This document shows, one piece after another, positions 1 through 64,000 of a stretch of DNA of 64,000 nt (position 1 is its first letter; each line of letters begins with the position of its first letter). A model generated the notes under the pieces. The model worked only from the letters and a program-made list of their open reading frames with translations. It searched no databases and was not told where the DNA came from. A program made the position numbers and the translations under genes. The DNA is from Brenneria bubanii (GTDB lineage: Bacteria > Pseudomonadota > Gammaproteobacteria > Enterobacterales > Enterobacteriaceae): assembly GCF_022378355.1 (NCBI RefSeq), contig NZ_JAKMAJ010000005.1:62001-126000 (forward strand). The letters run 5' to 3'.

Positions 1-32
1 AACGCCCTGTCGCCTGAAATATTTTCTCGCAG

Positions 33-52
33 ATTCCCGCCGGCGCGGGAAT
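33..52. repeat. Strong inverted repeat downstream of rph
   Basis: The 20-bp stretch is an almost perfect GC-rich hairpin (arms attcccg / cgggaat around a GC core) just after the rph stop. It lacks a following T-tract on the minus strand, so it is not a canonical terminator. In enterobacteria rph is followed by pyrE with an attenuator between them. pyrE would lie beyond the left edge, so this hairpin may belong to that leader, but this cannot be confirmed here. Confidence 0.45.
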
Positions 53-87
53 GGCCGATGAAACAAATGGAACTGACGGTTTAAAAA

Positions 88-804
88 TTAATCGGCTAGC
101 GCCGCTTTCTGCGCCTGGATGATATGCTCGATTCCCGCGCGCGCCAACGCCAGTAAAGACAACAACTCTTCATGAGTAAAGGGTTCGCCTTCCGCGGTGC
201 CCTGCACTTCAATCATGCGGCCATCTTCAGTCATCACCACATTCATGTCGGTTTCAGCCGCAGAGTCTTCGACATACTCGAGATCGCAAACGGCTTCACC
301 GCCGACGATGCCAACCGATACCGCCGCCACCATGCCCTTCAGTGGATTCTTTTTCAACTTTCCGTTGGCAACCATAGTGTTCAGCGCATCGGCAAGCGCC
401 ACGCCGGCACCGGTAATCGACGCGGTGCGGGTGCCGCCATCCGCCTGTAGCACATCGCAATCCAGCGTGATAGTGTATTCTCCCAGCGCTTTCAGATCGA
501 TGGCGGCACGCAGCGAACGCGCGATCAACCGCTGAATTTCCATCGTCCGTCCGCCTTGTTTGCCCCTTGCGGCTTCACGCGCGTTGCGGCTGTGCGTCGC
601 GCGCGGCAACATGCCGTACTCGGCAGTCACCCATCCCTGCCCCTGCCCTTTCAGAAAGCGCGGCACCCCCTCTTCAACCGTAGCGTTACATAAAACTTTG
701 GTATCGCCGAACTCAACCAGAACAGACCCTTCGGCATGTTTGGTGTAATGGCGGGTGAATTTAAGGGGGCGTACTTGCTGTGCACTTCGGCCTGTAGGGC
801 GCAT
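88..804 (-). CDS. rph: Ribonuclease PH
   Basis: RNase PH is a phosphorolytic 3'-5' exoribonuclease that trims tRNA and other RNA 3' ends in the cytoplasm as a hexameric ring. The 238-residue product is full length for the family and starts [16 protein letters not shown], the usual N-terminus. The body carries the expected arginine-rich segment ([26 protein letters not shown]-like, about residues 71-96) and the [19 protein letters not shown] phosphate/active-site region near residues 115-133. The reading frame is intact, unlike the frameshifted K-12 allele. It is probably co-transcribed with pyrE beyond the left edge. Its usual divergent neighbour yicC has been displaced by about 14 kb. Confidence 0.97.
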
Positions 805-840
805 GGATCATCTCCGGCGGGTAAAGTTAAACTGGCGCGC

Positions 841-869
841 ATTATACGGCCTTAGCGATACAATGCCTA
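841..869 (-). promoter_or_regulatory. Probable rph promoter
   Basis: Read on the minus strand there is a perfect TATAAT -10 (complement of 841-846) and a TAGGCA -35-like hexamer (864-869) with 17-bp spacing, about 40 bp upstream of the rph start. The assignment is from consensus matching only. Confidence 0.55.
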
Positions 870-907
870 CCTTGCCTCGCGGCAATCACAAAAAGTCATA
901 GATCATC

Positions 908-932
908 AGGGTATACCCTCAGGTTATACCCT
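908..932. promoter_or_regulatory. Tandem palindromes, possible operator
   Basis: AGGGTATACCCT (908-919) is a perfect 12-bp palindrome. One base later comes AGGTTATACCCT (921-932), a near copy. Two 12-bp units with a 13-bp period, upstream of a divergent gene pair, are what a cooperative dimer-binding repressor site looks like. No specific regulator can be named. Confidence 0.35.
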
Positions 933-1171
933 ACCCATGAACAAGTATTCGTCAGCCATGGCGACGCATGGAATATTCTTGTGAAGCCCCATCACTGATG
1001 AGAAAAGCGTCATGTCGATCCACCGGCCTTGCCTGCCGCTCTTCGCTAACAAGTCTGAATCGCCGGCGTCGACGGTGCCGGTCACCGTCTCTTCTCATCG
1101 ACACCTTATGATTTTTCACAATACATTATTGTTGCCATGAATATTAAACAGCACGGGAGGCGGGATTAACC

Positions 1172-2137
1172 ATGCGCCATATGCAAATCGAAGCGGTAAA
1201 CCTGCCTTTAGCCAGACCTTTCACCATCTCCCGCGGCACCCGCAACGCCGTCTCCGTGGTTCGCGTTACGCTGGAAGAACAAGGCTTTATTGGACAAGGC
1301 GAATCAACCCCAACGCCGCACTACGGCGAGTCGGTGGAAAGCGTTTGCCGCCAGTTGCAGGAAGTCGTCGAAGCGGTGGAAAACGGCCTCAGCATCGAAC
1401 AGTTACAAACCCATTTAGCGCCGGGGGCAGCCAGAAATGCGCTCAACTGCGCGCTATGGCGGCTCAAGTCGGCATTGGAAAAGCAGAGCCTGTGGCAGAG
1501 TCTCGGCATACGGCCGCCTCAGTCCGTCACGACTGCGGAAACCCTTTCTCTCGACAGTATGGAAAACATGACCGCCGCCGCCGCCGATGCGGTTTCCCGC
1601 GGCGCATTGTTGCTGAAAATCAAACTGGATCGCGACCTGATCCTGGAGAAAGTCGCCGCCATTCGTAAAGTGGCGCCTGATACCAGGCTGATTATCGACG
1701 CTAACGAAGCCTGGAGCGGTCTGGACCTCGGCAGCCTGTTCGATGCGCTGACCCGCTATCAGATCGGTATGGTGGAACAACCACTGCCGGCAGGTAAAGA
1801 TGATGACCTGCTGCGATTTTCCCACCCCATTCCGATTTGCGCGGATGAGAGCTGCCACCACCGCGGCGATATCGCCGGACTGTGCAGCCGTTACGAAATG
1901 ATTAACATCAAGCTGGATAAGTGCGGCGGCATAAGCGAAGCCCTGGCGATGGTGGAAGAGGCGAAACTTTACGGTTTGCAGGTGATGGTCGGCTGTATGT
2001 TGGGTTCCTCCATGGCCATGGAGGCCGCTCTGCCGATCGCCACTATGGCTGTATATGTCGATCTCGACGGCCCCATCTGGCTGGCGGCGGACAGTTCGCC
2101 TTACCTGACCTATAAACTCGGCCGTATCTGGCTATGA
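1172..2137 (+). CDS. Dipeptide epimerase (L-Ala-D/L-Glu epimerase type)
   Basis: Member of the mandelate racemase/muconate-lactonising group of the enolase superfamily, closest in style to YcjG/AE epimerase, which interconverts L-Ala-D-Glu and L-Ala-L-Glu in murein peptide recycling. The 321-residue product has a capping domain (about 1-110) and a barrel. The barrel shows the KIK lysine motif near 150, LIIDANEAW (metal Asp, ~176), VEQPLP (metal Glu, ~202), ICADES (metal Asp, ~227) and INIKLDKCGG (second catalytic Lys, ~250). The start is chosen after GGGAGG at about 1156. Its stop overlaps the leader of the decayed ABC ATPase gene, so it was probably the first gene of that operon. Exact substrate specificity is inferred from family. 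Confidence 0.88.
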   Translation: MRHMQIEAVNLPLARPFTISRGTRNAVSVVRVTLEEQGFIGQGESTPTPHYGESVESVCRQLQEVVEAVENGLSIEQLQTHLAPGAARNALNCALWRLKSALEKQSLWQSLGIRPPQSVTTAETLSLDSMENMTAAAADAVSRGALLLKIKLDRDLILEKVAAIRKVAPDTRLIIDANEAWSGLDLGSLFDALTRYQIGMVEQPLPAGKDDDLLRFSHPIPICADESCHHRGDIAGLCSRYEMINIKLDKCGGISEALAMVEEAKLYGLQVMVGCMLGSSMAMEAALPIATMAVYVDLDGPIWLAADSSPYLTYKLGRIWL

Positions 2138-2157
2138 CCCAAACTACCGGAGTGACA

Positions 2158-2406
2158 ATGACGGATATCATGCAAACTGGCACGGTAACCGCCGCTGCAC
2201 CCGGTATAACGCCCAGACCGGTGCTGGAAATCGACGATCTGAGCGTCAGCTTCAGCGGGCGTTCCGGCAAACATCTGGCGCTGAAAGGCATCTTATTCAC
2301 CTTGAATAAAGGGGAAATAGTGGCCGTGGTGGGGGAAAGCGAAAAATCTGACTGGCGTTTACATTCTGGCGGATGGTTCGCTGGTTTTCGATCAGGCGCA
2401 ATTTAA
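2158..2406 (+). pseudogene. Fusion relic: ABC ATPase N-terminus joined to a binding-protein C-terminus
   Basis: The frame begins after CCGGAG with a normal dipeptide-type ATPase start (VLEIDDLSVSFS..., LNKGEIVAVVGES) but breaks inside the P-loop: the expected GESGSGKS reads GESEKSD. From about 2350, a different frame reads LTGVYILADGSLVFDQAQF followed by a stop at about 2404, which looks like the last residues of a peptide-binding protein. The simplest explanation is a deletion that removed the rest of the ATPase and most of the binding protein. The original order ATPase-binding protein-permease-permease matches the gsiABCD glutathione/peptide transporter. Non-functional. Confidence 0.75.
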
Positions 2407-2413
2407 GTAACAG

Positions 2414-2538
2414 ACCCCATAGATTTCAAGGTGCGGGACAACAGGTTGTCCCTTTACGGACAAGGCTCATGAATGAGCTTTGTCGCCCAGTCGACGCAAG
2501 GCGGGCAACGCACCTGCGGCTTGAGCTATGAAGGGATA
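2414..2538. repeat. Interspersed palindromic repeat, copy A
   Basis: A 125-bp element with imperfect terminal inverted repeats: the left end reads ccccatagatttcaaggtgc and the right end cacctgcggcttgagctatg followed by aaggga. It has the same ends as copies at 28228-28367 and 51709-51951. It sits exactly between two ruined ABC genes. It looks like a non-coding, ERIC-related or MITE-like element of Pectobacteriaceae genomes. Confidence 0.65.
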
Positions 2539-2549
2539 GGGAGAACACA

Positions 2550-3156
2550 ATGTTTGCCTATATAGTCCGACGTTTGCTGGAAATGATCCCGGTTCTGCTG
2601 GTGGTCTCCCTGTTAGTGTTCAGTTTTATCAAACTGCTGCCGGGCGATCCGGCACGTATTTACGCCGGGCCAGATGCCTCTATTGAATGAAGCCGTAGAA
2701 TCCGCACGCCAGCAACTGGGGCTGAACGATCCGCTGCCGCAGCAGTACATTCACTGGCTCGGCGGACTGTTTAAGAGGGACCTGGGGGTCACTCACCGCA
2801 CCCAGCAACCCGTCGTTGAGGCGATCGGCAACAGCTTTATGCCCACCATGTGGCTGGCGCTGGCCGGTTTTGCCTGGTCGGTGGTGCTCGGCCTTTTGCC
2901 CGGCACGCTGCCCAGCGTGATCGTTTATTTCACCATGCGTATCGGCACCAGCATCCTGACCGCCGCCAGCCTCAGTTTTATCGGCCTCGGCCCGGAACCC
3001 GACGTCCCTGAATGGGGCAACATTCTGGCCATGAGCCGTAGCCTGATGATGGCCGGCCTATGGCACGTCAGCGTTTTCCCCGGTCTGGCCATCTTTTTCA
3101 CCGTATTGGCTTTCAACCTGCTGGGCGATACGCTCGATCCCAAACTAAAAAGTTAA
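2550..3156 (+). pseudogene. Fused and frameshifted remnant of two ABC permeases (GsiC/GsiD type)
   Basis: Starts at 2550 after agggatagggag as MFAYIVRRLLEMIPVLLVVS, a DppB/GsiC-type first membrane segment, but stops at 2688 after 46 codons. The next frame (from about 2674) continues the same permease: [19 protein letters not shown] and [13 protein letters not shown]. At about residue 75 of that frame (...VVLGLLPG) the sequence jumps to the end of a DppC/GsiD-type permease ([46 protein letters not shown]). The EAA loop regions of both proteins are missing. One frameshift plus one large deletion has merged two genes, so no transporter function remains. Confidence 0.85.
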
Positions 3157-3165
3157 GGAAGCGAT

Positions 3166-4224
3166 ATGTCATCCTACCAACAGCAACAAATCGCGCTGCT
3201 GCTGCGCCGCTGGCAGAAACAGCAGCAGTTGGGAACGCCGCGTTCCGCCAGCGGGCCGCGCAATAGCATCAGCGACGTCGCCGGGGTTCGCGTGGGACAC
3301 TACACGCTGGCGAAAGGCGAAACCCAGACCGGCGTCACCGCGATTGTGCCGGCCGACAGGAACCTGTTCGCGCATCCCCTGCCCTGCGGCGCCGCGGTAT
3401 TAAACGGTTTCGCCAAGCCCGTCGGACTGGTGCAGATTGAAGAACTCGGCCTGCTGCAAACGCCGATTCTGCTCAGCAATACGCTGGCCGTGGGAACGTT
3501 ATTTACCGCACTGGCGCGGGATGCGATTGCCCATAACCCCGAATTGGGCCGTACCTTGCCCACCGTTAACCCGCTGGCGCTGGAGTGCAACGACGGCTGG
3601 CTGAACGATATTCAGGCGCTGGCCGTTACCGAACACATGGCGCGTGAGGCGCTGGAGTGCGCCGAAGAAACCTTTGCTCGCGGCAGCGTCGGCGCGGGAC
3701 GCGGCATGAGCTGTTTCGGCTTGAAAGGCGGCATCGGCACCGCATCGCGTCTGATCCCGGAATTGAACGCCACGCTGGGCGTGCTGGTATTGGCGAATTT
3801 CGGCGCCCTCAGCGCGCTGACGCTCGACGGCGTACAGATCGGCGAAGCCATTGCGCCGTTATTGCCTGAGCTGGCGCCGCAAAAAGACGCGGGCTCGATC
3901 ATCATTATTATGGCGACGGATGCGCCGCTGGATGCCCGCCAGCTGCGGCGCATCGCCAAACGCGCCGGCGCCGGATTGGGCCGAATGGGCAGCTACTGGG
4001 GCCACGGCTCCGGCGATATCGCCGTGGCCTTTTCCACAAGCCCGCACCCGCAACCGCCGGAGGACGGCAAACTGGAACCGCTGCTGAGCGCCGCCGCCGA
4101 TGCCACCGAGCACGCGGTGCTGGACGCTCTATTAAATGCGGATGCCGTAACCGGCTTTCGCGGACACCACCGTCCGGCGCTGCGTCAGGTTCTGGATCGT
4201 CTGGCGGCAACATTATCTGATTGA
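3166..4224 (+). CDS. P1-family aminopeptidase (DmpA/BapA type)
   Basis: Self-processing N-terminal-nucleophile hydrolase of MEROPS family P1. DmpA of Ochrobactrum anthropi removes N-terminal L-residues and also acts as a D-Ala esterase/amidase; relatives cleave beta-alanyl peptides. The 352-residue product has the conserved RNSISDVAGVRVGHYTL entry near residue 32 and GVTAIVPADRNLF near 56. The autoproteolysis point is a Gly-Ser step (DAGSIII, Ser244 by my count), which would free the catalytic serine of the small subunit. RBS ggaagcg lies 10 bp downstream of the ruined permease. It is followed at 10 bp by the M55 peptidase gene, so the enzyme part of the operon remains intact although its transporter is lost. 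Confidence 0.88.
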   Translation: MSSYQQQQIALLLRRWQKQQQLGTPRSASGPRNSISDVAGVRVGHYTLAKGETQTGVTAIVPADRNLFAHPLPCGAAVLNGFAKPVGLVQIEELGLLQTPILLSNTLAVGTLFTALARDAIAHNPELGRTLPTVNPLALECNDGWLNDIQALAVTEHMAREALECAEETFARGSVGAGRGMSCFGLKGGIGTASRLIPELNATLGVLVLANFGALSALTLDGVQIGEAIAPLLPELAPQKDAGSIIIIMATDAPLDARQLRRIAKRAGAGLGRMGSYWGHGSGDIAVAFSTSPHPQPPEDGKLEPLLSAAADATEHAVLDALLNADAVTGFRGHHRPALRQVLDRLAATLSD

Positions 4225-4234
4225 GGAATTGGTG

Positions 4235-5056
4235 ATGAAAGTTTTTATTTCTGCGGATATTGAGGGAATTGCAGGGGTGATGCGCCCGGAACAATGCAGT
4301 CCCGGCACGGCGGAATACCAGCTCGCACGCGGACTGATGGAGCAGGAAGTGAATGCCGCGATTGACGGCGCATTCGCCGGCGGCGCCGCTGAAGTGGTGG
4401 TGGCCGACAGCCATGCCGCCATGGTCAATCTGCGGGCGGAGAACATCGATCCCCGCGCCCGTCTGGTACAGGGCAAACCGCGTGGTTTGTCGATGATCGA
4501 GGGTCTGGAACAGCAGCAGTACGACGGCCTGATGTTTATCGGCTATCACAGCGCCGCCGGCGAATTCGGCGTGCTGGCCCATACCATTAACGGCCGAGCT
4601 TTTTACCGAGTGCAGATTAACGGTGAAATCATGGGTGAAAGCGATATCTATGCGGCGGCGGGCGCGGAATACAACACGCCGCTCTGGCTGGTCAGCGGCG
4701 ATGATCGGCTGCAACAGTGGATCGCCCGTTATTATCAGGCCTCCGGCTATGCCTGCGTAAAACGCGCCATCTCGCAGAACGCGGCTGAATCACTCAGCCC
4801 GGTCTCCGCCCGCCAGCTTATTCAGCAATCCGCCATGAAGGCGGTTCAGACCGCGCATCGCGGCGTGACCTCGCGGATCCAGGCGCCCTATCATATTGAA
4901 CTGATGGTAGCGAAACCGGTACTGGCGGATCTGTTTTGCCTGCTTCCCGGCATTGAACGACGGGATGCCATCACCGTCGGCTATACCGCTCAGACCATGG
5001 TGGAGCTGATCAGTCTGTTAAGCGCGTTTTCTTATCTGGCGACGACACAGCATTGA
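4235..5056 (+). CDS. M55 D-aminopeptidase (DppA family)
   Basis: Zinc D-aminopeptidase family typified by Bacillus subtilis DppA, a decameric cytoplasmic enzyme that releases N-terminal D-Ala from short peptides. The 273-residue product begins MKVFISADIEGIAGV, giving the metal ligands of the DxEG motif (Asp8 and Glu10). DSHAAMVN (~60) and IGYHSAAG (~104) supply the conserved histidines. The ATG at 4235 is preferred to the in-frame TTG at 4229 because GAGGAA lies 6 bp upstream of it. It sits between the P1 peptidase and isoaspartyl peptidase genes in the same direction. Confidence 0.9.
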   Translation: MKVFISADIEGIAGVMRPEQCSPGTAEYQLARGLMEQEVNAAIDGAFAGGAAEVVVADSHAAMVNLRAENIDPRARLVQGKPRGLSMIEGLEQQQYDGLMFIGYHSAAGEFGVLAHTINGRAFYRVQINGEIMGESDIYAAAGAEYNTPLWLVSGDDRLQQWIARYYQASGYACVKRAISQNAAESLSPVSARQLIQQSAMKAVQTAHRGVTSRIQAPYHIELMVAKPVLADLFCLLPGIERRDAITVGYTAQTMVELISLLSAFSYLATTQH

Positions 5057-5112
5057 TATGCGACGCCATCCCACTCCCGTCGCCCTAAACTATTGAGAAG
5101 AGAATTTGCCGT

Positions 5113-6063
5113 ATGATCAAACCAGTGATTGTGATCCACGGAGGCGCGGGCGCGCTGACCCGTTCCGCCATGAGCCCGGAGAAAGAGCGGCGCTATCTGG
5201 CTGCGTTACGATCGATTATCGCCAGCGGACAGCACATTCTGGCGCAACACGGCAGCGCGCTGGATGCGGTGACCGAGGCCGTCAGGCTGCTGGAGGAGTG
5301 CCCGCTGTTCAATGCCGGGCACGGCGCGGTATTTACCCATAACGAAACCCACGAACTGGATGCCAGTATCATGGACGGCCGTACGCTGGATGCCGGCGCC
5401 GTCAGTTGCGTCAGCCATATCCGCAACCCGGTGCTGGCGGCCAGAAGCGTATTGGAGAACAGCCAGCATGTGATGTTCACCGCCGCGGGCGCGGAGGATT
5501 TCGCCCGTCGGCAGCATTTGGACATGGTGGAACCGGACTTTTTCTCCACCGAAGAGCGTCGTCTTCAACTGCACAACGCCCAATCCGGCACAGGGAAAGT
5601 GGTGCTGGATCACGATGGCCAGACGCAGGACCCGATCGATCCCGACCGTAAGTTCGGCACCGTCGGCGCCGTGGCGCTGGACAGCGACGGCAACCTGGCG
5701 GCGGCTACCTCCACCGGCGGCATGACCAATAAACAAGCCGGACGCGTGGGCGACAGCCCCATTATCGGCGCCGGATGTTATGCCAGCAATCAGACCTGCG
5801 CCGTTTCCTGTACCGGCACCGGCGAGGTGTTTATGCGCGCCGTCGCCGCCTACGACGTCGCGGCGCTGATGGAGTACGCCGGGCTGTCGCTGCAACAGGC
5901 AGCCGATCGCGTGGTGACGGAGAAACTGAAACGGCTGGCGGGCAGCGGCGGGCTGATCGCGGTCGACGGCAACGGCGACATTGCGCTGCCGTTCAACAGT
6001 GAAGGCATGTACCGCGGCTACGGTTATATCGGGAAAGATCCGGTGGCGCGTATTTATCGCTGA
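5113..6063 (+). CDS. iaaA: Isoaspartyl peptidase / type III L-asparaginase
   Basis: Ntn-hydrolase that cleaves beta-aspartyl (iso-Asp) dipeptides and L-asparagine after self-cleavage into alpha and beta subunits. The 316 residues start MIKPVIVIHGGAGAL, the family signature. The cleavage site is KFGTVGAVALD with Thr183 as new N-terminal nucleophile; the downstream ATSTGGMTNKQAGRVGDSPI (~195-215) and CTGTGEVF segments line the active site. In E. coli iaaA is the first gene of the iaaA-gsiABCD operon, so finding it here with a decayed gsi-like transporter is consistent with a rearranged relative of that operon. A terminator hairpin follows. Confidence 0.93.
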   Translation: MIKPVIVIHGGAGALTRSAMSPEKERRYLAALRSIIASGQHILAQHGSALDAVTEAVRLLEECPLFNAGHGAVFTHNETHELDASIMDGRTLDAGAVSCVSHIRNPVLAARSVLENSQHVMFTAAGAEDFARRQHLDMVEPDFFSTEERRLQLHNAQSGTGKVVLDHDGQTQDPIDPDRKFGTVGAVALDSDGNLAAATSTGGMTNKQAGRVGDSPIIGAGCYASNQTCAVSCTGTGEVFMRAVAAYDVAALMEYAGLSLQQAADRVVTEKLKRLAGSGGLIAVDGNGDIALPFNSEGMYRGYGYIGKDPVARIYR

Positions 6064-6074
6064 TGAAAAATAAG

Positions 6075-6159
6075 CGGCTCGCGAAGTCCGCCGATTCAAG
6101 CGGACTCCGCGAGCCGACGGCGGCAAGGGGCGACCGTCTCATCCCTGAGACGCGCCCCC
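6075..6159. terminator. Two tandem hairpins between convergent genes
   Basis: The first hairpin (6075-6116) has 17-bp arms, cggctcgcgaagtccgc against gcggactccgcgagccg, with one mismatch. The second (6127-6159) pairs ggggcg/cgcccc and gtctca/tgagac. They lie between iaaA (+) and the serine hydrolase gene (-) and probably end both transcripts. Neither has a long T-tract, so efficiency is uncertain. Confidence 0.6.
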
Positions 6160-6173
6160 TCCCGTCAGCGTCC

Positions 6174-7679
6174 TCAGCGCTGATATCTCACTATTCGGCT
6201 GCGGTTCAGCAATAGCCTCATCTCGTCCCCTTCAAGCTGGATGGCAAAGCGTTTTTCCCACGGGCCATCCTGCGCCGTTGCCAACAGACGGCCTTTACCC
6301 AATGAGATCAGCGAGGCGGTTATCGCCGCCGGACCAATGCCCATCACCAGTTCGTCGCCGGCGATCGTCAATTCGCTGCGCCATTGCGGACAAAACCAGC
6401 GGCCTTGCGCCAGCTCGATGCCGTCATCCGCCGCCACCGGCAGGAAACGGCGCGGGACATGACCGATTTCCCCTTCTATCGCCGCCCCGTTCTGACGCAG
6501 CCGCATCGGCATATGGCTGGAAAGCGATACCGCCTCTGCCGGATCCTCGCCGGGATACAGCGTATCGCCCGCGCCCAGCCAGCAGGCGGTATTGCCGCTA
6601 ATTTCCAACCAGTCGCCGCCGCTGTCGGAAGCATACAGCCCCGCGGTCAGCGCATGTCCCGGCTGCGGCAACGGCAGCGCCTGCAGCGCCGCCATAATGC
6701 GCAACGCACAGTCATAAGTGGCGACGTCTTCCCGGTTGGCGACCAGCGCCACGCCTACGCCTTGCTGCGGATCGAGCAGAAAATAGGTTTTATACCCGGC
6801 ATGAGAACCGCCGTGCCCGACCCAATGCGCGGCGCCGAGGCGCGTATGGGCGATCCCCATACCGTACCCGGTCACCCGGCCATCGGCCAGTCGACGCGGC
6901 GCGCTCAGCCGCTCCAGCACGCCTGCGCCGGGCCCATCATCGCGCAGCAAGGTCTGTAGCCAGACGCTCAGATCGCGCACGCTGCCCGCCACGCTGCCTG
7001 AAGCGGATAAATGCAGGCCGGCGCTAGCCAGCTGCCAGCCATTTTTTCCGTGCCAATAGCCGGGCACCAGCCCGGGAACAATATCAAACCAGGTGTCCGG
7101 CGCGTGCAAATGAATATTCAGCGGCGCGCAGACGTGCTGTTGCAGCAAATCCGCAAACAATATGCCTTTAGCCCTTAACGCTTCCTCCACCAGACGATAG
7201 CCGGTGTTGGAATAAGAAATTTCACTGCCCGCCGGGTAGTTCAGTTCGCCCATGTCGGCTTCAAACTGAAGCAGGTCGGCGGCCTGCGTCGCGTTATAAA
7301 CCGACAGCCCCAGCAGAGACAGGGTTTCACGGATATCGTCCAGCCCCGATGTCATATCCAGCGCCTGTCCCACGGTGACCTGACCATTGGGGCCGGTCAG
7401 TTGCGGAAGATGCTGCGCCAGTTTATCCGTCAGCGCGATGTTGCCGGACATCGGCCCGGTGACCATCGCCGCGAACAGATGCTTGGTGACCGAGGCGAAA
7501 CGCACCACGCTGCTGGTGCTGAACGGCGTCCCCTGCGCCAGATCCGCCAACCCGCCGCAGCTCGCGGCCTGGATCTGCTCGCGATCGAATAGCACAATCG
7601 CCCCGCCGGGCTGACGATCGCAATCCCAGCTTTCCGTTATTGATTGAGCGACCTCTGCCGCCCGTTTCCAGTTCAACAT
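6174..7679 (-). CDS. Serine D-aminopeptidase-like hydrolase (S12, DAP type)
   Basis: A 501-residue class-C beta-lactamase-fold protein. It shows the SxxK motif SVTK (Ser63, Lys66), a YSN triad (SYSNTGYRL, ~153-155) and an HGGSHAGY third motif near 287. Motif spacing and length, with a C-terminal region of about 170 residues after the catalytic domain, match the D-aminopeptidase DAP of Ochrobactrum anthropi (520 residues) better than a beta-lactamase. It has no signal peptide, so it is cytoplasmic. Its start overlaps the end of the preceding ATPase gene by 7 bp, making it the last gene of the peptide-transporter operon. The substrate is therefore probably an imported peptide with an N-terminal D-residue (inference). 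Confidence 0.82.
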   Translation of the reverse strand: MLNWKRAAEVAQSITESWDCDRQPGGAIVLFDREQIQAASCGGLADLAQGTPFSTSSVVRFASVTKHLFAAMVTGPMSGNIALTDKLAQHLPQLTGPNGQVTVGQALDMTSGLDDIRETLSLLGLSVYNATQAADLLQFEADMGELNYPAGSEISYSNTGYRLVEEALRAKGILFADLLQQHVCAPLNIHLHAPDTWFDIVPGLVPGYWHGKNGWQLASAGLHLSASGSVAGSVRDLSVWLQTLLRDDGPGAGVLERLSAPRRLADGRVTGYGMGIAHTRLGAAHWVGHGGSHAGYKTYFLLDPQQGVGVALVANREDVATYDCALRIMAALQALPLPQPGHALTAGLYASDSGGDWLEISGNTACWLGAGDTLYPGEDPAEAVSLSSHMPMRLRQNGAAIEGEIGHVPRRFLPVAADDGIELAQGRWFCPQWRSELTIAGDELVMGIGPAAITASLISLGKGRLLATAQDGPWEKRFAIQLEGDEMRLLLNRSRIVRYQR

Positions 7680-8419
7680 GATGCCGGCTCCTCTAGCGCC
7701 ATACTTAACGCATACAGTTCGGTGGTGTGCGGATGTTTCATATGGCCCGCGCGCAACGCTTCGGCGCTGAGTATTTCTACCATTTCACCGTGCTGCATCA
7801 CGCCGACCTGCTGACAAAGGTGCGTCACCACCGCCAGATTATGGCTCACCATCAGGTAGGTCAGTTTGCGCTCCCGCCGAATATCCATCAGCAGGTTGAG
7901 TATTTCCGCCTGTACCGACACATCCAGCGCGGAAGTCGGCTCATCCAGCAGCAGCACTTCCGGCTCGGCGATCAGCGCGCGCGCGATGGCGACGCGCTGC
8001 CGCTGTCCGCCGGATAGCTGATGCGGAAAGCGAAAACGTACCGTCGACGGCAGTCCGACATCATCCAACGCCTGGGCAATACGCTGCTCAGCGCGGTCGA
8101 GACGATGCACCAGCAGGGGCTCCTGCAAGATACGGTCAATCGTCTGACGGGGGTGCAGGGAGCCGTAGGGATCCTGAAATACCATCTGCACCTGGCGGAA
8201 AAAATCGCGGCCGCGATGAGCCGATAGCGCCATACCGCCGAACAGCATGCTGCCCTGCCAGTCGTGGTTAAGCCCGGCCAACGCACGCAGTATGGTCGAC
8301 TTCCCCGAACCGCTTTCGCCGACGATGCCAAAACTGGCGCCGCTATCCACCTGAAAAGAGACGCCTTTCACTACGGCGGTCGATCCGAATGAAATACGTA
8401 AGTTATCGAGTGTAATCAT
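7673..8419 (-). CDS. Peptide ABC transporter ATP-binding protein (DppF type)
   Basis: One of two ATPases driving the dipeptide-type importer of this operon. The 248-residue protein has Walker [10 protein letters not shown] (~34-42), signature LSGGQRQRVAIARAL (~139) and Walker [13 protein letters not shown] (~160), followed by the VSHNLAVV switch region. It is shorter than classical DppF (about 330) and lacks much of the C-terminal oligopeptide-transporter extension. It overlaps the upstream ATPase gene by one base and the downstream D-aminopeptidase by 7 bp, consistent with translational coupling. Confidence 0.92.
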   Translation of the reverse strand: MITLDNLRISFGSTAVVKGVSFQVDSGASFGIVGESGSGKSTILRALAGLNHDWQGSMLFGGMALSAHRGRDFFRQVQMVFQDPYGSLHPRQTIDRILQEPLLVHRLDRAEQRIAQALDDVGLPSTVRFRFPHQLSGGQRQRVAIARALIAEPEVLLLDEPTSALDVSVQAEILNLLMDIRRERKLTYLMVSHNLAVVTHLCQQVGVMQHGEMVEILSAEALRAGHMKHPHTTELYALSMALEEPASC

Positions 8420-9246
8420 CAGTTTTTCCAGGCCGCATCACGTTTCATCACCGGGAGACGATCCCGCGGATGTTTTAAAGAAGGAAGACATGCCAGCAAG
8501 CCCTGGGTATAGGGATGCTGAGCCTGCTGCAAATCACCGGCGGCCAGCATTTCGACAATCCGGCCGGCATACATCACCGCCACCCGATCGCAAAAGTGCG
8601 AAACCAGCGGCAGATCGTGACTGATTAAAATCAGCCCCATGCCCCGCTGCGACACCAGATCGTCAATCAGTTTCAGAATATCGGCCTGTACGGTGGCATC
8701 CAGCGCGCTAGTCGGTTCATCGGCGATCAGCAGCTCCGGATCGGGCGCCAGCATCATGGCGATCATCGCACGCTGCCCCATGCCGCCCGACACCTCGTGC
8801 GGATAACGCGCCGCGACCCGTTCCGGATCCCGGATACGCACCTGCTCCAGCAGCTCGATCGCCGCCGCCATCGCCGCGCGCTTGCTGCCGCCCTGATGTT
8901 CCCGCCAGGCTTCGGCAATCTGTTCGCCGATGGTCATGACCGGGTTCAGCGAGTATTTCGGATCCTGCAAAATAAACCCGACGCGTTTGCCCCGAATCTG
9001 ACGCATGGTTTTTTCATTGGCGCCGCGCAGATCGATGCCGTCAAAGCTGAGCTTATCCGCCTGAATCTGCGCATTACCCGGCAGTAGCTGCATCAGACTG
9101 CGGGCGGTCAGCGATTTGCCCGAACCGCTCTCGCCGACGATGGCGAACTTCTCTTTGCCAATACTCAGCGACACGCCGCGAACCGCCTCGGACTTTTCGG
9201 TCCGGGTGGTAAAGGTGATACGAAGATTTTCAATTTCCACCAGCAT
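8419..9246 (-). CDS. Peptide ABC transporter ATP-binding protein (DppD type)
   Basis: The second ATPase of the importer, 275 residues. Walker A is GESGSGKSL, the Q-loop region reads [14 protein letters not shown], the signature is [15 protein letters not shown] and Walker B is [12 protein letters not shown]. The SGGMGQR signature is the form typical of DppD/OppD subunits, while its partner carries SGGQRQR. The C-terminus keeps the short [13 protein letters not shown] motif typical of this family. It is directly abutted to the permease gene upstream (no spacer). Confidence 0.92.
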
Positions 9247-10149
9247 TTAGCGCTCCTTTGGATCCAGTACGTCACGCAAACCGTCACCTAAAAAGTTAAA
9301 CGCCAGCGAAGTCAGGAAGATGGCCACGCAGGGCATCAATGGCACCCACCATTCGGTAAACAGGAAACGCCGCGCGGTGGCGATCATCGTTCCCCACTCC
9401 GGCGATGGCGGCTGCGCCCCCATACCCAGAAAGCCAAGACTGGCCGCGGTAATAATGATCGAGCTCATATCCAGCGTGATACGCACAATCAGGCTGGGTA
9501 TGCACAGCGGCATGATATGGCGCAGAATAATGCGCATCGGCGTCGCCCCAGTGAGGCGATTGGCGGCAATGAAGTCGCTGTGGCGAAACTGCATGGTTTC
9601 CGCGCGCGCCAGCCGGGCATACGGCGGCCAGGCGGTGAGCGCAATCGCCAGAATGGCGCTCTCCACACCGGGCTTTAACGCCGCTACAAACGCCAATGCC
9701 AGGATCAAGCGCGGGAACGACAGAAAAATATCCGTCACGCGCATCAGCGCTTTATCCAGCAACCCGCCGGCATACCCGGCAACGCAGCCTACCAGCAGGC
9801 CAATCGGCGCGGTGAGCGCCACAACGGCGATCACCATGCCCAGGGTGGTACGGCCGCCGTAAAGGATACGGGTATAAATGTCGCGCCCCAGTTCGTCCGT
9901 GCCTAACCAGTGCCTGGCGGAAGGCGCCGCCAGTCGGTTAGCCAGGTCCTGAAAACCAGGATCGAAAGAGGTTAATAATGGGGCCGCCAGCGACAACACC
10001 AGCACGGACAGAATAATGACCAGCCCGATCATCGCCATTGGATTGGCCCGTAACCCCAGCCACAGCCGGTAACGCCGGCCCCATACTGCCTGACGGCGTG
10101 TTACGGGCGTTTCGTCGAGCAACCAGGCTCGTGAGACAGGAAAAATCAT
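9247..10149 (-). CDS. Peptide ABC transporter permease (DppC type)
   Basis: Inner-membrane permease of 300 residues using the ATG at 10149, which overlaps the preceding permease stop as ATGA; a longer frame reaches 10191 but would overlap the upstream gene by 46 bp. It has the N-terminal OppC-like segment (RANPMAMIGLVIILSVLVLS), the HWLGTDELGRDIYTRILYG motif (~75-95) that marks DppC/OppC proteins, an EAA-type loop near FIAANRLTGATPMRIILRH, and the usual C-terminus FNFLGDGLRDVLDPKER. It pairs with the DppB-type protein. Confidence 0.92.
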   Translation of the reverse strand: MIFPVSRAWLLDETPVTRRQAVWGRRYRLWLGLRANPMAMIGLVIILSVLVLSLAAPLLTSFDPGFQDLANRLAAPSARHWLGTDELGRDIYTRILYGGRTTLGMVIAVVALTAPIGLLVGCVAGYAGGLLDKALMRVTDIFLSFPRLILALAFVAALKPGVESAILAIALTAWPPYARLARAETMQFRHSDFIAANRLTGATPMRIILRHIMPLCIPSLIVRITLDMSSIIITAASLGFLGMGAQPPSPEWGTMIATARRFLFTEWWVPLMPCVAIFLTSLAFNFLGDGLRDVLDPKER

Positions 10150-11156
10150 TTTACTCGGGGATCCCAAAGTCGATAGAGAATATCGGCACACAGATTCAGC
10201 AGAACGTACATCGTGCCGACTAATAGCGTGGAGCCAACCACCGGATTCATATCGGCATTCATCAGCGCCGTGGTGAGGTATTGCCCCAGACCCGGCCAGG
10301 AGAAGACGTTCTCCGTCACGACCGCGCCTTCAAGCAGACCGGCATAGGTCAGCGCCAACACCGTGACCAACTGCACCGCCACCGTCGGGAAGGCGTGACG
10401 CCAGATCACCCGGCGAGACGACAACCCTTTAGCCCGCGCGGTAATGACGAACTCGCCGCTCAGCGCATTGAGCATAAAGGTGCGCGTCATCCTTGTGATG
10501 TAGGCCATACTGAAGTACGCCAGTATCAGCACCGGCTGCGCCATATGGGCGACGGCGTCCTTGAAGGCGTCGTAATCGCCGGCCAACAGCGAATCCACCG
10601 TCAGCAGCCCGGTGACCTGCGGCACCATGTCCTGAAAGATGATGTCCTGACGGCCCGGGCCCGGCGCGATACCCAGCACCGCATAGAAAATCAGCAGGCT
10701 AAGCAACGCCAGCACGAATACCGGCAGAGAGTGCCCGGCCAGACAGACCACTCGGATGGTTTGATCGACCCAGGAACCCTGGCGCACCGCGGCCCATACC
10801 CCCAACGGAATACCGACCAGCGCGGCGATAATAATCGCCGCGGTCGCCAGTTCCAGCGTGGCGGGGAAAAAGCGCGCGATATCGGTAATAACCGGATTAG
10901 AGGTCAGCACGGAATTGCCCAGGTCGCCTTGCAGCAGTTGATGCAGATAATGGGCAAACTGCACCCATAACGGCTGGTCCAGCCCCATTTCCTGACGTAC
11001 GCGCGCCACCACCGATTCCGGCGCGTTATCTCCGACCACCGCCAACACCGGATCGGTCGGCATAACCCGGCCGATAAAAAATGTCAGCACCGATAAACCG
11101 AATAACGTCAGTAGCAGGCTCCCCAGCGTGCCGAGAACACGTTTTAACACCGGCAT
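10146..11156 (-). CDS. Peptide ABC transporter permease (DppB type)
   Basis: A 336-residue inner-membrane permease. Family features are the first membrane span followed by RVMPTDPVLAVVGDNAP, the QEMGLDQPLWVQFAHYL segment (~57-73), the EAA loop EFVITARAKGLSSRRVIWRH (~242) and the end ILYRLWDPRVK. A roughly 45-residue hydrophilic insertion (LGIAPGPGRQDIIFQD...DAFKDAV, ~165-210) sits where DppB proteins have a periplasmic loop. The start overlaps the binding-protein stop by one base (TAATG). Confidence 0.93.
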   Translation of the reverse strand: MPVLKRVLGTLGSLLLTLFGLSVLTFFIGRVMPTDPVLAVVGDNAPESVVARVRQEMGLDQPLWVQFAHYLHQLLQGDLGNSVLTSNPVITDIARFFPATLELATAAIIIAALVGIPLGVWAAVRQGSWVDQTIRVVCLAGHSLPVFVLALLSLLIFYAVLGIAPGPGRQDIIFQDMVPQVTGLLTVDSLLAGDYDAFKDAVAHMAQPVLILAYFSMAYITRMTRTFMLNALSGEFVITARAKGLSSRRVIWRHAFPTVAVQLVTVLALTYAGLLEGAVVTENVFSWPGLGQYLTTALMNADMNPVVGSTLLVGTMYVLLNLCADILYRLWDPRVK

Positions 11157-12751
11157 TACGCTTTTTTCACCTTATCGTAGTCACTATCGCGCAGCACCGT
11201 CATATTGACGCCGCTGATATTCTTACGACAGGCAATGGGCAGCGTACTCTGCATCATCGGAATAAACGGGCTCTGTTCCCGGTGTTCACGCTGGATGGTT
11301 TCATACAGCGCAATACGCTTATTCGCATCGCTTTCGTGCAGCGCCTGCTCGGTCAGGGTGTTGAATTTCTCGTCAGACCAGCCGCAGCGCCATGCCAACG
11401 TGCGGTTACGGGCGTTTTCGCCGTTATCGGTGTTCACGCAGAATGTTTCGGTATTCGAGTTGGGATCGAAATAGTCCGCGCCCCAGGCGGTAACCGCCAA
11501 CTGATGCTGCCGCGCGCGCATTTTGGTCAATACCTGGCGGTTTTCCGACGAGATCAGCCTGACCTTAATGCCGATGGCGCCCAGTTGCGTCTGGAGCGCC
11601 TGAGCGATATCGGGATAAGGCTGCGCGGAGTAGTGATCGAGGGTGATTTCGAAACCGTCCGGATAACCGGCTTCGGCCAGCAGGGCTTTCGCTTTGGCGA
11701 TATCCTGATGGAATGGGGTATCGTCCAGCGCCGCCGGGAAACCGCCGGGCAGAAAGCTTTGGTGCACCCGGTGAGTCAGCGGAATGATATTTTTCTGGAT
11801 ACCCTCATAATCCACCGCCCACTTCAGCGCCTGCCAGACCTGCGGCTTTTTCAGCAATTCATGCGTCGTGTTGCAAGACAGCAGCATAAGGGTGGAAACA
11901 TCCTTGCGCAGCACATGGTAATTTTCGTCATTTAAAATCGGACGCAGCTGTTCGCTGGTCAGGTCGCGGGCGATATCCACATCCCCTTTCTGCAGCATCA
12001 GCAGCTGGGCGGACGGATCGACAATATGCTTCATGATGATGCGCTGAATCTTATTGTCGGTCGGATAATGGGGGTTTTTCTCCAGAATCACGCTCTCGCT
12101 GGCCTTCCAGGCGCGCAGCGTAAAAGGACCCGACCCGGCGCTGTGCTGTTTCACCCAGGCATTGCCCAGATCGCTCCCCTGCTGATTGGCCAGCGCCGCT
12201 TTTTTCTGCACCACGCTACCCACCGGCGCCGACAGGCAGTACAGCAGAAAGCTTTCCGCCGCGGGCTGATCGAGATTAATCACCAGCGTATGCGCATCCG
12301 GCGCGGTTACGTGTTGTTCAACGTTGTCTTTGGTAAAACCGAACTGGTTAATGATAAACGCCGGACTTTTATCCAGTTTGACCGCGCGCTGCAATGAAAA
12401 CGCCGCATCGTCCGCCGTTACCGCGCTGCCGTCGGCAAATTTGGCGTTGGGGTTGATATGGAAAGTAAAGGTTTTGCCGCCGTTGCTGACTTCCCAACTG
12501 GACGCCAGCTCGCCCTTGACTTCACGGGGTTTCTCCGGGTTCGGCATCACCAGACGCTGATAGAGGTTACCGGCGATTTCAGAACCGATAGCTTCGAAAC
12601 TCTCATGCGGATCAAGGCTGGTCATATTGTCGAGCTGCATCGCCATCACTAGCATGGTGGGCGGGGTAGCGGCAAAGGCGGAGTGAAGATTCAGATAGGA
12701 AAGAAACGGTACGGCGCCGCACCCGGCAAGAAAATGTCTCCTGGTAATCAT
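11156..12751 (-). CDS. Peptide ABC transporter substrate-binding protein, Tat-like leader
   Basis: Family 5 extracellular solute-binding protein (DppA/OppA type), 531 residues, periplasmic. It begins MITRRHFLAGCGAVPFLSYL. The RRHFL motif followed by a moderately hydrophobic stretch and AFA cleavage box resembles a twin-arginine signal, unusual but known for some members of this family. Family landmarks are LDPHESFEAIGSEIAGNLYQ (~47), GKTFTFHINPNAKFADGS (~97) and GSGPFTLRAWKASESV (~206). It is the first gene of the operon and is transcribed divergently from the M19 dipeptidase gene. Confidence 0.92.
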   Translation of the reverse strand: MITRRHFLAGCGAVPFLSYLNLHSAFAATPPTMLVMAMQLDNMTSLDPHESFEAIGSEIAGNLYQRLVMPNPEKPREVKGELASSWEVSNGGKTFTFHINPNAKFADGSAVTADDAAFSLQRAVKLDKSPAFIINQFGFTKDNVEQHVTAPDAHTLVINLDQPAAESFLLYCLSAPVGSVVQKKAALANQQGSDLGNAWVKQHSAGSGPFTLRAWKASESVILEKNPHYPTDNKIQRIIMKHIVDPSAQLLMLQKGDVDIARDLTSEQLRPILNDENYHVLRKDVSTLMLLSCNTTHELLKKPQVWQALKWAVDYEGIQKNIIPLTHRVHQSFLPGGFPAALDDTPFHQDIAKAKALLAEAGYPDGFEITLDHYSAQPYPDIAQALQTQLGAIGIKVRLISSENRQVLTKMRARQHQLAVTAWGADYFDPNSNTETFCVNTDNGENARNRTLAWRCGWSDEKFNTLTEQALHESDANKRIALYETIQREHREQSPFIPMMQSTLPIACRKNISGVNMTVLRDSDYDKVKKA

Positions 12752-12809
12752 AAATACCTCAACACGTTGATATTAAATAGTTTTTTTGAATTTAATTACA
12801 GATTTTGTC

Positions 12810-12840
12810 TTGACATCGACAAAGCAGGTTGGCTTAAAAT
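12810..12840 (+). promoter_or_regulatory. Putative promoter for the M19/LysR side
   Basis: TTGACA (12810-12815) is a perfect -35 hexamer and TTAAAA/TAAAAT (12834-12840) a -10-like hexamer at 18-19 bp spacing, reading toward the M19 dipeptidase gene about 115 bp downstream. Consensus match only. Confidence 0.45.
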
Positions 12841-12846
12841 GAATGT

Positions 12847-12906
12847 ACTAAGGGATGGTTTTTTCCTTAGTGGCGGTTTGTTCATTTTTGGTGCAAAGCA
12901 CCAAAA
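12847..12906. promoter_or_regulatory. Two inverted repeats in the divergent control region
   Basis: ACTAAGG (12847-12853) pairs with CCTTAGT (12865-12871), and TTTTGGTGC (12886-12894) pairs perfectly with GCACCAAAA (12898-12906) across AAA. They lie downstream of the putative -10, between the divergently transcribed binding-protein and M19 genes. The second repeat, with 9-bp arms and a T-N-A-like centre, is a reasonable operator candidate for the LysR-type protein encoded at 14187, but binding is not shown. Confidence 0.4.
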
Positions 12907-12958
12907 TAGAGCAAGCTAACGCACCATTGCATCGCATCCAGAGCCGGTACTTGTGACT

Positions 12959-14035
12959 ATGTCAGACAATCAGTTTCCCATCATTGAACAAATCCCTGTC
13001 TTCGACGGACATAACGACGTACTCCTGCGTCTTTGGTCTTCTCACCGGGATAATCCCGTAGAAGCCTTTCTAAACGGACCGGCCGCCGGGCAGATCGATC
13101 TGCCTCGTATCCGGCAAGGCCGCTTTGCCGGCGGTTTGTTCGCCGCTTATGTTCCCTCACCCAAAGCACCAGCAAAATCCGTACCAGAAAATTCAGGCCT
13201 CTTTGTCCCCCATGCCACGCCGACGCAGGAAAACGCCAGAGACGTCACGTTTTCGCTGATTTCCACCCTGCTTCGCATTGAGGCGGCGTCCAACGGGCAA
13301 GCCAAAATCTGCCGCAGCGCGGCCGACATCCGCCAGTGCATGGCGAAAGGCGTGCTGGCGATGGTCATGCATATTGAAGGGGCCGAAGCGATCGATCCCG
13401 ATCTGGAACTGCTGGATATCCTGCACGCGGCCGGATTACGCTCGCTGGGGCCGCTATGGAGCCGGCCGAATATTTTTGGTCAGGGGGTTCCGTTCCGCTT
13501 TCCTTCCTCTCCTGATACCGGAGAGGGATTGACGGAAGCCGGTAAGCGCCTGGTACGGGCCTGTAATGCCAAACGCATTATGGTGGATCTGGCGCATATG
13601 GACGAAAAAGGCTTCTGGCAAACCGCCGGCATCACTGACGCGCCGCTGGTCGCCAGCCACTCCAATGCGCACGCGCTTTGCGCCCAGTCTCGAAATCTGA
13701 CGGACAAACAGCTGGCCGCCATTCGGGAAAGCCAGGGGTTCGTCGGCGTAAATTTCGGCACCATGTTCCTGCGTGAAGATGGGAAAAAAGATCCCGAAGC
13801 GACGGTCGGCGAAATCGTCCGCCATGTTGATTACCTGCTGACAAAACTGGGTGAAGACGGCGTCGGTCTGGGTTCAGACTTCGACGGCACCACCGTGCCG
13901 CCGGATCTGGTTGACGTCGCCGGTCTGCCGATATTGGTCAAGGCCCTGGCGAAACAGGGCTACGATCGGCCTTTACTGGAGAAGATTTGCTACGGTAACT
14001 GGCTGCGCGTACTGGAAGCCACCTGGGGCGCGTAA
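12959..14035 (+). CDS. Membrane dipeptidase family protein (M19, renal dipeptidase type)
   Basis: Binuclear-zinc dipeptidase of family M19, whose members hydrolyse dipeptides including those with a C-terminal D-residue. The 358-residue product shows the DGHNDVLLRL motif (HxD metal ligands, ~20), HIEGAEAID (bridging Glu, ~140), ASHSNAHAL (metal His, ~230) and GLGSDFDGT (Asp, ~305). No signal peptide is seen, so cytoplasmic action on imported peptides is likely. An in-frame GTG lies six bases upstream of the ATG used here. It is divergent from the ABC operon and followed by the LysR gene. Confidence 0.9.
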   Translation: MSDNQFPIIEQIPVFDGHNDVLLRLWSSHRDNPVEAFLNGPAAGQIDLPRIRQGRFAGGLFAAYVPSPKAPAKSVPENSGLFVPHATPTQENARDVTFSLISTLLRIEAASNGQAKICRSAADIRQCMAKGVLAMVMHIEGAEAIDPDLELLDILHAAGLRSLGPLWSRPNIFGQGVPFRFPSSPDTGEGLTEAGKRLVRACNAKRIMVDLAHMDEKGFWQTAGITDAPLVASHSNAHALCAQSRNLTDKQLAAIRESQGFVGVNFGTMFLREDGKKDPEATVGEIVRHVDYLLTKLGEDGVGLGSDFDGTTVPPDLVDVAGLPILVKALAKQGYDRPLLEKICYGNWLRVLEATWGA

Positions 14036-14088
14036 TGTAAACGCGGGCACGCGGACAAGGGAGCACCAGCCGTTGCTGTATGGCGTGG

Positions 14089-14130
14089 ATATTGCATATT
14101 GCATATTGCATATTGCATATTGCATATTGC
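14089..14130. repeat. Six tandem copies of the heptamer ATATTGC
   Basis: A perfect 6 x 7-bp array lies in the 151-bp gap between the M19 stop and the LysR start. The unit length is not a multiple of three, so slippage changes spacing by 7 bp. It is the kind of simple-sequence tract that can vary in copy number by replication slippage. Confidence 0.9.
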
Positions 14131-14186
14131 AGATAGCGTTGTGCCTCAGGGTACAACCACCACCAAAGATACACGGGCGTGCTCCC

Positions 14187-15095
14187 ATGCGTTTACGACA
14201 TATCGAAATTTTTCAAGCCATTGTGCAGGCCGGCACCATCAGCGGCGCCGCCCGTTTGCTTAACGTCTCCCAACCCAACGTCAGCCGGGTGCTTAACCAC
14301 GCGGAGCAACAGCTTGGTTTCGCCCTGTTTGAGCGACATACACAAGGCATGATTGCCACGGAAGAAGGCCGTAGCCTGATCCCCAAAGTGCAGGAGCTTT
14401 ACCAACAGCTACAACACATCAGCGCATTGACCGAGCAGATTAAAATCGGTAAAGAACGGTCCGTTCGTCTGGGTGCCGCTCATGCGTTCGGCCAGATGAT
14501 TGTGGCGCCGGCGTTGGTGGAATTTCATAAGCAGGAAACGCTGGTCAACGTGGAGCTGGTAACTGAACATTTCAGCACCCTTTGTCTGAATATTTTGCAA
14601 AACCAGCTCGATTTCGCCCTGGTGTTCGGACAGCAGGTGGATACGGCATTGTTGGCGGAACCGCTGTTTCAGTCGTCCATGGTGGCGCTGCTGCCTAAAG
14701 ACAGCCCGGTGGACGGGCCGGTATCGCTCGGCTGGTTATGTGCAAATAACCTGTTGATGATGCAGCACCAGGATCCGCTCGGACAGGTGTTGCATCGCGC
14801 ATTACACGACAGGGATCTGAAGCCGGCGGCCTCGCTGTACATCAAAACCTACTCGATCATTGCGGATATGGTGCTGGCCGGCGGCGGCGTCGGGGTCGTC
14901 GATCTCTTTACCGCCTGCCGCTATGCCGGCCTGCTCAAAATCGTGCCGATCGATCAGCCGCTACCGTTCGAAGTCACGCTGATTAGCCGCCGGGATAACC
15001 CGCAGTCGCGGGCGACATTGCAGTTGAAACAGATGATGAAGAATAAATGCCGGGAGATCGCCAGACAAAATGAAGCGCTGCTGCATGGCGTATAG
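14187..15095 (+). CDS. LysR-type transcriptional regulator
   Basis: A 302-residue regulator starting MRLRHIEIFQAIVQAG. The winged helix-turn-helix occupies residues 1-60 (GTISGAARLLNVSQPNVSRV) and the effector-binding domain about 90-300. It is co-directional with the M19 gene and 150 bp from it, so it most likely controls the peptide island; the ligand is unknown. The same frame stays open upstream through the heptamer array into the M19 coding region, but the conserved LysR N-terminus and the following HTH argue for the ATG at 14187. The SD sequence is weak. Confidence 0.88.
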   Translation: MRLRHIEIFQAIVQAGTISGAARLLNVSQPNVSRVLNHAEQQLGFALFERHTQGMIATEEGRSLIPKVQELYQQLQHISALTEQIKIGKERSVRLGAAHAFGQMIVAPALVEFHKQETLVNVELVTEHFSTLCLNILQNQLDFALVFGQQVDTALLAEPLFQSSMVALLPKDSPVDGPVSLGWLCANNLLMMQHQDPLGQVLHRALHDRDLKPAASLYIKTYSIIADMVLAGGGVGVVDLFTACRYAGLLKIVPIDQPLPFEVTLISRRDNPQSRATLQLKQMMKNKCREIARQNEALLHGV

Positions 15096-15169
15096 CGCAA
15101 CCGCGCCCCACCAACGGGCCGCCTGACCGCCCGTCCGTCGATTTTGTTCTACCCTGCCCTGGAACAGGT

Positions 15170-15175
15170 TATAAT
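15170..15175 (+). promoter_or_regulatory. Probable yicC -10 element
   Basis: A perfect TATAAT lies 33 bp upstream of the yicC start. No good -35 hexamer is evident at 17 bp. Confidence 0.45.
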
Positions 15176-15207
15176 CCCTTCATCATTTACTCTACAGGTA
15201 TGCACCA

Positions 15208-16071
15208 ATGATTCGCAGTATGACCGCTTATGCCCGACGAGAAATCAAGGGCGACTGGGGAAGCGCAGCCTGGGAACTGCGTTCCGTCAACCAACGCTAT
15301 CTGGAAACCTACATCCGTTTGCCAGAACAGTTCCGCAGCCTGGAGCCTGTTATCCGCGATCGCATCCGCGCCCGTCTGACCCGCGGTAAAATTGAATGCA
15401 ACCTGCGTTTTGACCTCGATCCGCGGGCGCAAAGCTCACTGATCCTGAATGAAAATCTGGCTAAACAACTGGTTAACGCCGCCAACTGGGTAAAAATGCA
15501 GAGCGACGAAGGGGAAATCAACCCGGTCGATATTTTGCGCTGGCCGGGCGTCATGGCGGCGGAAGAACAGGATCTGGACGCCATCAGCGCCGAGTTGCTA
15601 CAGGCGTTAGATGGCACGCTGGATGACTTTATTAGCGCGCGGGAAAGCGAAGGCAAGGCGTTAAAAGCGCTGATTGAGCAGCGTCTGGCCGGCGTTAGCG
15701 CCGAAGTCGCCAAGGTCCGCGCGCAGATGCCGAATATTCTGCAATGGCAACGCGAGCGGCTACTCAACAAATTGGAAGATGCGCAGGTTCAGTTGGAAAA
15801 TAACCGACTGGAGCAGGAGTTGGTGATCATGGCTCAACGCATCGACGTTGCGGAAGAGCTCGACCGCCTTGAAGCGCACGTCGCGGAAACCTATAAGATC
15901 CTGAAGAAGGAAGAGGCCGTAGGCCGCCGTCTGGACTTTATGATGCAAGAGTTCAATCGCGAATCGAATACGTTGGCATCCAAATCCATCAACGCCGACG
16001 TCACCGCTTCCGCCATTGAACTGAAAGTGCTTATCGAACAGATGCGGGAACAGATCCAAAATATCGAATAA
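15208..16071 (+). CDS. yicC: YicC family endoribonuclease
   Basis: Highly conserved 287-residue protein beginning MIRSMTAYARREIKGDWGSA. YicC proteins have been described as endoribonucleases, and in E. coli YicC affects turnover of the sRNA RyhB. The C-terminus (GRRLDFMMQEFNRESNTLAS, ~245-264, then the IELKVLIEQMREQIQNIE end) is the most conserved part and is encoded by DNA that also serves as an integration target. The gene is intact, and the repeat copies downstream restore or duplicate only its last codons. Its normal divergent neighbour rph lies 14 kb to the left. Confidence 0.97.
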   Translation: MIRSMTAYARREIKGDWGSAAWELRSVNQRYLETYIRLPEQFRSLEPVIRDRIRARLTRGKIECNLRFDLDPRAQSSLILNENLAKQLVNAANWVKMQSDEGEINPVDILRWPGVMAAEEQDLDAISAELLQALDGTLDDFISARESEGKALKALIEQRLAGVSAEVAKVRAQMPNILQWQRERLLNKLEDAQVQLENNRLEQELVIMAQRIDVAEELDRLEAHVAETYKILKKEEAVGRRLDFMMQEFNRESNTLASKSINADVTASAIELKVLIEQMREQIQNIE

Positions 16072-16137
16072 TTTCCACCCTGCTCCACCAACTGCCACAA
16101 CGCCCTGTTTTCAGGGCGTTTTTGTTGCCATCAACGT
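16051..16137 (+). repeat. Integration-site repeat copy 1 (yicC 3' end)
   Basis: The last codons of yicC, its terminator and following bases (cagatccaaaatatcgaata ... gccatcaacgt). Related copies at 17129-17215 and 20037-20110 share this arrangement in the same orientation. Elements that integrate by tyrosine recombinase at the 3' end of yicC are known in Vibrio and other gamma-proteobacteria, so this is best read as the att core at the chromosomal side. Confidence 0.85.
16096..16126 (+). terminator. yicC rho-independent terminator
   Basis: Hairpin aacgccctg-tttt-cagggcgtt followed by TTTTGTT. It is part of the duplicated att repeat, so similar terminators recur at 17177-17202 and 20071-20098. 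Confidence 0.85.
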
Positions 16138-16337
16138 AGATTTGTCACTGATAGCTCTACAGGCTATTAGCTGTATGGTCCACTTCTCGCTGTGAGCGAG
16201 CGGATGTTACGACTTTCAAAGCGATGAGATCCACGAAAGATTACTGTAATTATATTAAGTTAATCAATTCAAAACATGAAAGCTCTAAATATGAGACGAT
16301 AGCAGGAACCCATGAGTAGATAAGGAAGTTAAAACAC

Positions 16338-16880
16338 ATGAGCAGGCGTTTAAGCAGAGATTACCGCACAAAAATCAGAAATATACCCCGCCGAATAAAA
16401 GCACTTAACCGTTGGGCTGAAACCTTTCATACTCCTAGCCGCGCTATTTTTTCAGAAGACCAACACTACTGGAACTACAAGATACCTATAGATATCAATC
16501 TTGTTGAAGGAAAGCATAGTATGCAGAAAACTAAGGCTGACTGTGCTCAAGTCTTAATCAATGCATGTTCTAATTTATTGCTCGCAACATCAGATTGGGA
16601 TTACTGCCCTCGAATTACAGCTGTAATCTGCCTCCCGGACATGTTTACCAGCGAGGTATGTTTGTACCGCTCGGAGGAATATTTTCAGGGTTTCATTTCA
16701 GAAGGTAGATCTGAAAATAGTTCATCGACACTCCTTAGAGAACGTAGCCTTGCTAAGGAATGGGGGCTTATTCTTCCAAGAGGTGTACAGGAATTGGGTA
16801 TTGCACTTGAATACCATAGCGGTGACGATCCAGATGAGAGGTTTACAGGCGAGCGTTGGTATTATGGCCAATTACAGTGA
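16338..16880 (+). CDS. DUF3916-like protein, function unknown
   Basis: A 180-residue protein after a good SD (AAGGAAG). The central segments HYWNYKIPIDINLVEGKHS (~50), CAQVLINACSNLL (~70) and ITAVICLPDMFTSEVCLYRS (~95) and the closing GERWYYG are what I recall of the DUF3916 family, which has no established function and is often found near toxin loci. It is the only gene in the cassette between att copies 1 and 2. The base composition is AT-richer than yicC, in line with acquisition. An immunity role is a guess from context. Confidence 0.68.
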   Translation: MSRRLSRDYRTKIRNIPRRIKALNRWAETFHTPSRAIFSEDQHYWNYKIPIDINLVEGKHSMQKTKADCAQVLINACSNLLLATSDWDYCPRITAVICLPDMFTSEVCLYRSEEYFQGFISEGRSENSSSTLLRERSLAKEWGLILPRGVQELGIALEYHSGDDPDERFTGERWYYGQLQ

Positions 16881-17349
16881 TCGAAGCCATTTCAGGAACA
16901 CCAAGTTAAAGTGAAATTGCTGATGGCATGCCCTGATTACTCACTCATTGCCAGGCTAATAACATTCGACTCCTAGCAATGACCTGACTATAAAAGCGAA
17001 TTGAAGCCAGATAACGACTCTACAGGCCTATAAATATCCTATCCCAAACGGGTAGTAAACCGCCGCAATCACAGACAAAATCATACTAACAAACTAATTT
17101 TTAATACCTTTATTTTATATTCAACAAACAGATCCAAAACATCGAATAATTTCCACCCTGTTCCACCGACTGCCACAACGCCCTGTTTTCAGGGTGTTTT
17201 TATTGCCATCAACGTCTACTCTATACTACCCAAATCCAGCGAAATCCACTGCCGAGTGGGTAGTACATTGGGTAGTACCATCGCTTTACAAGCCAAACTG
17301 TTCGTTTTACAACCTATATTCTATCCACTTTTTCGCGCAGGCCACGATT
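16881..17349. other. Non-coding stretch with att copy 2
   Basis: After the DUF3916 gene there are about 250 bp of AT-rich DNA with no credible gene, then att copy 2 and about 130 bp of degenerate sequence leading into the integrase fragment. Short direct repeats of gggtagtac occur near 17046 and 17258-17277, possibly integrase arm-site remains. Confidence 0.5.
17129..17215 (+). repeat. Integration-site repeat copy 2
   Basis: An 87-bp near-copy of the yicC 3' end and terminator (cagatccaaaacatcgaataa...gccatcaacgt). It differs from copy 1 at only a few positions and continues into ctactctatactaccc, a flank shared with copy 3 but not copy 1. This makes copies 2 and 3 the ends of one element, with copy 1-copy 2 enclosing a second. 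Confidence 0.85.
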
Positions 17350-17645
17350 GACGGGCGCTGATGGAAGCCCGCTCTCAGGCCGAAGACGCCCGCAGAAAGG
17401 TCAGGAGAGGCGATGCACCCATCGCCGAACGTAAACGCAACCGCCCCGCCAGAATCCATACCGTCGATGATCTGTTTAACGACTGGAAACAGGATTTGGT
17501 GCGACGCCTTAAGCACCCGCATATCCCACAGCGGATCTTCGCCAGAGAGATCGCGCCACACATTGGCGAGCTGGCGTTAGGCAAGGTAACACCGCTGGAC
17601 ATACGCGTAATCATCCAGCAAATCACCGCCAGCGGCAGGCCCTGC
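17350..17645 (+). pseudogene. P4-type tyrosine integrase fragment
   Basis: One frame reads EARSQAEDARRKVRRGDAPI, then TVDDLFNDWKQDLVRRLKHP and EIAPHIGELALGKVTPLDIR. This is the end of the N-terminal domain plus the SAM-like core-binding domain of P4/phage-like integrases. The first 70 or so residues and the whole catalytic domain (R-H-R-Y) are absent; homology ends abruptly at about 17645. It lies just inside att copy 2, the normal position for an integrase of a yicC-targeting island, and probably catalysed the original insertion. Dead now. Confidence 0.8.
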
Positions 17646-17649
17646 GTAA

Positions 17650-17841
17650 CCATTCTCCGCGCCGATAACTGCTTCTCTTGCTATCGAGAACAGTTAATTC
17701 TTCTTTATTCAGGCGAACGCTTACGCAATGCTGTCGAATCTCGGTGGAAGGTAATTTATCCTTGCCGACCCCCAGAGGGAATACCGGGAGGTATCGAGGG
17801 TTTTGGGTTTTGGTTTTTGGTTTACTGGTGCTGAAACTCAT
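17650..17841 (-). pseudogene. Truncated MobC-like relaxosome protein
   Basis: Reading minus from 17841 after AGAGAAA: an N-terminal basic stretch, NPRYLPVFPLGVGKDKLPS, then HCVSVRLNKEELTVLDSKR and YRRGEWLRRA. The RLN-EEL-LD-KR-YRRGEWLR pattern is the ribbon-helix-helix region of MobC/TraJ-type accessory proteins that help relaxases at oriT. The frame then runs into the integrase fragment and stops at 17623, so the C-terminal half is missing. It implies that the ancestor of this island was mobilisable. Family identification is from memory. Confidence 0.55.
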
Positions 17842-18709
17842 AATATTTCTCTTTATTATAATTATGTGATGACCTGCTTTTCCCTTTTACAACCAAAGGG
17901 CGGAAAAGCAAGGGCAACGCTAAGAAGCTAGCGCAGCGGCTTCGTGAGTTAGCCCTTGCTTAAGTAAATAAAATATAATCCTATGGTAAGCAGTAATACA
18001 GAAACGTCAATATTCTGAATATATATATCAGACGAAAGGTCTACGCAAAGGTAAAAAGGCTTAAATTACGCTTCGGTTGCGGAGTGAAAATGACAACAAA
18101 GAAAAAATGAGGGTGTAAATAATGAATGAAAATGTGATTATAACAGTCTATTTTATTCAAAATTCATTTTAAGTAACGGGGGTATAGCAACAATAAAATA
18201 GTAGCGTAGAAACGGGGTGAAATACCAGATTTTGACATATAAACTTTTCGCGTCGCAAAACAGAGGTCAAAAATGAACGGTGCATTATTGAAAAGACAAT
18301 CTTTTTACTGAAATAAAAAAAAGAAGAACTTTTTAATCAACAGACCTGTGTGTAGCTTCTGTGGCCCAAACGATTCAGTAGCGTAATCGAAGCAGCCAGC
18401 CGTGTGTGAAGCGTATCCCAGTTAAGCGCTTCGATAGCAGTGTTGCCAGTACCCTCGTGGTTGCTGTCCGCTGACCCTACGCCCTCACGTTAGTTTTTAG
18501 AAAAAGATCGATTCCATTTTATTTCCCTTTCCTGACCGGTTCGTTTAAAATTGCATAAATATAATTAATCAGTTTATAGTGTCAGTAACCTAAGCAATGC
18601 TTTTAATACAGGGAGTTGAGCTTGCAGATGTATAGTTTATTTACACAGGCATTTTTCACTTATTGAAATAGTTATATTAAAAGGATGTTATTATGTCAGC
18701 ACTGATGAT
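17842..18709. other. AT-rich region without intact genes; possible oriT relic
   Basis: Directly upstream of the mobC fragment lies a large inverted repeat (about 17905-17960). The region 18345-18485 read on the minus strand keeps a stop-free stretch (GSADSNHEGTGNTAIEALNW, then RLAASITLLNRLGHR) that looks like a coding remnant of unknown origin. The remainder, notably 17960-18340 and 18490-18700, is very AT-rich and shows nothing I can name. Confidence 0.45.
17905..17960. repeat. Long hairpin upstream of mobC fragment (candidate oriT)
   Basis: AAGCAAGGGC at the left pairs exactly with GCCCTTGCTT at the right, and the inside arms (ctaagaagc / gcttcgtgag) pair partially. oriT sites are commonly inverted repeats next to and divergent from mobC. 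A cleavage motif cannot be identified with confidence; the nearby aatcctatgg is only a weak match to the P-type nic consensus. A terminator is an alternative reading. Confidence 0.35.
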
Positions 18710-19447
18710 ATGAAGTGTGGAGATCTTACTGAAAAGCAACTCAGAAGCGATTTAGGCTTGGAAGATGTTTCTGATGTCGTTAACCCCTGGACTGGAAAGG
18801 AAGTATCTATATTCAACTCTTTCCGAGATATCCGTCAAAAATCCAGAACGGAAATGGCTGAACTTCTTTTCAATGAGTTTCTTCGTGTTTCTATGCCTGC
18901 ATATTATCTTGGTCAGCATCAAATATTCAACAATCTTGTTAAACACCTTTATTATAGCAATGGAAAAAGTTTTTCAAGCCCCTTTCTTGATAGGGCATAT
19001 GAAAGTTTAATATTAAAGGGAATATCATCTTCACCTCTTTCAATAATCCAGGCGAACCTGGATAAGGTTGCCATTGATTCGAGAAATGGCTTATCTGATG
19101 ATGCTAAAAAAGTAATAACTGCGGAAATAGGTAAATCAAGACTTTCCAAGTTCAACAGATGGGCTGATAGTTTCAATGGCTTAGGCATGTCAATACATGA
19201 TATATATGCGACTAATATACAGCTCACACAACTTGATATAACTGACAGTGGTTATGTCACAAAAGTAACTTTTACAGGGCAAGATCATTTTGGTCTCGAC
19301 AAAACTGATATCACAAGTATGAAGTTTCATTATATCAGGGCATTTCGTATCTGGTTTGTCCTTCAACGATGGGAAAAGTTTGCCTTTAAACCTTTTTTTA
19401 CGAATATGAAAGCTGAATTCGAAATCAGTGGTCGGAGGAATGGATGA
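18710..19447 (+). CDS. DUF3289 (YPO3983-like) protein, probable toxin-associated, possibly 5'-frameshifted
   Basis: A 245-residue protein with the features I recall for DUF3289: DDMKCGDLTEKQL at the start, GISSSPLSIIQANLDK in the middle and FRIWFVLQRWEKFAFKPFFT with NMKAEFEISG at the C-terminus. DUF3289 proteins occur in enterobacterial secretion and effector neighbourhoods; biochemical function is unknown. The ATG at 18710 has no SD. A well-placed SD (AAGGA, 18681) precedes an ATG at 18693 whose frame closes after six codons; one added base there would join it to this frame. The gene may therefore be damaged at its start. It overlaps the DUF943 gene by ATGA. Confidence 0.65.
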   Translation: MKCGDLTEKQLRSDLGLEDVSDVVNPWTGKEVSIFNSFRDIRQKSRTEMAELLFNEFLRVSMPAYYLGQHQIFNNLVKHLYYSNGKSFSSPFLDRAYESLILKGISSSPLSIIQANLDKVAIDSRNGLSDDAKKVITAEIGKSRLSKFNRWADSFNGLGMSIHDIYATNIQLTQLDITDSGYVTKVTFTGQDHFGLDKTDITSMKFHYIRAFRIWFVLQRWEKFAFKPFFTNMKAEFEISGRRNG

Positions 19448-19932
19448 AAATCAGAAAGATTTTAATCTTTATATTTTCAGTAATCATACTTGCCTTTTTT
19501 TATTTAATATTTTTTAACTCTCCTAAGATTATTGCGATTCATGGTTCTGGAGCTAACAGAGAATTGTTAGCTAAAAACATCCCTTTCACTGATAGTGATA
19601 AAATAAAATGGTGGGATAATATCGGAGTTAAAACCATACCTTCTCCTGAAATTTACAATATTTCAATCTGGGATTTTGATGGAAAATACCAAAAACTCGC
19701 TCCTAAGAACTCAGGATTGTTTCCCGACCACGATATTGATTACTTGTTGTGCTTCGACGACATGAAAACAGAAGAAAATTGTATAGACAAGTCAAGTTGG
19801 CTCATGGACATTACTAAAACAAAGGATGGTTATACTTACTACCGTCTTGATGGTGAATCTTACTATCGAAAACCTTCTGGTGAACTTATCAAGGGTGAAA
19901 GATTCACGACAACCATTAAACCTGTAAGATGA
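19444..19932 (+). CDS. DUF943 family membrane-anchored protein, putative immunity partner
   Basis: A 162-residue protein with one N-terminal membrane span (residues about 5-25, ILIFIFSVIILAFFYLIFF) and a soluble periplasmic domain. KNIPFTDSDKIKWWDN (~47), the WDFDGKYQ segment and LLCFDDMKTEENCIDKSS (~101) are characteristic of DUF943, a family confined to enterobacteria and often encoded next to DUF3289. The start overlaps the DUF3289 stop (ATGA), so the two are translationally coupled. An immunity role for the anchored protein is inferred from this pairing, not shown. Confidence 0.78.
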   Translation: MKIRKILIFIFSVIILAFFYLIFFNSPKIIAIHGSGANRELLAKNIPFTDSDKIKWWDNIGVKTIPSPEIYNISIWDFDGKYQKLAPKNSGLFPDHDIDYLLCFDDMKTEENCIDKSSWLMDITKTKDGYTYYRLDGESYYRKPSGELIKGERFTTTIKPVR

Positions 19933-20036
19933 TCAGATTGCCCCTGCACTTAATGGGGAGTGGATTGGGGAGTAAAATCTCAAAATATTAAAAATATATG
20001 AATTAACTGATTGATTATCATTAATAAATCAATATT

Positions 20037-20110
20037 CAGATCCAAATGTCGAATAATTTCCACTCTGCTCCACCGCCCTGTTTGCAGGGCGTTTTTATTG
20101 CTATCAACGT
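20037..20110 (+). repeat. Integration-site repeat copy 3
   Basis: A 74-bp more diverged copy of the yicC 3' end and terminator (cagatccaaatgtcgaataa...gctatcaacgt), lacking about 12 bp in the middle compared with copies 1 and 2. It is followed by ctactctgtactaccc as in copy 2. It marks the distal end of the integrated island. Confidence 0.8.
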
Positions 20111-20164
20111 CTACTCTGTACTACCCGATACTCTCCCTGTTTTCAACGGGAACTTTAAGTAGAA

Positions 20165-21067
20165 TTATGTCACCAATGCGAGCTTCTGCATGGGCGTTAT
20201 GCCACCTAGTCCCATATGGGGACGTTCATGGTTATAAGTCCAAAGCCACCGCGTTGCGAAATCTCGTACTTCAGCAATATAACTAAACACATATTGATTT
20301 AGCCAGTCATAACGTACCGTGCGGTTAAATCGCTCTGTATAGGCATTTTTCTGGGGCTTGCCCGGCTGGAGATAGAGCAAGATTATTTGATGTTTGATCG
20401 TCCATTTTTTCAGTTGAATACTCAGGTATCCTGCGCCGTTGTCGCATCTTATACAAGCTGGTTTACCGCGCCATTCGATGAGCTGTTCAAGCGAACCAAC
20501 AACGCATTCTGACGTCAGGGAAAAATCAACATCGAGGACAAGGCCTTCTCGGTTAAAATCGTCTATCACATTGAATGTGCGGAAGCTTCTGCCATCACTT
20601 AATTGATCATGCATAAAATCCATTGACCAGGTATGGTTGGTCTTGTCAGGCACAACTAACGGGGCGGGATGAGGCCGAATAATTTTTTTTTGGCTTGATC
20701 CGCAAATTCAATTTGAGTTCACAATAAATCCGATAAATGCGTTTATGATCCCAATGAAAACCTTTGACGTTACTCAGAAATAAATAACACAGGCCAAATC
20801 CCCAACTACGGTGCCGTGCCGTTAAATCGGTAAGCCAGTTGGCTATTTTCACATTTTCATCACGCAACTTAGCGCAATACCGATAGCCACTTTCGCTGAG
20901 GCCAAAATGGAACAGGCTTGGCGGATAGAGATACCTTTGACTCTGACTGCGTGCCGCGCCATCTCACGTCGCCGAGATGGCGTTACCACTTTTTTTGCAT
21001 GGCCTCCTGGATGATCTCGGATTTTAAACGCTCTTCGGCATACATTTTTTTGAGCCGTCGATTTCAT
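20165..21067 (-). pseudogene. IS3-family transposase OrfB, frameshifted
   Basis: Three pieces in different frames together make one DDE transposase: RREMARHAVRVKGISIRQAC and SILASAKVAIG (20849-21067), NWLTDLTARHRSWGFGLCYL with [19 protein letters not shown] (20646-20867), and the catalytic part [48 protein letters not shown], ending [17 protein letters not shown] (20165-20653). The frame breaks near 20860 and 20655 inactivate it. The DDE residues fall in MDFMHD, CDNG and the Glu of NAYTERFN. Confidence 0.88.
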
Positions 21068-21266
21068 CTTCCAGTTTTTTCAGGCGGGCCATCATCGAAG
21101 CATCCATACCGCCAAAGCGTAAGCGCCACTTATAAAAACTGGCATTACTCATGCCATGCTCGCGGCAAAGCTCAGAAACCGGTGTGCCTGCCTCGGCTTG
21201 CTTCAAAATGGCCATGAACTGGCTGTCGCTAAAACGTGATTTTTCATCCGAATATCCTCGATTCAT
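21024..21266 (-). pseudogene. IS3-family transposase OrfA
   Basis: An 80-codon frame with the HTH region typical of IS3 OrfA: SRFSDSQFMAILKQAEAGTP, VSELCREHGMSNASFYKWR and FGGMDASMMARLKKLEDE. At a run of seven A residues on the coding strand (complement of 21045-21051) the frame leaves the expected KKMYAEERLKSEI continuation. This may be the natural -1 slippage site of IS3 elements or an inactivating indel. OrfB is broken elsewhere in any case. Confidence 0.8.
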
Positions 21267-21286
21267 GTTACGAGAAAATTCTACTT

Positions 21287-21792
21287 ATTAGTACCCCGGC
21301 TTTTTTGGGGAATTACCCTGTGACCTTGAAAGGTGAACCTGTATGGATGGTTTCTACATCTACCTTTCATATTATTATATCAGCAGGGTAGAAGCGAAAT
21401 GTATTGCGGTAGGAGATCGACCGAATGATTCTCAAAGGATTAGTGAGAATAATTAGATATTTTCCTTCATGATTATGAAGATGATTTTTTATAACGAAAA
21501 AAATGTAGTTATTAAATATCAATATATTTAATCGATTCAATTAAATCGTTAGAATAAGCAACCCTTGTTTTAACCACCACCATTCTCATTTTAGGATTGA
21601 AGTGAATTGCTGAATTTGGTCACCCAAACAGAGATAATAGTCTTACTTCAGTAACAATACAGGTGCCACAACAACAATAAAAAGAATAAATTTAGCGCGA
21701 CATAACCAGTGATGACATGAAAATAAGGTTGACGAATCAACGACAACTCCTGGATAATAAAACTTTCAGATTTAAGTTAACGGAATATATTC
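21287..21792. other. AT-rich gap between the IS and the SMI1/KNR4 gene
   Basis: About 500 bp with no recognisable gene. A small hairpin, ccccggcttttttgggg, lies just outside the IS end (21294-21311). The rest contains stop codons in all frames and probably holds only the promoter of the next gene. Confidence 0.5.
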
Positions 21793-22440
21793 ATGACCAT
21801 ATTATTAAAAGAATTGAAAGATGCATTTAAAAATTTACATGGTGATATACCAATCCCGCAAGAAATAGAACTACTTTATCAATGGATAGAAAAAAATGGC
21901 CTTATTGAGACACATAACAGTGTTTCTGCCGACACGGATGTTTATCATTATGGTAGAATTAGTGCTGATTATGAGTTTAATCCAGACATAACCTTTACCA
22001 TCAAGGGCCAGCAGGCAATTAAATATTGGTTTAATCTTCCTGAAGTAACCAATGAAATAGCATCCAGGCTCGTTGTATTCGCAGAGAGTGGGAGCGATGG
22101 GTCGCTTCTTGCATTTTGGCTGAATGATAATAATGAACTTAAATTTGTTCACATGGGTTCTGGCTCAGGCTCAATGCTTTGTTGTATTATCGCAAATAAT
22201 GCAAAAGAATTTATTTCTTTACTTTCAATAGGGTATAATGAATTAAATGATGATTTTGATTTTTCGTTACCCCCTGAAGAAATAAATATAAATCATAAAT
22301 TTGTTGAATGGTTGGAAAAATCATTAGGTATTAAAAGACCTCATGATGCCGGCAATATTATAAAAGAAAAAGCGATTATTGGTGATGAAAACACCAATGA
22401 CCCATTTTGCTTATGGTGTAATAAACAATTTCCACAATAA
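21793..22440 (+). CDS. SMI1/KNR4 (SUKH) family protein
   Basis: A 215-residue protein after a suitable SD (ACGGA, 8 bp). The region VVFAESGSDGSLLAFWLNDN (~90-110) with FVHMGSGSGSM and ANNAKEFISLLSIGY (~135) matches the SUKH superfamily fold seen in SMI1/KNR4 proteins, many of which are immunity proteins in contact-dependent or polymorphic toxin systems. There is no toxin gene beside it, so it would be an orphan immunity gene. It lies in strongly AT-rich DNA next to the IS remnant. Confidence 0.7.
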   Translation: MTILLKELKDAFKNLHGDIPIPQEIELLYQWIEKNGLIETHNSVSADTDVYHYGRISADYEFNPDITFTIKGQQAIKYWFNLPEVTNEIASRLVVFAESGSDGSLLAFWLNDNNELKFVHMGSGSGSMLCCIIANNAKEFISLLSIGYNELNDDFDFSLPPEEININHKFVEWLEKSLGIKRPHDAGNIIKEKAIIGDENTNDPFCLWCNKQFPQ

Positions 22441-22746
22441 TATCCGCGTTTAGTTCAAGATGCAGGGACATCAAGCTTGCCGGGCATGAAGATTTAGAAT
22501 TTAGGGTAGGCCGTTACTGCATCTTGGCGTTTATTGTTTTTATATTGTTATCGTGGAGAATAAATTTATCTTTTTGAGATAAAATGGCCCCCCAGACTGT
22601 TATGACTCTCGCTGAGAATACACAAGCCAGACTATCTCCCGTCAAAAAAACCACCAATGGTGTTAACAACACCTTATCGTATATCCGAAAGATGGGTGAA
22701 GGAAGATGAATGTCGGGTTTATTACTGATGCTGACTTATTGATAGA
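22441..22746. other. Gap with no recognised feature
   Basis: About 300 bp between a + gene and a - gene that converge. Several short frames end within 25 codons. I see no clear terminator and nothing I can name. Confidence 0.5.
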
Positions 22747-23208
22747 TCACGGCATGCATCCTTTAGTGTTTTCAGGCAGAGAGGGTAAAAACGCGTAACC
22801 ATTTTCATCAAGCGCATTAAATATATCCAGCACGCCGCGATCGGTATTAATTAAAAGACGCGCATCAAGAGGAATATTTTTGTTTTCCATCGTAAAAATG
22901 ATTTGCCCTAAAGAAACCGACAGTATAACGCCGCCGAGCAACGGGTTAAGTTCTGTAAGGCTATTTTCAGTCCAGCGAATATGACTGTCATATATATCAA
23001 AGGGTAACGACGAATCATTCGCCAGCCACAAACTATCGAACGCTGACCAGGCAACAGCGACGACGCCACCATTATCGAACCGCAATCTGATAGGCAAATC
23101 ATTCCATGGCTCCCATTCATCAAAAAGCACTTCAGCGGTAGCGTAGCCCACCAGCCGGGCGCCGATCAGTTTCCCAAATGCCGTTTTTATCGCTTCGACG
23201 TTGTCCAT
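22747..23208 (-). CDS. Conserved hypothetical protein
   Basis: A 153-residue protein (or 154 from an adjacent ATG at 23211) that I do not recognise by name. It has a well-folded-looking sequence with DEWEPWNDLPIRLRFDNGGV (~30-50) and VAVAWSAFDSLWLANDSSLP (~50-70) and a C-terminal LDIFNALDENGYAFL. There is no signal peptide, membrane span or catalytic motif. Similar small soluble proteins occur widely in proteobacteria without known function. Its start overlaps the stop of a short upstream frame. Location in the accessory region makes an immunity or accessory role possible but unproven. Confidence 0.6.
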   Translation of the reverse strand: MDNVEAIKTAFGKLIGARLVGYATAEVLFDEWEPWNDLPIRLRFDNGGVVAVAWSAFDSLWLANDSSLPFDIYDSHIRWTENSLTELNPLLGGVILSVSLGQIIFTMENKNIPLDARLLINTDRGVLDIFNALDENGYAFLPSLPENTKGCMP

Positions 23209-23438
23209 CATGCCTTACGCTTTACAGGGTAATGTGTCTGGATATCATGGTTGGCAGCAGCAACCTCCTGAGACAATCCGCTTTTCAAGCAGATAAACAC
23301 AGCGTGCCGCACCTCCTCACAACAGCCTGTTCTCGGGGTTTTCACGATAAATGTTGCATCAAGAATGACGCCACGCCGATAGTACGCAAAGCCTGAAGCC
23401 AGGGATGCGACAAAAACCAGCGCGGTTGAAACAACCAA
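23208..23438 (-). CDS. Possible small membrane protein or coding relic
   Basis: A 76-codon frame starting MVVSTALVFVASLASGFAYY (one hydrophobic segment), then RRGVILDATFIV, ending HYPVKRKA, with its stop overlapping the next start by 4 bp. The DATFIV piece vaguely recalls IS5-family transposase DATIV motifs, so a relic is possible. No SD of good quality. Low confidence that it is translated. Confidence 0.3.
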   Translation of the reverse strand: MVVSTALVFVASLASGFAYYRRGVILDATFIVKTPRTGCCEEVRHAVFICLKSGLSQEVAAANHDIQTHYPVKRKA

Positions 23439-23576
23439 CTCATTTACCAGGAAAATATGCCGTTATAGAAAACAGGCTTCAGCATCCCTGCCGAAAAAAT
23501 ACCATCAATGCTTTGCTGAACGGATTTTAAATACCTGGGTTAGCATGCAGCGAAAAGGCCGTATCGGCATGCCTGA

Positions 23577-24008
23577 TTAATCACGTTGTTTAAAAATTTC
23601 AATAAACCGTTCTTTTGTGGATGCTTGGGAAAGCAACGCGGTTTTTAATTCATCGCCGAGCATGCTGCCTAATTCAGAAAGCACCGTGATATGTTCATCC
23701 TTCTGGGCGGCGACGGCAATAACGATAAAAGCGACCTTGCCATTCCCCCACGATACCCCGTCGGGAAACTGAAATATATGATGCCCGGTTTTACTCACCA
23801 GCGCGATATGTTTTTTGGAACAGTGGGGGATCGCGATGCCGGCGCCGACATAAGTGGACATCTCCAATTCCCTTTCCATCAGCGCGTGGTAAAAACCATG
23901 AGTAACAAAATGATTATTTTCCAGATACTCCGCGGCAATGGCCAACACGGCTCTTTTTGAGTCTGCTTTGCAGCCCAGAGATATACTTTCATCGTTTAAA
24001 TCTATCAT
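23577..24008 (-). CDS. PTS EIIA component, fructose/mannitol type
   Basis: A 143-residue stand-alone EIIA domain that would carry the phosphoryl group from HPr to an EIIB. The phosphorylation motif is GAGIAIPHCSKKH with His66 by my count, and the FPDGVSWGNGKVAFIVIAVA segment (~82) is typical of the mannitol/fructose family. No EIIB or EIIC gene lies nearby; the next gene is an MFS sugar permease. It may be an orphan that serves another PTS, act as a regulatory EIIA, or be left from a larger operon. Confidence 0.88.
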   Translation of the reverse strand: MIDLNDESISLGCKADSKRAVLAIAAEYLENNHFVTHGFYHALMERELEMSTYVGAGIAIPHCSKKHIALVSKTGHHIFQFPDGVSWGNGKVAFIVIAVAAQKDEHITVLSELGSMLGDELKTALLSQASTKERFIEIFKQRD

Positions 24009-24128
24009 GACAGTACCTCATCAACGCCAAAGGGATAAACCTTTGTGCATCAGACCATAAACCCTCAGCGAGCGAACAAATACGCCGGCGATATGGTTAC
24101 GGCGACTCCCGACCTGTTCACGCCTGCG

Positions 24129-25565
24129 TCAGGTGCGGAATTTCTCTTCAATCTCTTCCAGCGTCAGGCCCTGCGTTTCCGGCAGGAATTTAAATAGCAG
24201 TAGAAACATGACGACATTCGCGGCGGCGAATATGCCGAACGTCATGCCGCCGCCATAGCTATCCAGCAGCACGGGGAAAATCGACTGGATGATGAAATCG
24301 AAGAGAAACAGGCCAAATACCGCGATGCCCATGCCGGCGCCCCGCATTCGCAAAGGATAGATCTCAGCCAGCATCAGCCAGAATACCGGCGCGATCCACC
24401 CCTGCATAAACACCAGAAAAACCAGCATCAATGCAAGAATGATATAGCTGGCGCCAGCGAAATCCCCTCTCAGCGCCTCAACGTTATTGATCATCTCGGT
24501 ATGAAAAAACAGCTTAAAACACAGACCGATTGCGACTAGCGACAGCATTACGCCAATCTGACCGGTGAAAAACATCCTGCGCCGGGAAGTGCGCCCGATA
24601 ATCATCAGCCCGAGAATAGTGGCCAGAATGGAGATCAATCCATTCGCCACCGCGCCCGTCACGGCGGCGGCGTCACCGAGTCCAGTGGATTTCAGGACGG
24701 TTGGCGCATAGTACATAATGGTATTGACGCCGGTCACGCGCGTAGCGAGTACGATCATTAATCCAATAAGAATCAGTTGGCGCACCCATTTTTTTCTCAG
24801 TTCCTTGATAAGGTTGAACTTTTCCGATTCAAGCTCGATAACGGTTTTGATTTCTTTGATTTCAAATTCAATCTCGTCAGGCTCTCTCAGCGTTGCCAGC
24901 ACGCTTCTGGCTTCTTTTTCCTTACCTTTCTGCAAAAAATATCTCGGGGATTCCGGCATAAAGAGCATCCCCACCCACAACAGCGCACCGGGTACGGCCG
25001 GAATAGCCAGCATGATTCGCCAACTGGCCGATAGCTCAGGGTAAGCATTGACAATGCCGGCATTGACCGAGTAGGCCAGAAACTGGCCGGTCACGATCAT
25101 CAGCTCGTTGACGGTCACCAGCCGTTCCCGCGAACGAGCCCTGGCGAGTTCGGCAATATAGATTGGCACCGTAACGGAGGCGCAACCGACGGCCAGACCA
25201 AGGAAAAATCGGGCGACGATCATCGAGCTAAAGTCCCATGCCAGCGAGGTGGCGATGGCGCCCGCGACAAAGAACAGGGCGACCAGCAGCAGGTTTTTAC
25301 GTCGTCCCTGTTTATCAGACAGCATTCCGCCGAGTAATGAGCCGAACGCGGCGCCGAACAGCAGCGATGAGGTGACAAATCCCTCCGCTGCAGGGCTGAG
25401 CCCTAAATCGCGTGACATGAAAATCAGGGCGCCGGATATCACGCCGGTATCATAGCCGAAGCACAGCCCGCCGATGGTCGATACAATCGTGATCAGCCGC
25501 ATTCGCTTTGCGGTTCTTCCATCTGCTGGCGGCGCGTTGGCCGGGGTTTCAGTTGTAAGATGCAT
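24129..25565 (-). CDS. MFS sugar:proton symporter (IolT/XylE-like)
   Basis: A 478-residue inner-membrane transporter with twelve predicted spans. Signatures are GGLCFGYDTGVISGAL in span 1, SDKQGRRK in loop 2-3, ELARARSRERLVTVNEL in mid-protein, MPESPRYF before the central loop, RVTGVNTIMYYAP in span 7 and LPETQGLTLEEIEE at the end. It most resembles myo-inositol or pentose symporters. The start at 25565 is chosen because AGGAAA lies 7 bp upstream; an upstream ATG at 25613 would add 16 poorly conserved residues. The actual sugar is not determinable here. Confidence 0.88.
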   Translation of the reverse strand: MHLTTETPANAPPADGRTAKRMRLITIVSTIGGLCFGYDTGVISGALIFMSRDLGLSPAAEGFVTSSLLFGAAFGSLLGGMLSDKQGRRKNLLLVALFFVAGAIATSLAWDFSSMIVARFFLGLAVGCASVTVPIYIAELARARSRERLVTVNELMIVTGQFLAYSVNAGIVNAYPELSASWRIMLAIPAVPGALLWVGMLFMPESPRYFLQKGKEKEARSVLATLREPDEIEFEIKEIKTVIELESEKFNLIKELRKKWVRQLILIGLMIVLATRVTGVNTIMYYAPTVLKSTGLGDAAAVTGAVANGLISILATILGLMIIGRTSRRRMFFTGQIGVMLSLVAIGLCFKLFFHTEMINNVEALRGDFAGASYIILALMLVFLVFMQGWIAPVFWLMLAEIYPLRMRGAGMGIAVFGLFLFDFIIQSIFPVLLDSYGGGMTFGIFAAANVVMFLLLFKFLPETQGLTLEEIEEKFRT

Positions 25566-26617
25566 GTTGGAATTTCCTGTGTTGTTTTTATAAAAATCAA
25601 TGTGTACAGGCAATGGACTTCCCGGGTATCAGGGGACTTATGCGGAAAACTTTTTCTCCAGATAGTTAGCCGTAATTTGAGCATATTGATGCGGATACGC
25701 CGCACCTTGAAGGGGGTCAGACACGGGCGAGTCTGGCGCGTCGCGTTCAGCCGCTCATTGAGCGCAGGCGAGGAAGCAAAAAATTATGAATATAGGGGGG
25801 GATGTTTCATCATGACCTCCGCGTTCAGGATGTACGTTATGTGACGTACCTTCACGTTGCGTGTCTGTCTGTTAATGAAACTGTGCGTTAAATGAAAAAT
25901 TAAATCCATTTAATGTCTTTGTTAAATATTTATTTCGTGAAATAAATCATCATTTTTTCTGCGGAAGGATTTTTCTTTGTGAGACGTGTCAAAAAAATAT
26001 TTTCTATATGTTGGCAATAGGTTAACCAACAAGAACTAAAATGTAGTAAAAAAATAAAAATGGCTGCATTAATTTATTTATTAACCTTTATTATCAAAAT
26101 GATAGAATTGATATGGCTAATAGGATCGCGCGCTAATTATCTCGGCATCATCCTGTGACGGCAGGTTGATATTTGATAATAAAAACCTTATCAACATGCT
26201 GATCTTAAATACGATTTATTCATATACCCGCTATTTTCAGCACAAAAGGGCGGACGTTCAAAAGCATTGCGCTGCCGCGATTGGATGGTTTAGATTTCGC
26301 AAAAACAGTATCGGAAATAAAATTCCATAACGAGCTTTATTATAAAAAATATTTGACCGTATGCGGCTGCCGGGACATCGGCCAAATAAGAAAAGGCGAA
26401 CTCATTGCTGATACATCGGGAGCATGCGTGATTTCGGCAGGACGCAGCGAAAAAGCAGCGTGAAGGCCGGCGCGTAATGGAGACGACGCGTCGCGGCTAA
26501 CATCCCCATCGCGCCAGGAAAATGGCGCCCGGTTATCGCCCGTTTACGCGTTTCAGGCCAGATGACGAAACAAATCAAGCCGGCGAATCGAAGGGTCACT
26601 GCGCCAAACGGCCCGCG
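25566..26617. other. 1.05-kb gap, promoter region of the MFS gene
   Basis: This region includes the MFS leader (near 25570-25850) followed by about 450 bp of highly AT-rich DNA and a GC-richer segment 26270-26617. Short frames up to 65 codons exist on both strands, but none has a recognisable product or good start signals. It may contain decayed genes. Confidence 0.45.
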
Positions 26618-27517
26618 CTAAATTGAACAGTCCGACATAATTTGCGCCAGCATACTCTGGCAGGTTTTAATGGCGATGGATGATGTCCGTTGCCGGGGCA
26701 AACAGAGATCGACCCGCACCCGCTCAATCAACGGGTCCAGCAGCGGCACGGCGACCAAGCCATCCCCCAGATCTCTGTCCTGCCGCGCCGCCTGCGGCAG
26801 CACCAGCAGCGCGATGCCGGCGCGGGCCAGGGATTTTTGTACCTCCACCGAACTGGTGGTGTAGGCGACGTTGAGCTGAACCCCCTCTTTTCGCGCCGCG
26901 GCTTCGATGATTTGTCGGGTCGAGAATGTGGAGTTGGGAATCGCCAGCGGTTGCCCGATAAGGTCCTGTATCCTGATGGAATGACGTTCGGTAAACGCAT
27001 GGCCCTTCGGCACCAGAACCCGATGCCATAGATCACAATGATGAGCGACTTCAATTTCAGCGCACGGCGGCATGTAGAAAGCCAGCCCGATATCCGCTTC
27101 ACCGGCGCGAAACGCATCCGCAATCCGCGGCGCGCTGCCGGTTTCAATCTGAAACTGCACCTTGGGATACAGCTGAGAAAATTTCGCCATCGCCGGCGCC
27201 AGGATACCGGAGATTAAGCCCTCGCTGACGAACATTCGAATGGTTCCCGCCACCACGCCCTGGCTGTTGGCGATATGCTCCTTTACATGATCCAGTTCAC
27301 GTAAGGTGGCGTTGATGGCCTGCGCCAGAAATTCGCCTTCCCGCGTTAACCGGATGCCGCGCGGATTTCTTTCAATCAGCGAAGCGCCATAAAAATGCTC
27401 CAGTTGCTCAATCTGACGGCTTACCGCGCTGGGCGTGACGAATAATCGCGTGGCCGCTTTACGTAACGAAACACATTGCGCAACTTCATTAAAGTATCGT
27501 AATGCCCTGAGTTGCAT
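26618..27517 (-). CDS. LysR-type transcriptional regulator
   Basis: A 299-residue regulator beginning MQLRALRYFNEVAQCVSLRK. The HTH is at 15-40 (AATRLFVTPSAVSRQIEQLE) and the effector domain about 90-295. The segment AGEADIGLAFYMPPC (~138) suggests the family that senses aromatic or small organic acids, but the ligand is unknown. It is transcribed away from the ABC transporter genes that start at 28394, the normal arrangement for a LysR protein that controls the divergent operon, though 876 bp separate them. Confidence 0.9.
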   Translation of the reverse strand: MQLRALRYFNEVAQCVSLRKAATRLFVTPSAVSRQIEQLEHFYGASLIERNPRGIRLTREGEFLAQAINATLRELDHVKEHIANSQGVVAGTIRMFVSEGLISGILAPAMAKFSQLYPKVQFQIETGSAPRIADAFRAGEADIGLAFYMPPCAEIEVAHHCDLWHRVLVPKGHAFTERHSIRIQDLIGQPLAIPNSTFSTRQIIEAAARKEGVQLNVAYTTSSVEVQKSLARAGIALLVLPQAARQDRDLGDGLVAVPLLDPLIERVRVDLCLPRQRTSSIAIKTCQSMLAQIMSDCSI

Positions 27518-28393
27518 GGCGGCTCCTGAAAGTCATAACCGAATCCTGCTTTTCAGCAATAAGTATGCCACCCCCCATTTGTTCCTTGATCTTTCTCGTT
27601 GTCGGCGCGTTGGGCGTCGGCATGGGCAGAGCCGTTCGTCATCAATCTATTGGGCCGAGCTTCTCTTATTTTTAAGCAGGCATTTCATCATGCGTTCATT
27701 AATAAAAATTAAATCTCATTTATGGCAGTCTATTTTCTTATGGCTAAGAAAGCGGACGCCTTGGCGCTAATTCTGCACTATGCCAGTGCAATGCGGCGAG
27801 GAAAATAAGTGCGTAACTTAACGACGAAGAATAAAAAGATTGGCGTAAGCGATATCGCCAACCAATTATTAATTAAAAACATCCATTTACTATAAAAATA
27901 GCACTCATAACCAATAATAATGTTTCTTTTCCGGCTGCACTAATATGCGGCACCGTCATGATAGCCAGCCGTATTGACTACCTTTTTCCTGCACACAAGT
28001 GCACAACAAAACCATAACCACATGATAAATAACCATAATAAATTAATGCCTTTTTGGGCGAATGAAAATCAGTGTCTACTTTTTATCGACACTGAGTCGC
28101 TGATGTTGTGATAGCCTCGTGAGGCATACTTTTGTAGTGTTTTTAATACCACAAGGAGAAATTTTATTAATACCGTGATATCTCAATAATGATTTTTGCT
28201 TTCAATTCTACTTAATGCCATATCCAGATATACCCAATAGCTTCACGTTGCAGGATAAAACGTTGTCGTGTTGAACAACCTAAAACGTTGGCCCTTTATG
28301 GACGAGGTTCAGGAAAGAGCCGGGTAATAAAGCCGATGCGCCGGCGACTTGAAAGATGAAGGGTATAGGTATTTAGATAAAATCGGGGATACT
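27518..28393. other. Long intergenic region between LysR and ABC operon
   Basis: The 876 bp hold AT-rich DNA, interspersed-repeat copy B (28228-28367) and an orphan ribosome-binding-like sequence, caaggagaaattttatt near 28150, whose following GTG frame closes after four codons. The control sites for the operon should lie here; none is obvious. Confidence 0.5.
28228..28367. repeat. Interspersed palindromic repeat, copy B
   Basis: About 140 bp with ends atatacccaatagcttcacg and gcgacttgaaagatgaaggg followed by tata. The ends are inverted repeats of each other and are shared with copies A and C. It ends 26 bp upstream of the binding-protein start, so it forms part of that gene's leader. Confidence 0.7.
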
Positions 28394-30016
28394 ATGAAAC
28401 TAAAGACGGTTAAAAATGCATTTATCGATAAAATAGCGACCAGAATAACCTCACGTCGAATAATTTGCGGCCTGCTGGCGACGTTTTTCAGCCTGTCGTC
28501 CTTTGCCGAAACGCCGGCCAACGTATTGAAAATCATCCCTAGCAGTAACCTGGTATCGCTCGACCCCATGTGGACGACCGCCAACGTTACCCGTAATCAT
28601 GGCTACATGATTTACGATACCTTGTTCGGCACCGATATCGACGGCAACATCAAGCCGCAGATGGTCGATAGCTGGAAGGTATCGGACGATAGCCTGACCT
28701 GGACATTCGTGCTGCGCGACGGGTTGAAATTCAGCGACGGCACATCGGTGACCAGTGACGACGTCATCCCTTCCCTGCAGCGCTGGTCGAGCCGCGACAG
28801 CTTTGGCAGCGCCCTGGCATCGTTTATCGATCATTACCAGGCGGTGGATGCGAAAACCTTTACCATCACCCTGAAAGAGCCCTTCGGCATGATGCTGGAA
28901 GCGCTGGGCAAACCCTCCTCCAACGTGCCGTTTATTATGCCGAAGGCCGTCGCGCAGACCTCCGGCGACGTGCAGATTCGCAGCACCGTCGGCTCCGGCC
29001 CCTATATGTTCAAAACCGACGAGTTTAAAGCCGGCGAGCGCGTGGTCTACGTGAAAAATCCTTACTACGTGCCGCGCGATGAGCCGCCTTCCGGCACCGC
29101 CGGCGGCAAAAAAGTCTTCATCAACCGCGTTGAGTGGCTGATCATCCGCGATCCGCAAACGCAATATAATGCGCTGGTCAACGGTGAGGCCGATATTCTG
29201 GAACAGCCGGCTTTTGAACAGATCCCCTCGCTGGGCAAAACCCCCAATATCAATTTGGTCAAGGCGCAGCCGATCGGGATGCTGCAAATCATCCGCTTTA
29301 ATTTCCTGCAGCCGCCGTTTAACGATGTGCGCATTCGTCGCGCCGCCATGCTGGCGCTGGGCGAACAGCAGATGCTGCGCGTGCAAATCGGCGTGCCGGA
29401 ACTGCAAAAATTCTGCAAGAGCATGTATCCCTGCGGCACCGCCTTCGCTTCGGATGAAACCGGCGAATTTACCGGCGTAGCCAATCCGCAAAAGGCCAAG
29501 GCGCTGCTGCAAGAGGCCGGCTATCAGGGGCAACCCATCGTCCTGATGCGTCCCACCGACTCCCCGACCATCGCCAAGCTGCCGCTGGTCGCCAAACAAC
29601 AGCTTGAACAGGCCGGCTTCAAGGTTGATTTGCAAAATATGGACTGGCAGACCCTGGTGGCCCGGCGCGCCAAAAAAGACGCGCCTTCGGCCGGCGGCTG
29701 GAATGCGTTTATGACCGCCTGGGCGGCGGAAGACGTACTCAACCCGTTAACCATGGCGATGATGAACGCGCGCGGGGAAAAAGGCTGGTTCGGCTGGCAG
29801 GACGATCCTGAACTGGAGGCCATGAAGGCCCGCTTCGCCCGCACCATGGAGCAGGGGGAAAAGAAAAAGCTCGCCGCGCAAATTCAGCTGCGCGCCTTTG
29901 AAACCGTCACCCATGTGCCGCTGGGCCAATACGAGCTGCGGGCGGCCGTTCGTTCCAACGTGACCGGTCTGGTGTCTTCAGGGGCGCAGGTGTACTGGAA
30001 TATTCGTAAACAGTGA
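28394..30016 (+). CDS. Dipeptide-type ABC transporter substrate-binding protein
   Basis: A 540-residue family 5 solute-binding protein. Starting at 28394, the N-terminus is a long basic region followed by a hydrophobic core and SLSSFAETPA, a likely Sec cleavage site near residue 38. Family marks: LVSLDPMWTTANVTRNHGYM (~50), SLTWTFVLRDGLKFSDG (~95), GSGPYMFKTDEFKAGERV (~200) and IQIG/QEAGYQGQPI near the C-terminal lobe. It heads an operon with two permeases and a fused ATPase; neighbours suggest amides, peptides or cyclic amides as ligand. Confidence 0.93.
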   Translation: MKLKTVKNAFIDKIATRITSRRIICGLLATFFSLSSFAETPANVLKIIPSSNLVSLDPMWTTANVTRNHGYMIYDTLFGTDIDGNIKPQMVDSWKVSDDSLTWTFVLRDGLKFSDGTSVTSDDVIPSLQRWSSRDSFGSALASFIDHYQAVDAKTFTITLKEPFGMMLEALGKPSSNVPFIMPKAVAQTSGDVQIRSTVGSGPYMFKTDEFKAGERVVYVKNPYYVPRDEPPSGTAGGKKVFINRVEWLIIRDPQTQYNALVNGEADILEQPAFEQIPSLGKTPNINLVKAQPIGMLQIIRFNFLQPPFNDVRIRRAAMLALGEQQMLRVQIGVPELQKFCKSMYPCGTAFASDETGEFTGVANPQKAKALLQEAGYQGQPIVLMRPTDSPTIAKLPLVAKQQLEQAGFKVDLQNMDWQTLVARRAKKDAPSAGGWNAFMTAWAAEDVLNPLTMAMMNARGEKGWFGWQDDPELEAMKARFARTMEQGEKKKLAAQIQLRAFETVTHVPLGQYELRAAVRSNVTGLVSSGAQVYWNIRKQ

Positions 30017-30073
30017 ACCTGACGGGCGCGCGAGCGTCCGTTGACCAGTCGCAACAAGGAACGAGGTACCAGT

Positions 30074-31018
30074 ATGTTGACATTTACCGGCAAACGCCTG
30101 CTGGCGACGCTCCCGGTTTTACTGGTCGTGGCGGTCGCCATCTTTATGATCGTCCGGCTTATTCCCGGCGACCCCGCCGCGGTTATCGGCGGTAATAGCG
30201 CCACCAGCGAGGATATTGACCGTATCCGCCAGCAGTTGGGCCTGACGCTGCCGTTGTGGCAACAATTTTCCATCTGGGCGCAAGGGGTGCTGCACGGCGA
30301 TTTCGGCTACTCCTTTTTCATGAACCAGCCGGTGACCTCGCTGCTGATGCAGCGGATGGAGCCCACCCTGTCGCTGACGTTCGGCACCCTGCTGTTTACC
30401 GTGCTGATTGCGCTGCCGCTGGGCGCGCTGGCGGCCTGGCGCATGGGCGGCTGGCTGGATCGCTGCGTGATGTCCTGCTCCGTGGTCGGCTTTTCCATAC
30501 CGGTGTTTGTAATTGGCTATCTGCTGATCTATGTACTGGCGCTCAAGCTGCAATGGCTGCCGGTGCAGGGCTATAACCCGCTGTCAAAGGGCTTTCTACC
30601 CTGGTTGAACAACCTGATTCTCCCCTGTCTTACGCTGTCGGTGACCTACGTGGCGCTGCTCGCCAGAGTGACGCGCGCCGCGGTCAGCGAAGCCTTGACC
30701 GAGGACTTTATTCGCACCGCGCGCGCCAAAGGCATCACCGAGCTACAGGTGCTCAGGCATCACGCGCTTAGGGTCGCCGCGGTGCCGGTGGCGACGGTGA
30801 TCGGCGTCAGCGCCGCCCTGCTGCTCGGCGGCGTGGTGGTGACGGAAACGGTTTTTGCCATTCCCGGCCTGGGACAGTTGACGGTAGACGCCGTACTCAA
30901 TCGTGACTTCCCGGTATTGCAGGGCGTGGTTCTGTTCTTCGCCGTGACCTATATCCTGCTGAATTTCCTGATAGATCTGAGCTATCTGTTGTTGGACCCA
31001 CGCATTCGGGATGAATAA
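30074..31018 (+). CDS. ABC transporter permease (DppB type)
   Basis: A 314-residue inner-membrane permease starting MLTFTGKRLLATLPVLLVVA after AGGAACGAGG. VRLIPGDPAAVIGGNSATSE (~28) and RQQLGLTLPLWQQFSIWAQG (~54) are the DppB hallmark, and EDFIRTARAKGITELQVLRH (~220) is the EAA loop contacting the ATPase. The end is LLLDPRIRDE. The stop overlaps the next start as TAATG. Confidence 0.94.
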   Translation: MLTFTGKRLLATLPVLLVVAVAIFMIVRLIPGDPAAVIGGNSATSEDIDRIRQQLGLTLPLWQQFSIWAQGVLHGDFGYSFFMNQPVTSLLMQRMEPTLSLTFGTLLFTVLIALPLGALAAWRMGGWLDRCVMSCSVVGFSIPVFVIGYLLIYVLALKLQWLPVQGYNPLSKGFLPWLNNLILPCLTLSVTYVALLARVTRAAVSEALTEDFIRTARAKGITELQVLRHHALRVAAVPVATVIGVSAALLLGGVVVTETVFAIPGLGQLTVDAVLNRDFPVLQGVVLFFAVTYILLNFLIDLSYLLLDPRIRDE

Positions 31019-31890
31019 TGAATACAGCTAAACAACTCTGGCGTAATACCTCGGTCAAAATCGGCGTGCTGACTTTGCTGGCGCTGGCCATGATGGGGAT
31101 CGGCGCGCCCTGGCTCGGAACTTTCGACCCCAGCGTGATGGACATGAATTTTATCTCCGTCGGCGCCGGCACCAACGGGCAGGTGACCCTGCTGGACGGT
31201 ACGCAAATCACGCATACGTTCTGGATGGGCAGCGACAGCCTGGGACGCGATATCTGGAGCCGCGTGCTTTACGGCACGCGTATTTCTCTGTCCGTCGGCC
31301 TGCTGACCGCGCTGGCCGCCATTCTCGCCGGCTGCCTGCTGGGGATGCTGGCGGGCTATTTCCCGGCGCTGGATATGCTGCTGATGCGCATTATGGACGG
31401 ACTGATGGCGATCCCGTCGGTGCTGGTGGCCATTACGCTGGTGGCGATGTTCGGCGGCAACCTGACCACCGTCACCATTGCCATCGCGGTGCCCGAAGTC
31501 CCCCGGGTCACGCGGCTGGTGCGCTCGCTGGTGCTCAGTTTGCGTCAGGAAGCCTTTGTCGAGGCGGCGCGCGCGCTGGCCACCAGCAACCTGATGATCC
31601 TGTGGCGCGATATCTTACCCAACGCCATGGCGCCCCTGATTGTTCAGGGGACCTTTGTGGCGGCGTCGGCGGTGCTGACGGAGGCGATCCTCAGCTTTCT
31701 TGGTCTGGGCCTGCCTTCCGACATTCCCACCTGGGGCAACATCATGGCCGAAGGCCGCGTGATGTTCTCACAAAGCCCGGGCGATGTGCTGTTCCCCGCG
31801 CTATTCCTGGTTCCCTCGGTACTGGCCATCAACCTGCTCGGCGATGGTCTGCGTGATGTCCTCGATCCCAAATTCTCAAAACGGCTGTAG
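31018..31890 (+). CDS. ABC transporter permease (DppC type)
   Basis: A 290-residue permease forming a pair with the DppB-type protein. FWMGSDSLGRDIWSRVLYG (~68-86) is the DppC/OppC motif; the EAA loop is QEAFVEAARALATSNLMILW (~180) and the C-terminus reads INLLGDGLRDVLDPKFSKRL. A periplasmic loop of about 40 residues (FDPSVMDMNFISVGAG...) precedes the motif. It is translationally coupled to the preceding gene and lies 10 bp ahead of the fused ATPase gene. Confidence 0.94.
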   Translation: MNTAKQLWRNTSVKIGVLTLLALAMMGIGAPWLGTFDPSVMDMNFISVGAGTNGQVTLLDGTQITHTFWMGSDSLGRDIWSRVLYGTRISLSVGLLTALAAILAGCLLGMLAGYFPALDMLLMRIMDGLMAIPSVLVAITLVAMFGGNLTTVTIAIAVPEVPRVTRLVRSLVLSLRQEAFVEAARALATSNLMILWRDILPNAMAPLIVQGTFVAASAVLTEAILSFLGLGLPSDIPTWGNIMAEGRVMFSQSPGDVLFPALFLVPSVLAINLLGDGLRDVLDPKFSKRL

Positions 31891-31900
31891 GGGGAATCTA

Positions 31901-33538
31901 ATGAACAAGCTTGAAAACGACGCCCCGGTGTTGCGAATCTCCGGCCTACAGGTCGCCCTGCCGGCGGACGCCGATCGCCCGTACGCCATTCAACATCTCG
32001 ACCTGGAAATCGCCGCGGGGCAAACCCTGTGCGTGGTCGGCGAGTCGGGCTCGGGAAAATCCGTACTGGCCACCACCATTATGGGGCTAATGGCCAAAGA
32101 GCTGCGCATCAACAGCGGCACTATCCGGCTGGCGGGCAATACCCTGCTGGATTCAGGCCATTACACCAGTAACCGGCAGATGCGCCAGCTGCGCGCCACC
32201 TGTATGGGCATGGTTTTTCAGGAGCCGATGACCGCGCTGAATCCGGTCCATAGCTGCGGAGAACAGGTTGACGAGCTGCTGCGCGCCCACACCAACTGGC
32301 CCGCCGCCGAGCGCAAAGCCAGAATATTGGCGATGTTCGAGCGGGTCCGCCTGCCCGACCCGGCGCGTATTTATAAAAGTTTTCCGCATCAGCTTTCCGG
32401 CGGTCAGCGACAGCGCATCGTTATTGCTATGGCGATCGTTCTCAAACCGCGGCTGTTGATCTGCGATGAACCCACCACCGCGCTGGACGTCACCACGCAG
32501 GCCGAAATCCTCAAGCTGATCCGTGAACTTCAGGCGGAACAGGGCAGCGCGGTGCTTTTCATTACCCATGACATGGGGGTGGTATCGGAAATCGCCGATC
32601 ACATTCTGGTGATGTATCGCGGCGAGATGGTTGAACAGGGGACCTGTCGGCAGGTACTGCAACACCCCGCGACCGACTACACCCGTTCACTGCTGGCGGC
32701 GGTGCCCGATATCACGCCGCCGCCGCCGCGGCAGTCGACAGGCAGCCACCTGCCGCCGCTGCTGCTGGGCCAATCCGTCAGCAAAACCTACGTTAGCCGC
32801 GACTGGCTGGGGCGAGCCAGGCGATTCGACGCCCTGCAACAAGCCAGCGTCGCGGTTCACCGCGGCGAAACCGTCGGCGTCGTCGGCGAGTCCGGATCGG
32901 GGAAATCCACCTTTGCCCGCTGCATGATCCGCATGATCGAGCCCAGCGCCGGCAAGATCCTGTGGGGCGATCGGGAAGTGCAAAACTTACCCGAATCCCA
33001 GGTGCGGACGCTGCGCTCTCGCGTGCAGGTGGTGTTTCAGGACCCTAACCGATCGCTGAATCCGCGCCGCACCATCGGCTCCTCAATCATGGAGGGCGCG
33101 ATGAATTTTGGTCAGAGTCGGCAGCAGGCGCGCCACACCGCCGAAGCGTTAATGGATCGCATCAATCTGCCGCGCGCCTCGCTGGAACGCTACCCGCATC
33201 AGTTTTCCGGCGGACAACGACAGCGGCTGGCCATCGCCCGCGCCATCGCCTGCGATCCGCAGGTGCTGGTGGCGGATGAAGCCGTCTCCGCGCTGGATGT
33301 GTCGGTGCAGGCGCAAATCCTTGATTTGCTGCGCGAGCTACAGCGGGATTTGGGGCTGGGCTTGCTGTTTATCACCCATGACCTGCGCGTCGCGGCCCAA
33401 CTGTGCGATCGCGTCATCGTGATGCATCAGGGACAGGTGGTTGAACAGGGCATCACCGCCCAGTTGTTCGGCCAGCCGGAACATGACTACACACGCCGAC
33501 TGCTGGCGGCGGCGCCGCGTTTGGCGACGATGAAATAA
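31901..33538 (+). CDS. Fused dual-domain ABC ATPase (GsiA/DppD-DppF type)
   Basis: A 545-residue protein with two complete nucleotide-binding domains in one chain. Domain 1 (1-270) has [24 protein letters not shown] and LLICDEPTTALD. Domain 2 (285-540) has [24 protein letters not shown] and LVADEAVSALD, where the usual DEP is DEA. The start is the ATG at 31901, after GGGGGAA; a longer frame from 31784 lies inside the permease gene. It powers the permeases encoded just upstream. The layout is like GsiA of E. coli. Confidence 0.95.
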   Translation: MNKLENDAPVLRISGLQVALPADADRPYAIQHLDLEIAAGQTLCVVGESGSGKSVLATTIMGLMAKELRINSGTIRLAGNTLLDSGHYTSNRQMRQLRATCMGMVFQEPMTALNPVHSCGEQVDELLRAHTNWPAAERKARILAMFERVRLPDPARIYKSFPHQLSGGQRQRIVIAMAIVLKPRLLICDEPTTALDVTTQAEILKLIRELQAEQGSAVLFITHDMGVVSEIADHILVMYRGEMVEQGTCRQVLQHPATDYTRSLLAAVPDITPPPPRQSTGSHLPPLLLGQSVSKTYVSRDWLGRARRFDALQQASVAVHRGETVGVVGESGSGKSTFARCMIRMIEPSAGKILWGDREVQNLPESQVRTLRSRVQVVFQDPNRSLNPRRTIGSSIMEGAMNFGQSRQQARHTAEALMDRINLPRASLERYPHQFSGGQRQRLAIARAIACDPQVLVADEAVSALDVSVQAQILDLLRELQRDLGLGLLFITHDLRVAAQLCDRVIVMHQGQVVEQGITAQLFGQPEHDYTRRLLAAAPRLATMK

Positions 33539-33690
33539 TGAGATTGCTGACAAAGCTGTCTGCCAAGCCGAGATGCCCGGGGCGACCACGGGGGTGAGGC
33601 GAGTCATCATCGGCTTTATCAACTGTCTGATAATTCGCTTATTTTTCGGACGGCGGACGCTGTCCTTAATATTGCAACCGGGAGTGGTAT

Positions 33691-35178
33691 ATGAAATCGC
33701 AAGTGATGGACTGGGATGAGTGGTCGGGCTATGACGCGGTGGGGCTGGCGCAGCTGATACGCAAGGGCGACGTGAGCGCGGCCGAGCTTGCCGCACAGGC
33801 GGCGCAGGCCATCGCCCTGCTTAATCCCGAATTAAGCGCGGTGGTTGAGGTTTTCGACGACGTCGTCGCCGATCCGCTGAAAGACGGCATGAACCCTCAA
33901 GGCGCTTTCGCCGGCGTGCCTTTTCTGATCAAAGATCTGGGACCGACCCTGAAAGGCCGTTTGCAGGAGATGGGATCGCTGCTGATGCAGGGCAATCGCT
34001 CGCAGCGCGACAGCTTTCTGGTGGGTAAAATGCGCCAGGCCGGGCTGAACCTCATCGGCCGCACCACGACGCCGGAATTCGGCGTATGCAGTTCAGCGGA
34101 GAACCCGGCGCTCTATATCACCAGAAATCCGTGGAATCCTGACTACACCACCTGCGGCTCCTCCGCCGGCACCGCGGCATCGGTGGCTTCCGGCATCGTG
34201 CCGATGTCTCATGCCACCGACGGCGGCGGGTCGATCCGGATTCCCGCCGGATTCAACGGCAACATCGGCCTGAAACCCTCGCGCGGGGTATTTTCCATTG
34301 CGCCCTACGCCTCCGATCTCAGCGGCCTGGTGTCGATTCAGGGGTGCCATACCCGTACGGTGCGCGACACCGCCGCCTTCGTCGATCATTGCCGCGGCGG
34401 CGCGCCGGGGGAGTTTATGCCCTACTGGACCGCGGCCGAAAGCTATAGCGCGCTGATTCAACGCGACCCCGCCCCGTTGCGCATCGCGCTTTCCCATGAA
34501 TGGGGCGATTATCGGGCCACGCCGCATTTTGTCGCCGAACTGGAGAAAACCGGCCGGTTGCTGGCCGAACTGGGTCACCACGTGGAATGGGTGACGCCGC
34601 AGGTGGATTTCCGCGCCGCCTTTGAGGCGCAGACCACCTGCTATATCAGCAACTTTGCGCAGACGATTTCCGGCATGATCAAAACGCTGGGGCTGGAGGT
34701 TCCGCCGGCGGATCGCATTGAACCCATCAACATCAGGATCTGGGAGGCGGGGAAAGACCTCTCTTTCAGCGAGCGGGCGGCGATGCAAACCGTGTTCAAT
34801 AACACCTCGCGCGCCTTCGGCGCCTTCTTCGAATCCTGGGATATTATCCTCACGCCCATCACCGCATTGCCCACGCCGAAGATCGGCACCATGAAATATC
34901 TGACGCTGAGCGATAATCCGTCGGTGACGGACTGGTTCGCCACTTTATGGGAAAACTTCGCCTATACGCCGTTATCCAATCTGTGCGGCATTCCGGCGAT
35001 CTCGCTGCCGCTGGCCGCCCAAGAGAATGGCTTGCCGTTCGGCATTCAGGCGCAAACGCGCCAGGGCGACGACGGCCTGCTGTTGCAGCTTGCCGCGCAG
35101 ATTGAACGCGCCATAGACGGTAAGTGGAACGGCGGCAGAAAACCCGGCGTACATGTTACGCGCGCGCCGCAGGCGTAA
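33691..35178 (+). CDS. Amidase signature family hydrolase
   Basis: A 495-residue serine amidase. The Ser-cisSer-Lys triad is visible: Lys81 (FLIKDLG), cis-Ser about 157/158 (TCGSSAGTA) and nucleophile Ser181 (DGGGSIRIPAGFNG). The family hydrolyses carboxamides to acid and ammonia. SD is GGGAG, 7 bp before the ATG. It is 150 bp downstream of the ABC operon and likely works on its cargo. No signal peptide, so cytoplasmic. Substrate unknown; the adjacent oxoprolinase-like genes suggest amino-acid amides, ureido acids or cyclic imides. Confidence 0.92.
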   Translation: MKSQVMDWDEWSGYDAVGLAQLIRKGDVSAAELAAQAAQAIALLNPELSAVVEVFDDVVADPLKDGMNPQGAFAGVPFLIKDLGPTLKGRLQEMGSLLMQGNRSQRDSFLVGKMRQAGLNLIGRTTTPEFGVCSSAENPALYITRNPWNPDYTTCGSSAGTAASVASGIVPMSHATDGGGSIRIPAGFNGNIGLKPSRGVFSIAPYASDLSGLVSIQGCHTRTVRDTAAFVDHCRGGAPGEFMPYWTAAESYSALIQRDPAPLRIALSHEWGDYRATPHFVAELEKTGRLLAELGHHVEWVTPQVDFRAAFEAQTTCYISNFAQTISGMIKTLGLEVPPADRIEPINIRIWEAGKDLSFSERAAMQTVFNNTSRAFGAFFESWDIILTPITALPTPKIGTMKYLTLSDNPSVTDWFATLWENFAYTPLSNLCGIPAISLPLAAQENGLPFGIQAQTRQGDDGLLLQLAAQIERAIDGKWNGGRKPGVHVTRAPQA

Positions 35179-35231
35179 GGTTTAACGCGTTCGCCCAATA
35201 GAGTGATTTCCCAAAATGATAAAGCGAACGG

Positions 35232-35450
35232 CTATTCTATCCGCCTCACGTCCGGATGTTTTTCGCCGGCGGCCTCATGATAGATATCGCCTAGCCAACC
35301 GGGAATTTCCGCTTCAGTGATAAAGTCAGGGATGACGACATCATGAAGGCGGGAAAACTTTCTTTCCGTGATATCGACGCGAAACACCTGCCAACCCTGC
35401 GGCGTGCCGTTCACGCCGATAAACCGCCCGAACACGTTATAAATCATCAT
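35232..35450 (-). CDS. Small DUF7661-like protein
   Basis: A 72-residue protein, counted from the ATG at 35450 (AGGA about 10 bp upstream); a TTG at 35456 opens the same frame. MIYNVFGRFIGV, GWQVFRVD, RLHDVVIPDFITEAEIPGWL and DIYHEAAGEKHPDVRRI match what I recall of DUF7661, a small family of unknown function. It lies on the opposite strand between the amidase and hyuA-like genes, so it is not part of that operon. Confidence 0.65.
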   Translation of the reverse strand: MMIYNVFGRFIGVNGTPQGWQVFRVDITERKFSRLHDVVIPDFITEAEIPGWLGDIYHEAAGEKHPDVRRIE

Positions 35451-35456
35451 AATCAA

Positions 35457-35775
35457 AGCGTCCTATTGATCATTGCCGTCACCGCATCGTGTCGGCGTTG
35501 ATAATCCCCCCGGCCGCTCAGCCAGCGATGCGCCGGAAGCAAAAGACCTTTCGGCGGATTCATGTCAATATTTATTAACAAATTGATTTTATTTACCTTA
35601 TATAAGATAAAAAAATCAAAATGAATCATTCGTCGCTAATGCGAATTTCGGCAAAGCATAGTTAAATTTGTTATTCATCCCTCCCTCCGCCGCAGTGCTA
35701 GTCTTTATTGATTATATAAAAAATACAAAAAATTTTCAGCTTTGGCGCAAAGCGCATTGCCACCAGGAGAACAGA
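35457..35775. other. Promoter region of the hyuA-like gene
   Basis: An AT-rich stretch of about 320 bp between the divergent DUF7661 and hyuA-like genes. TATATAA occurs near 35714. A clear operator was not seen. Confidence 0.45.
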
Positions 35776-37851
35776 GTGAACGAACTTGCCGCAGCCGGGG
35801 TAAGGGTTGGCGTGGATGTCGGCGGCACCTTTACCGATTTTGTGTTATTCGATCCCAAACGGCAATGCTACTTCTTCCACAAACAGCCCAGCACGCCGGA
35901 CGATCCGGCGCTTGCCGTTCGTGATGGATTGCTGGCGTTACTCAACAAAAGCCGGTTGCCGGCCAGCGAGCTATCGCTGTTATTGCACGGTACGACGCTG
36001 GGCCTTAATGCCATCATCCAGCGCCGCGGAGCGAAGATAGCGCTGATAGTCAGCCGCGGATTCCGCGATGTACTGGAAATTGGCCGGGCGCGGATGCCGT
36101 CCTCCTTTGACTTCCATGCCGATCGGGAGCCGCCCTTCCTGCCGCGCCGGCGGGTGCTGGAAGTCTCCGCGCGCTTCACTCCGCAAGGCGAGATACGGCA
36201 ATGGCCGGAGGCGCAGGAGCTTCAGACCTTATCCGAACAGATCGCACGGCTTGATGTCAGTTCAGTGGCGCTGATGACGCTGCACGGTTACGCCAATCCC
36301 CAGGCGGAAACCGAGCTGGCCGAACAAATCGCCGCACGGCTGCCCGATATCCCGGTACTCTCCGCCGCGCAGCTGTGGCCGGAAATTCGCGAATACGAAC
36401 GCACGCTGGTCGCGGCGCTGAACGCCTATATCCAGCCGTTGATGCATGGTTACTTCTCCCGTTTGTCCGAGCTATTGCAGCAACATAAGGTGAACGCGCC
36501 GTTACTGATCACCGCCTCAAACGGCGGCGTGCTGCCGCTGGCATCGGCGCGGCAACGACCGGTCGATACCCTGCTGTCAGGTCCGGCATCGGGCGTGATC
36601 GCCGCCGCCCATCTTCTGGCGGGCGCCGCCGGCGGCGGCTACATCTCATTTGATATGGGGGGCACCAGCAGCGATATTTCACTGTCCGCCGCCGGCGCCG
36701 TTGAACGGGTGACGCGAACCGACATCGGCGGCTTACCGCTGATTCTGCCGGTCGTCGGCGTGTCGGCGATTGGCGCCGGCGGCGGCTCCATTATCCATGT
36801 TGATGAATACGGTATTTTGAAAGTGGGTCCGGAGAGCGCGGGCGCAGACCCCGGCCCAATCGCCTACGGGCGCGGCGGAGAACAGCCGACGATTACCGAC
36901 TGTTATCTGGTGAGCGGCATCCTGCAAGCCGACTCGTTTTTAAACGGCACCATGCCGTTGAGCCTTGCTTGCGCGCGCGAAGGGCTGAAAAAACTGGCCG
37001 GTCGGTTGGGCAATACCGATGACGACGCGGCGGAATGGGCCGCCGGCAGCGCACTGGCCGTGGCCACCACGCAAATGGCCAGCGAACTGAATAAACACCT
37101 GGCGCAACGCGGCGTTGCGCCCGATGAATTGACGCTGGTGCCCTTTGGCGGCGCCGGCCCGACGCATGCCAACCTGCTGGCCGAAGAGACGGGTATTCAT
37201 CGTATTCTGGTGCCGGCGCGTCCCGGCACCTTCTGCGCTCAGGGCGCGGCCACGGCCGATATCCGCCGTGATTTCGTCCGCAGTCTGCGCGTGGCCGTGG
37301 CGAAACAAACAATCGGGAAAATCGCCGCCGCCATCGCCGAGTTGCGTGAACAGGCGCAGGACTGGTTCGCGCGGCAGGCTTCGGCCTTCAGCGGCACGCT
37401 GCGCTGGGATATCGAGGCGGATATGCGCTATGCCGGACAGGCCTATGAACTTCCCATCGCGCTGGATAACGCCGCCGATATCAGCACGCAATATCTGACG
37501 CGCGCGTTCGAACGGGTACACCAGCAGCGCTACGGCTTCATCAATGAATATGCCGACATCGATTTATCCACCTTACGACTCTCGCTGACCGTGCTGTTGC
37601 CGACGCTGCCCGCCAGCGCGTCATCCCCATCTTCCGCTACCGCCGCCGGCCCCGTTCAACGTCCGTTTTATTACCGGCGGCGCTGGCAATCGGCAACGGT
37701 CTGGCGGCGTTCCGCGCTGCAGGCCGATGATCTCCTGCATGGGCCGGCGATTGTTGAACAGGAAGATACCACCACCCTGATTTTACCCGGCTGGCAAGGG
37801 CAACCTGATAGACAGGGCAACTTGTTGATCGTCCGTCGGTCCGAAGGATAA
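35776..37851 (+). CDS. Hydantoinase/5-oxoprolinase subunit A (HyuA family)
   Basis: A 691-residue ATP-dependent enzyme subunit of the ASKHA-fold hydantoinase A/5-oxoprolinase family; these enzymes use ATP to open 5-oxoproline, N-methylhydantoin or related cyclic amides. It begins with VGVDVGGTFTDFVLFD, the ATP-binding motif, then LLHGTTLGLNAIIQRRGAK (~70), SGPASGVIAAAHLL (~275) and SFDMGGTSSDISL (~295). I place the start at the GTG at 35776 with AGGAG 7 bp upstream; the open frame extends to 35668 but the extra residues do not match the family. It overlaps the subunit B gene. Confidence 0.92.
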   Translation: MNELAAAGVRVGVDVGGTFTDFVLFDPKRQCYFFHKQPSTPDDPALAVRDGLLALLNKSRLPASELSLLLHGTTLGLNAIIQRRGAKIALIVSRGFRDVLEIGRARMPSSFDFHADREPPFLPRRRVLEVSARFTPQGEIRQWPEAQELQTLSEQIARLDVSSVALMTLHGYANPQAETELAEQIAARLPDIPVLSAAQLWPEIREYERTLVAALNAYIQPLMHGYFSRLSELLQQHKVNAPLLITASNGGVLPLASARQRPVDTLLSGPASGVIAAAHLLAGAAGGGYISFDMGGTSSDISLSAAGAVERVTRTDIGGLPLILPVVGVSAIGAGGGSIIHVDEYGILKVGPESAGADPGPIAYGRGGEQPTITDCYLVSGILQADSFLNGTMPLSLACAREGLKKLAGRLGNTDDDAAEWAAGSALAVATTQMASELNKHLAQRGVAPDELTLVPFGGAGPTHANLLAEETGIHRILVPARPGTFCAQGAATADIRRDFVRSLRVAVAKQTIGKIAAAIAELREQAQDWFARQASAFSGTLRWDIEADMRYAGQAYELPIALDNAADISTQYLTRAFERVHQQRYGFINEYADIDLSTLRLSLTVLLPTLPASASSPSSATAAGPVQRPFYYRRRWQSATVWRRSALQADDLLHGPAIVEQEDTTTLILPGWQGQPDRQGNLLIVRRSEG

Positions 37852-39854
37852 TGCTACCCATGAAGCTGGATCCCATTACGCTGGAAATTCTTAATAACAA
37901 GCTGACGGCGCTGACGGAGGAGATGTGTCACATTCTGCAACGCACCGGCCGGACGCTCTATGTCAAGGAAACCGCCGATTTCTGCTGCGCCATCGCCGAT
38001 ACCCAGGGGAAATTTTTCGCCTATCCCCGCGGGATCGGCGTATCGGGTTTTGTCGGACTTGACTGTCTGCCGACCATGCAGGCGGTCGACAACTTACAGC
38101 CCGGCGACGTCATCCTGACCAACGACCCCTATCGCTCGCGCGGCCTCGCCACGCATTTACCCGATTTACAGCTCCTGGCGCCCTGGTTTATCGACGGACG
38201 CATCGTCGCCTGGGGCTGGGCATTTCTGCACGCCTCCGATGTCGGCGGACGGGTTCCCAGCAGCATCTCGCCGACCAATAGCGATATCTTTCAGGAAGGA
38301 CTGCAGATTCCTCCGGTCAAGCTGGTGCGCGCCGGCGAGGTCAATCAGGACCTGATGCAGATCCTCAAGGCCAACAGCCGGACGCCGGAAGCCAACGCCG
38401 GCGATATTCAGGCGATGCTGGCCTCGCTCAACGCGGGTCGTCAGCGGCTGGAGCAGATTGTCAGCCAACATGGCGTCTGCGATGTATTGCAGGCGCAGCA
38501 AGATCTGCAAGCCTATGCGGCGGCGCGCGCCCGTCAGGTGTTACGCCGTATTCCCGACGGAACCTATTGCTTCGAGGATTATCTCGATGATGAAGCGGGC
38601 GGCGGATTGCCGATCAGACTGGCGCTCAGCGCCACATTCCGCGATGGAAGGGTGCATCTGGATTTTACCGGCAGCGACGCGCAGGTGAGCGCGGCCATTA
38701 ATATTCCCAGCCACGGCGCCCCCCACGCCTGGCTGACGCTGCGTATTCTGGCGTTGGTCTGCACGCTGGATAAAACCGTACCGCTGAACGCCGGTTTATT
38801 AGCGCCGGTTTCGCTATATGCGCCGCCAGGTTCGCTGGTTAACCCGCAGTTTCCCGCCGCGGTGGGCGTTCGCCACGCGACGGCCGTACGGGTCAACGAC
38901 GTGCTTAACGGCATGCTGGGGCAGGCATTGACCGATGTCATGCCCGCCGCAAGCGGCGGCACCATCATTCCGTTTGTGGTGGCCGAAACCGGCCACCACG
39001 GCAAAGAGCAAAATGTGCAGGTCATAGAACCGATGGTGGGCGGCGGCGGCGGTCGTTCCGGCCGCGACGGTATCGATGGCCGGGACAACAGCATCTCCAA
39101 TTTGGCCAATAACCCCGTCGAAATGGTTGAAGCCGAAACGCATATCGAAATTCTGCAATACGCCCTGCGGGAGGACTCCGCCGGCGCCGGCCAGTGGCGC
39201 GGCGGCATGGGACAACAGATTCGCATCCGCATTCTACAGGATGACGCCACCCTGCTGGCGCGAGGTATGGAACGCATGCTGTTTCAGCCATGGGGCGCCC
39301 GCGGCGGGTTACCCGGAAAGCCCGCCGGCATGACGCTCAATCCCGGCCTCGACCACGCCGTCGCGCTGGGAAAAATCGATCTGCTCAATGTGAAAAAAGG
39401 CGATGAAATTCTATTACAAACGCCGGGCGGCGGCGGATGGGGCGATCCATTCGCCCGGGATAGCGCGGCGGTGAAACGCGACGTGGATAATCAGCTTATC
39501 CGCGTTGAATCCGCGCGCGCGCAGTACGGCGTGGTCATCACGGATGATGGCGTGGATGAAACGGCGACCCTGGAATGCCGACGACAGCCGTCGCCATGCT
39601 CTTCCTTCGGCGCGGCGCGCGACAACTGGCGGCAGGTGTTTGACGCGGAAGCCTTAACGCGTCTCAACCAGTTGCTCTACCCGCTGTCGCCCGCCGAGCG
39701 CCGCCGTTACCGCCAGCAGGCGTTCGCCGCCGCGCTGCGGCAGCTGCCGCCGCAGTTTCCCAATAACACTCATGCCGATATCACCCCGGCCCGGCAGTGC
39801 TTTGCCGATGCTGTCGCCGCGTTGGAACAGCAACTTTTCACATCACGTTCTTAA
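37851..39854 (+). CDS. Hydantoinase/5-oxoprolinase subunit B (HyuB family) with C-terminal extension
   Basis: A 667-residue protein (664 if the ATG at 37860 is used). The family core runs to about residue 575: KLDPITLEILNNKLTALTEE at the N-terminus, DVILTNDPYRSRGLATHLPD (~90), HASDVGGRVPSSISPTNSDI (~127) and the glycine-rich VGGGGGRSGRDGIDG (~395). About 85 residues follow that family members usually lack. The start overlaps the subunit A stop (TAATG), so the two are co-translated. It forms the complex with the HyuA-like subunit. Confidence 0.92.
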   Translation: MLPMKLDPITLEILNNKLTALTEEMCHILQRTGRTLYVKETADFCCAIADTQGKFFAYPRGIGVSGFVGLDCLPTMQAVDNLQPGDVILTNDPYRSRGLATHLPDLQLLAPWFIDGRIVAWGWAFLHASDVGGRVPSSISPTNSDIFQEGLQIPPVKLVRAGEVNQDLMQILKANSRTPEANAGDIQAMLASLNAGRQRLEQIVSQHGVCDVLQAQQDLQAYAAARARQVLRRIPDGTYCFEDYLDDEAGGGLPIRLALSATFRDGRVHLDFTGSDAQVSAAINIPSHGAPHAWLTLRILALVCTLDKTVPLNAGLLAPVSLYAPPGSLVNPQFPAAVGVRHATAVRVNDVLNGMLGQALTDVMPAASGGTIIPFVVAETGHHGKEQNVQVIEPMVGGGGGRSGRDGIDGRDNSISNLANNPVEMVEAETHIEILQYALREDSAGAGQWRGGMGQQIRIRILQDDATLLARGMERMLFQPWGARGGLPGKPAGMTLNPGLDHAVALGKIDLLNVKKGDEILLQTPGGGGWGDPFARDSAAVKRDVDNQLIRVESARAQYGVVITDDGVDETATLECRRQPSPCSSFGAARDNWRQVFDAEALTRLNQLLYPLSPAERRRYRQQAFAAALRQLPPQFPNNTHADITPARQCFADAVAALEQQLFTSRS

Positions 39855-39870
39855 TCACCAGGAGATATTT

Positions 39871-40956
39871 ATGCGTATCGCTATGCTCAGATCGCTCGTG
39901 CTTAGCCTGTTGCTGGGAACCGCCGCGACCGCCGTACACGCCGAGCCGAACACGCCGCCGGCGACAGACGCCGTTATCGTCGGCGTCTACGGCGGGGACT
40001 GGGAAAAAAACATCCGCGCCTCCGGACTGGAACAGTTCGCGCGCGATAACCATATCAAGCTGACGGTGGTACCCGGCGCGGATGCCGAGTGGTTCGCCAA
40101 GCTGCGGGCGGCGAAAGGACGGCGCTCGCCGTATGACATTGTGGTATTCCAGCCTGATACGGTGCAACGCGCGGTGGCGGCCGGGTTACTCCAGCCGCTG
40201 GAGAACAAAGACATACCTAACCTGGCAAACCTCTATCAATCCGTACAGTCGCGTTTTGTCAGCGACGGCAAAACCTATGCCGCCGCATTCAGCCTGGGGC
40301 AGTTAGGCCTGGCTTACCGCAGCGACCTGGTGACCACCCCGCCGACCAGTTGGCTCGATTTATGGCGACCGGAATACAAAGGGCACGTCGCGATATCGTC
40401 GCCGACCTACGCCGCCGGCCTGCAGTTCTTCGCCGGACTGGTCAATGCGCTGGGCGGTAAATTAGACAACCCGGCCGATGTGGACAAGGCGTTCGCCAAA
40501 CTGGCTGAATTACGCGGCAACGCGGTCGCATTCCCTGATAGCCCCGGCGCCATCCAGACTCTGCTGGAGCGCGGCGACGCCTGGATTGTTCCCTACTGGG
40601 ACGGTCGCGTTTTCGCGTTAAAACAGCAGGGCGTAAAGGTCGACTTCGTCTATCCGTCGGATGGTCCGGTGGTGGGCGCCGCCAACTGGGTGATCCCCAA
40701 AGGCGCGCCTAATCTGGCCAACGCTTACAAATTGGTGAATGCGCTTTCCAGCGATGCCGTGCAGAAATCATTCTCGGATAAGTCGCTGTACGGCATGACC
40801 AATAAAGACGTGCAGTACAGCGAAGACCTGAAAAGTCAGGTCAAAGTGGGAGAAGAGGCTTACAGCAAGCTGATCTGGATCGATTACTCGGTGGCGACGC
40901 CGAATCTGGCCGATTGGACCAGCCGCTGGAGTAAAGCCCTGGGGGGAGGACGATGA
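39871..40956 (+). CDS. PotD-type ABC transporter substrate-binding protein
   Basis: A 361-residue periplasmic binding protein of the spermidine/putrescine/Fe type (family 1), with Sec signal ending AVHAEP near residue 25. AVIVGVYGGDWEKNIRASGL begins the mature protein, WLDLWRPEYKGHVAISSP (~160) and VGAANWVIPKGAPNLANAYK (~265) are typical. SD AGGAGA precedes the ATG at 39871. It is 16 bp from the hyuB-like gene and overlaps the ATPase gene (ATGA), tying this importer to the hydantoinase genes. The ligand need not be a polyamine. Confidence 0.92.
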   Translation: MRIAMLRSLVLSLLLGTAATAVHAEPNTPPATDAVIVGVYGGDWEKNIRASGLEQFARDNHIKLTVVPGADAEWFAKLRAAKGRRSPYDIVVFQPDTVQRAVAAGLLQPLENKDIPNLANLYQSVQSRFVSDGKTYAAAFSLGQLGLAYRSDLVTTPPTSWLDLWRPEYKGHVAISSPTYAAGLQFFAGLVNALGGKLDNPADVDKAFAKLAELRGNAVAFPDSPGAIQTLLERGDAWIVPYWDGRVFALKQQGVKVDFVYPSDGPVVGAANWVIPKGAPNLANAYKLVNALSSDAVQKSFSDKSLYGMTNKDVQYSEDLKSQVKVGEEAYSKLIWIDYSVATPNLADWTSRWSKALGGGR

Positions 40957-42044
40957 GTTCAGTATCCATCCGGGCGGTGGAACAAGTGTTCGAAACGCAT
41001 CGCGCCCTGGATGGCGTGAGTCTGGAAATCGAACAGGGAGAATTTTTTTCATTGCTGGGACCAAGCGGCTGCGGCAAAACCACCCTATTGAACATCATCG
41101 CCGGATTTATTGCCCCGACCAAAGGCAGCGTGTCGATTGGTCAACAGGACGTGACCGCATGGCCGCCCTATCGGCGCAATATCGGCATGGTTTTCCAAAA
41201 TTACGCGTTATTTCCCCATCTGAACGTTGAGGAAAACGTGGCCTACGGCTTAAAGGTGAAAAAAACCGGCCGCAGCGAACAGAAGCAGCGCGTGGCGGAG
41301 GTGCTAAAACAGGTACAGCTGCAAGGCATGGAAGCGCGCATGCCGCATCAGTTATCCGGCGGGCAGCAGCAGCGCGTCGCCATCGCCCGCGCGCTGGCGA
41401 TCAGACCGCAGCTGCTGTTGCTTGACGAACCCTTGTCCAACCTTGATGCCCGACTCAGAAAAGAGATGCAGGATGAGTTAAGAGCCTTGCAAAAGCGCGT
41501 GGGCATTACCACCGTATTGGTCACGCACGATCAGGAGGAGGCGCTGACGTTGTCCGACCGCATCGGCATTCTGGGTCAGGGACAGCTGCAACAGGTCGGC
41601 ATGCCGCTTGAGCTTTACCGCGCCCCGAAAAACCGTTTTGTCGCCGAATTCATCGGGCAGGCGAATTTGCTTAAAGTCACGGCCGATGACGCTGGCCGGC
41701 GCTATCAGGCGACCGACAGATTGCTGGATGGCGGACGGCCACTAATGCTGGCCGCCGGCGAATTTCAGCCGCGTTCAACCCTGCTGATCGTCAGACCGGA
41801 ACGCATCCGTTTGTCGGAAAGCGCAAACGAGCAACGCCTGAATCAAACGGCGGCGACTATCCGGCAGGTCAGCTACGCCGGCGCGACGGTGCGTCTGAGC
41901 TGTCTGCTGCCGGGCGGCGGCGAGCTGGTGGCGCATGCGCAGGAACGGGCATTTTCCCGATTGCCGCAGGCCGGTGAGCGCGTCTTCCTGTCCTGGCGGG
42001 CGGAGGATGTTATCGTACTGCCAGCGGATACCCCAACATCATGA
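40953..42044 (+). CDS. PotA-type ABC transporter ATPase
   Basis: A 363-residue ATPase: Walker A GPSGCGKTT (~39), signature LSGGQQQRVAIARAL (~135), Walker B LLLLDEPLSNLDARL (~155) and H-loop VTHDQEEALTLSDR (~190). It ends in a TOBE domain (about 280-355) as in PotA and FbpC-type proteins. It overlaps its neighbours at both ends by 4 bp (ATGA). Confidence 0.95.
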   Translation: MSSVSIRAVEQVFETHRALDGVSLEIEQGEFFSLLGPSGCGKTTLLNIIAGFIAPTKGSVSIGQQDVTAWPPYRRNIGMVFQNYALFPHLNVEENVAYGLKVKKTGRSEQKQRVAEVLKQVQLQGMEARMPHQLSGGQQQRVAIARALAIRPQLLLLDEPLSNLDARLRKEMQDELRALQKRVGITTVLVTHDQEEALTLSDRIGILGQGQLQQVGMPLELYRAPKNRFVAEFIGQANLLKVTADDAGRRYQATDRLLDGGRPLMLAAGEFQPRSTLLIVRPERIRLSESANEQRLNQTAATIRQVSYAGATVRLSCLLPGGGELVAHAQERAFSRLPQAGERVFLSWRAEDVIVLPADTPTS

Positions 42045-42919
42045 GCCGCCTGACGATGGGAACAAAACGTCATCTTTTCCCCTGGCTGCTGCTGACGCCA
42101 TGCCTGATCTTTTTGCTGCTTTTTCTGTTGGCGCCGCTGTTGCTGCTGTTGGATCAAAGCGTGACGCAGGTCGATAGCCTGCTTGAGCCGCTGCCGGGGT
42201 TCAGCCTCGTTCAGTATCTGACGGTATTCACCCAGCACGAATATCTGTACGCGCTCTGGACGACCATCTGGGTCTCGGTGCTGACCGCGCTGCTCACCGT
42301 GGCGCTGGCATGGCCGGCCGCCTGGCTGCTCGTCACGGTTAAAGCCCGTTTCTGGCGGGTATTGCTGTACGTGATCCTCATTTCGCCCTTACTGACCAGC
42401 GTGGTCATCAGAACGTTCGCCTGGATTGTTTTACTGGCGCAAAACGGCCTGATTAACAGTTTTCTGCTCAAGACGAGCCTCATTCCAGAACCGCTTAGTT
42501 TGCTGTGGAACATGAATGCGGTGGTGATCGCCTATGTTCAGGTCATGCTGCCGTTTGCGGTGCTGCCGCTACTCACCTCGCTCAATGAAATCGCCCCCGC
42601 GTTGCGCCTGGCGTCGATGAGTCTGGGAGCCACGCCGGCACAGACGTTTCGCCGGGTGATCGTACCGCTTACGCTGCCCGGAATGATCACCGGCTTCATC
42701 ATTGTCTTTTCACTGGCCGCCGGCAGCTATATCACGCCGTTGCTCATCGGCGGGCGCCTACAGCCGCTGTTGCCTATCGCGATTTATCAGCAGGCGATGC
42801 AAATCGCCAATCTGCCATTGGCCGCCGCGCTGTCGCTTTCGCTTTTGGTCATCACGCTCATCGTAGCGGGACTGGCGGGCGCGGTACTGAAACGCAGGGA
42901 GAAGAATTATGGTCACTGA
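42041..42919 (+). CDS. PotB-type ABC transporter permease
   Basis: A 292-residue permease with six predicted spans. The cytoplasmic EAA loop reads APALRLASMSLGATPAQTFR and VIVPLTLPGMITG (~183-215). The N-terminal FPWLLLTPCLIFLLLFLLAP span is PotB-like. It starts within the ATPase stop (ATGA) and ends 11 bp inside the next gene. Confidence 0.93.
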   Translation: MSRLTMGTKRHLFPWLLLTPCLIFLLLFLLAPLLLLLDQSVTQVDSLLEPLPGFSLVQYLTVFTQHEYLYALWTTIWVSVLTALLTVALAWPAAWLLVTVKARFWRVLLYVILISPLLTSVVIRTFAWIVLLAQNGLINSFLLKTSLIPEPLSLLWNMNAVVIAYVQVMLPFAVLPLLTSLNEIAPALRLASMSLGATPAQTFRRVIVPLTLPGMITGFIIVFSLAAGSYITPLLIGGRLQPLLPIAIYQQAMQIANLPLAAALSLSLLVITLIVAGLAGAVLKRREKNYGH

Positions 42920-43721
42920 TCGTTCCGTCGCGACACGCCTGAGCCGCTGGCTGATTACCCTGGCGGGGATGGTGGTTTATGCTTTTCTGGCGCTCCCGGT
43001 ACTGGTGATCGCGCTTTCGGCATTCAGCCCGGAGGCCTATCCGCAATTCCCGCCTCAGGGATTATCCCTGCGTTGGTTTTACGCCTTATTTGATGATGAA
43101 GGCTGGCGTTCATCGTTGAATATCAGCCTGCTGCTACTGGTTATCGTCACGCCGATTACCGTCATTATGGGCACCTTCGCGGCTTATGCGCTGGCGCGGC
43201 TGGACTTTCGCTACCGGGAAAGCCTGCAGGCCTTCATCCTTTCCCCGTTGATGATTCCCCAGGTGGTGCTGGGCATCGCACTGCTGTATATACTGACCGC
43301 CGCCGGCGTGGCGGGAACGATAGCCGGCATGGCGGCCGGTCATATCCTGGTGGCGCTGCCCTATGTCGTTCGTACCGTCAGCGTCAGCCTGGCGGCAATG
43401 GATCGCCGGCTTGAACTGGTTTCGATGAGTCTGGGAGCGGGACACTGGTATACCTTCCGCCATGTCACCCTGCCCTTGATCAAGCCCGGCGTGCTGGCGG
43501 GAACGATGTTTGCCGCCGTTACCTCGTTTGGCGAAGTGTCCGTGAGTCTGTTTTTGACCGCGCCGGATACCGTCACCGTGCCCGTGCGTATTTTCAACTA
43601 CGTAGATCAGACTTTTGACCCCACCGTCAACGCCATCTCGGTGATTATCATCGCCATAGCGATACTGCTCCTGATTCTCATCGAGAAAAGCATCGGCTTA
43701 ACCAACATGATAGGAAAATAA
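42909..43721 (+). CDS. PotC-type ABC transporter permease
   Basis: A 270-residue permease. The LISLSAFSPEAYPQFPPQGL-like entry (~37), GTFAAYALARLDFRYRESLQ (~75) and the EAA loop ELVSMSLGAGHWYTFRHVTL (~158-177) are typical of PotC. It is the last gene of the hyuA-hyuB-potDABC-like operon and is followed by a terminator shared with argG. Confidence 0.93.
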   Translation: MVTDRSVATRLSRWLITLAGMVVYAFLALPVLVIALSAFSPEAYPQFPPQGLSLRWFYALFDDEGWRSSLNISLLLLVIVTPITVIMGTFAAYALARLDFRYRESLQAFILSPLMIPQVVLGIALLYILTAAGVAGTIAGMAAGHILVALPYVVRTVSVSLAAMDRRLELVSMSLGAGHWYTFRHVTLPLIKPGVLAGTMFAAVTSFGEVSVSLFLTAPDTVTVPVRIFNYVDQTFDPTVNAISVIIIAIAILLLILIEKSIGLTNMIGK

Positions 43722-43820
43722 GGCGCTTCCCGCCCGGCGGCGAACGCGGACGAACGACGGCATCGGCCGCCGCGATGCGCCGGTTGACGAGACGCATCAA
43801 TCTCCTGACTATAGTATAAA

Positions 43821-43852
43821 AAAACCCGGCGACGAAAACGTTGCCGGGTTTT
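43821..43852. terminator. Bidirectional terminator between potC-like gene and argG
   Basis: AAAACCCGGC and GCCGGGTTTT pair perfectly around gacgaaaacgtt, giving a hairpin flanked by A-tract and T-tract on both strands. It fits the end of both converging transcripts. Confidence 0.9.
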
Positions 43853-43882
43853 GACATCAGCTAACCGCTGACTGGCCGCGCA

Positions 43883-45625
<1,743 letters not shown>

Positions 45626-46198
45626 ATGTCTAAGAAAGTCGCCGTTCTGCTGGCTCCTGGTTTTGAAGAGGCGGAAGCGATGATGGTGATAGATGTACTG
45701 CACCGCATGAAAATAGACGTCGCCATGCTGTCGTGCGACGACAGACTGGAGCTGTACAGTTATCACCATATTCGTATATTTGCCGATGACCTGCTGGAAA
45801 GAAATCTTGATGTGCTGTTTGATGCGGTAATCATTCCCGGCGGACCGCAGGGAACGGTTAATCTGGCGGCCAATCCGCAGGTGGTTGAGTTTATTCGCCG
45901 CCATGATGAAGCCGACCGGCTAATCTGCCCGATTTGTTCTGCAGCGGCGCGCGTGCTGGGCGGCAATCATTTATTGAAAGGCCGACGCTACGTGTGTTCC
46001 GGCGAACTGTGGCAAAACGTGACCGACGGGATCTACGTCAACGAGAAAGTGGTCGAAGACGGCAACCTGATCAGCGGTAAAGGTTTGGGCGTCGCTTTTG
46101 ATTTCGCCTTTACTATTGCCTATCGTTTGACGGGCGATAGGCAAGACGCCAATTTTCAAGTTGAACATATCGACTACGACTACTGGCGCTGCATTTGA
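45626..46198 (+). CDS. DJ-1/PfpI family protein
   Basis: A 190-residue protein of the DJ-1/ThiJ/PfpI superfamily (glyoxalase, protein and nucleic-acid deglycase or chaperone roles have been proposed). KVAVLLAPGFEEAEAM holds the conserved acidic residue, VIIPGGPQGTVNLAAN follows, and the nucleophile-elbow motif is LICPICSAAARVL with Cys104. SD GGAGA lies 7 bp before the ATG at 45626; the longer frame to 45572 lacks an SD. It differs clearly from YajL, so I give no symbol. Confidence 0.88.
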   Translation: MSKKVAVLLAPGFEEAEAMMVIDVLHRMKIDVAMLSCDDRLELYSYHHIRIFADDLLERNLDVLFDAVIIPGGPQGTVNLAANPQVVEFIRRHDEADRLICPICSAAARVLGGNHLLKGRRYVCSGELWQNVTDGIYVNEKVVEDGNLISGKGLGVAFDFAFTIAYRLTGDRQDANFQVEHIDYDYWRCI

Positions 46199-46287
46199 TC
46201 GGACAACGTCTCTGATACCCGCAACGCATTGCAGATCGCTCGCCAGATGGTGGTCGATTGCGCCAGGGTGTCGGGCTGGAAAAGTCC

Positions 46288-46326
46288 GCGTTGATGGCGG
46301 GCTTCTCCTCTGCCCGCCATCAACGC
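46288..46326. repeat. Perfect 15-bp inverted repeat between convergent genes
   Basis: GCGTTGATGGCGGGC (46288-46302) and GCCCGCCATCAACGC (46312-46326) are exact complements around the 9-base loop ttctcctct. There is no T-tract on the + side; the minus side ends in ggactttt. It could act as a transcription terminator for the two converging genes. Confidence 0.7.
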
Positions 46327-46376
46327 CGCGCGCAGCGGCGCCAGGCGTGACATGACGCATAATCGACATCCCGGCT

Positions 46377-47369
46377 TTAGCTCACCAGACGCCGGCTATC
46401 GATTTTCTGCAACGCCATCGACAACAGCAGACCGCCCAGCAGCGCGGCGCTGAAGATGTAAAAGATATCCAGCACCGGATGGGCGTCGGCATCCAGGTTG
46501 TGAGTCCGCAGGTAGTGAATAATCAGCGCATGAAAACCGTAAATCGCCAGCGAATGGCGCGATATCAGAGCGAGTCCGGGCAATACCCGATCATTCAGGT
46601 AGTATTTAAACGCCGCCAGCAGGCTCACCGCCGCCAGAAAAACCAACGGGCCGCAGTAGATATAAAACGTCTGATTGAAATTGTCGTTCAGCACCGAGTG
46701 ATGTTTGGTTCCTATCGCCACCAGCAGCACGCACAGAATAAACGCCGGCATCGCGGCCATCGCCACGCGTCGGGGGATATTCAGCATTCCCAGCGCCCGG
46801 CCGATCAGCGCATACAGCAGATAGTAAAATGTATCGCCGTAGATATAGAGATTTACCGGCAATAGCTTAACATTTGCAAAATCAACGCGTTCCAAATTGG
46901 GATTGGCGATCACCGCCAGCAGCATGATGGAAACAGCCAGATATCCGCCCGATACGGGCTTAACGTTGATTAGCGGCGAGAGCAGATAGATCACCACGAT
47001 GGCATAGAAAAACCACAGGTGATAAAAAATCGGTTTTTGCAGAAAATATCTGGCGGCGTTCAGCGGGTTGATGGGGGTAAACGCCGCCAGATAAATCAGC
47101 GAGGCGGCGCTGTAAAACACCATGCACAAACCAATGCGCAAAAAATGCTTCGGCTGCGCGCTGCGCCCGCCGAAGAACAGATAGCCCGAGATCATAAAGA
47201 ACAGCGGCACGCAGGCGCGGGAGGCCGAATTAAGGACATTCGCCACATCCCAGCTCGCATCACCCGGCGTACCGCCGACCGTGATGTAATAGGTGGTGCT
47301 ATGAATCAGAACGACCATCATGCAGGCCACCGCCCGCAGATTATCAATCCAGGCGATCTTCCCGGTCAT
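46377..47369 (-). CDS. Acyltransferase-3 family membrane protein
   Basis: A 330-residue integral membrane protein with about ten predicted spans. It begins MTGKIAWIDNLRAVACMMVV with the conserved LRAVACMMVVLIHS start of the acyltransferase-3 (O-acetyltransferase) family, the Arg and His being the family's key residues. ACVPLFFMISGYLFFGGRS (~52) is the second motif. Such proteins acetylate cell-surface glycans or, as in WecH, enterobacterial common antigen. No polysaccharide genes are near, so the target is unknown. GAGG lies 7 bp upstream of the start. Confidence 0.88.
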   Translation of the reverse strand: MTGKIAWIDNLRAVACMMVVLIHSTTYYITVGGTPGDASWDVANVLNSASRACVPLFFMISGYLFFGGRSAQPKHFLRIGLCMVFYSAASLIYLAAFTPINPLNAARYFLQKPIFYHLWFFYAIVVIYLLSPLINVKPVSGGYLAVSIMLLAVIANPNLERVDFANVKLLPVNLYIYGDTFYYLLYALIGRALGMLNIPRRVAMAAMPAFILCVLLVAIGTKHHSVLNDNFNQTFYIYCGPLVFLAAVSLLAAFKYYLNDRVLPGLALISRHSLAIYGFHALIIHYLRTHNLDADAHPVLDIFYIFSAALLGGLLLSMALQKIDSRRLVS

Positions 47370-47603
47370 GCATAACCTCGATAGAGAACTCAGTCATGCA
47401 CAACAGCCTAGTGCCTGCCCATCGTTGGTACAATCAGCAACAGGCTGAATACGCGCGAAATCACGCGAGCTAGCGCGGAGATGTTGCGCTGTGGGCGTAA
47501 GAAATTGTGCTGAGGTGGACGTGACCGCCGAATGAGCGGCACGGATGCCGAGAAAGCGAGTGCCGCGTCGGCAACGCGCCACTCGCGGTTCGCATCAAGG
47601 TTA

Positions 47604-49139
47604 TCAGAACAGCCCCAGCGGTTTTTCCGAATAACTCACCAGTAAACATTTGGTTTGCTGGTAATGCTCCAGCATCATTTTGTGGTTTTCCCGCCCAATG
47701 CCCGACTGTTTGTAGCCGCCGAACGCCGCATGCGCCGGATAAGCATGATAGCAGTTGGTCCAGACGCGCCCGGCCTGAATACCGCGCCCCATCCGGTAGG
47801 CTACGCTGCCGTTGCGGCTCCAGACGCCCGCGCCAAGACCGTACTCGGTATCGTTGGCGATCGCCAGCGCGTCATCCATGGTTTTAAAGGTGGTGACCGC
47901 CAGCACCGGCCCGAAGATCTCTTCCTGGAAGACGCGCATGCTGTTTTTACCAAACAGAATGGTCGGTTCCAGATAATATCCCTGCGCCAGTTCCCCCGGC
48001 ATCGCCTTGCGCCGCCCGCCGGTCAGCACCCGGGCGCCCTCCTGTTTACCGATATCAATGTAATTGAGGATAGTATCCATCTGTCCGGCCGATACCTGAG
48101 CGCCCATCATGGTGTTGCTATCCAGCGGATGGCCGACGCGAATAGACTCGACGCGCTTAATCGCCCGCTCCATAAAACGCTCGTAGATCGACTCCTGCAC
48201 CAGCGCCCGGCTCGGGCAGGTGCAGACTTCCCCCTGGTTAAAGGCAAACAGCGTGAAGCCTTCCAGCACCTTGTCAAAGAAGCCGTCTTCTTTATCCATC
48301 ACATCGGCAAAGAAAATATTGGGCGATTTACCGCCCAGCTCCAGCGTAACCGGCGTCACGTTGCGCGCCGCATAACCCATGATTTGCTGACCGACCTCCG
48401 TCGAGCCGGTAAACGCCACTTTGGCGATACGCGTCGACGTCGCCAGATATTCGCCAATCTCGCTGCCGGATCCGTTTACCACGTTAACCACGCCCGGCGG
48501 CAGAATATCCTGAATCAGCTCCATCAGAACCAGTACCGACATCGGCGTCAGCTTGGCGGGTTTAAGCACGATGCAGTTGCCCGCCGCCAGCGCCGGCGCC
48601 ATCTTCCAGCAGGCCATCAATAGCGGGAAGTTCCAGGGAATAATTTGACCGACGACGCCCAGCGGCTCATGAAAGTGATAGGCCACGGTATCGCTGTCGA
48701 TTTCACTAATCCCGCCTTCCTGAGAGCGAATACAGGCGGCAAAATAACGGAAGTGGTCGATCGCCAGCGGAACATCCGCGCCGCTGGTTTCCCGAATCGG
48801 CTTGCCGTTATCCCAGCTTTCCACCCGCGCCAGCCATTCCAGATTCTGCTCCATTCTGTCGGCAATACGGTTCAGCAGCAGCGCGCGCTGCTGCACCGAC
48901 ATGGATCCCCACTCGGTTTTCGCCTGATGAGCCGCATCCAGCGCGTGGTCGACATCCCGAGAGCCGGAACTGGCGACTTCACACAAAGGCTGGCCGGTAA
49001 CCGGCGTCAGGTTGACAAAATATTCGCCCCCCTCGGGCGGAACCCAGGCTCCGCCAATAAAGTTGTCATAGCGTTTTTTCAGCTTAAGCGCGTCATATTC
49101 ACCGGTCGTCGCCCGGCGTTCAGCGATGTCATAGGCCAT
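47604..49139 (-). CDS. aldB: Aldehyde dehydrogenase
   Basis: A 511-residue NAD(P)-dependent aldehyde dehydrogenase close to E. coli AldB, which oxidises acetaldehyde and other small aldehydes. Catalytic Glu sits in [14 protein letters not shown] and nucleophile Cys in [16 protein letters not shown]; the C-terminus [15 protein letters not shown] is the AldB form. The ATG at 49139 is chosen with AAGGAGA 7 bp upstream; the open frame extends to 49268 but the added residues are not conserved. It stands alone. Confidence 0.95.
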
Positions 49140-49438
49140 TTCAATCTCCTTCTCGCGGTCTGGGTGCGCGGCGAAGCCGCAGTGGCAGAAGCGATGCACA
49201 AACGAATGTTGATCAAAAACATGGTTAAATCGTAAGCAGCGTTCGTGGTTTATGACAGTCGCAGGCAACGAAGAATATTCACTCTTCGAAGCAAGTCACA
49301 CTTTTGTAACTATAAAGAAACAATTTCACAACCAACGCTCATCCACGATCGCGATTTCCAGAGAAAAGTTCGCATCGGCCGGATGGCGGTGAAATAATAG
49401 CGGGATATCTCTGCGACACTGACTCATAGGTATTTCTG
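49140..49438. other. Divergent region between aldB and fdhD
   Basis: 299 bp between divergent genes, presumably carrying both promoters. The segment 49285-49330 is AT-rich (acttttgtaactataaagaa). No clear operator or small gene was identified. Confidence 0.45.
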
Positions 49439-50284
49439 GTGAAAAGCGTTAATCCACAAACCATCGCGCTCCCGACGGGCGCATGCCGCAGCACGGTCAG
49501 CCATCAGGGCACGCTGACGCAGCCGCAGACCGACTGGCTGGCGGAGGAAGTCCCGGTGGCGCTGGTATATAACGGTATTTCCCACGTAGTCATGATGTCG
49601 TCGCCGAAAGACCTTGAGCTATTTGCGCTGGGGTTTTCGCTGTCGGAAGGCATCATCCAGTCGCCGCAAGACATTTACGGCATTGATGTTCAGCCGGTAT
49701 GCCATGGCATTGAAGTGCAAATCGAACTTTCCAGCCGCCGTTTTGCCGGTTTAAAACAACGGCGCCGGGCGATGGACGGCCGCACCGGATGCGGCGTCTG
49801 CGGCGTGGAGCAGCTGGCGGAGATCGGCAAACCCGTTACGCCCCTGCCCTTTACCCAGACCTTCCCGCTAAACCGCCTTGAGTCTGCGCTGGCGCAGTTG
49901 AAAGACGTGCAGCAGGTCGGCCAGTTGACGGGCTGCACGCATGCGGCGGCCTGGATTACGCCGGAGGGTACGCTAAGCGGCGGGTGTGAAGATGTCGGAC
50001 GCCACGTGGCGCTGGATAAGCTGCTCGGGATGCGGGCGAAACATCCGTGGCGGCAGGGCGCGGTGCTGGTTTCCAGCCGGGCCAGCTATGAGATGGTGCA
50101 AAAGTCCGCCATGTGCGGCGTAGAGATTCTGTTTGCCGTTTCCGCCGCCACCTCGCTGGCCGTAGAGGTCGCCGAGCGATGCAATTTAACGCTGGTGGGA
50201 TTCTGCCGGCCAGGCCGTTCCACTATCTATACCCATCCACAACGGCTGCATGAATCGTGTCCGGGTTCAAAACGCTTAGTCTGA
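49439..50284 (+). CDS. fdhD: Formate dehydrogenase accessory sulfurtransferase FdhD
   Basis: Transfers sulfur from IscS to the molybdenum cofactor, which formate dehydrogenases need for activity. The 281 residues match E. coli FdhD well: [20 protein letters not shown] (~35), [12 protein letters not shown] (~62) and the essential cysteines in [13 protein letters not shown] (~117-130); [20 protein letters not shown] is near 205. The start is a GTG at 49439. Formate dehydrogenase genes themselves are outside the window. Confidence 0.96.
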
Positions 50285-50383
50285 AGAGGCATTACTTAGA
50301 TTGATTTGTTTTTATCTCATAGCGGAAGCACATAAGCGCTTGTTATATGGGTCTAAAGCGATGGCAATAATCGCCCTCAGTCG

Positions 50384-50421
50384 AGAATAATCATTTTCAA
50401 TATCATTTAATTAACTATAAT
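50384..50421 (+). promoter_or_regulatory. sodA promoter with Fur-like operator
   Basis: A TATAAT -10 (50416-50421) is preceded at 16 bp by a TTTTCA -35-like hexamer. The overlapping region gaataatcattttcaatatc (50385-50404) is made of imperfect Fur hexamers and is close to the Fur site known upstream of E. coli sodA. Iron repression of sodA would follow; binding not shown. Confidence 0.6.
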
Positions 50422-50547
50422 GAACCTAATTCTTACGCGGTGCTAACAAAAGCAGTGCCGCAATACTTTGTGTACTAGAATAATTGTGTACGATACCTCT
50501 TTTCAGTACTACAACACTTCGGTACTACAACCACGGAGATGCTAAAC

Positions 50548-51174
50548 ATGAGTTATTCACTACCGTCCCTGCCTTATGCTTATGACGCGTTGGAGCCTCA
50601 TTTCGACAAACAAACGATGGAAATCCATCACTCCAAGCACCATCAGACCTACGTCAATAATTCTAATGCCGCGCTGGAGTCCCTGCCTGAGTTAGCCAAG
50701 CTGTCCCCGGAAGAGCTGATCACGCAACTGGACAAAGTACCGGCAGAGAAAAAAACCGCTTTGCGTAACAACGTCGGCGGCCACGCTAACCACAGCCTGT
50801 TCTGGAAAGGTCTGAAGCTGGGCACGACGCTGACTGGCGATCTGAAAGCCGCCATCGAACGTGATTTCGGCAGCGTTGACGCGTTCAAAGAAAAATTCGA
50901 GCAGGCCGCCGCCACGCGTTTCGGCTCCGGCTGGGCTTGGCTGGTACTGAAAGATGACGGCAAACTGGCCGTGGTTTCCACCGCCAACCAGGATAGTCCG
51001 CTGATGGGCGAAGCCATCTCCGGCGCGTCCGGCTACCCGATCGTCGCGCTGGACGTATGGGAACACGCCTACTACCTGAAATTCCAGAACCGCCGCCCTG
51101 ACTACATCAAGGCGTTCTGGAACGTTGTAAACTGGGACGAAGCCGCTAAACGCTTCACTGAAGCGAAGAAATAA
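50548..51174 (+). CDS. sodA: Superoxide dismutase [Mn]
   Basis: Converts superoxide to hydrogen peroxide and oxygen in the cytoplasm. The 208-residue protein begins [20 protein letters not shown]. Metal ligands are in [10 protein letters not shown] (His27), [10 protein letters not shown] (His82), DVWEHAYYL (Asp168/His172 region). E. coli SodA has 206 residues. The ATG at 50548 is preferred over 50539 because GGAG lies 7 bp before it and the N-terminus is conserved. A hairpin terminator follows. Confidence 0.98.
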
Positions 51175-51232
51175 TCTGCCGATTGGCGGCTATCGGGTCG
51201 CAAGCGGTAGCTAGCCGACGGTGAAAGATAAG

Positions 51233-51264
51233 CCGGAATAACCACGCGTTGTTCCGGTTTTTTT
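51233..51264 (+). terminator. sodA rho-independent terminator
   Basis: CCGGAATAAC (51233-51242) pairs with GTTGTTCCGG (51248-51257) with one mismatch and is followed by seven T residues. Confidence 0.9.
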
Positions 51265-51324
51265 ATGGCGGGCTTCCGGCACCGTCGCTCGCAGCCACGC
51301 CGTGTGCGACGGGTTATGTCTGGA

Positions 51325-51687
51325 TTAAAAAGACTTGGGGGCGTAGCCCGTCATCTCTTTTAAGCCCATTTCGCGTCCCAATGCCGTCATCGGGTGCACC
51401 ACCACCAACCCGCGGACGCTTTTCTTCAGCGCGCCCAGATTGGCCTGCTCTTTTTTGGTAATGACGCGGCTGAAAGGCAGGCGGGCCAGCTTTTGCGCTT
51501 CCTTACTGAGATTCTGCTCTCTGACATGGCGCAAACGCTCAATCTCTGCCGTCAGCTTTTCGCATTCCGCAAGATTAAGGGCTATCGCCTCGGCATCGCC
51601 CTGCGCGAGCAGGGTGGCCTGCTTACGATTCAACTTGTCCAAATGATCGCTAAGGCGTTTGATTTCTGCTTTTTCCTGCTCTTTCAT
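51325..51687 (-). CDS. yibL: YibL family ribosome-associated protein
   Basis: A 120-residue basic protein, the same length as E. coli YibL, a DUF2810 protein reported to associate with ribosomes. It starts [20 protein letters not shown], an alpha-helical coiled-coil-like N-terminal half, and ends [20 protein letters not shown]. The ATG at 51687 matches the family start; the upstream extension in the same frame comes from interspersed-repeat copy C and is not coding. In E. coli yibL lies next to mtlR, as here. Confidence 0.92.
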
Positions 51688-51708
51688 AATGTTTAAACCT
51701 GTATATAT

Positions 51709-51951
51709 CCAATAGATTTCGAGTTGCAGGACAAAACGCATGGCGTTTTGAACAACGCTTGCGTTGGCCCCGCAGGGGCGAAGCCGTAGGCTGAGTCATG
51801 CGGCAGCCGACTAGATCCCCTGGGGTTTACTCAAGTAAATGACCGGGGTGACAAATCCGCCTGACGCAGATTTGAACGCTGCTCACAGCGGTCCCAACGG
51901 GCGAGTAGTCAGGCAGCCAACGTACCTGCGACTTGAAAGGTGAAGGGGATC
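51709..51951. repeat. Interspersed palindromic repeat, copy C (ERIC-like core)
   Basis: About 240 bp. The ends are tatccaatagatttcgagtt and tgcgacttgaaaggtgaagg, inverted repeats of each other and shared with copies A and B. The core near 51807-51852 (agatcccctggggtttactc, aagtaaatgaccggggtga) resembles the enterobacterial ERIC/IRU sequence. It starts just upstream of yibL, so it supplies the leader or promoter of yibL, and separates it from mtlR. Confidence 0.72.
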
Positions 51952-52046
51952 TCTTTCTGACTTGACGTTGGCGAACCATGCGGGGTGCAAGCATACACTA
52001 AACCCGGCGACAGGTGCAGTGAACAAACAGGCGAACGGGGCGCCGA

Positions 52047-52589
52047 TTAAAAGGCTTTTTTCAGGCTGATACGGGAAATCAGCTCCGTCAGCGATAGCAC
52101 CAACGTGGAACGAACCATCTGTTGATAACGCTGTTGTTGCATACCGATCAGTAAGTTATCGGTTGCCTCTCCCCCGGCGGGAAGCGGCGGCTCAACGGGC
52201 AGAATGCTGACGCAGTGCAATTCGCCGATCGATCCCAGAATTTCATCGTCGGTAAAACGATAATCACGTTCGTCGGGCAATAACTCTTCGCCCAACGCCA
52301 TCAGTAATTCGGCGTCCTCATACTCTTTACGGCTGATCATGCCTAATCCGTAAATCAGCTTGAGACGCACGCACAGATCGCCCAGCGGGCCGGTGCCCGT
52401 CATCAGCGGTTCAACCGCATATTTAACCGCATAGTCATCCTTGCGGAATACCTGCAACATCAGAAGACTGACCGCTTCAGCCAGTAATTCGACGGCCCGG
52501 AGCATGAAATCACGCACCGTGGTTGCTGAATTCAGCGATTCAAGCACTCGGTTTTCAAACGCCTGCGTTTCTTCCATCGTCACATCCAT
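52047..52589 (-). CDS. mtlR: Mannitol operon repressor MtlR
   Basis: Represses the mtl operon in E. coli; lacks a classical HTH. The 180-residue product has the conserved MEETQAFENRVLESLNSATT start, LLMLQVFRKDDYAVKYAVEP (~60), GPLGDLCVRLKLIYGLGMIS (~82) and the end STLVLSLTELISRISLKKAF. I use the ATG at 52589. The frame is open to a GTG at 52673 (208 residues) and E. coli MtlR has an N-terminal extension of similar size, so the longer form is possible. It is the last gene of mtlADR. Confidence 0.93.
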   Translation of the reverse strand: MDVTMEETQAFENRVLESLNSATTVRDFMLRAVELLAEAVSLLMLQVFRKDDYAVKYAVEPLMTGTGPLGDLCVRLKLIYGLGMISRKEYEDAELLMALGEELLPDERDYRFTDDEILGSIGELHCVSILPVEPPLPAGGEATDNLLIGMQQQRYQQMVRSTLVLSLTELISRISLKKAF

Positions 52590-52747
52590 TCCGTTAATCC
52601 GCACACAGATAAGCCCATCCAGCAATCGATTTACCCATAAATCCGGCGATGCGGGACGTCCACCCGACACCACCGGACCCAGACATTAACCGATCTGAAC
52701 GCCGCTGAGGATCAATAAATCAACCTGGTGCCGATATACGGCGACCA

Positions 52748-53893
52748 TCACATGGCGTTATACGCTTTTACTGCCTGTAAAATCGACGGGCTATCGGCAT
52801 CCAGACCGGAAATCTGCGCCAGCGCCGCCTGAGGCCCCAGTTTTTGCAATAATGCCGCCAGTTCCTGCGCCTGCGGATCCTGCTCACTGCGAAAATGCAT
52901 CGCGGCGGCAATGCCGATGATCAGATTATCATGCGGCAATTGGTATTCCAGCGTACCCAGCAGCGGTTTGATCAGCCGATCGCCGGCGCTCAGTTTACGT
53001 AGCGGCTGACGCCCCACGCGCTCGACATCATCGTGCAGATAGGGGTTTTCAAAACGGCTGAGGATCTTGCTGATGTAAGCCGCGTGTTTGGCCGGTTCAA
53101 AACCGTAGCGCTTAATCAATACCGCGCCGCTCTCTTCCATTGCGCCTTTGACCACGGCGCGCACTTTCGGATCGAGGATGGCGTCGCGGATGGTCTGATG
53201 TTTAGCCTGCTGGCCCAGATACGCGGTAATGGCGTGGCCGGTGTTGAGCGTAAACAGTTTGCGTTCAACGAAGGCCATCAGGTTATCGGTCAGCTCCATA
53301 CCGGGAATCGCCGGCGGCGCCCCCTGGAACTGCGTCTGATCGACAATCCATTCACTGAAGGTTTCCACCGTAACGGCCAGTATGTCGCTGCCGCCCGCGT
53401 CGGAGGGCGGAACGATACGATCGACGGCGGAGTCGACAAATCCGACATGTTCGGCAACCCACGTCTGCTGATCCGCCGGCAGCAGCTTCAGCACGTGCTG
53501 TTTGAGCTGGCTGGTGCCGCGCACCATATTCTCACAGGCGATAATATTCAATGGCCGCGCATTACCGTCGGCGTGACGTTTTACCAACCCCTGCGCGACG
53601 GTACCGGCGATTTTTTCCAGAATTTGCGGTCCGACGGCGGTCGTCACCAGATCGACGTCGGCGATCAGCGCGACGGCTTCGGGACTGCCGCTATGAACGG
53701 CGCTGACGTTGCTGACGGCGTCGATACGCGTCTGCTCGCCTACGATATGAACCTGATAATTTTTGCGGCTGTTCAGCGCATCCAGCAGCGGCTGATTAAC
53801 GTCGGCAAATGTCAGTTCGATGTCGGCGTCCGCCAACAGTTTACCTATAAATCCCCGGCCGATATTGCCGGCACCAAAATGTAGTGCTTTCAT
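52748..53893 (-). CDS. mtlD: Mannitol-1-phosphate 5-dehydrogenase
   Basis: Oxidises mannitol-1-phosphate to fructose-6-phosphate with NAD+. The 381-residue protein starts [20 protein letters not shown], the Rossmann nucleotide site, and holds [10 protein letters not shown] (~147) and [18 protein letters not shown] (~211-228) with the catalytic Lys213. ATG at 53896 and 53893 are adjacent; the second matches E. coli. It follows mtlA by 65 bp and is co-transcribed with it. Confidence 0.97.
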
Positions 53894-53958
53894 CATGCTT
53901 TACCCTTTTAAAACAACATTCAGAAAAGAGGCCGCCGACTGGCGGCATCGCCGTGGCT

Positions 53959-55875
53959 TCAGGCGCTCTTTTTGCCCGACAACAGGTCGAGCACGTCCTG
54001 CGCGTTCTGGGTATGGGCCAGACGTTCAATTACCGAGTCGTCATCCAGCGCGTTCGTCAGGCTGGTGATGACCTGAATATGTTCGTTATTACGGGCGGCA
54101 ATACCGATGACCAGGCGAGCGACATCATCGTCGCCCTCGCCGAAGCGCACGCCGTCAGGGTACTGGCAGAAAACCACGCCGGTTTTCAGTACCTGATCTT
54201 TGGCTTCGATCGTCCCATGCGGCACCGCAATGGATTCCCCCAGATAGGTGGAGGTCAGTTTTTCACGCGCCAGCATCGCATCCACGTAAGCCGGCTCGAC
54301 ATAGCCGCCCTTCACCAGCTGTTCGCCGGCAAAACGGATGGCCTGCTCTTTGGTTGCGGCATGCTGGTTAAGAAATACGTTGCCGGCGCCAAGCTGGAAC
54401 AGTTTCGCCCCTTGGCTGGCGACATCCGGTGTGGCGTCCGTGGTCGCCGCGGACGGGGGAACCGCCCCCTGAGCGTTGACGAGACGGGCAACCAGATCGC
54501 TATACAGTTGGCTGTCGAGGAAATTGGTCAGCGAAATATGCTGAGCCTGCGGCGCATGACGCAGCGCGCGCTCGGTCAGGTCACGGTGAGTGATCACCAG
54601 ATCGACATCTTCCGGCAGGTTGTTGATTGCGCAGTTGGTTACCGAAACATTTTTCAGCCCGGCATCCTGCACTTTCTTACGCAGCACGCCGGCGCCCATG
54701 GCGCTGGACCCCATGCCGGCATCACAGGCAACGATGATTTTACGCACGGTGCTCAGGTCGCCGCTGACGCCGTTAGCGGCGCGATGGCTGCCTTTGGCCG
54801 ACGATTTCATGTCCTGCATACGGCGGGTGGCTTCGCCGATGTCTTCTTCAGCTTTGTTTTTCGTGCTTTTCAGCAGAATGACGGAGACCACGAAGGACAC
54901 CGCAAATGCCGCCACGATAGCTGCAATATTGGCGAAGTAAGCGCCTTTCGGCGTCATTGCCAGCACCGCCAGAATCGACCCCGGAGACGCCGGAGAAATC
55001 AGGCCGCCGCCCAGCAGGCTGAGGGTAAACACGCCGGTCATCCCGCCCAGAATGACGGCAAGCATCAGGCGCGGGTTCATCAGCACGTAAGGGAAGTAAA
55101 TTTCGTGAATACCACCGAAGAAGTGGATAATCGCCGCGCCCGGCGCTGACTCTTTTGCGTTGCCGCGGCCAAAAAACATATAGGCGATCAGCACGCCCAG
55201 ACCGGGGCCGGGGTTGGCTTCAATCAGGAAGAAGATGGATTTGCCGGTTTCAGTCGCCTGCTGAATACCCAGCGGCGAGAAGATACCGTGGTTAATGGCA
55301 TTGTTCAGGAAGAGAATTTTTGCTGGTTCGACGAAAATAGAGGTTAACGGCAACAGGCCATTGCGCACCATCACGTTCACACCGGCGGCCAGCGCCTGAG
55401 AGAACAGCTCAACCAGCGGACCAATGGCCAGGAAAGACAGGATCGCCAACAGCATGCCGATAATACCGGCGGAGAAGTTGTTGACCAGCATTTCAAAGCC
55501 GCTTTTGATTTTGCCGTCAACCAGCCGATCGAAACGTTTGATCGCCCAGCCGCCTAACGGACCAACAATCATCGCTCCCATGAACATCGGAATATCCGTC
55601 CCGGCGATGACCCCCATCGTGGTGATTGCGCCAACCACGCCGCCACGTTCGCCGAACACCAGACGGCCACCGGTATAACCAATCAACAGCGGCAGCAGAT
55701 AGGAGATCATTGGCCCGACCAGTTTCGCCAACGTTTCGTTGGGAAACCAGCCGGTAGGAATAAACAGCGCGGTAATAATGCCCCAGGCGATAAATGCGCC
55801 GATGTTGGGCATCACCATGTTGCTAAGGAAACGGCCAAAGTTTTGAACTTTGATCTTGATGTCTGGTGAAAACAT
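53959..55875 (-). CDS. mtlA: PTS mannitol transporter EIICBA
   Basis: Imports and phosphorylates mannitol. The 638-residue protein has all three domains: membrane EIIC (about 1-340, MFSPDIKIKVQNFGRFLSNM start, HFFGGIHEIYFPYVLMNP), EIIB (about 375-475; VRKIIVACDAGMGSSAMGAG with the phospho-Cys near 385) and EIIA (about 490-638; YLGESIAVPHGTIEAKD with phospho-His near 555). E. coli MtlA has 637 residues. It heads mtlADR, with CRP-like sites upstream. Confidence 0.98.
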   Translation of the reverse strand: MFSPDIKIKVQNFGRFLSNMVMPNIGAFIAWGIITALFIPTGWFPNETLAKLVGPMISYLLPLLIGYTGGRLVFGERGGVVGAITTMGVIAGTDIPMFMGAMIVGPLGGWAIKRFDRLVDGKIKSGFEMLVNNFSAGIIGMLLAILSFLAIGPLVELFSQALAAGVNVMVRNGLLPLTSIFVEPAKILFLNNAINHGIFSPLGIQQATETGKSIFFLIEANPGPGLGVLIAYMFFGRGNAKESAPGAAIIHFFGGIHEIYFPYVLMNPRLMLAVILGGMTGVFTLSLLGGGLISPASPGSILAVLAMTPKGAYFANIAAIVAAFAVSFVVSVILLKSTKNKAEEDIGEATRRMQDMKSSAKGSHRAANGVSGDLSTVRKIIVACDAGMGSSAMGAGVLRKKVQDAGLKNVSVTNCAINNLPEDVDLVITHRDLTERALRHAPQAQHISLTNFLDSQLYSDLVARLVNAQGAVPPSAATTDATPDVASQGAKLFQLGAGNVFLNQHAATKEQAIRFAGEQLVKGGYVEPAYVDAMLAREKLTSTYLGESIAVPHGTIEAKDQVLKTGVVFCQYPDGVRFGEGDDDVARLVIGIAARNNEHIQVITSLTNALDDDSVIERLAHTQNAQDVLDLLSGKKSA

Positions 55876-56224
55876 AAAAACACACTCCTATTGATCGCGC
55901 TGACGATGAGAGCGCGTGGTCATTACCGTGAGACGGAGTGAGCAATATCCGTCCGCATCCCCGTATGGGATCGGACTCTAGCATTCTGTTTTCACTTAGC
56001 AATCGGGCGGGAATTTGTGACAAAAGTCACACATTTGATATACAGAAAGGTCACAAATAAGTGATCTGATTCACAAAAAAGGGGGTTTTGTACGATTTAT
56101 GCGCATTATGCTGTTGGCGGAGATGTGAGCAAAATCACAATTCCGCAACATGCATTTGTTCAGTTTATGGGAGATAAATCACAATTTATTTCGATTGGAA
56201 ACCGAAACAGGTGGGCAAAACGAC
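55876..56224. promoter_or_regulatory. mtlA control region with several CRP-like sites
   Basis: Sites with the TGTGA-N6-TCACA pattern are found at 56014-56036 (ttgtgacaaaagtcacac), 56057-56078 (agtgatctgattcacaa), 56121-56143 (atgtgagcaaaatcacaat) and a weak half-site version at 56167-56187 (gggagataaatcacaat). The E. coli mtl promoter is likewise regulated by several CRP sites. The other end of the region is the 3' flank of yiaF. Confidence 0.75.
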
Positions 56225-56932
56225 CTATCGGGTAGTCGACCCATTCAGCGCTTTCGTCAGGTTCTGCTGTTGAGCCACGAGATCCGCCACCAGGCCGTTA
56301 TATTGGGCAACCTGCTGCGGCGTACGAAATTGCACCGAATTGCCGTTAAAGATCGCCTGATCGCCCTGAGCATCGAGGTAATCGCCTATCTGGATCAAAC
56401 GTTGCGCAAACGAGATGGCGCCGGGGATAGCGGGCAGCAGCGCATTGGTCGGCTGGGTTACCACCTGCCCATACAACCGCTGATAGATGACCTGCAACTC
56501 TTCCGGCTGTTTGAGCTTACGCAAAGCATTGTCCGCCTGAGATTTCGCCGCCTGAATTTGCGGTGCCAGTTGGTTAACCGCCACAGCGGACTGGCGAAGA
56601 TTATTCCGTTGCGACAGATAATCCTGCGGTACGCGAATACGAGCGACCTGATCCAGCATCGGCGTCAGACTGCCAGCAACCGCCTGGTCGAACTGCCGGG
56701 AAAAGGTGGTCAAAATCGCGTAATCATTGACAAAAGGACCAAATTTCGTTTTTTGCTCCTCCGTTAACGCCGTGAGTTTCCCGCCCGGTGGCAACTGGAT
56801 ATTTTGCAGGAAGCCGACAAATGCCTTGCGCTGGTCGGCTTCAGAGTCACCGCAGGCGACCAGCTGCAGCGCCATAAAAAACATCATCACCGGCAGCAGC
56901 CAGCGTGAATGATATTCCATCAATCCTTTCAT
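56225..56932 (-). CDS. yiaF: DUF3053 lipoprotein (YiaF)
   Basis: A 235-residue predicted lipoprotein. The N-terminus has a hydrophobic stretch and a lipobox LQLVACGDS, with the modified Cys at 27. The segments ADQRKAFVGFLQNIQLPPGG (~32) and KTKFGPFVNDYAILTTFSRQ (~62), and RIRVPQDYL near 98, match the E. coli YiaF/DUF3053 family of unknown function. Two starts (56932, 56920) are possible. Aspartate at +2 after the Cys is not present (Gly-Asp follows), so retention in the inner membrane is uncertain. Confidence 0.88.
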   Translation of the reverse strand: MKGLMEYHSRWLLPVMMFFMALQLVACGDSEADQRKAFVGFLQNIQLPPGGKLTALTEEQKTKFGPFVNDYAILTTFSRQFDQAVAGSLTPMLDQVARIRVPQDYLSQRNNLRQSAVAVNQLAPQIQAAKSQADNALRKLKQPEELQVIYQRLYGQVVTQPTNALLPAIPGAISFAQRLIQIGDYLDAQGDQAIFNGNSVQFRTPQQVAQYNGLVADLVAQQQNLTKALNGSTTR

Positions 56933-57275
56933 TCCTTCCCCCTATGAGACAGGCTTATCAGCCTGTTTTTTATTATTTCAGTGAGTTGGCGCCAGCTATC
57001 GCGACGCGACAGATTGACGACGGGCTCTGTAGATCCCCGCCCGGAGGCCAACGCTTCCGGCGTTTTTCAAATGACCGACCGACGGCAACCGAGAGCCTCC
57101 CGCAGGTCAGATAATGAGAGAGGTAAAAGCCGTCGCCATCAGTGCGATTTGAAAGGCAAGGACATGCCAGTAAGCATAGTAGAATCAGTCTGATGAGGTG
57201 GGATGAAACCGTAAAATCGGAAAAATAGCGCCCGGCGTCAGAACCGGGCGTTAGCGCTGGCGGATAAACGCCGGG
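56933..57275. other. Gap between yiaF and iron-ADH
   Basis: 343 bp, containing the orphan + strand terminator and presumably the yiaF promoter and the 3' end of the ADH transcript. Small frames on the + strand (up to 70 codons) do not look coding. A GC-rich inverted repeat (cgcccggcgtcagaaccgggcg, 57230-57251) just after the ADH stop may be its terminator on the minus strand. Confidence 0.45.
56949..56971 (+). terminator. Rho-independent terminator on the + strand with no obvious gene
   Basis: ACAGGCT and AGCCTGT (56949-56955, 56960-56966) pair exactly around TATC and are followed by a T-tract (56965-56971). On the + strand no gene ends here; yiaF runs in the opposite direction. Confidence 0.6.
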
Positions 57276-58421
57276 TTAATTTCCGTAATAGGAGAGGGTA
57301 TACAGCGCCTTCATATCTTCTACGTTGGGATTACCGGGGTTGGTCAGCGTACAGGGGTCGTCCAGCGCATTCTGACTCATGCGATCAAGCACCTTCATGA
57401 ATTTCTCTTCGCAGAAGTCCACTTCATCACAGGCACGGAACCTATCGGGAATATTTAACCGCTGATTCAGATCCCGAATGGCGTCGGCCAGATTGATAAT
57501 GCCGAAACGCTTCTCAATCTGTTGATATTTACTGGTCCAGTGGCGATTAAACTGAATCACGTACGGCAGCATTATCGCGTTGGCCAAACCGTGGGTAACG
57601 CCGAACTCGCCGCCAATCTTGTGCGCCAGCGAATGGATAATCCCCAAAGATGCGTTGGTAAAAGCGATACCGGCCAGCGCCGAGGCGTTATGCATGTGGA
57701 AGCGGGCCTGCATATTGTCTGGCGACAGGTAGGCCGTCTCCAGATTATCGAAGACCAGCCGAATGGCTTCCAGCGCGTAGGGATCGGTAAATGAGGTGGC
57801 GGCGGTGGAGACATAGGCCTCCAGCGCATGAGTCAACACATCCATGCCCGAATATGCGGTGATATGCGGCGGGCAGGTTGCCGGAATCGCCGGATCGAGG
57901 ATCGCGATATCCGGCACCATGTCGGCAGCCACAATGGGATACTTAATGTGGCTTTCCGTATCGGTAATCACGGAAAAAGCGGTGATTTCCGAAGCCGAAC
58001 CGCTGGTGGAAGGAATGGCGACAAATTTGGCCTTGTTGCGCAGCGCAGGCATTGAACCGACCGGCAGAATATCCGCCAGCGTAAGCTGCGGATGCTCATA
58101 GAAACACCACATGACTTTTGCCGCGTCGATGGCGGACCCGCCGCCAATCGCCACAATCCAGTCAGGCTGGAATTCAAGCATCGCCCTGGCGCCGCGCTGC
58201 ACCGTCGCCAAGGAAGGATTCGGCTCAACGTTGTCAATCAGCAGACAATCCATTCCGGCCTGATTGAGCAGTTTCTCAGCCTGCGCCAGAAAACCATGTC
58301 GCTTCATCGAACTGCCGCCGGTCACAATCGCCGCCCGGCTGCCTCGCAAGGTGGCGAGCCGCGCCATGGCATTTTCACCGTAGGTGATATCTCGCGGGAT
58401 AGAAAAATTAATCGCACTCAT
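57276..58421 (-). CDS. Iron-containing alcohol dehydrogenase
   Basis: A 381-residue group III (Fe-dependent) alcohol dehydrogenase. NAD-binding is in AIGGGSAIDAAKVMW (~91-105). Iron ligands come from YSGMDVLTHALEAYVST (Asp/His near 196), SLAHKIGG (His ~264) and FGVTHGLANAI (His ~274). FVAIPSTSGSASEITAFSVI (~130) is the conserved middle motif. It resembles butanol/1,3-propanediol dehydrogenases and the C-terminal half of AdhE. It stands alone; the true substrate cannot be told. Confidence 0.92.
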   Translation of the reverse strand: MSAINFSIPRDITYGENAMARLATLRGSRAAIVTGGSSMKRHGFLAQAEKLLNQAGMDCLLIDNVEPNPSLATVQRGARAMLEFQPDWIVAIGGGSAIDAAKVMWCFYEHPQLTLADILPVGSMPALRNKAKFVAIPSTSGSASEITAFSVITDTESHIKYPIVAADMVPDIAILDPAIPATCPPHITAYSGMDVLTHALEAYVSTAATSFTDPYALEAIRLVFDNLETAYLSPDNMQARFHMHNASALAGIAFTNASLGIIHSLAHKIGGEFGVTHGLANAIMLPYVIQFNRHWTSKYQQIEKRFGIINLADAIRDLNQRLNIPDRFRACDEVDFCEEKFMKVLDRMSQNALDDPCTLTNPGNPNVEDMKALYTLSYYGN

Positions 58422-59110
58422 AATGAACTCCTGTAATTGATAGTAAGCTATATAAATAGTTCTACGGCAGACAGAGCGTTACGGTGCCATCGGTTCAGAT
58501 CCCCCGGTCATTATTTTTCTTTATCCCACCGGGCCAATAACGAGTTTATTTCTCTGGCTGACAATCAAAAAATTAAATATATGCACCTGTTGCAGAATTA
58601 TTAATTTCATTGCATCACTCGTTTAACGAACTACAAATGCAGAAAAATAAAAATAAATAAAATCAAAGAATTGATTGGGATTTTATTTATATTACGCGTA
58701 AAAAGTATGTTTTTAGTATAGACCGGTAAGCAGATGATAATTGTGATCATTATTCTATTTCATAAAAAATGGAAAAGAATAAAAAAGAGTGAAAACATCA
58801 TTTTTTCAAGATGATGAACACATGACAACGCTAAAGCCATGGATAAAGAAATAATCATCGCCATGTTGATGACATGAAATATTCATTAATAATGATGGTT
58901 AACTGGATGATATTTAATTTGTATTAACCTGTTAAATTATTTACTGCAAATGAAATAATTCAAGCGTCAGAAAAGTCTACGCATCGGTAATATGAAGGGT
59001 GACAATGTCTATATTCCATCGCGTTATGGCGGGCTGACCAGCGCGAAAACAACGCGGCCAAAAGAGAACGCCCTCCCTTCAACCTAAAGGGAAGGGAGGG
59101 CGTGGAGACA
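58422..59110. other. 690-bp AT-rich gap upstream of the iron-ADH gene
   Basis: The DNA between the ADH start and the glyS terminator is very AT-rich (58550-58950) with no gene of credible length. It probably carries the ADH promoter, and its low GC content compared with neighbours is notable. No operator could be assigned; a hairpin for glyS termination closes the region at 59069-59102. Confidence 0.5.
59069..59102 (-). terminator. glyS terminator hairpin
   Basis: cgccctccctt at 59069-59079 and aagggagggcg at 59092-59102 form an 11-bp stem just downstream of the glyS stop, followed on the minus strand by ttctctttt. Confidence 0.8.
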
Positions 59111-61180
59111 TTATTGCAATAGCGAAATATCCGCCACTTGCAGGAACAGATTGCGCAGCGCATCAAGCAGCGTCAGGCGATTCACGCGAACCGTTTCGTC
59201 ATCGGCCATCACCATGACCTGTTCGAAGAAGGCATCAACCGGTTCACGCAGTTCGGCCAGCTCGACCAGCGCTTCCTGATAACGCCCTTCGGCGAACAGC
59301 GGCTCCAGCTTATTACGCAATACCACCAGATACGTAGCCAATTTGATTTCCGCCGGATCTTTCAGCTCCGCCGCATTCACCTGTTCGTTCAGCGTATCGC
59401 TGGACTTCGCCAGAATATTGGAAACGCGTTTGTTGGCTGCCGCCAGCGCGGCCGATGCTTCCAGCGTGCGGAAATGGCTTACCGCCTTCACCCGGGCATC
59501 GAAATCCGCCGGGCGGGTCGGACGGCGCGCCAGCACCGCCTGAATGGTATCCACGCTGTGGCCTTCTTCCTGATACCAGGCGCGGAAGCGACCGAGCATA
59601 AACTCAATCACATCATCCACCACGTTGGCATTGGTCAGCTTATCGCCATACAGACGCGCTGCTTGTTCCGTCAGCGTTTGCAGATCCAGCGGTAAACGCT
59701 TCTCAACGATGATGCGCAATACGCCCAGCGCCGCACGGCGCAACGCAAACGGGTCCTTATCCCCTTTGGGATGCTGTCCGATGCCAAAAATCCCCGCCAG
59801 CGAATCCATCTTGTCGGCAATCGCCAGCGCGCAGGCGACTGGGGAGGAAGGCAGATCGTCACCGGCAAAACGCGGCTGATACTGTTCATTCAGCGCCACG
59901 GCGACATCTTCCGCTTCGCCATCATGACGCGCATAGTGCATGCCCATCACGCCCTGCGTGTCGGTAAATTCAAACACCATGTTGGTCATCAGATCGCACT
60001 TGGACAACAAACCGGCACGGGTGGCGTGGTTCACATCGGCGCCAATCTGTTCGGCCACCCAGCCCGCCAACGCCTGAATACGATCGGTCTTATCACGCAG
60101 CGAGCCGAGCTGTTGCTGAAACAGCACGGTTTCCAGACGCGGCAGGTGATCTTCCAGACGCTTTTTACGGTCGGTATTAAAGAAGAACTCCGCATCCGCC
60201 AGACGCGGGCGCACCACCTTCTCGTTACCGGAAATAATCTGTTGCGGATCGCTGGATTCAATGTTGGCGACAAAAATGAAGTTCGGCAACAGCTTGCCGC
60301 CGTCGTCGTAAACCGGGAAGTATTTCTGGTCGCCCTTCATGGTATAAACCAGCGCTTCCGAAGGCACCGCGAGGAATTTCTCTTCAAACTTCGCCGTCAG
60401 CACCACCGGCCATTCCACCAGCGAGGCGACCTCTTCCAGCAGGCTGTCATTCAAGTCCGCATTACCGCCAATCTGGCGGGCGGCGGATTCGGCATCCTGC
60501 TTGATTTTCGCTTTACGCGCGTCGTAATCCGCCATGACCTTGCCGCGTTCCAGCAGGATGTCAGGGTATTGATCGGCGTTGTCGATGGTGAATTCCGCCT
60601 CACCCATGAAACGGTGGCCGCGAACGGTGCGCGCGGAGTCAATCCCCAGCACCTGCCCTGGGATCAGTTCGTTATCCAGCAACATGACGACGGTATGCAC
60701 CGGGCGCACAAACTGGGTATCGTTATCGCCCCAGCGCATCAGTTTCGGGATCGGCAGCTTAGCCAGCGCGGTGCTGACCATCCCCGTCAACAGCGACTGA
60801 GCCTGCTTGCCTTTCACCTGCGCGCGATACAGCAACCATTCGCCTTTATCGGTTTTCAGGCGTTCAGCCTGATCGACCGCGATACCGCAGCCGCGCGCCC
60901 AGCCTTCGGCCGCTTTGGTCGGATGACCGGCGGCGTCAAACGCCTGCGCTATCGCCGGGCCGCGTTTTTCTATTTCGCGATCCGGCTGAGCGGCGCTCAG
61001 ATTCGCCACTTTCAGCGCCAGACGGCGCGGCGCGGCAAACCATTTCACGTCGCCGTGAGTCAGGCCGGCGGTATCCAGTTCCGCGGTAAAGTTAGCGGCA
61101 AAAGAGACCGCCAGATTACGAAGAGCCTTCGGCGGCAGCTCTTCCGTGCCGATTTCCACCAGAAATGTTTTATCAGTCAT
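59111..61180 (-). CDS. glyS: Glycyl-tRNA synthetase beta subunit
   Basis: The 689-residue beta subunit of the bacterial alpha2beta2 glycyl-tRNA synthetase, matching E. coli GlyS (689). It starts [20 protein letters not shown], a hallmark of the family, has [20 protein letters not shown] (~280) and the [20 protein letters not shown] segment (~325), and ends [19 protein letters not shown] with the tRNA-binding region. It lies 9 bp after glyQ in a two-gene operon. Confidence 0.98.
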
Positions 61181-61189
61181 GGCTGCCTC

Positions 61190-62119
61190 TTAGCTCTCTT
61201 TCTTATTGCACACGTTCTTGGTACACAAAGGGAAACCCAGCGCCTCGCGGGAGGCGTAGTAGGCTTCGGCTACCGCTTTGGTCAGGGTACGGATACGCAG
61301 AATGTAGCGCTGACGTTCGGTAACGGAAATGGCTTTACGTGCATCCAGCAGGTTAAAGCTATGCGCCGCTTTCAGGATACGTTCGTAAGCAGGGAGCGGC
61401 AGCGGCTTTTCCAACGCCAGCAGGTGCTGTGCTTCTTTTTCATACTTTTCGAAACAGGTAAATAGAAAGTCGACATCCGCGTGTTCAAAATTGTAGGTCG
61501 ATTGTTCAACCTCATTCTGGTGGAACACGTCGCCATAGGTAGTTTTGCCTAACGGACCGTCGCTCCAGACCAGATCGTAGACGCTGTCCACGCCCTGAAT
61601 GTACATCGCCAGACGTTCCAGACCATAAGTCACTTCGCCGGTCACCGGCCTGCATTCCAGACCGCCGACCTGTTGGAAATAGGTGAACTGCGTGACTTCC
61701 ATACCATTGAGCCACACTTCCCAGCCCAACCCCCAGGCGCCCAGCGTCGGGTTTTCCCAGTTGTCTTCCACGAAGCGGATATCATGAATCGTCGGATCCA
61801 ACCCCAGCGCTTTCAAGGAGCCAAGATACAGTTCCTGAATATTCTCGGGTGATGGCTTAATGACGACCTGGAACTGGTAGTAGTGTTGCAGGCGGTTGGG
61901 GTTTTCGCCGTAGCGGCCATCGGTAGGACGGCGAGACGGTTGAACATAGGCGGTAGCCATGGGTTCCGGACCTAGCGCCCGCAGGCAGGTCATCGGATGA
62001 GAGGTGCCTGCGCCGACTTCCATGTCCAATGGTTGAACGATGGTGCAGCCCTGGCGCGCCCAGTAGTCCTGTAACGTCAGGATCAGGCCCTGGAAGGTCT
62101 TGGTATCAAACTTTTGCAT
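61190..62119 (-). CDS. glyQ: Glycyl-tRNA synthetase alpha subunit
   Basis: The catalytic alpha subunit that charges tRNA-Gly, 309 residues. It starts [20 protein letters not shown] as in E. coli; the open frame extends 4 codons upstream to 62131 without family support. Conserved features include [20 protein letters not shown] (~38), [20 protein letters not shown] (~58) and [20 protein letters not shown] (~125-145). First gene of glyQS. Confidence 0.98.
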
Positions 62120-62161
62120 TTGGATTCGCACGCGATACAGTGGATTGACAATAAAGGCGTC

Positions 62162-62167
62162 AGTATA
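62162..62167 (-). promoter_or_regulatory. Probable glyQS -10 element
   Basis: On the minus strand, TATACT (complement of 62162-62167) follows gagggtatac about 45 bp upstream of the glyQ ATG. A clear -35 could not be assigned. Confidence 0.45.
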
Positions 62168-62408
62168 CCCTCTGAGTGCGAGATATACAGCCGGAATGCG
62201 GCAACAAGTTCATATCGATGCTGATTTATGCTCAGGATATGAGGTGAATTTCGCTATGGATCCCGACCATCAGGTTATCCCCCTCCCATCCCCGCGAAAC
62301 GGCCATTTTTCGCCGCCCGTAACGCAAACTGCGCCGCATCAAGATCCGGCAGCGTCTCGCGACGCCGGCGAATACCTTACGGCGACAGTCGCTGAAGAGC
62401 GAGCTAAC

Positions 62409-63215
62409 TCACCCCATAAACACCGTTTGCAGCATCTTCAGGCTTAACAGCAACAATAGCCCGGCGAAGACTTTTTTCAACGTGGCGACCGGCAGACGAT
62501 GCGCCAAACGGGCGCCGACCGGCGCGGTGAAATAGCTTACCGCCGAAATCAGGACCACCGCCGGCAAAGAAACATAGCCGATGCTGTAATCGGGCAGTCC
62601 GAGCGCCGACCAGCCGTTTATCATGTATCCCAATGCCCCGGCCAGCGCGATAGGCAAACCGACCGCCGCCGAGGTGCCGATTGCCTGTTGAATACGCACA
62701 TTACACCAGGTCAGGAAAGGAACGGTTAATGAACCGCCGCCGATAGCCACCAGCGCGGAAATGCCGCCGATGCACAGCCCGGCCAGTGACGTCCCTGCGG
62801 TGCCCGGCAGTTGACGCTGTGCTTTGGGCTTGATGTTCAACACCATTTGCAGGGCGACATAGGCCATAAAACAGGAGAAGAAGATCGCCAGCGCCCGCGT
62901 CGGCAACAGCGTCGCCAGCCAGGTGGCGGCGAAGGTGCCGACCAGGATGGCCGGCGTAATTCGCCAGACCACCGGCCACAACACCGCCTGATGCTGATGG
63001 TGAGTGCGCAGGCTGGATACCGCCGTAATCACGATCGCCGCCATCGAGGTGCCCAGCGCCATATGCACCAGGTGCTGATTCTGCACGCCCTGCGCGGCGA
63101 ACATCGCCGTCAGAATCGGCACCATAATGCCGCCGCCGCCGATGCCCAATAGCCCGGCCATGAAACCGACCACCGCGCCCAAAGCCAGATAGGCTAAAAT
63201 CCACTCAACCGCCAT
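62409..63215 (-). CDS. TauE/SafE family sulfite or anion exporter
   Basis: A 268-residue membrane protein with eight predicted spans in two repeats. GFMAGLLGIGGGGIMVPILT (~15-35) and ALVAIGGGSLTVPFLTWCNV (~152-172) are the paired glycine-rich motifs of the TauE/SafE (DUF81) family, which moves sulfite, sulfoacetate or related anions across the inner membrane. The ATG at 63215 is preferred over 63236 because of the SD-like GGAGG upstream. The real substrate is unknown. Confidence 0.9.
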   Translation of the reverse strand: MAVEWILAYLALGAVVGFMAGLLGIGGGGIMVPILTAMFAAQGVQNQHLVHMALGTSMAAIVITAVSSLRTHHQHQAVLWPVVWRITPAILVGTFAATWLATLLPTRALAIFFSCFMAYVALQMVLNIKPKAQRQLPGTAGTSLAGLCIGGISALVAIGGGSLTVPFLTWCNVRIQQAIGTSAAVGLPIALAGALGYMINGWSALGLPDYSIGYVSLPAVVLISAVSYFTAPVGARLAHRLPVATLKKVFAGLLLLLSLKMLQTVFMG

Positions 63216-63441
63216 TCCCCGCCTCCTTACCGTCATCCGTTATCGTTTTTGTTAAATGATTTCATTACCCGCCCTGCCCAACCAGCATCCTGAATCCCGT
63301 TGGTTCAGGCGCAAGAAGGCTGGTTGCCTATACAGCAACTTACATGTAATGATGGCGCAATATTCAGCGGCATCAATATGAATATCAATAACCTCGCTAA
63401 ATGACAAGCCGGACCCCAGAGCTTAACGATAGGTTAAAACG

Positions 63442-64000
63442 ATGAAACGATGTGGTTGGGTCACCCAGGACGCTTTATATCAGGACTATCACGATAACGA
63501 ATGGGGCAAGCCCTGCACCGATAGCCAAAAGCTGTTTGAACTGCTGTGCCTTGAAGGCCAACAGGCCGGGCTTTCCTGGATTACCGTGCTGAAAAAACGC
63601 GAAAACTACCGCCGATGTTTCCATCAGTTCGATCCGCGCCGCATTGCCCAAATGACGCCGGACGACGTAGACCAACTGATGCAGAACAGCAGCATTATTC
63701 GCCATCGCGGCAAAATCGAAGCCATTATCGCCAATGCCCGAGTCTGGCTGGAAATGGAAAGCCAGGGCGACAGCTTTTCTCATTTCGTCTGGTCGTTTGT
63801 CGGCAATCAGCCGCAGCTTAACCGCCGGGCGACGCTCGCCGAGGTGCCGGCCAAAACCGCTATTTCCGATGCCATGTCCAAGGCATTGAAAAAACGCGGC
63901 TTCAAATTTATCGGCTCCACCATCTGTTACTCGTTTATGCAGGCTGGCGGACTGGTCAACGACCACGTCGTCGACTGCTGCCAGTATCAAGAGCCCATGC
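63442..64000 (+). CDS. tag: DNA-3-methyladenine glycosylase I (partial, runs off the window)
   Basis: Base-excision repair enzyme that removes 3-methyladenine from DNA. The 186 codons visible start MKRCGWVTQDALYQDYHDNE and match E. coli Tag (187 residues) throughout: QQAGLSWITVLKKRENYRRC (~40), IIRHRGKIEAIIANAR (~85), KALKKRGFKFIGSTICYSFM (~137) and LVNDHVVDCC at the end. Cys4, His17 and the His175/Cys179 region form the zinc site. The last residues and the stop lie beyond 64000. Confidence 0.97.
   Translation, partial: MKRCGWVTQDALYQDYHDNEWGKPCTDSQKLFELLCLEGQQAGLSWITVLKKRENYRRCFHQFDPRRIAQMTPDDVDQLMQNSSIIRHRGKIEAIIANARVWLEMESQGDSFSHFVWSFVGNQPQLNRRATLAEVPAKTAISDAMSKALKKRGFKFIGSTICYSFMQAGGLVNDHVVDCCQYQEPM

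Follow-up and report, generated by a model that had tools for sequence, protein, structure and literature searches.

A two-module gene cluster between rph and yicC of Brenneria bubanii probably concerned with peptides containing D-residues or isopeptide bonds

The window analysed here is a stretch of 64,000 nt from Brenneria bubanii (GCF_022378355.1, NZ_JAKMAJ010000005.1, positions 62,001-126,000 of the forward strand). Six enzymes, an ABC importer and a LysR-type regulator are encoded at 1172-15095, bounded by the genes for RNase PH (rph, 88-804, minus strand) and YicC (15208-16071, plus strand), both identified by Pfam. These families had been named in an initial annotation, and the open reading frames, the coordinates and Pfam matches above the curated cut-offs all agree with it. 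The plus strand carries dgcA1 (1172-2137), whose enolase-superfamily product (Pfam MR_MLE_N/C; NCBIfam DgcA and AEE) is either an N-acetyl-D-Glu racemase or an L-Ala-D/L-Glu epimerase, and genes for a P1/S58 peptidase, an Ntn-hydrolase of the DmpA/BapA family (3166-4224; Peptidase_S58, 347.5 bits), a DppA-like member of the M55 D-aminopeptidase family (4235-5056, with the ORF from 4229 and ATG at 4235; Peptidase_M55, 309 bits) and an IaaA-like isoaspartyl peptidase (5113-6063; Asparaginase_2, 390 bits). On the minus strand are an S12 serine hydrolase of its own clade related to DAP (6174-7679; Pfam Beta-lactamase, of S12 fold, 137 bits), two ABC ATPases, DppF-like and DppD/GsiA-like (7673-9246; Pfam and NCBIfam), two ABC permeases (9247-11156; Pfam) and a family-5 solute-binding protein (11156-12751; SBP_bac_5). 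The island ends on the plus strand with an M19 dipeptidase (12953-14035, ATG at 12959; Peptidase_M19, 319.9 bits) and the regulator, which by homology spans about 14187-15095 within an ORF of 13851-15095 and has the Pfam HTH and substrate domains. The earlier gene list overlooked the remnants of a second, GsiABCD-like importer at 2137-3156 on the plus strand, which we found as tblastn pieces and by blastn.

The island consists of two conserved modules that are separable, each with its own importer. Module 1 comprises (dgcN-)dgcA, the Gsi-like importer, P1, M55, (iaaA) and LysR, with a palindrome upstream, while module 2 comprises S12 and the Dpp-like importer, on the minus strand, and M19. In one genome (G035) the contig that carries module 2 has no M55 gene and extends for over 100 kb on each side of the module. 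The claim of one single pathway gives way to two modules, and it exceeds the evidence, as does the label DAP.

The remnant of the module-1 importer holds roughly 58 N-terminal residues of the ATPase, the end of the solute-binding protein, the start of permB and the end of permC, as seen by tblastn. It was compared by blastn with the intact copies in G150, G151 and L101, and relative to G150 it has suffered two deletions (~3.2 kb and ~1.2 kb) and a frameshift. Judged from the sequence, this importer is dead in the window strain, which leaves the island with a single intact importer, that of module 2. It is unlikely that the dead importer is an assembly artefact because the remnant, with two separate deletions and a frameshift, is enclosed in a 309-kb contig. 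The intact module-1 importer of Brenneria L101 scores best with the GsiA, GsiB and GsiD models, all below the equivalog cut-offs (828 against 1077, 505 against 594 and 395 against 484, respectively). The solute-binding protein of module 2 has a twin-arginine-type N-terminus in all 13 sequences compared, that of the window included.

Alignment showed the catalytic residues in place in all six enzymes. DgcA1 passes two different curated models, NF042940 for the DgcA N-acetyl-D-Glu racemase (410.6 bits, cut-off 400) and NF011708 for the AEE L-Ala-D/L-Glu epimerase (365.3 bits, cut-off 343), and its reaction is therefore ambiguous; the closest solved structure is 1jpd, an AEE. Residues K149, K151, D176, E202, D225, K247 and D297, which we take to include the catalytic lysines, the metal ligands and Asp297, are kept in 63/63 DgcA sequences. 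That DgcA from loci without dgcN is distinct at fixed sites was ruled out, since zero fixed differences separate 18 dgcN-less from 45 dgcN-linked sequences (L045 and L091, which have stops, and sequences with less than 95% coverage were left out). The P1 peptidase matches the S58 family and has the GSIIIIMATDAP motif with Gly243-Ser244, presumably the autoprocessing site, and the names of its closest solved relatives vary, with D-aminopeptidase (2drh, 5tzb) at one end and beta-peptidyl aminopeptidase (3n2w) at the other. When M55 was aligned to 1hi9 (DppA), its only solved relative, D8, E10, H60, H105 and E135 matched the ligand columns, the set of metal ligands being the one that we assume for DppA; it falls below the DppA equivalog NF058634 (167.1 bits against 430). 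The IaaA-like protein matches 2zak with 415 bits, has the nucleophile Thr183 and passes the Pfam cut-off, though not that of the IaaA equivalog NF007589 (474.3 bits against 567). The S12 protein has S63-x-x-K66, Y156 and H289, its best solved relative is 1ei5, a DAP (55 bits, aa 22-298), and it is far under the DAP equivalog NF009622 (93.3 bits against 443, covering aa 22-344 of 501). M19 matches 3fdg/3ly0 with 419 bits and has H18, D20, E140, H213 and H234 (numbered from ATG 12959), which we take to be the zinc ligands. The proposal that the island encodes three D-aminopeptidases is unproven because the relatives of S58 are named variously and S12 misses the DAP equivalog model.

A search of window positions 1-20000 gave no match to dgcN. 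On another contig of this genome there is a second locus, dgcN-dgcA (dgcN 546.5 bits) with a D-amino-acid transaminase gene, and this dgcN-linked paralogue, DgcA2, scores 504.6 bits with NF042940.

We examined 80 M55 loci with 10 kb flanks, counting a gene in pieces if 70% was covered. P1 was present in 74 of them, the complete importer 1 in 63, dgcA in 60 and dgcN in 45; module 2 was found in 21, all of which have M19 and importer 1. Modules 1 and 2 both recur in Enterobacterales, in many named genera, and with P1 in 74/80 loci the association of these genes is therefore beyond chance. In relatives the gene set is kept as clusters; a scattered, never clustered set, which would have refuted the first interpretation, was not what we saw. 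In Pectobacterium, Brenneria, Lonsdalea and Symbiopectobacterium the rph-yicC gap holds the cluster, and in Dickeya and Prodigiosinella the cluster adjoins rph; in some of these loci the sequence read ends within rph. Its placement, first read as a break in the usual rph/yicC pair, is thus ordinary in Pectobacteriaceae, a shared feature. Among ten Brenneria genomes this gap holds both modules in two, module 1 only in five, scrap in one and nothing in one, and the window genome, which is within the ten, has module 2 and the module-1 enzymes; dgcN is missing from this locus in Brenneria and Pectobacterium. G149 is an island-less Brenneria that retains the palindrome, and an empty gap with the palindrome kept points to island loss. 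Gain of the island by the window strain alone was ruled out by the same gap in relatives and by this palindrome. Outside the Enterobacterales, the alphaproteobacterium Microvirga has both modules side by side (45-79% identity), with importer 1 and M55 adjoining M19 and module 2 and with dat (D-amino-acid transaminase) coming after them. Seven alphaproteobacterial plasmid loci were read: dat is near S12 in 5/7 and P1 is present in 4/7, two have S12 alone, two have S12 and M19 without an importer and only three have the module-2 importer.

The 21-bp palindrome at 910-930 (consensus GGTATAACCTNAGGTTATACC) contains ATAAC-N5-GTTAT, a T-N11-A LysR-type box, and is the sole site in the 4.887 Mb genome when up to 3 mismatches are allowed. 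The best match upstream differs at no more than 5 positions in 64/64 loci, and at 7-11 positions in 64/64 control windows. On these sequence grounds it is the probable operator of module 1, to which LysR would bind; the window LysR shares 75% identity with the one encoded after M55 in a Klebsiella plasmid copy. At module 2 the palindrome was not found, the best matches across 8 loci having 8-11 mismatches. An operator common to both modules was likewise not found, and the upstream regions of modules 1 and 2 differ.

The explanation that we favour, and consider fairly likely, is that this is a LysR-associated catabolic cluster which takes up and hydrolyses peptides with D-residues or isopeptide bonds and resembles the dpp-ykf murein-peptide genes of B. 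subtilis. It draws on the families and their catalytic residues, the conserved clusters, the dat genes near S12 and in Microvirga, the second dgcN-dgcA locus, the restriction of strong DgcA1 matches in Brenneria to DgcA1- and DgcA2-type genes, the M14 peptidase of this genome and the low dN/dS. The binding protein with its twin-arginine-type export signal would capture peptides, the module-2 ABC transporter would import them, and the aminopeptidases P1, M55 and S12, the isoaspartyl peptidase and the M19 dipeptidase would cleave them in the cytoplasm. DgcA1 would epimerise D-Glu, whether this is part of a dipeptide (L-Ala-D-Glu, for instance) or is present as N-acetyl-D-Glu formed with the help of dgcN of the second locus, while the D-amino-acid transaminase, DgcN and DgcA2 of that locus would take over the free D-amino acids. 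We infer the substrates, the order of the steps and the feeding of module-1 enzymes by importer 2. Against this explanation stand the broad specificity of the S58 and S12 families, the ambiguous reaction of DgcA1, the differing upstream regions, the presence of a module-2 importer in only three of seven plasmid loci, the absence of YkfA- or YkfC-like enzymes and of a transaminase among the island ORFs scanned, and the replacement changes in dgcA described below.

Among the alternatives, murein-peptide salvage in the narrow sense, with DgcA1 as L-Ala-D/L-Glu epimerase in the role of YcjG and the peptidases finishing cell-wall stem peptides, is unlikely. It would agree with the 1jpd structure, the passed AEE model and the invariant Asp297, and strong matches to DgcA1 (at least 46% identity) in the ten Brenneria genomes are only DgcA1- and DgcA2-type genes, others being 22-35% identical. 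According to PMC2954226, the B. subtilis ykf genes (ykfA-D) adjoin dppB-E. An M14 peptidase is found in 7/10 Brenneria genomes, that of the window included, but it is missing in G149, G152 and G155, and G152 and G155 still carry module 1 with dgcA. Pfam scanning of the island ORFs gave no YkfA LD-carboxypeptidase, YkfC gamma-D-Glu-DAP endopeptidase or transaminase, and we know of no place for isoaspartyl and S58 peptidases in a murein salvage pathway. The presence of dgcN beside M55 in 45/80 loci points instead to free D-Glu.

General oligopeptide scavenging, in which D-residues have no special role and broad families are clustered owing to a shared peptide supply, is rather more doubtful. The S58, S12 and IaaA families also act on L-substrates or amides and the importers are of ordinary Dpp and Gsi types, but the known substrates of the M55 and M19 families are mainly ones with D-residues, and dgcN-dgcA and dat repeatedly accompany M55/M19 genes.

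In the window the enzyme genes, module 2 and lysR all have open frames. Comparison with G150 gave a dN/dS of 0.03-0.11 in 11 island genes and comparison of LysR with G151 gave 0.05, which indicates purifying selection on the enzymes. Replacement changes in dgcA are somewhat higher on the window branch (17.5 N/37.5 S against 6/30 on the G150 branch), which could be relaxed constraint. Decay of the island to a pathway that no longer works in this strain is improbable, for although importer 1 is destroyed, dgcA has this excess, two other Brenneria genomes hold scrap or nothing and G155 has a split iaaA and a stop within the lysR stretch, the genes are open with low dN/dS, a weak test for an importer loss of uncertain date, and P1, M55 and IaaA are without an excess on the window branch.

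Beyond the explanation favoured above, we propose, tentatively and at somewhat less than an even chance, that the two-module set (DgcN-DgcA, Gsi-like importer, P1, M55 and IaaA, with Dpp-like importer, S12 and M19) is an undescribed modular pathway for peptides with D-residues and isopeptide bonds. Enterobacterales and alphaproteobacteria would share it, as would, for module 1, conjugative Klebsiella plasmids. LysR and a 21-bp operator of its own would govern module 1, and the importers would be interchangeable, so that one can be lost and the enzymes kept. No description of this cluster was found among the open-access matches listed. Peptides with D-amino acids and isopeptide bonds resist ordinary proteases, and a conserved gene set to import and dismantle them would explain the use of cell-wall debris or non-ribosomal peptides by plant-associated enterobacteria and plasmid-bearing Klebsiella. 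Natural Brenneria strains range from those with both modules, through those with module 1 alone or with one dead importer, to those with no module, and the palindrome, being unique, would be a direct handle on the inducer.

The B. subtilis dppABCDE-ykfABCD genes encode the M55 peptidase DppA, a dipeptide importer, the epimerase YkfB and YkfC. Like them, the island combines an M55 peptidase, a family-5 ABC peptide importer and an L-Ala-D/L-Glu-type epimerase; unlike them, it is without YkfA and YkfC among the ORFs scanned and adds S58, IaaA, S12, M19, LysR and a second importer. In E. coli the operon order is iaaA-gsiABCD, and Brenneria similarly has IaaA beside a Gsi-type importer, whereas its gene order and partners differ and the L101 importer is below the Gsi cut-offs. 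DgcN-DgcA is a D-glutamate pathway, cited as Yu et al. 2023, ISME J, in PMC12363236. The likeness is that dgcN accompanies M55 as counted above and precedes dgcA in the Klebsiella plasmid copy, but the Brenneria locus is without dgcN and dgcA there heads a peptide cluster. That copy, on Klebsiella pneumoniae pKPN_CZ (NC_019390; typed IncFIB/IncFII, conjugative), has the module-1 order LysR, tautomerase, dgcN, dgcA, importer, P1, M55, LysR; it differs in being plasmid-borne, and iaaA and module 2 are absent from the 20.8 kb read. Neorhizobium CP030829 resembles the window in its M19 gene, which diverges from SBP-B-C-D-F-S12, and has dat and dmpA no more than ~5 kb away; it differs in that the 25.5 kb read holds neither a module-1 importer nor M55 nor dgcA.

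The open reading frames, strands and coordinates that the initial annotation gave for the island (1172-15095) were correct on checking, as was its placement between rph (88-804, minus strand) and yicC (15208-16071), both identified by Pfam matches. The six enzymes, two ATPases, two permeases, the binding protein and the LysR gene all scored above the Pfam cut-off. What had been missed is a dead importer. The stretch at 2137-3156, between dgcA and the gene for the P1 (S58) peptidase, carries pieces of a second, Gsi-like importer (importer 1). From the ATPase about 58 N-terminal residues remain; the binding protein is represented by its end, one permease by its start and the second permease by its end. 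When aligned with the intact copies in Brenneria genome G150, the stretch shows two deletions, ~3.2 and ~1.2 kb, with short shared words at the ends of both, and a small frameshifting length change. The importer frames are open in all seven Brenneria genomes that retain it. Its binding protein was found at 84-100% identity in 7 of 10 Brenneria genomes, one of the seven being the source of the query, and no close copy was found elsewhere in the window genome, where the best match has 44% identity.

The cluster consists of module 1, namely, dgcA with or without dgcN, importer 1, P1, M55, in some loci iaaA, and lysR, and module 2 (6174-14035), which is S12 and a Dpp-like importer on the minus strand, with M19. 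The comparison of the rph-yicC gap across relatives that had been proposed was carried out for Brenneria and Pectobacterium, but the Dickeya and Prodigiosinella loci display the rph side with yicC unseen within the stretch. Among the 10 Brenneria genomes compared, the window genome included, the gap holds both modules in G150 and G151, and module 1 only in G114, G152, G153, G155 and G156; in G155, iaaA is split and the lysR stretch is interrupted by a stop. In the window, module 2 is present together with the enzymes of module 1, whose importer is gone. G154 has iaaA and a lysR scrap, and in G149 the gap is empty of island genes. The contig that holds the window is 309 kb long, and the genome assembly totals 4.89 Mb in 533 contigs. 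Past yicC, at 16000-24000, is a low-GC stretch (35-48%) that encodes DUF3916, DUF3289 and DUF943 proteins. It also holds a fragment of an rve transposase (20165-20653) and one at 17361-17834 that looks integrase-like by eye but had no match in Pfam, and this is a probable mobile or exchange region. Beyond it are a further family-5 solute-binding protein (SBP_bac_5, 28349-30016) and, by eye, a LysR-like ORF (26618-27517).

Upstream of dgcA is a 21-bp palindrome (910-930) with an ATAAC-N5-GTTAT core, which has the T-N11-A arrangement of LysR-type sites. With up to 3 mismatches allowed, the window genome contains a single copy of the palindrome and none of a control pattern. The best upstream match had at most 5 mismatches in 64 of 64 loci (0 in 6, 1 in 10, 2 in 8, 3 in 15, 4 in 16 and 5 in 9), whereas control windows within the operons gave 7-11. 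The sequences behind the consensus belong to Brenneria, Pectobacterium and Symbiopectobacterium, and some are among these loci. The 64 are those with a placeable dgcN or dgcA start: 62 of the 80 loci described below, a Klebsiella plasmid and the window. The palindrome was not found at module 2. It may be bound by the island's LysR. G149 and G154 retain it (L141, 11731-11751; L142, 10544-10564) and there it is a fossil of the locus; because it was kept, the missing island in these two genomes is best read as a loss.

The 80 loci were picked from genome contigs by likeness to M55 and thus represent the surroundings of M55 rather than genomes in general. Each was limited to 10 kb of flanking sequence per side, hence counts are lower limits, and a gene was counted if 70% was covered above the identity threshold with pieces summed, so that some split genes (for example, in L091) count as present. 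P1 was found in at least 74 of the 80, all four importer-1 genes in at least 63, dgcA in at least 60, dgcN in at least 45 and IaaA in at least 25. Module 2 was complete in at least 21, all with M19 and importer 1. S12 without complete module 2 was found in two more, the short contig L040 and the Symbiopectobacterium locus L045, in which P1 is missing and the genes of importer 1 and module 2 are truncated or split. Of 149 genomes in a family-level sample, 21 had an M55 match; identity was at least 66% in 18 of these and 40-41% in the other 3. In an order-level sample of 295 genomes, S12 matches reached at least 56% in 4, the window genome included, and the remaining matches listed were at 32% identity or less. 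The two modules are adjacent in G382. They are separable, because G035 has M55 on one contig and module 2 on another, where more than 100 kb lies between module 2 and each end. Module 2 and M55 are on different contigs in G024 as well, but both contigs are short and the assembly does not give the distance.

Alignments showed catalytic or metal-binding residues in place in all six enzymes. The nearest solved structures are the L-Ala-D/L-Glu epimerase (AEE) 1jpd for the island dgcA product (DgcA1, 1172-2137), 2drh (named hypothetical D-aminopeptidase), DmpA 1b65 and BapA 3n2w for P1, DppA 1hi9 for M55, 2zak for IaaA, 3fdg/3ly0 for M19 and, by a weak match, the D-aminopeptidase DAP 1ei5 for S12. 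By eye, none of the six has an evident N-terminal signal sequence, and a twin-arginine motif was present in every one of the 13 module-2 binding proteins read, which suggests that peptides would be imported first and then hydrolyzed inside the cell.

DgcA1 and the Klebsiella plasmid copy are above the cut-offs of both curated models, DgcA and AEE; Pectobacterium copy L025 passes AEE only and Symbiopectobacterium copy L037 neither. A dgcN match was found in all 10 Brenneria genomes searched. Another dgcA lies elsewhere in the window genome, paired with dgcN and accompanied by a D-amino-acid transaminase gene (L149, 7371-10259, on contig C4 of G000), and beyond this pair the genome has no other strong match to DgcA1; therefore DgcA1 may act as a dipeptide epimerase. 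G152 and G155 have module 1 but lack the M14 peptidase, which counts against a tight murein-tripeptide link. Residue 178 of DgcA, which follows metal ligand D176 by two positions, is Arg in each of the 10 Pectobacterium sequences examined (L025-L034), Asn in seven and Thr in one of the other eight dgcN-less sequences, and Asn in 45 of 45 dgcN-linked ones.

Eleven island genes were compared between the window and G150 and gave pairwise dN/dS values of 0.03-0.11; LysR, compared between the window and G151, gave 0.05. The window branch resembles the G150 branch in nonsynonymous/synonymous changes for P1 (7/43 and 5/28), M55 (6.5/36.5 and 6.5/25.5) and IaaA (12.2/38.8 and 10/42), with some nonsynonymous excess on the window branch for dgcA (17.5/37.5 vs 6/30). 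This supports, but falls short of proving, continued use of the enzymes after importer 1 was lost, because the age of the loss is not fixed.

On a Microvirga plasmid, M55 and importer 1 adjoin M19 and whole module 2 at 45-79% identity, followed by the D-amino-acid transaminase gene, dat; P1 was undetected at this locus. Seven alphaproteobacterial plasmid loci were read, chosen from the 88 plasmid records that S12 matched, Microvirga for also having M55. Of these, dat was near S12 in five, P1 was in four, the module-2 importer in three (in pieces in one), M19 and S12 without importer in two, and S12 alone in two. We count these loci as evidence in favor of a D-peptide role. Module 1 is also carried by a conjugative Klebsiella pneumoniae IncF plasmid (L023, NC_019390), and M55 matches at 60-80% identity occur in 35 plasmid records. 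The Plautia stali symbiont has broken module-1 pieces from dgcN to M55 (L100, 6602-10681). In E. coli, 5375 of 5426 genomes match some part of P1-M55-iaaA, none at 80% coverage; among the 10 matches listed, five chromosomes have the P1-M55 pair (73% DNA identity) and five iaaA only.

The island reported in the initial annotation is thus real and better founded than could be known from sequence alone. It is not unique, however: the families are known ones, and the cluster they form is modular and conserved. Its likely role is the use of D-residue or isopeptide-bonded peptides. No description of this combination of genes was found among the matches listed from the open-access literature; the Brenneria cluster is close in kind to the dpp-ykf genes of B. 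subtilis.
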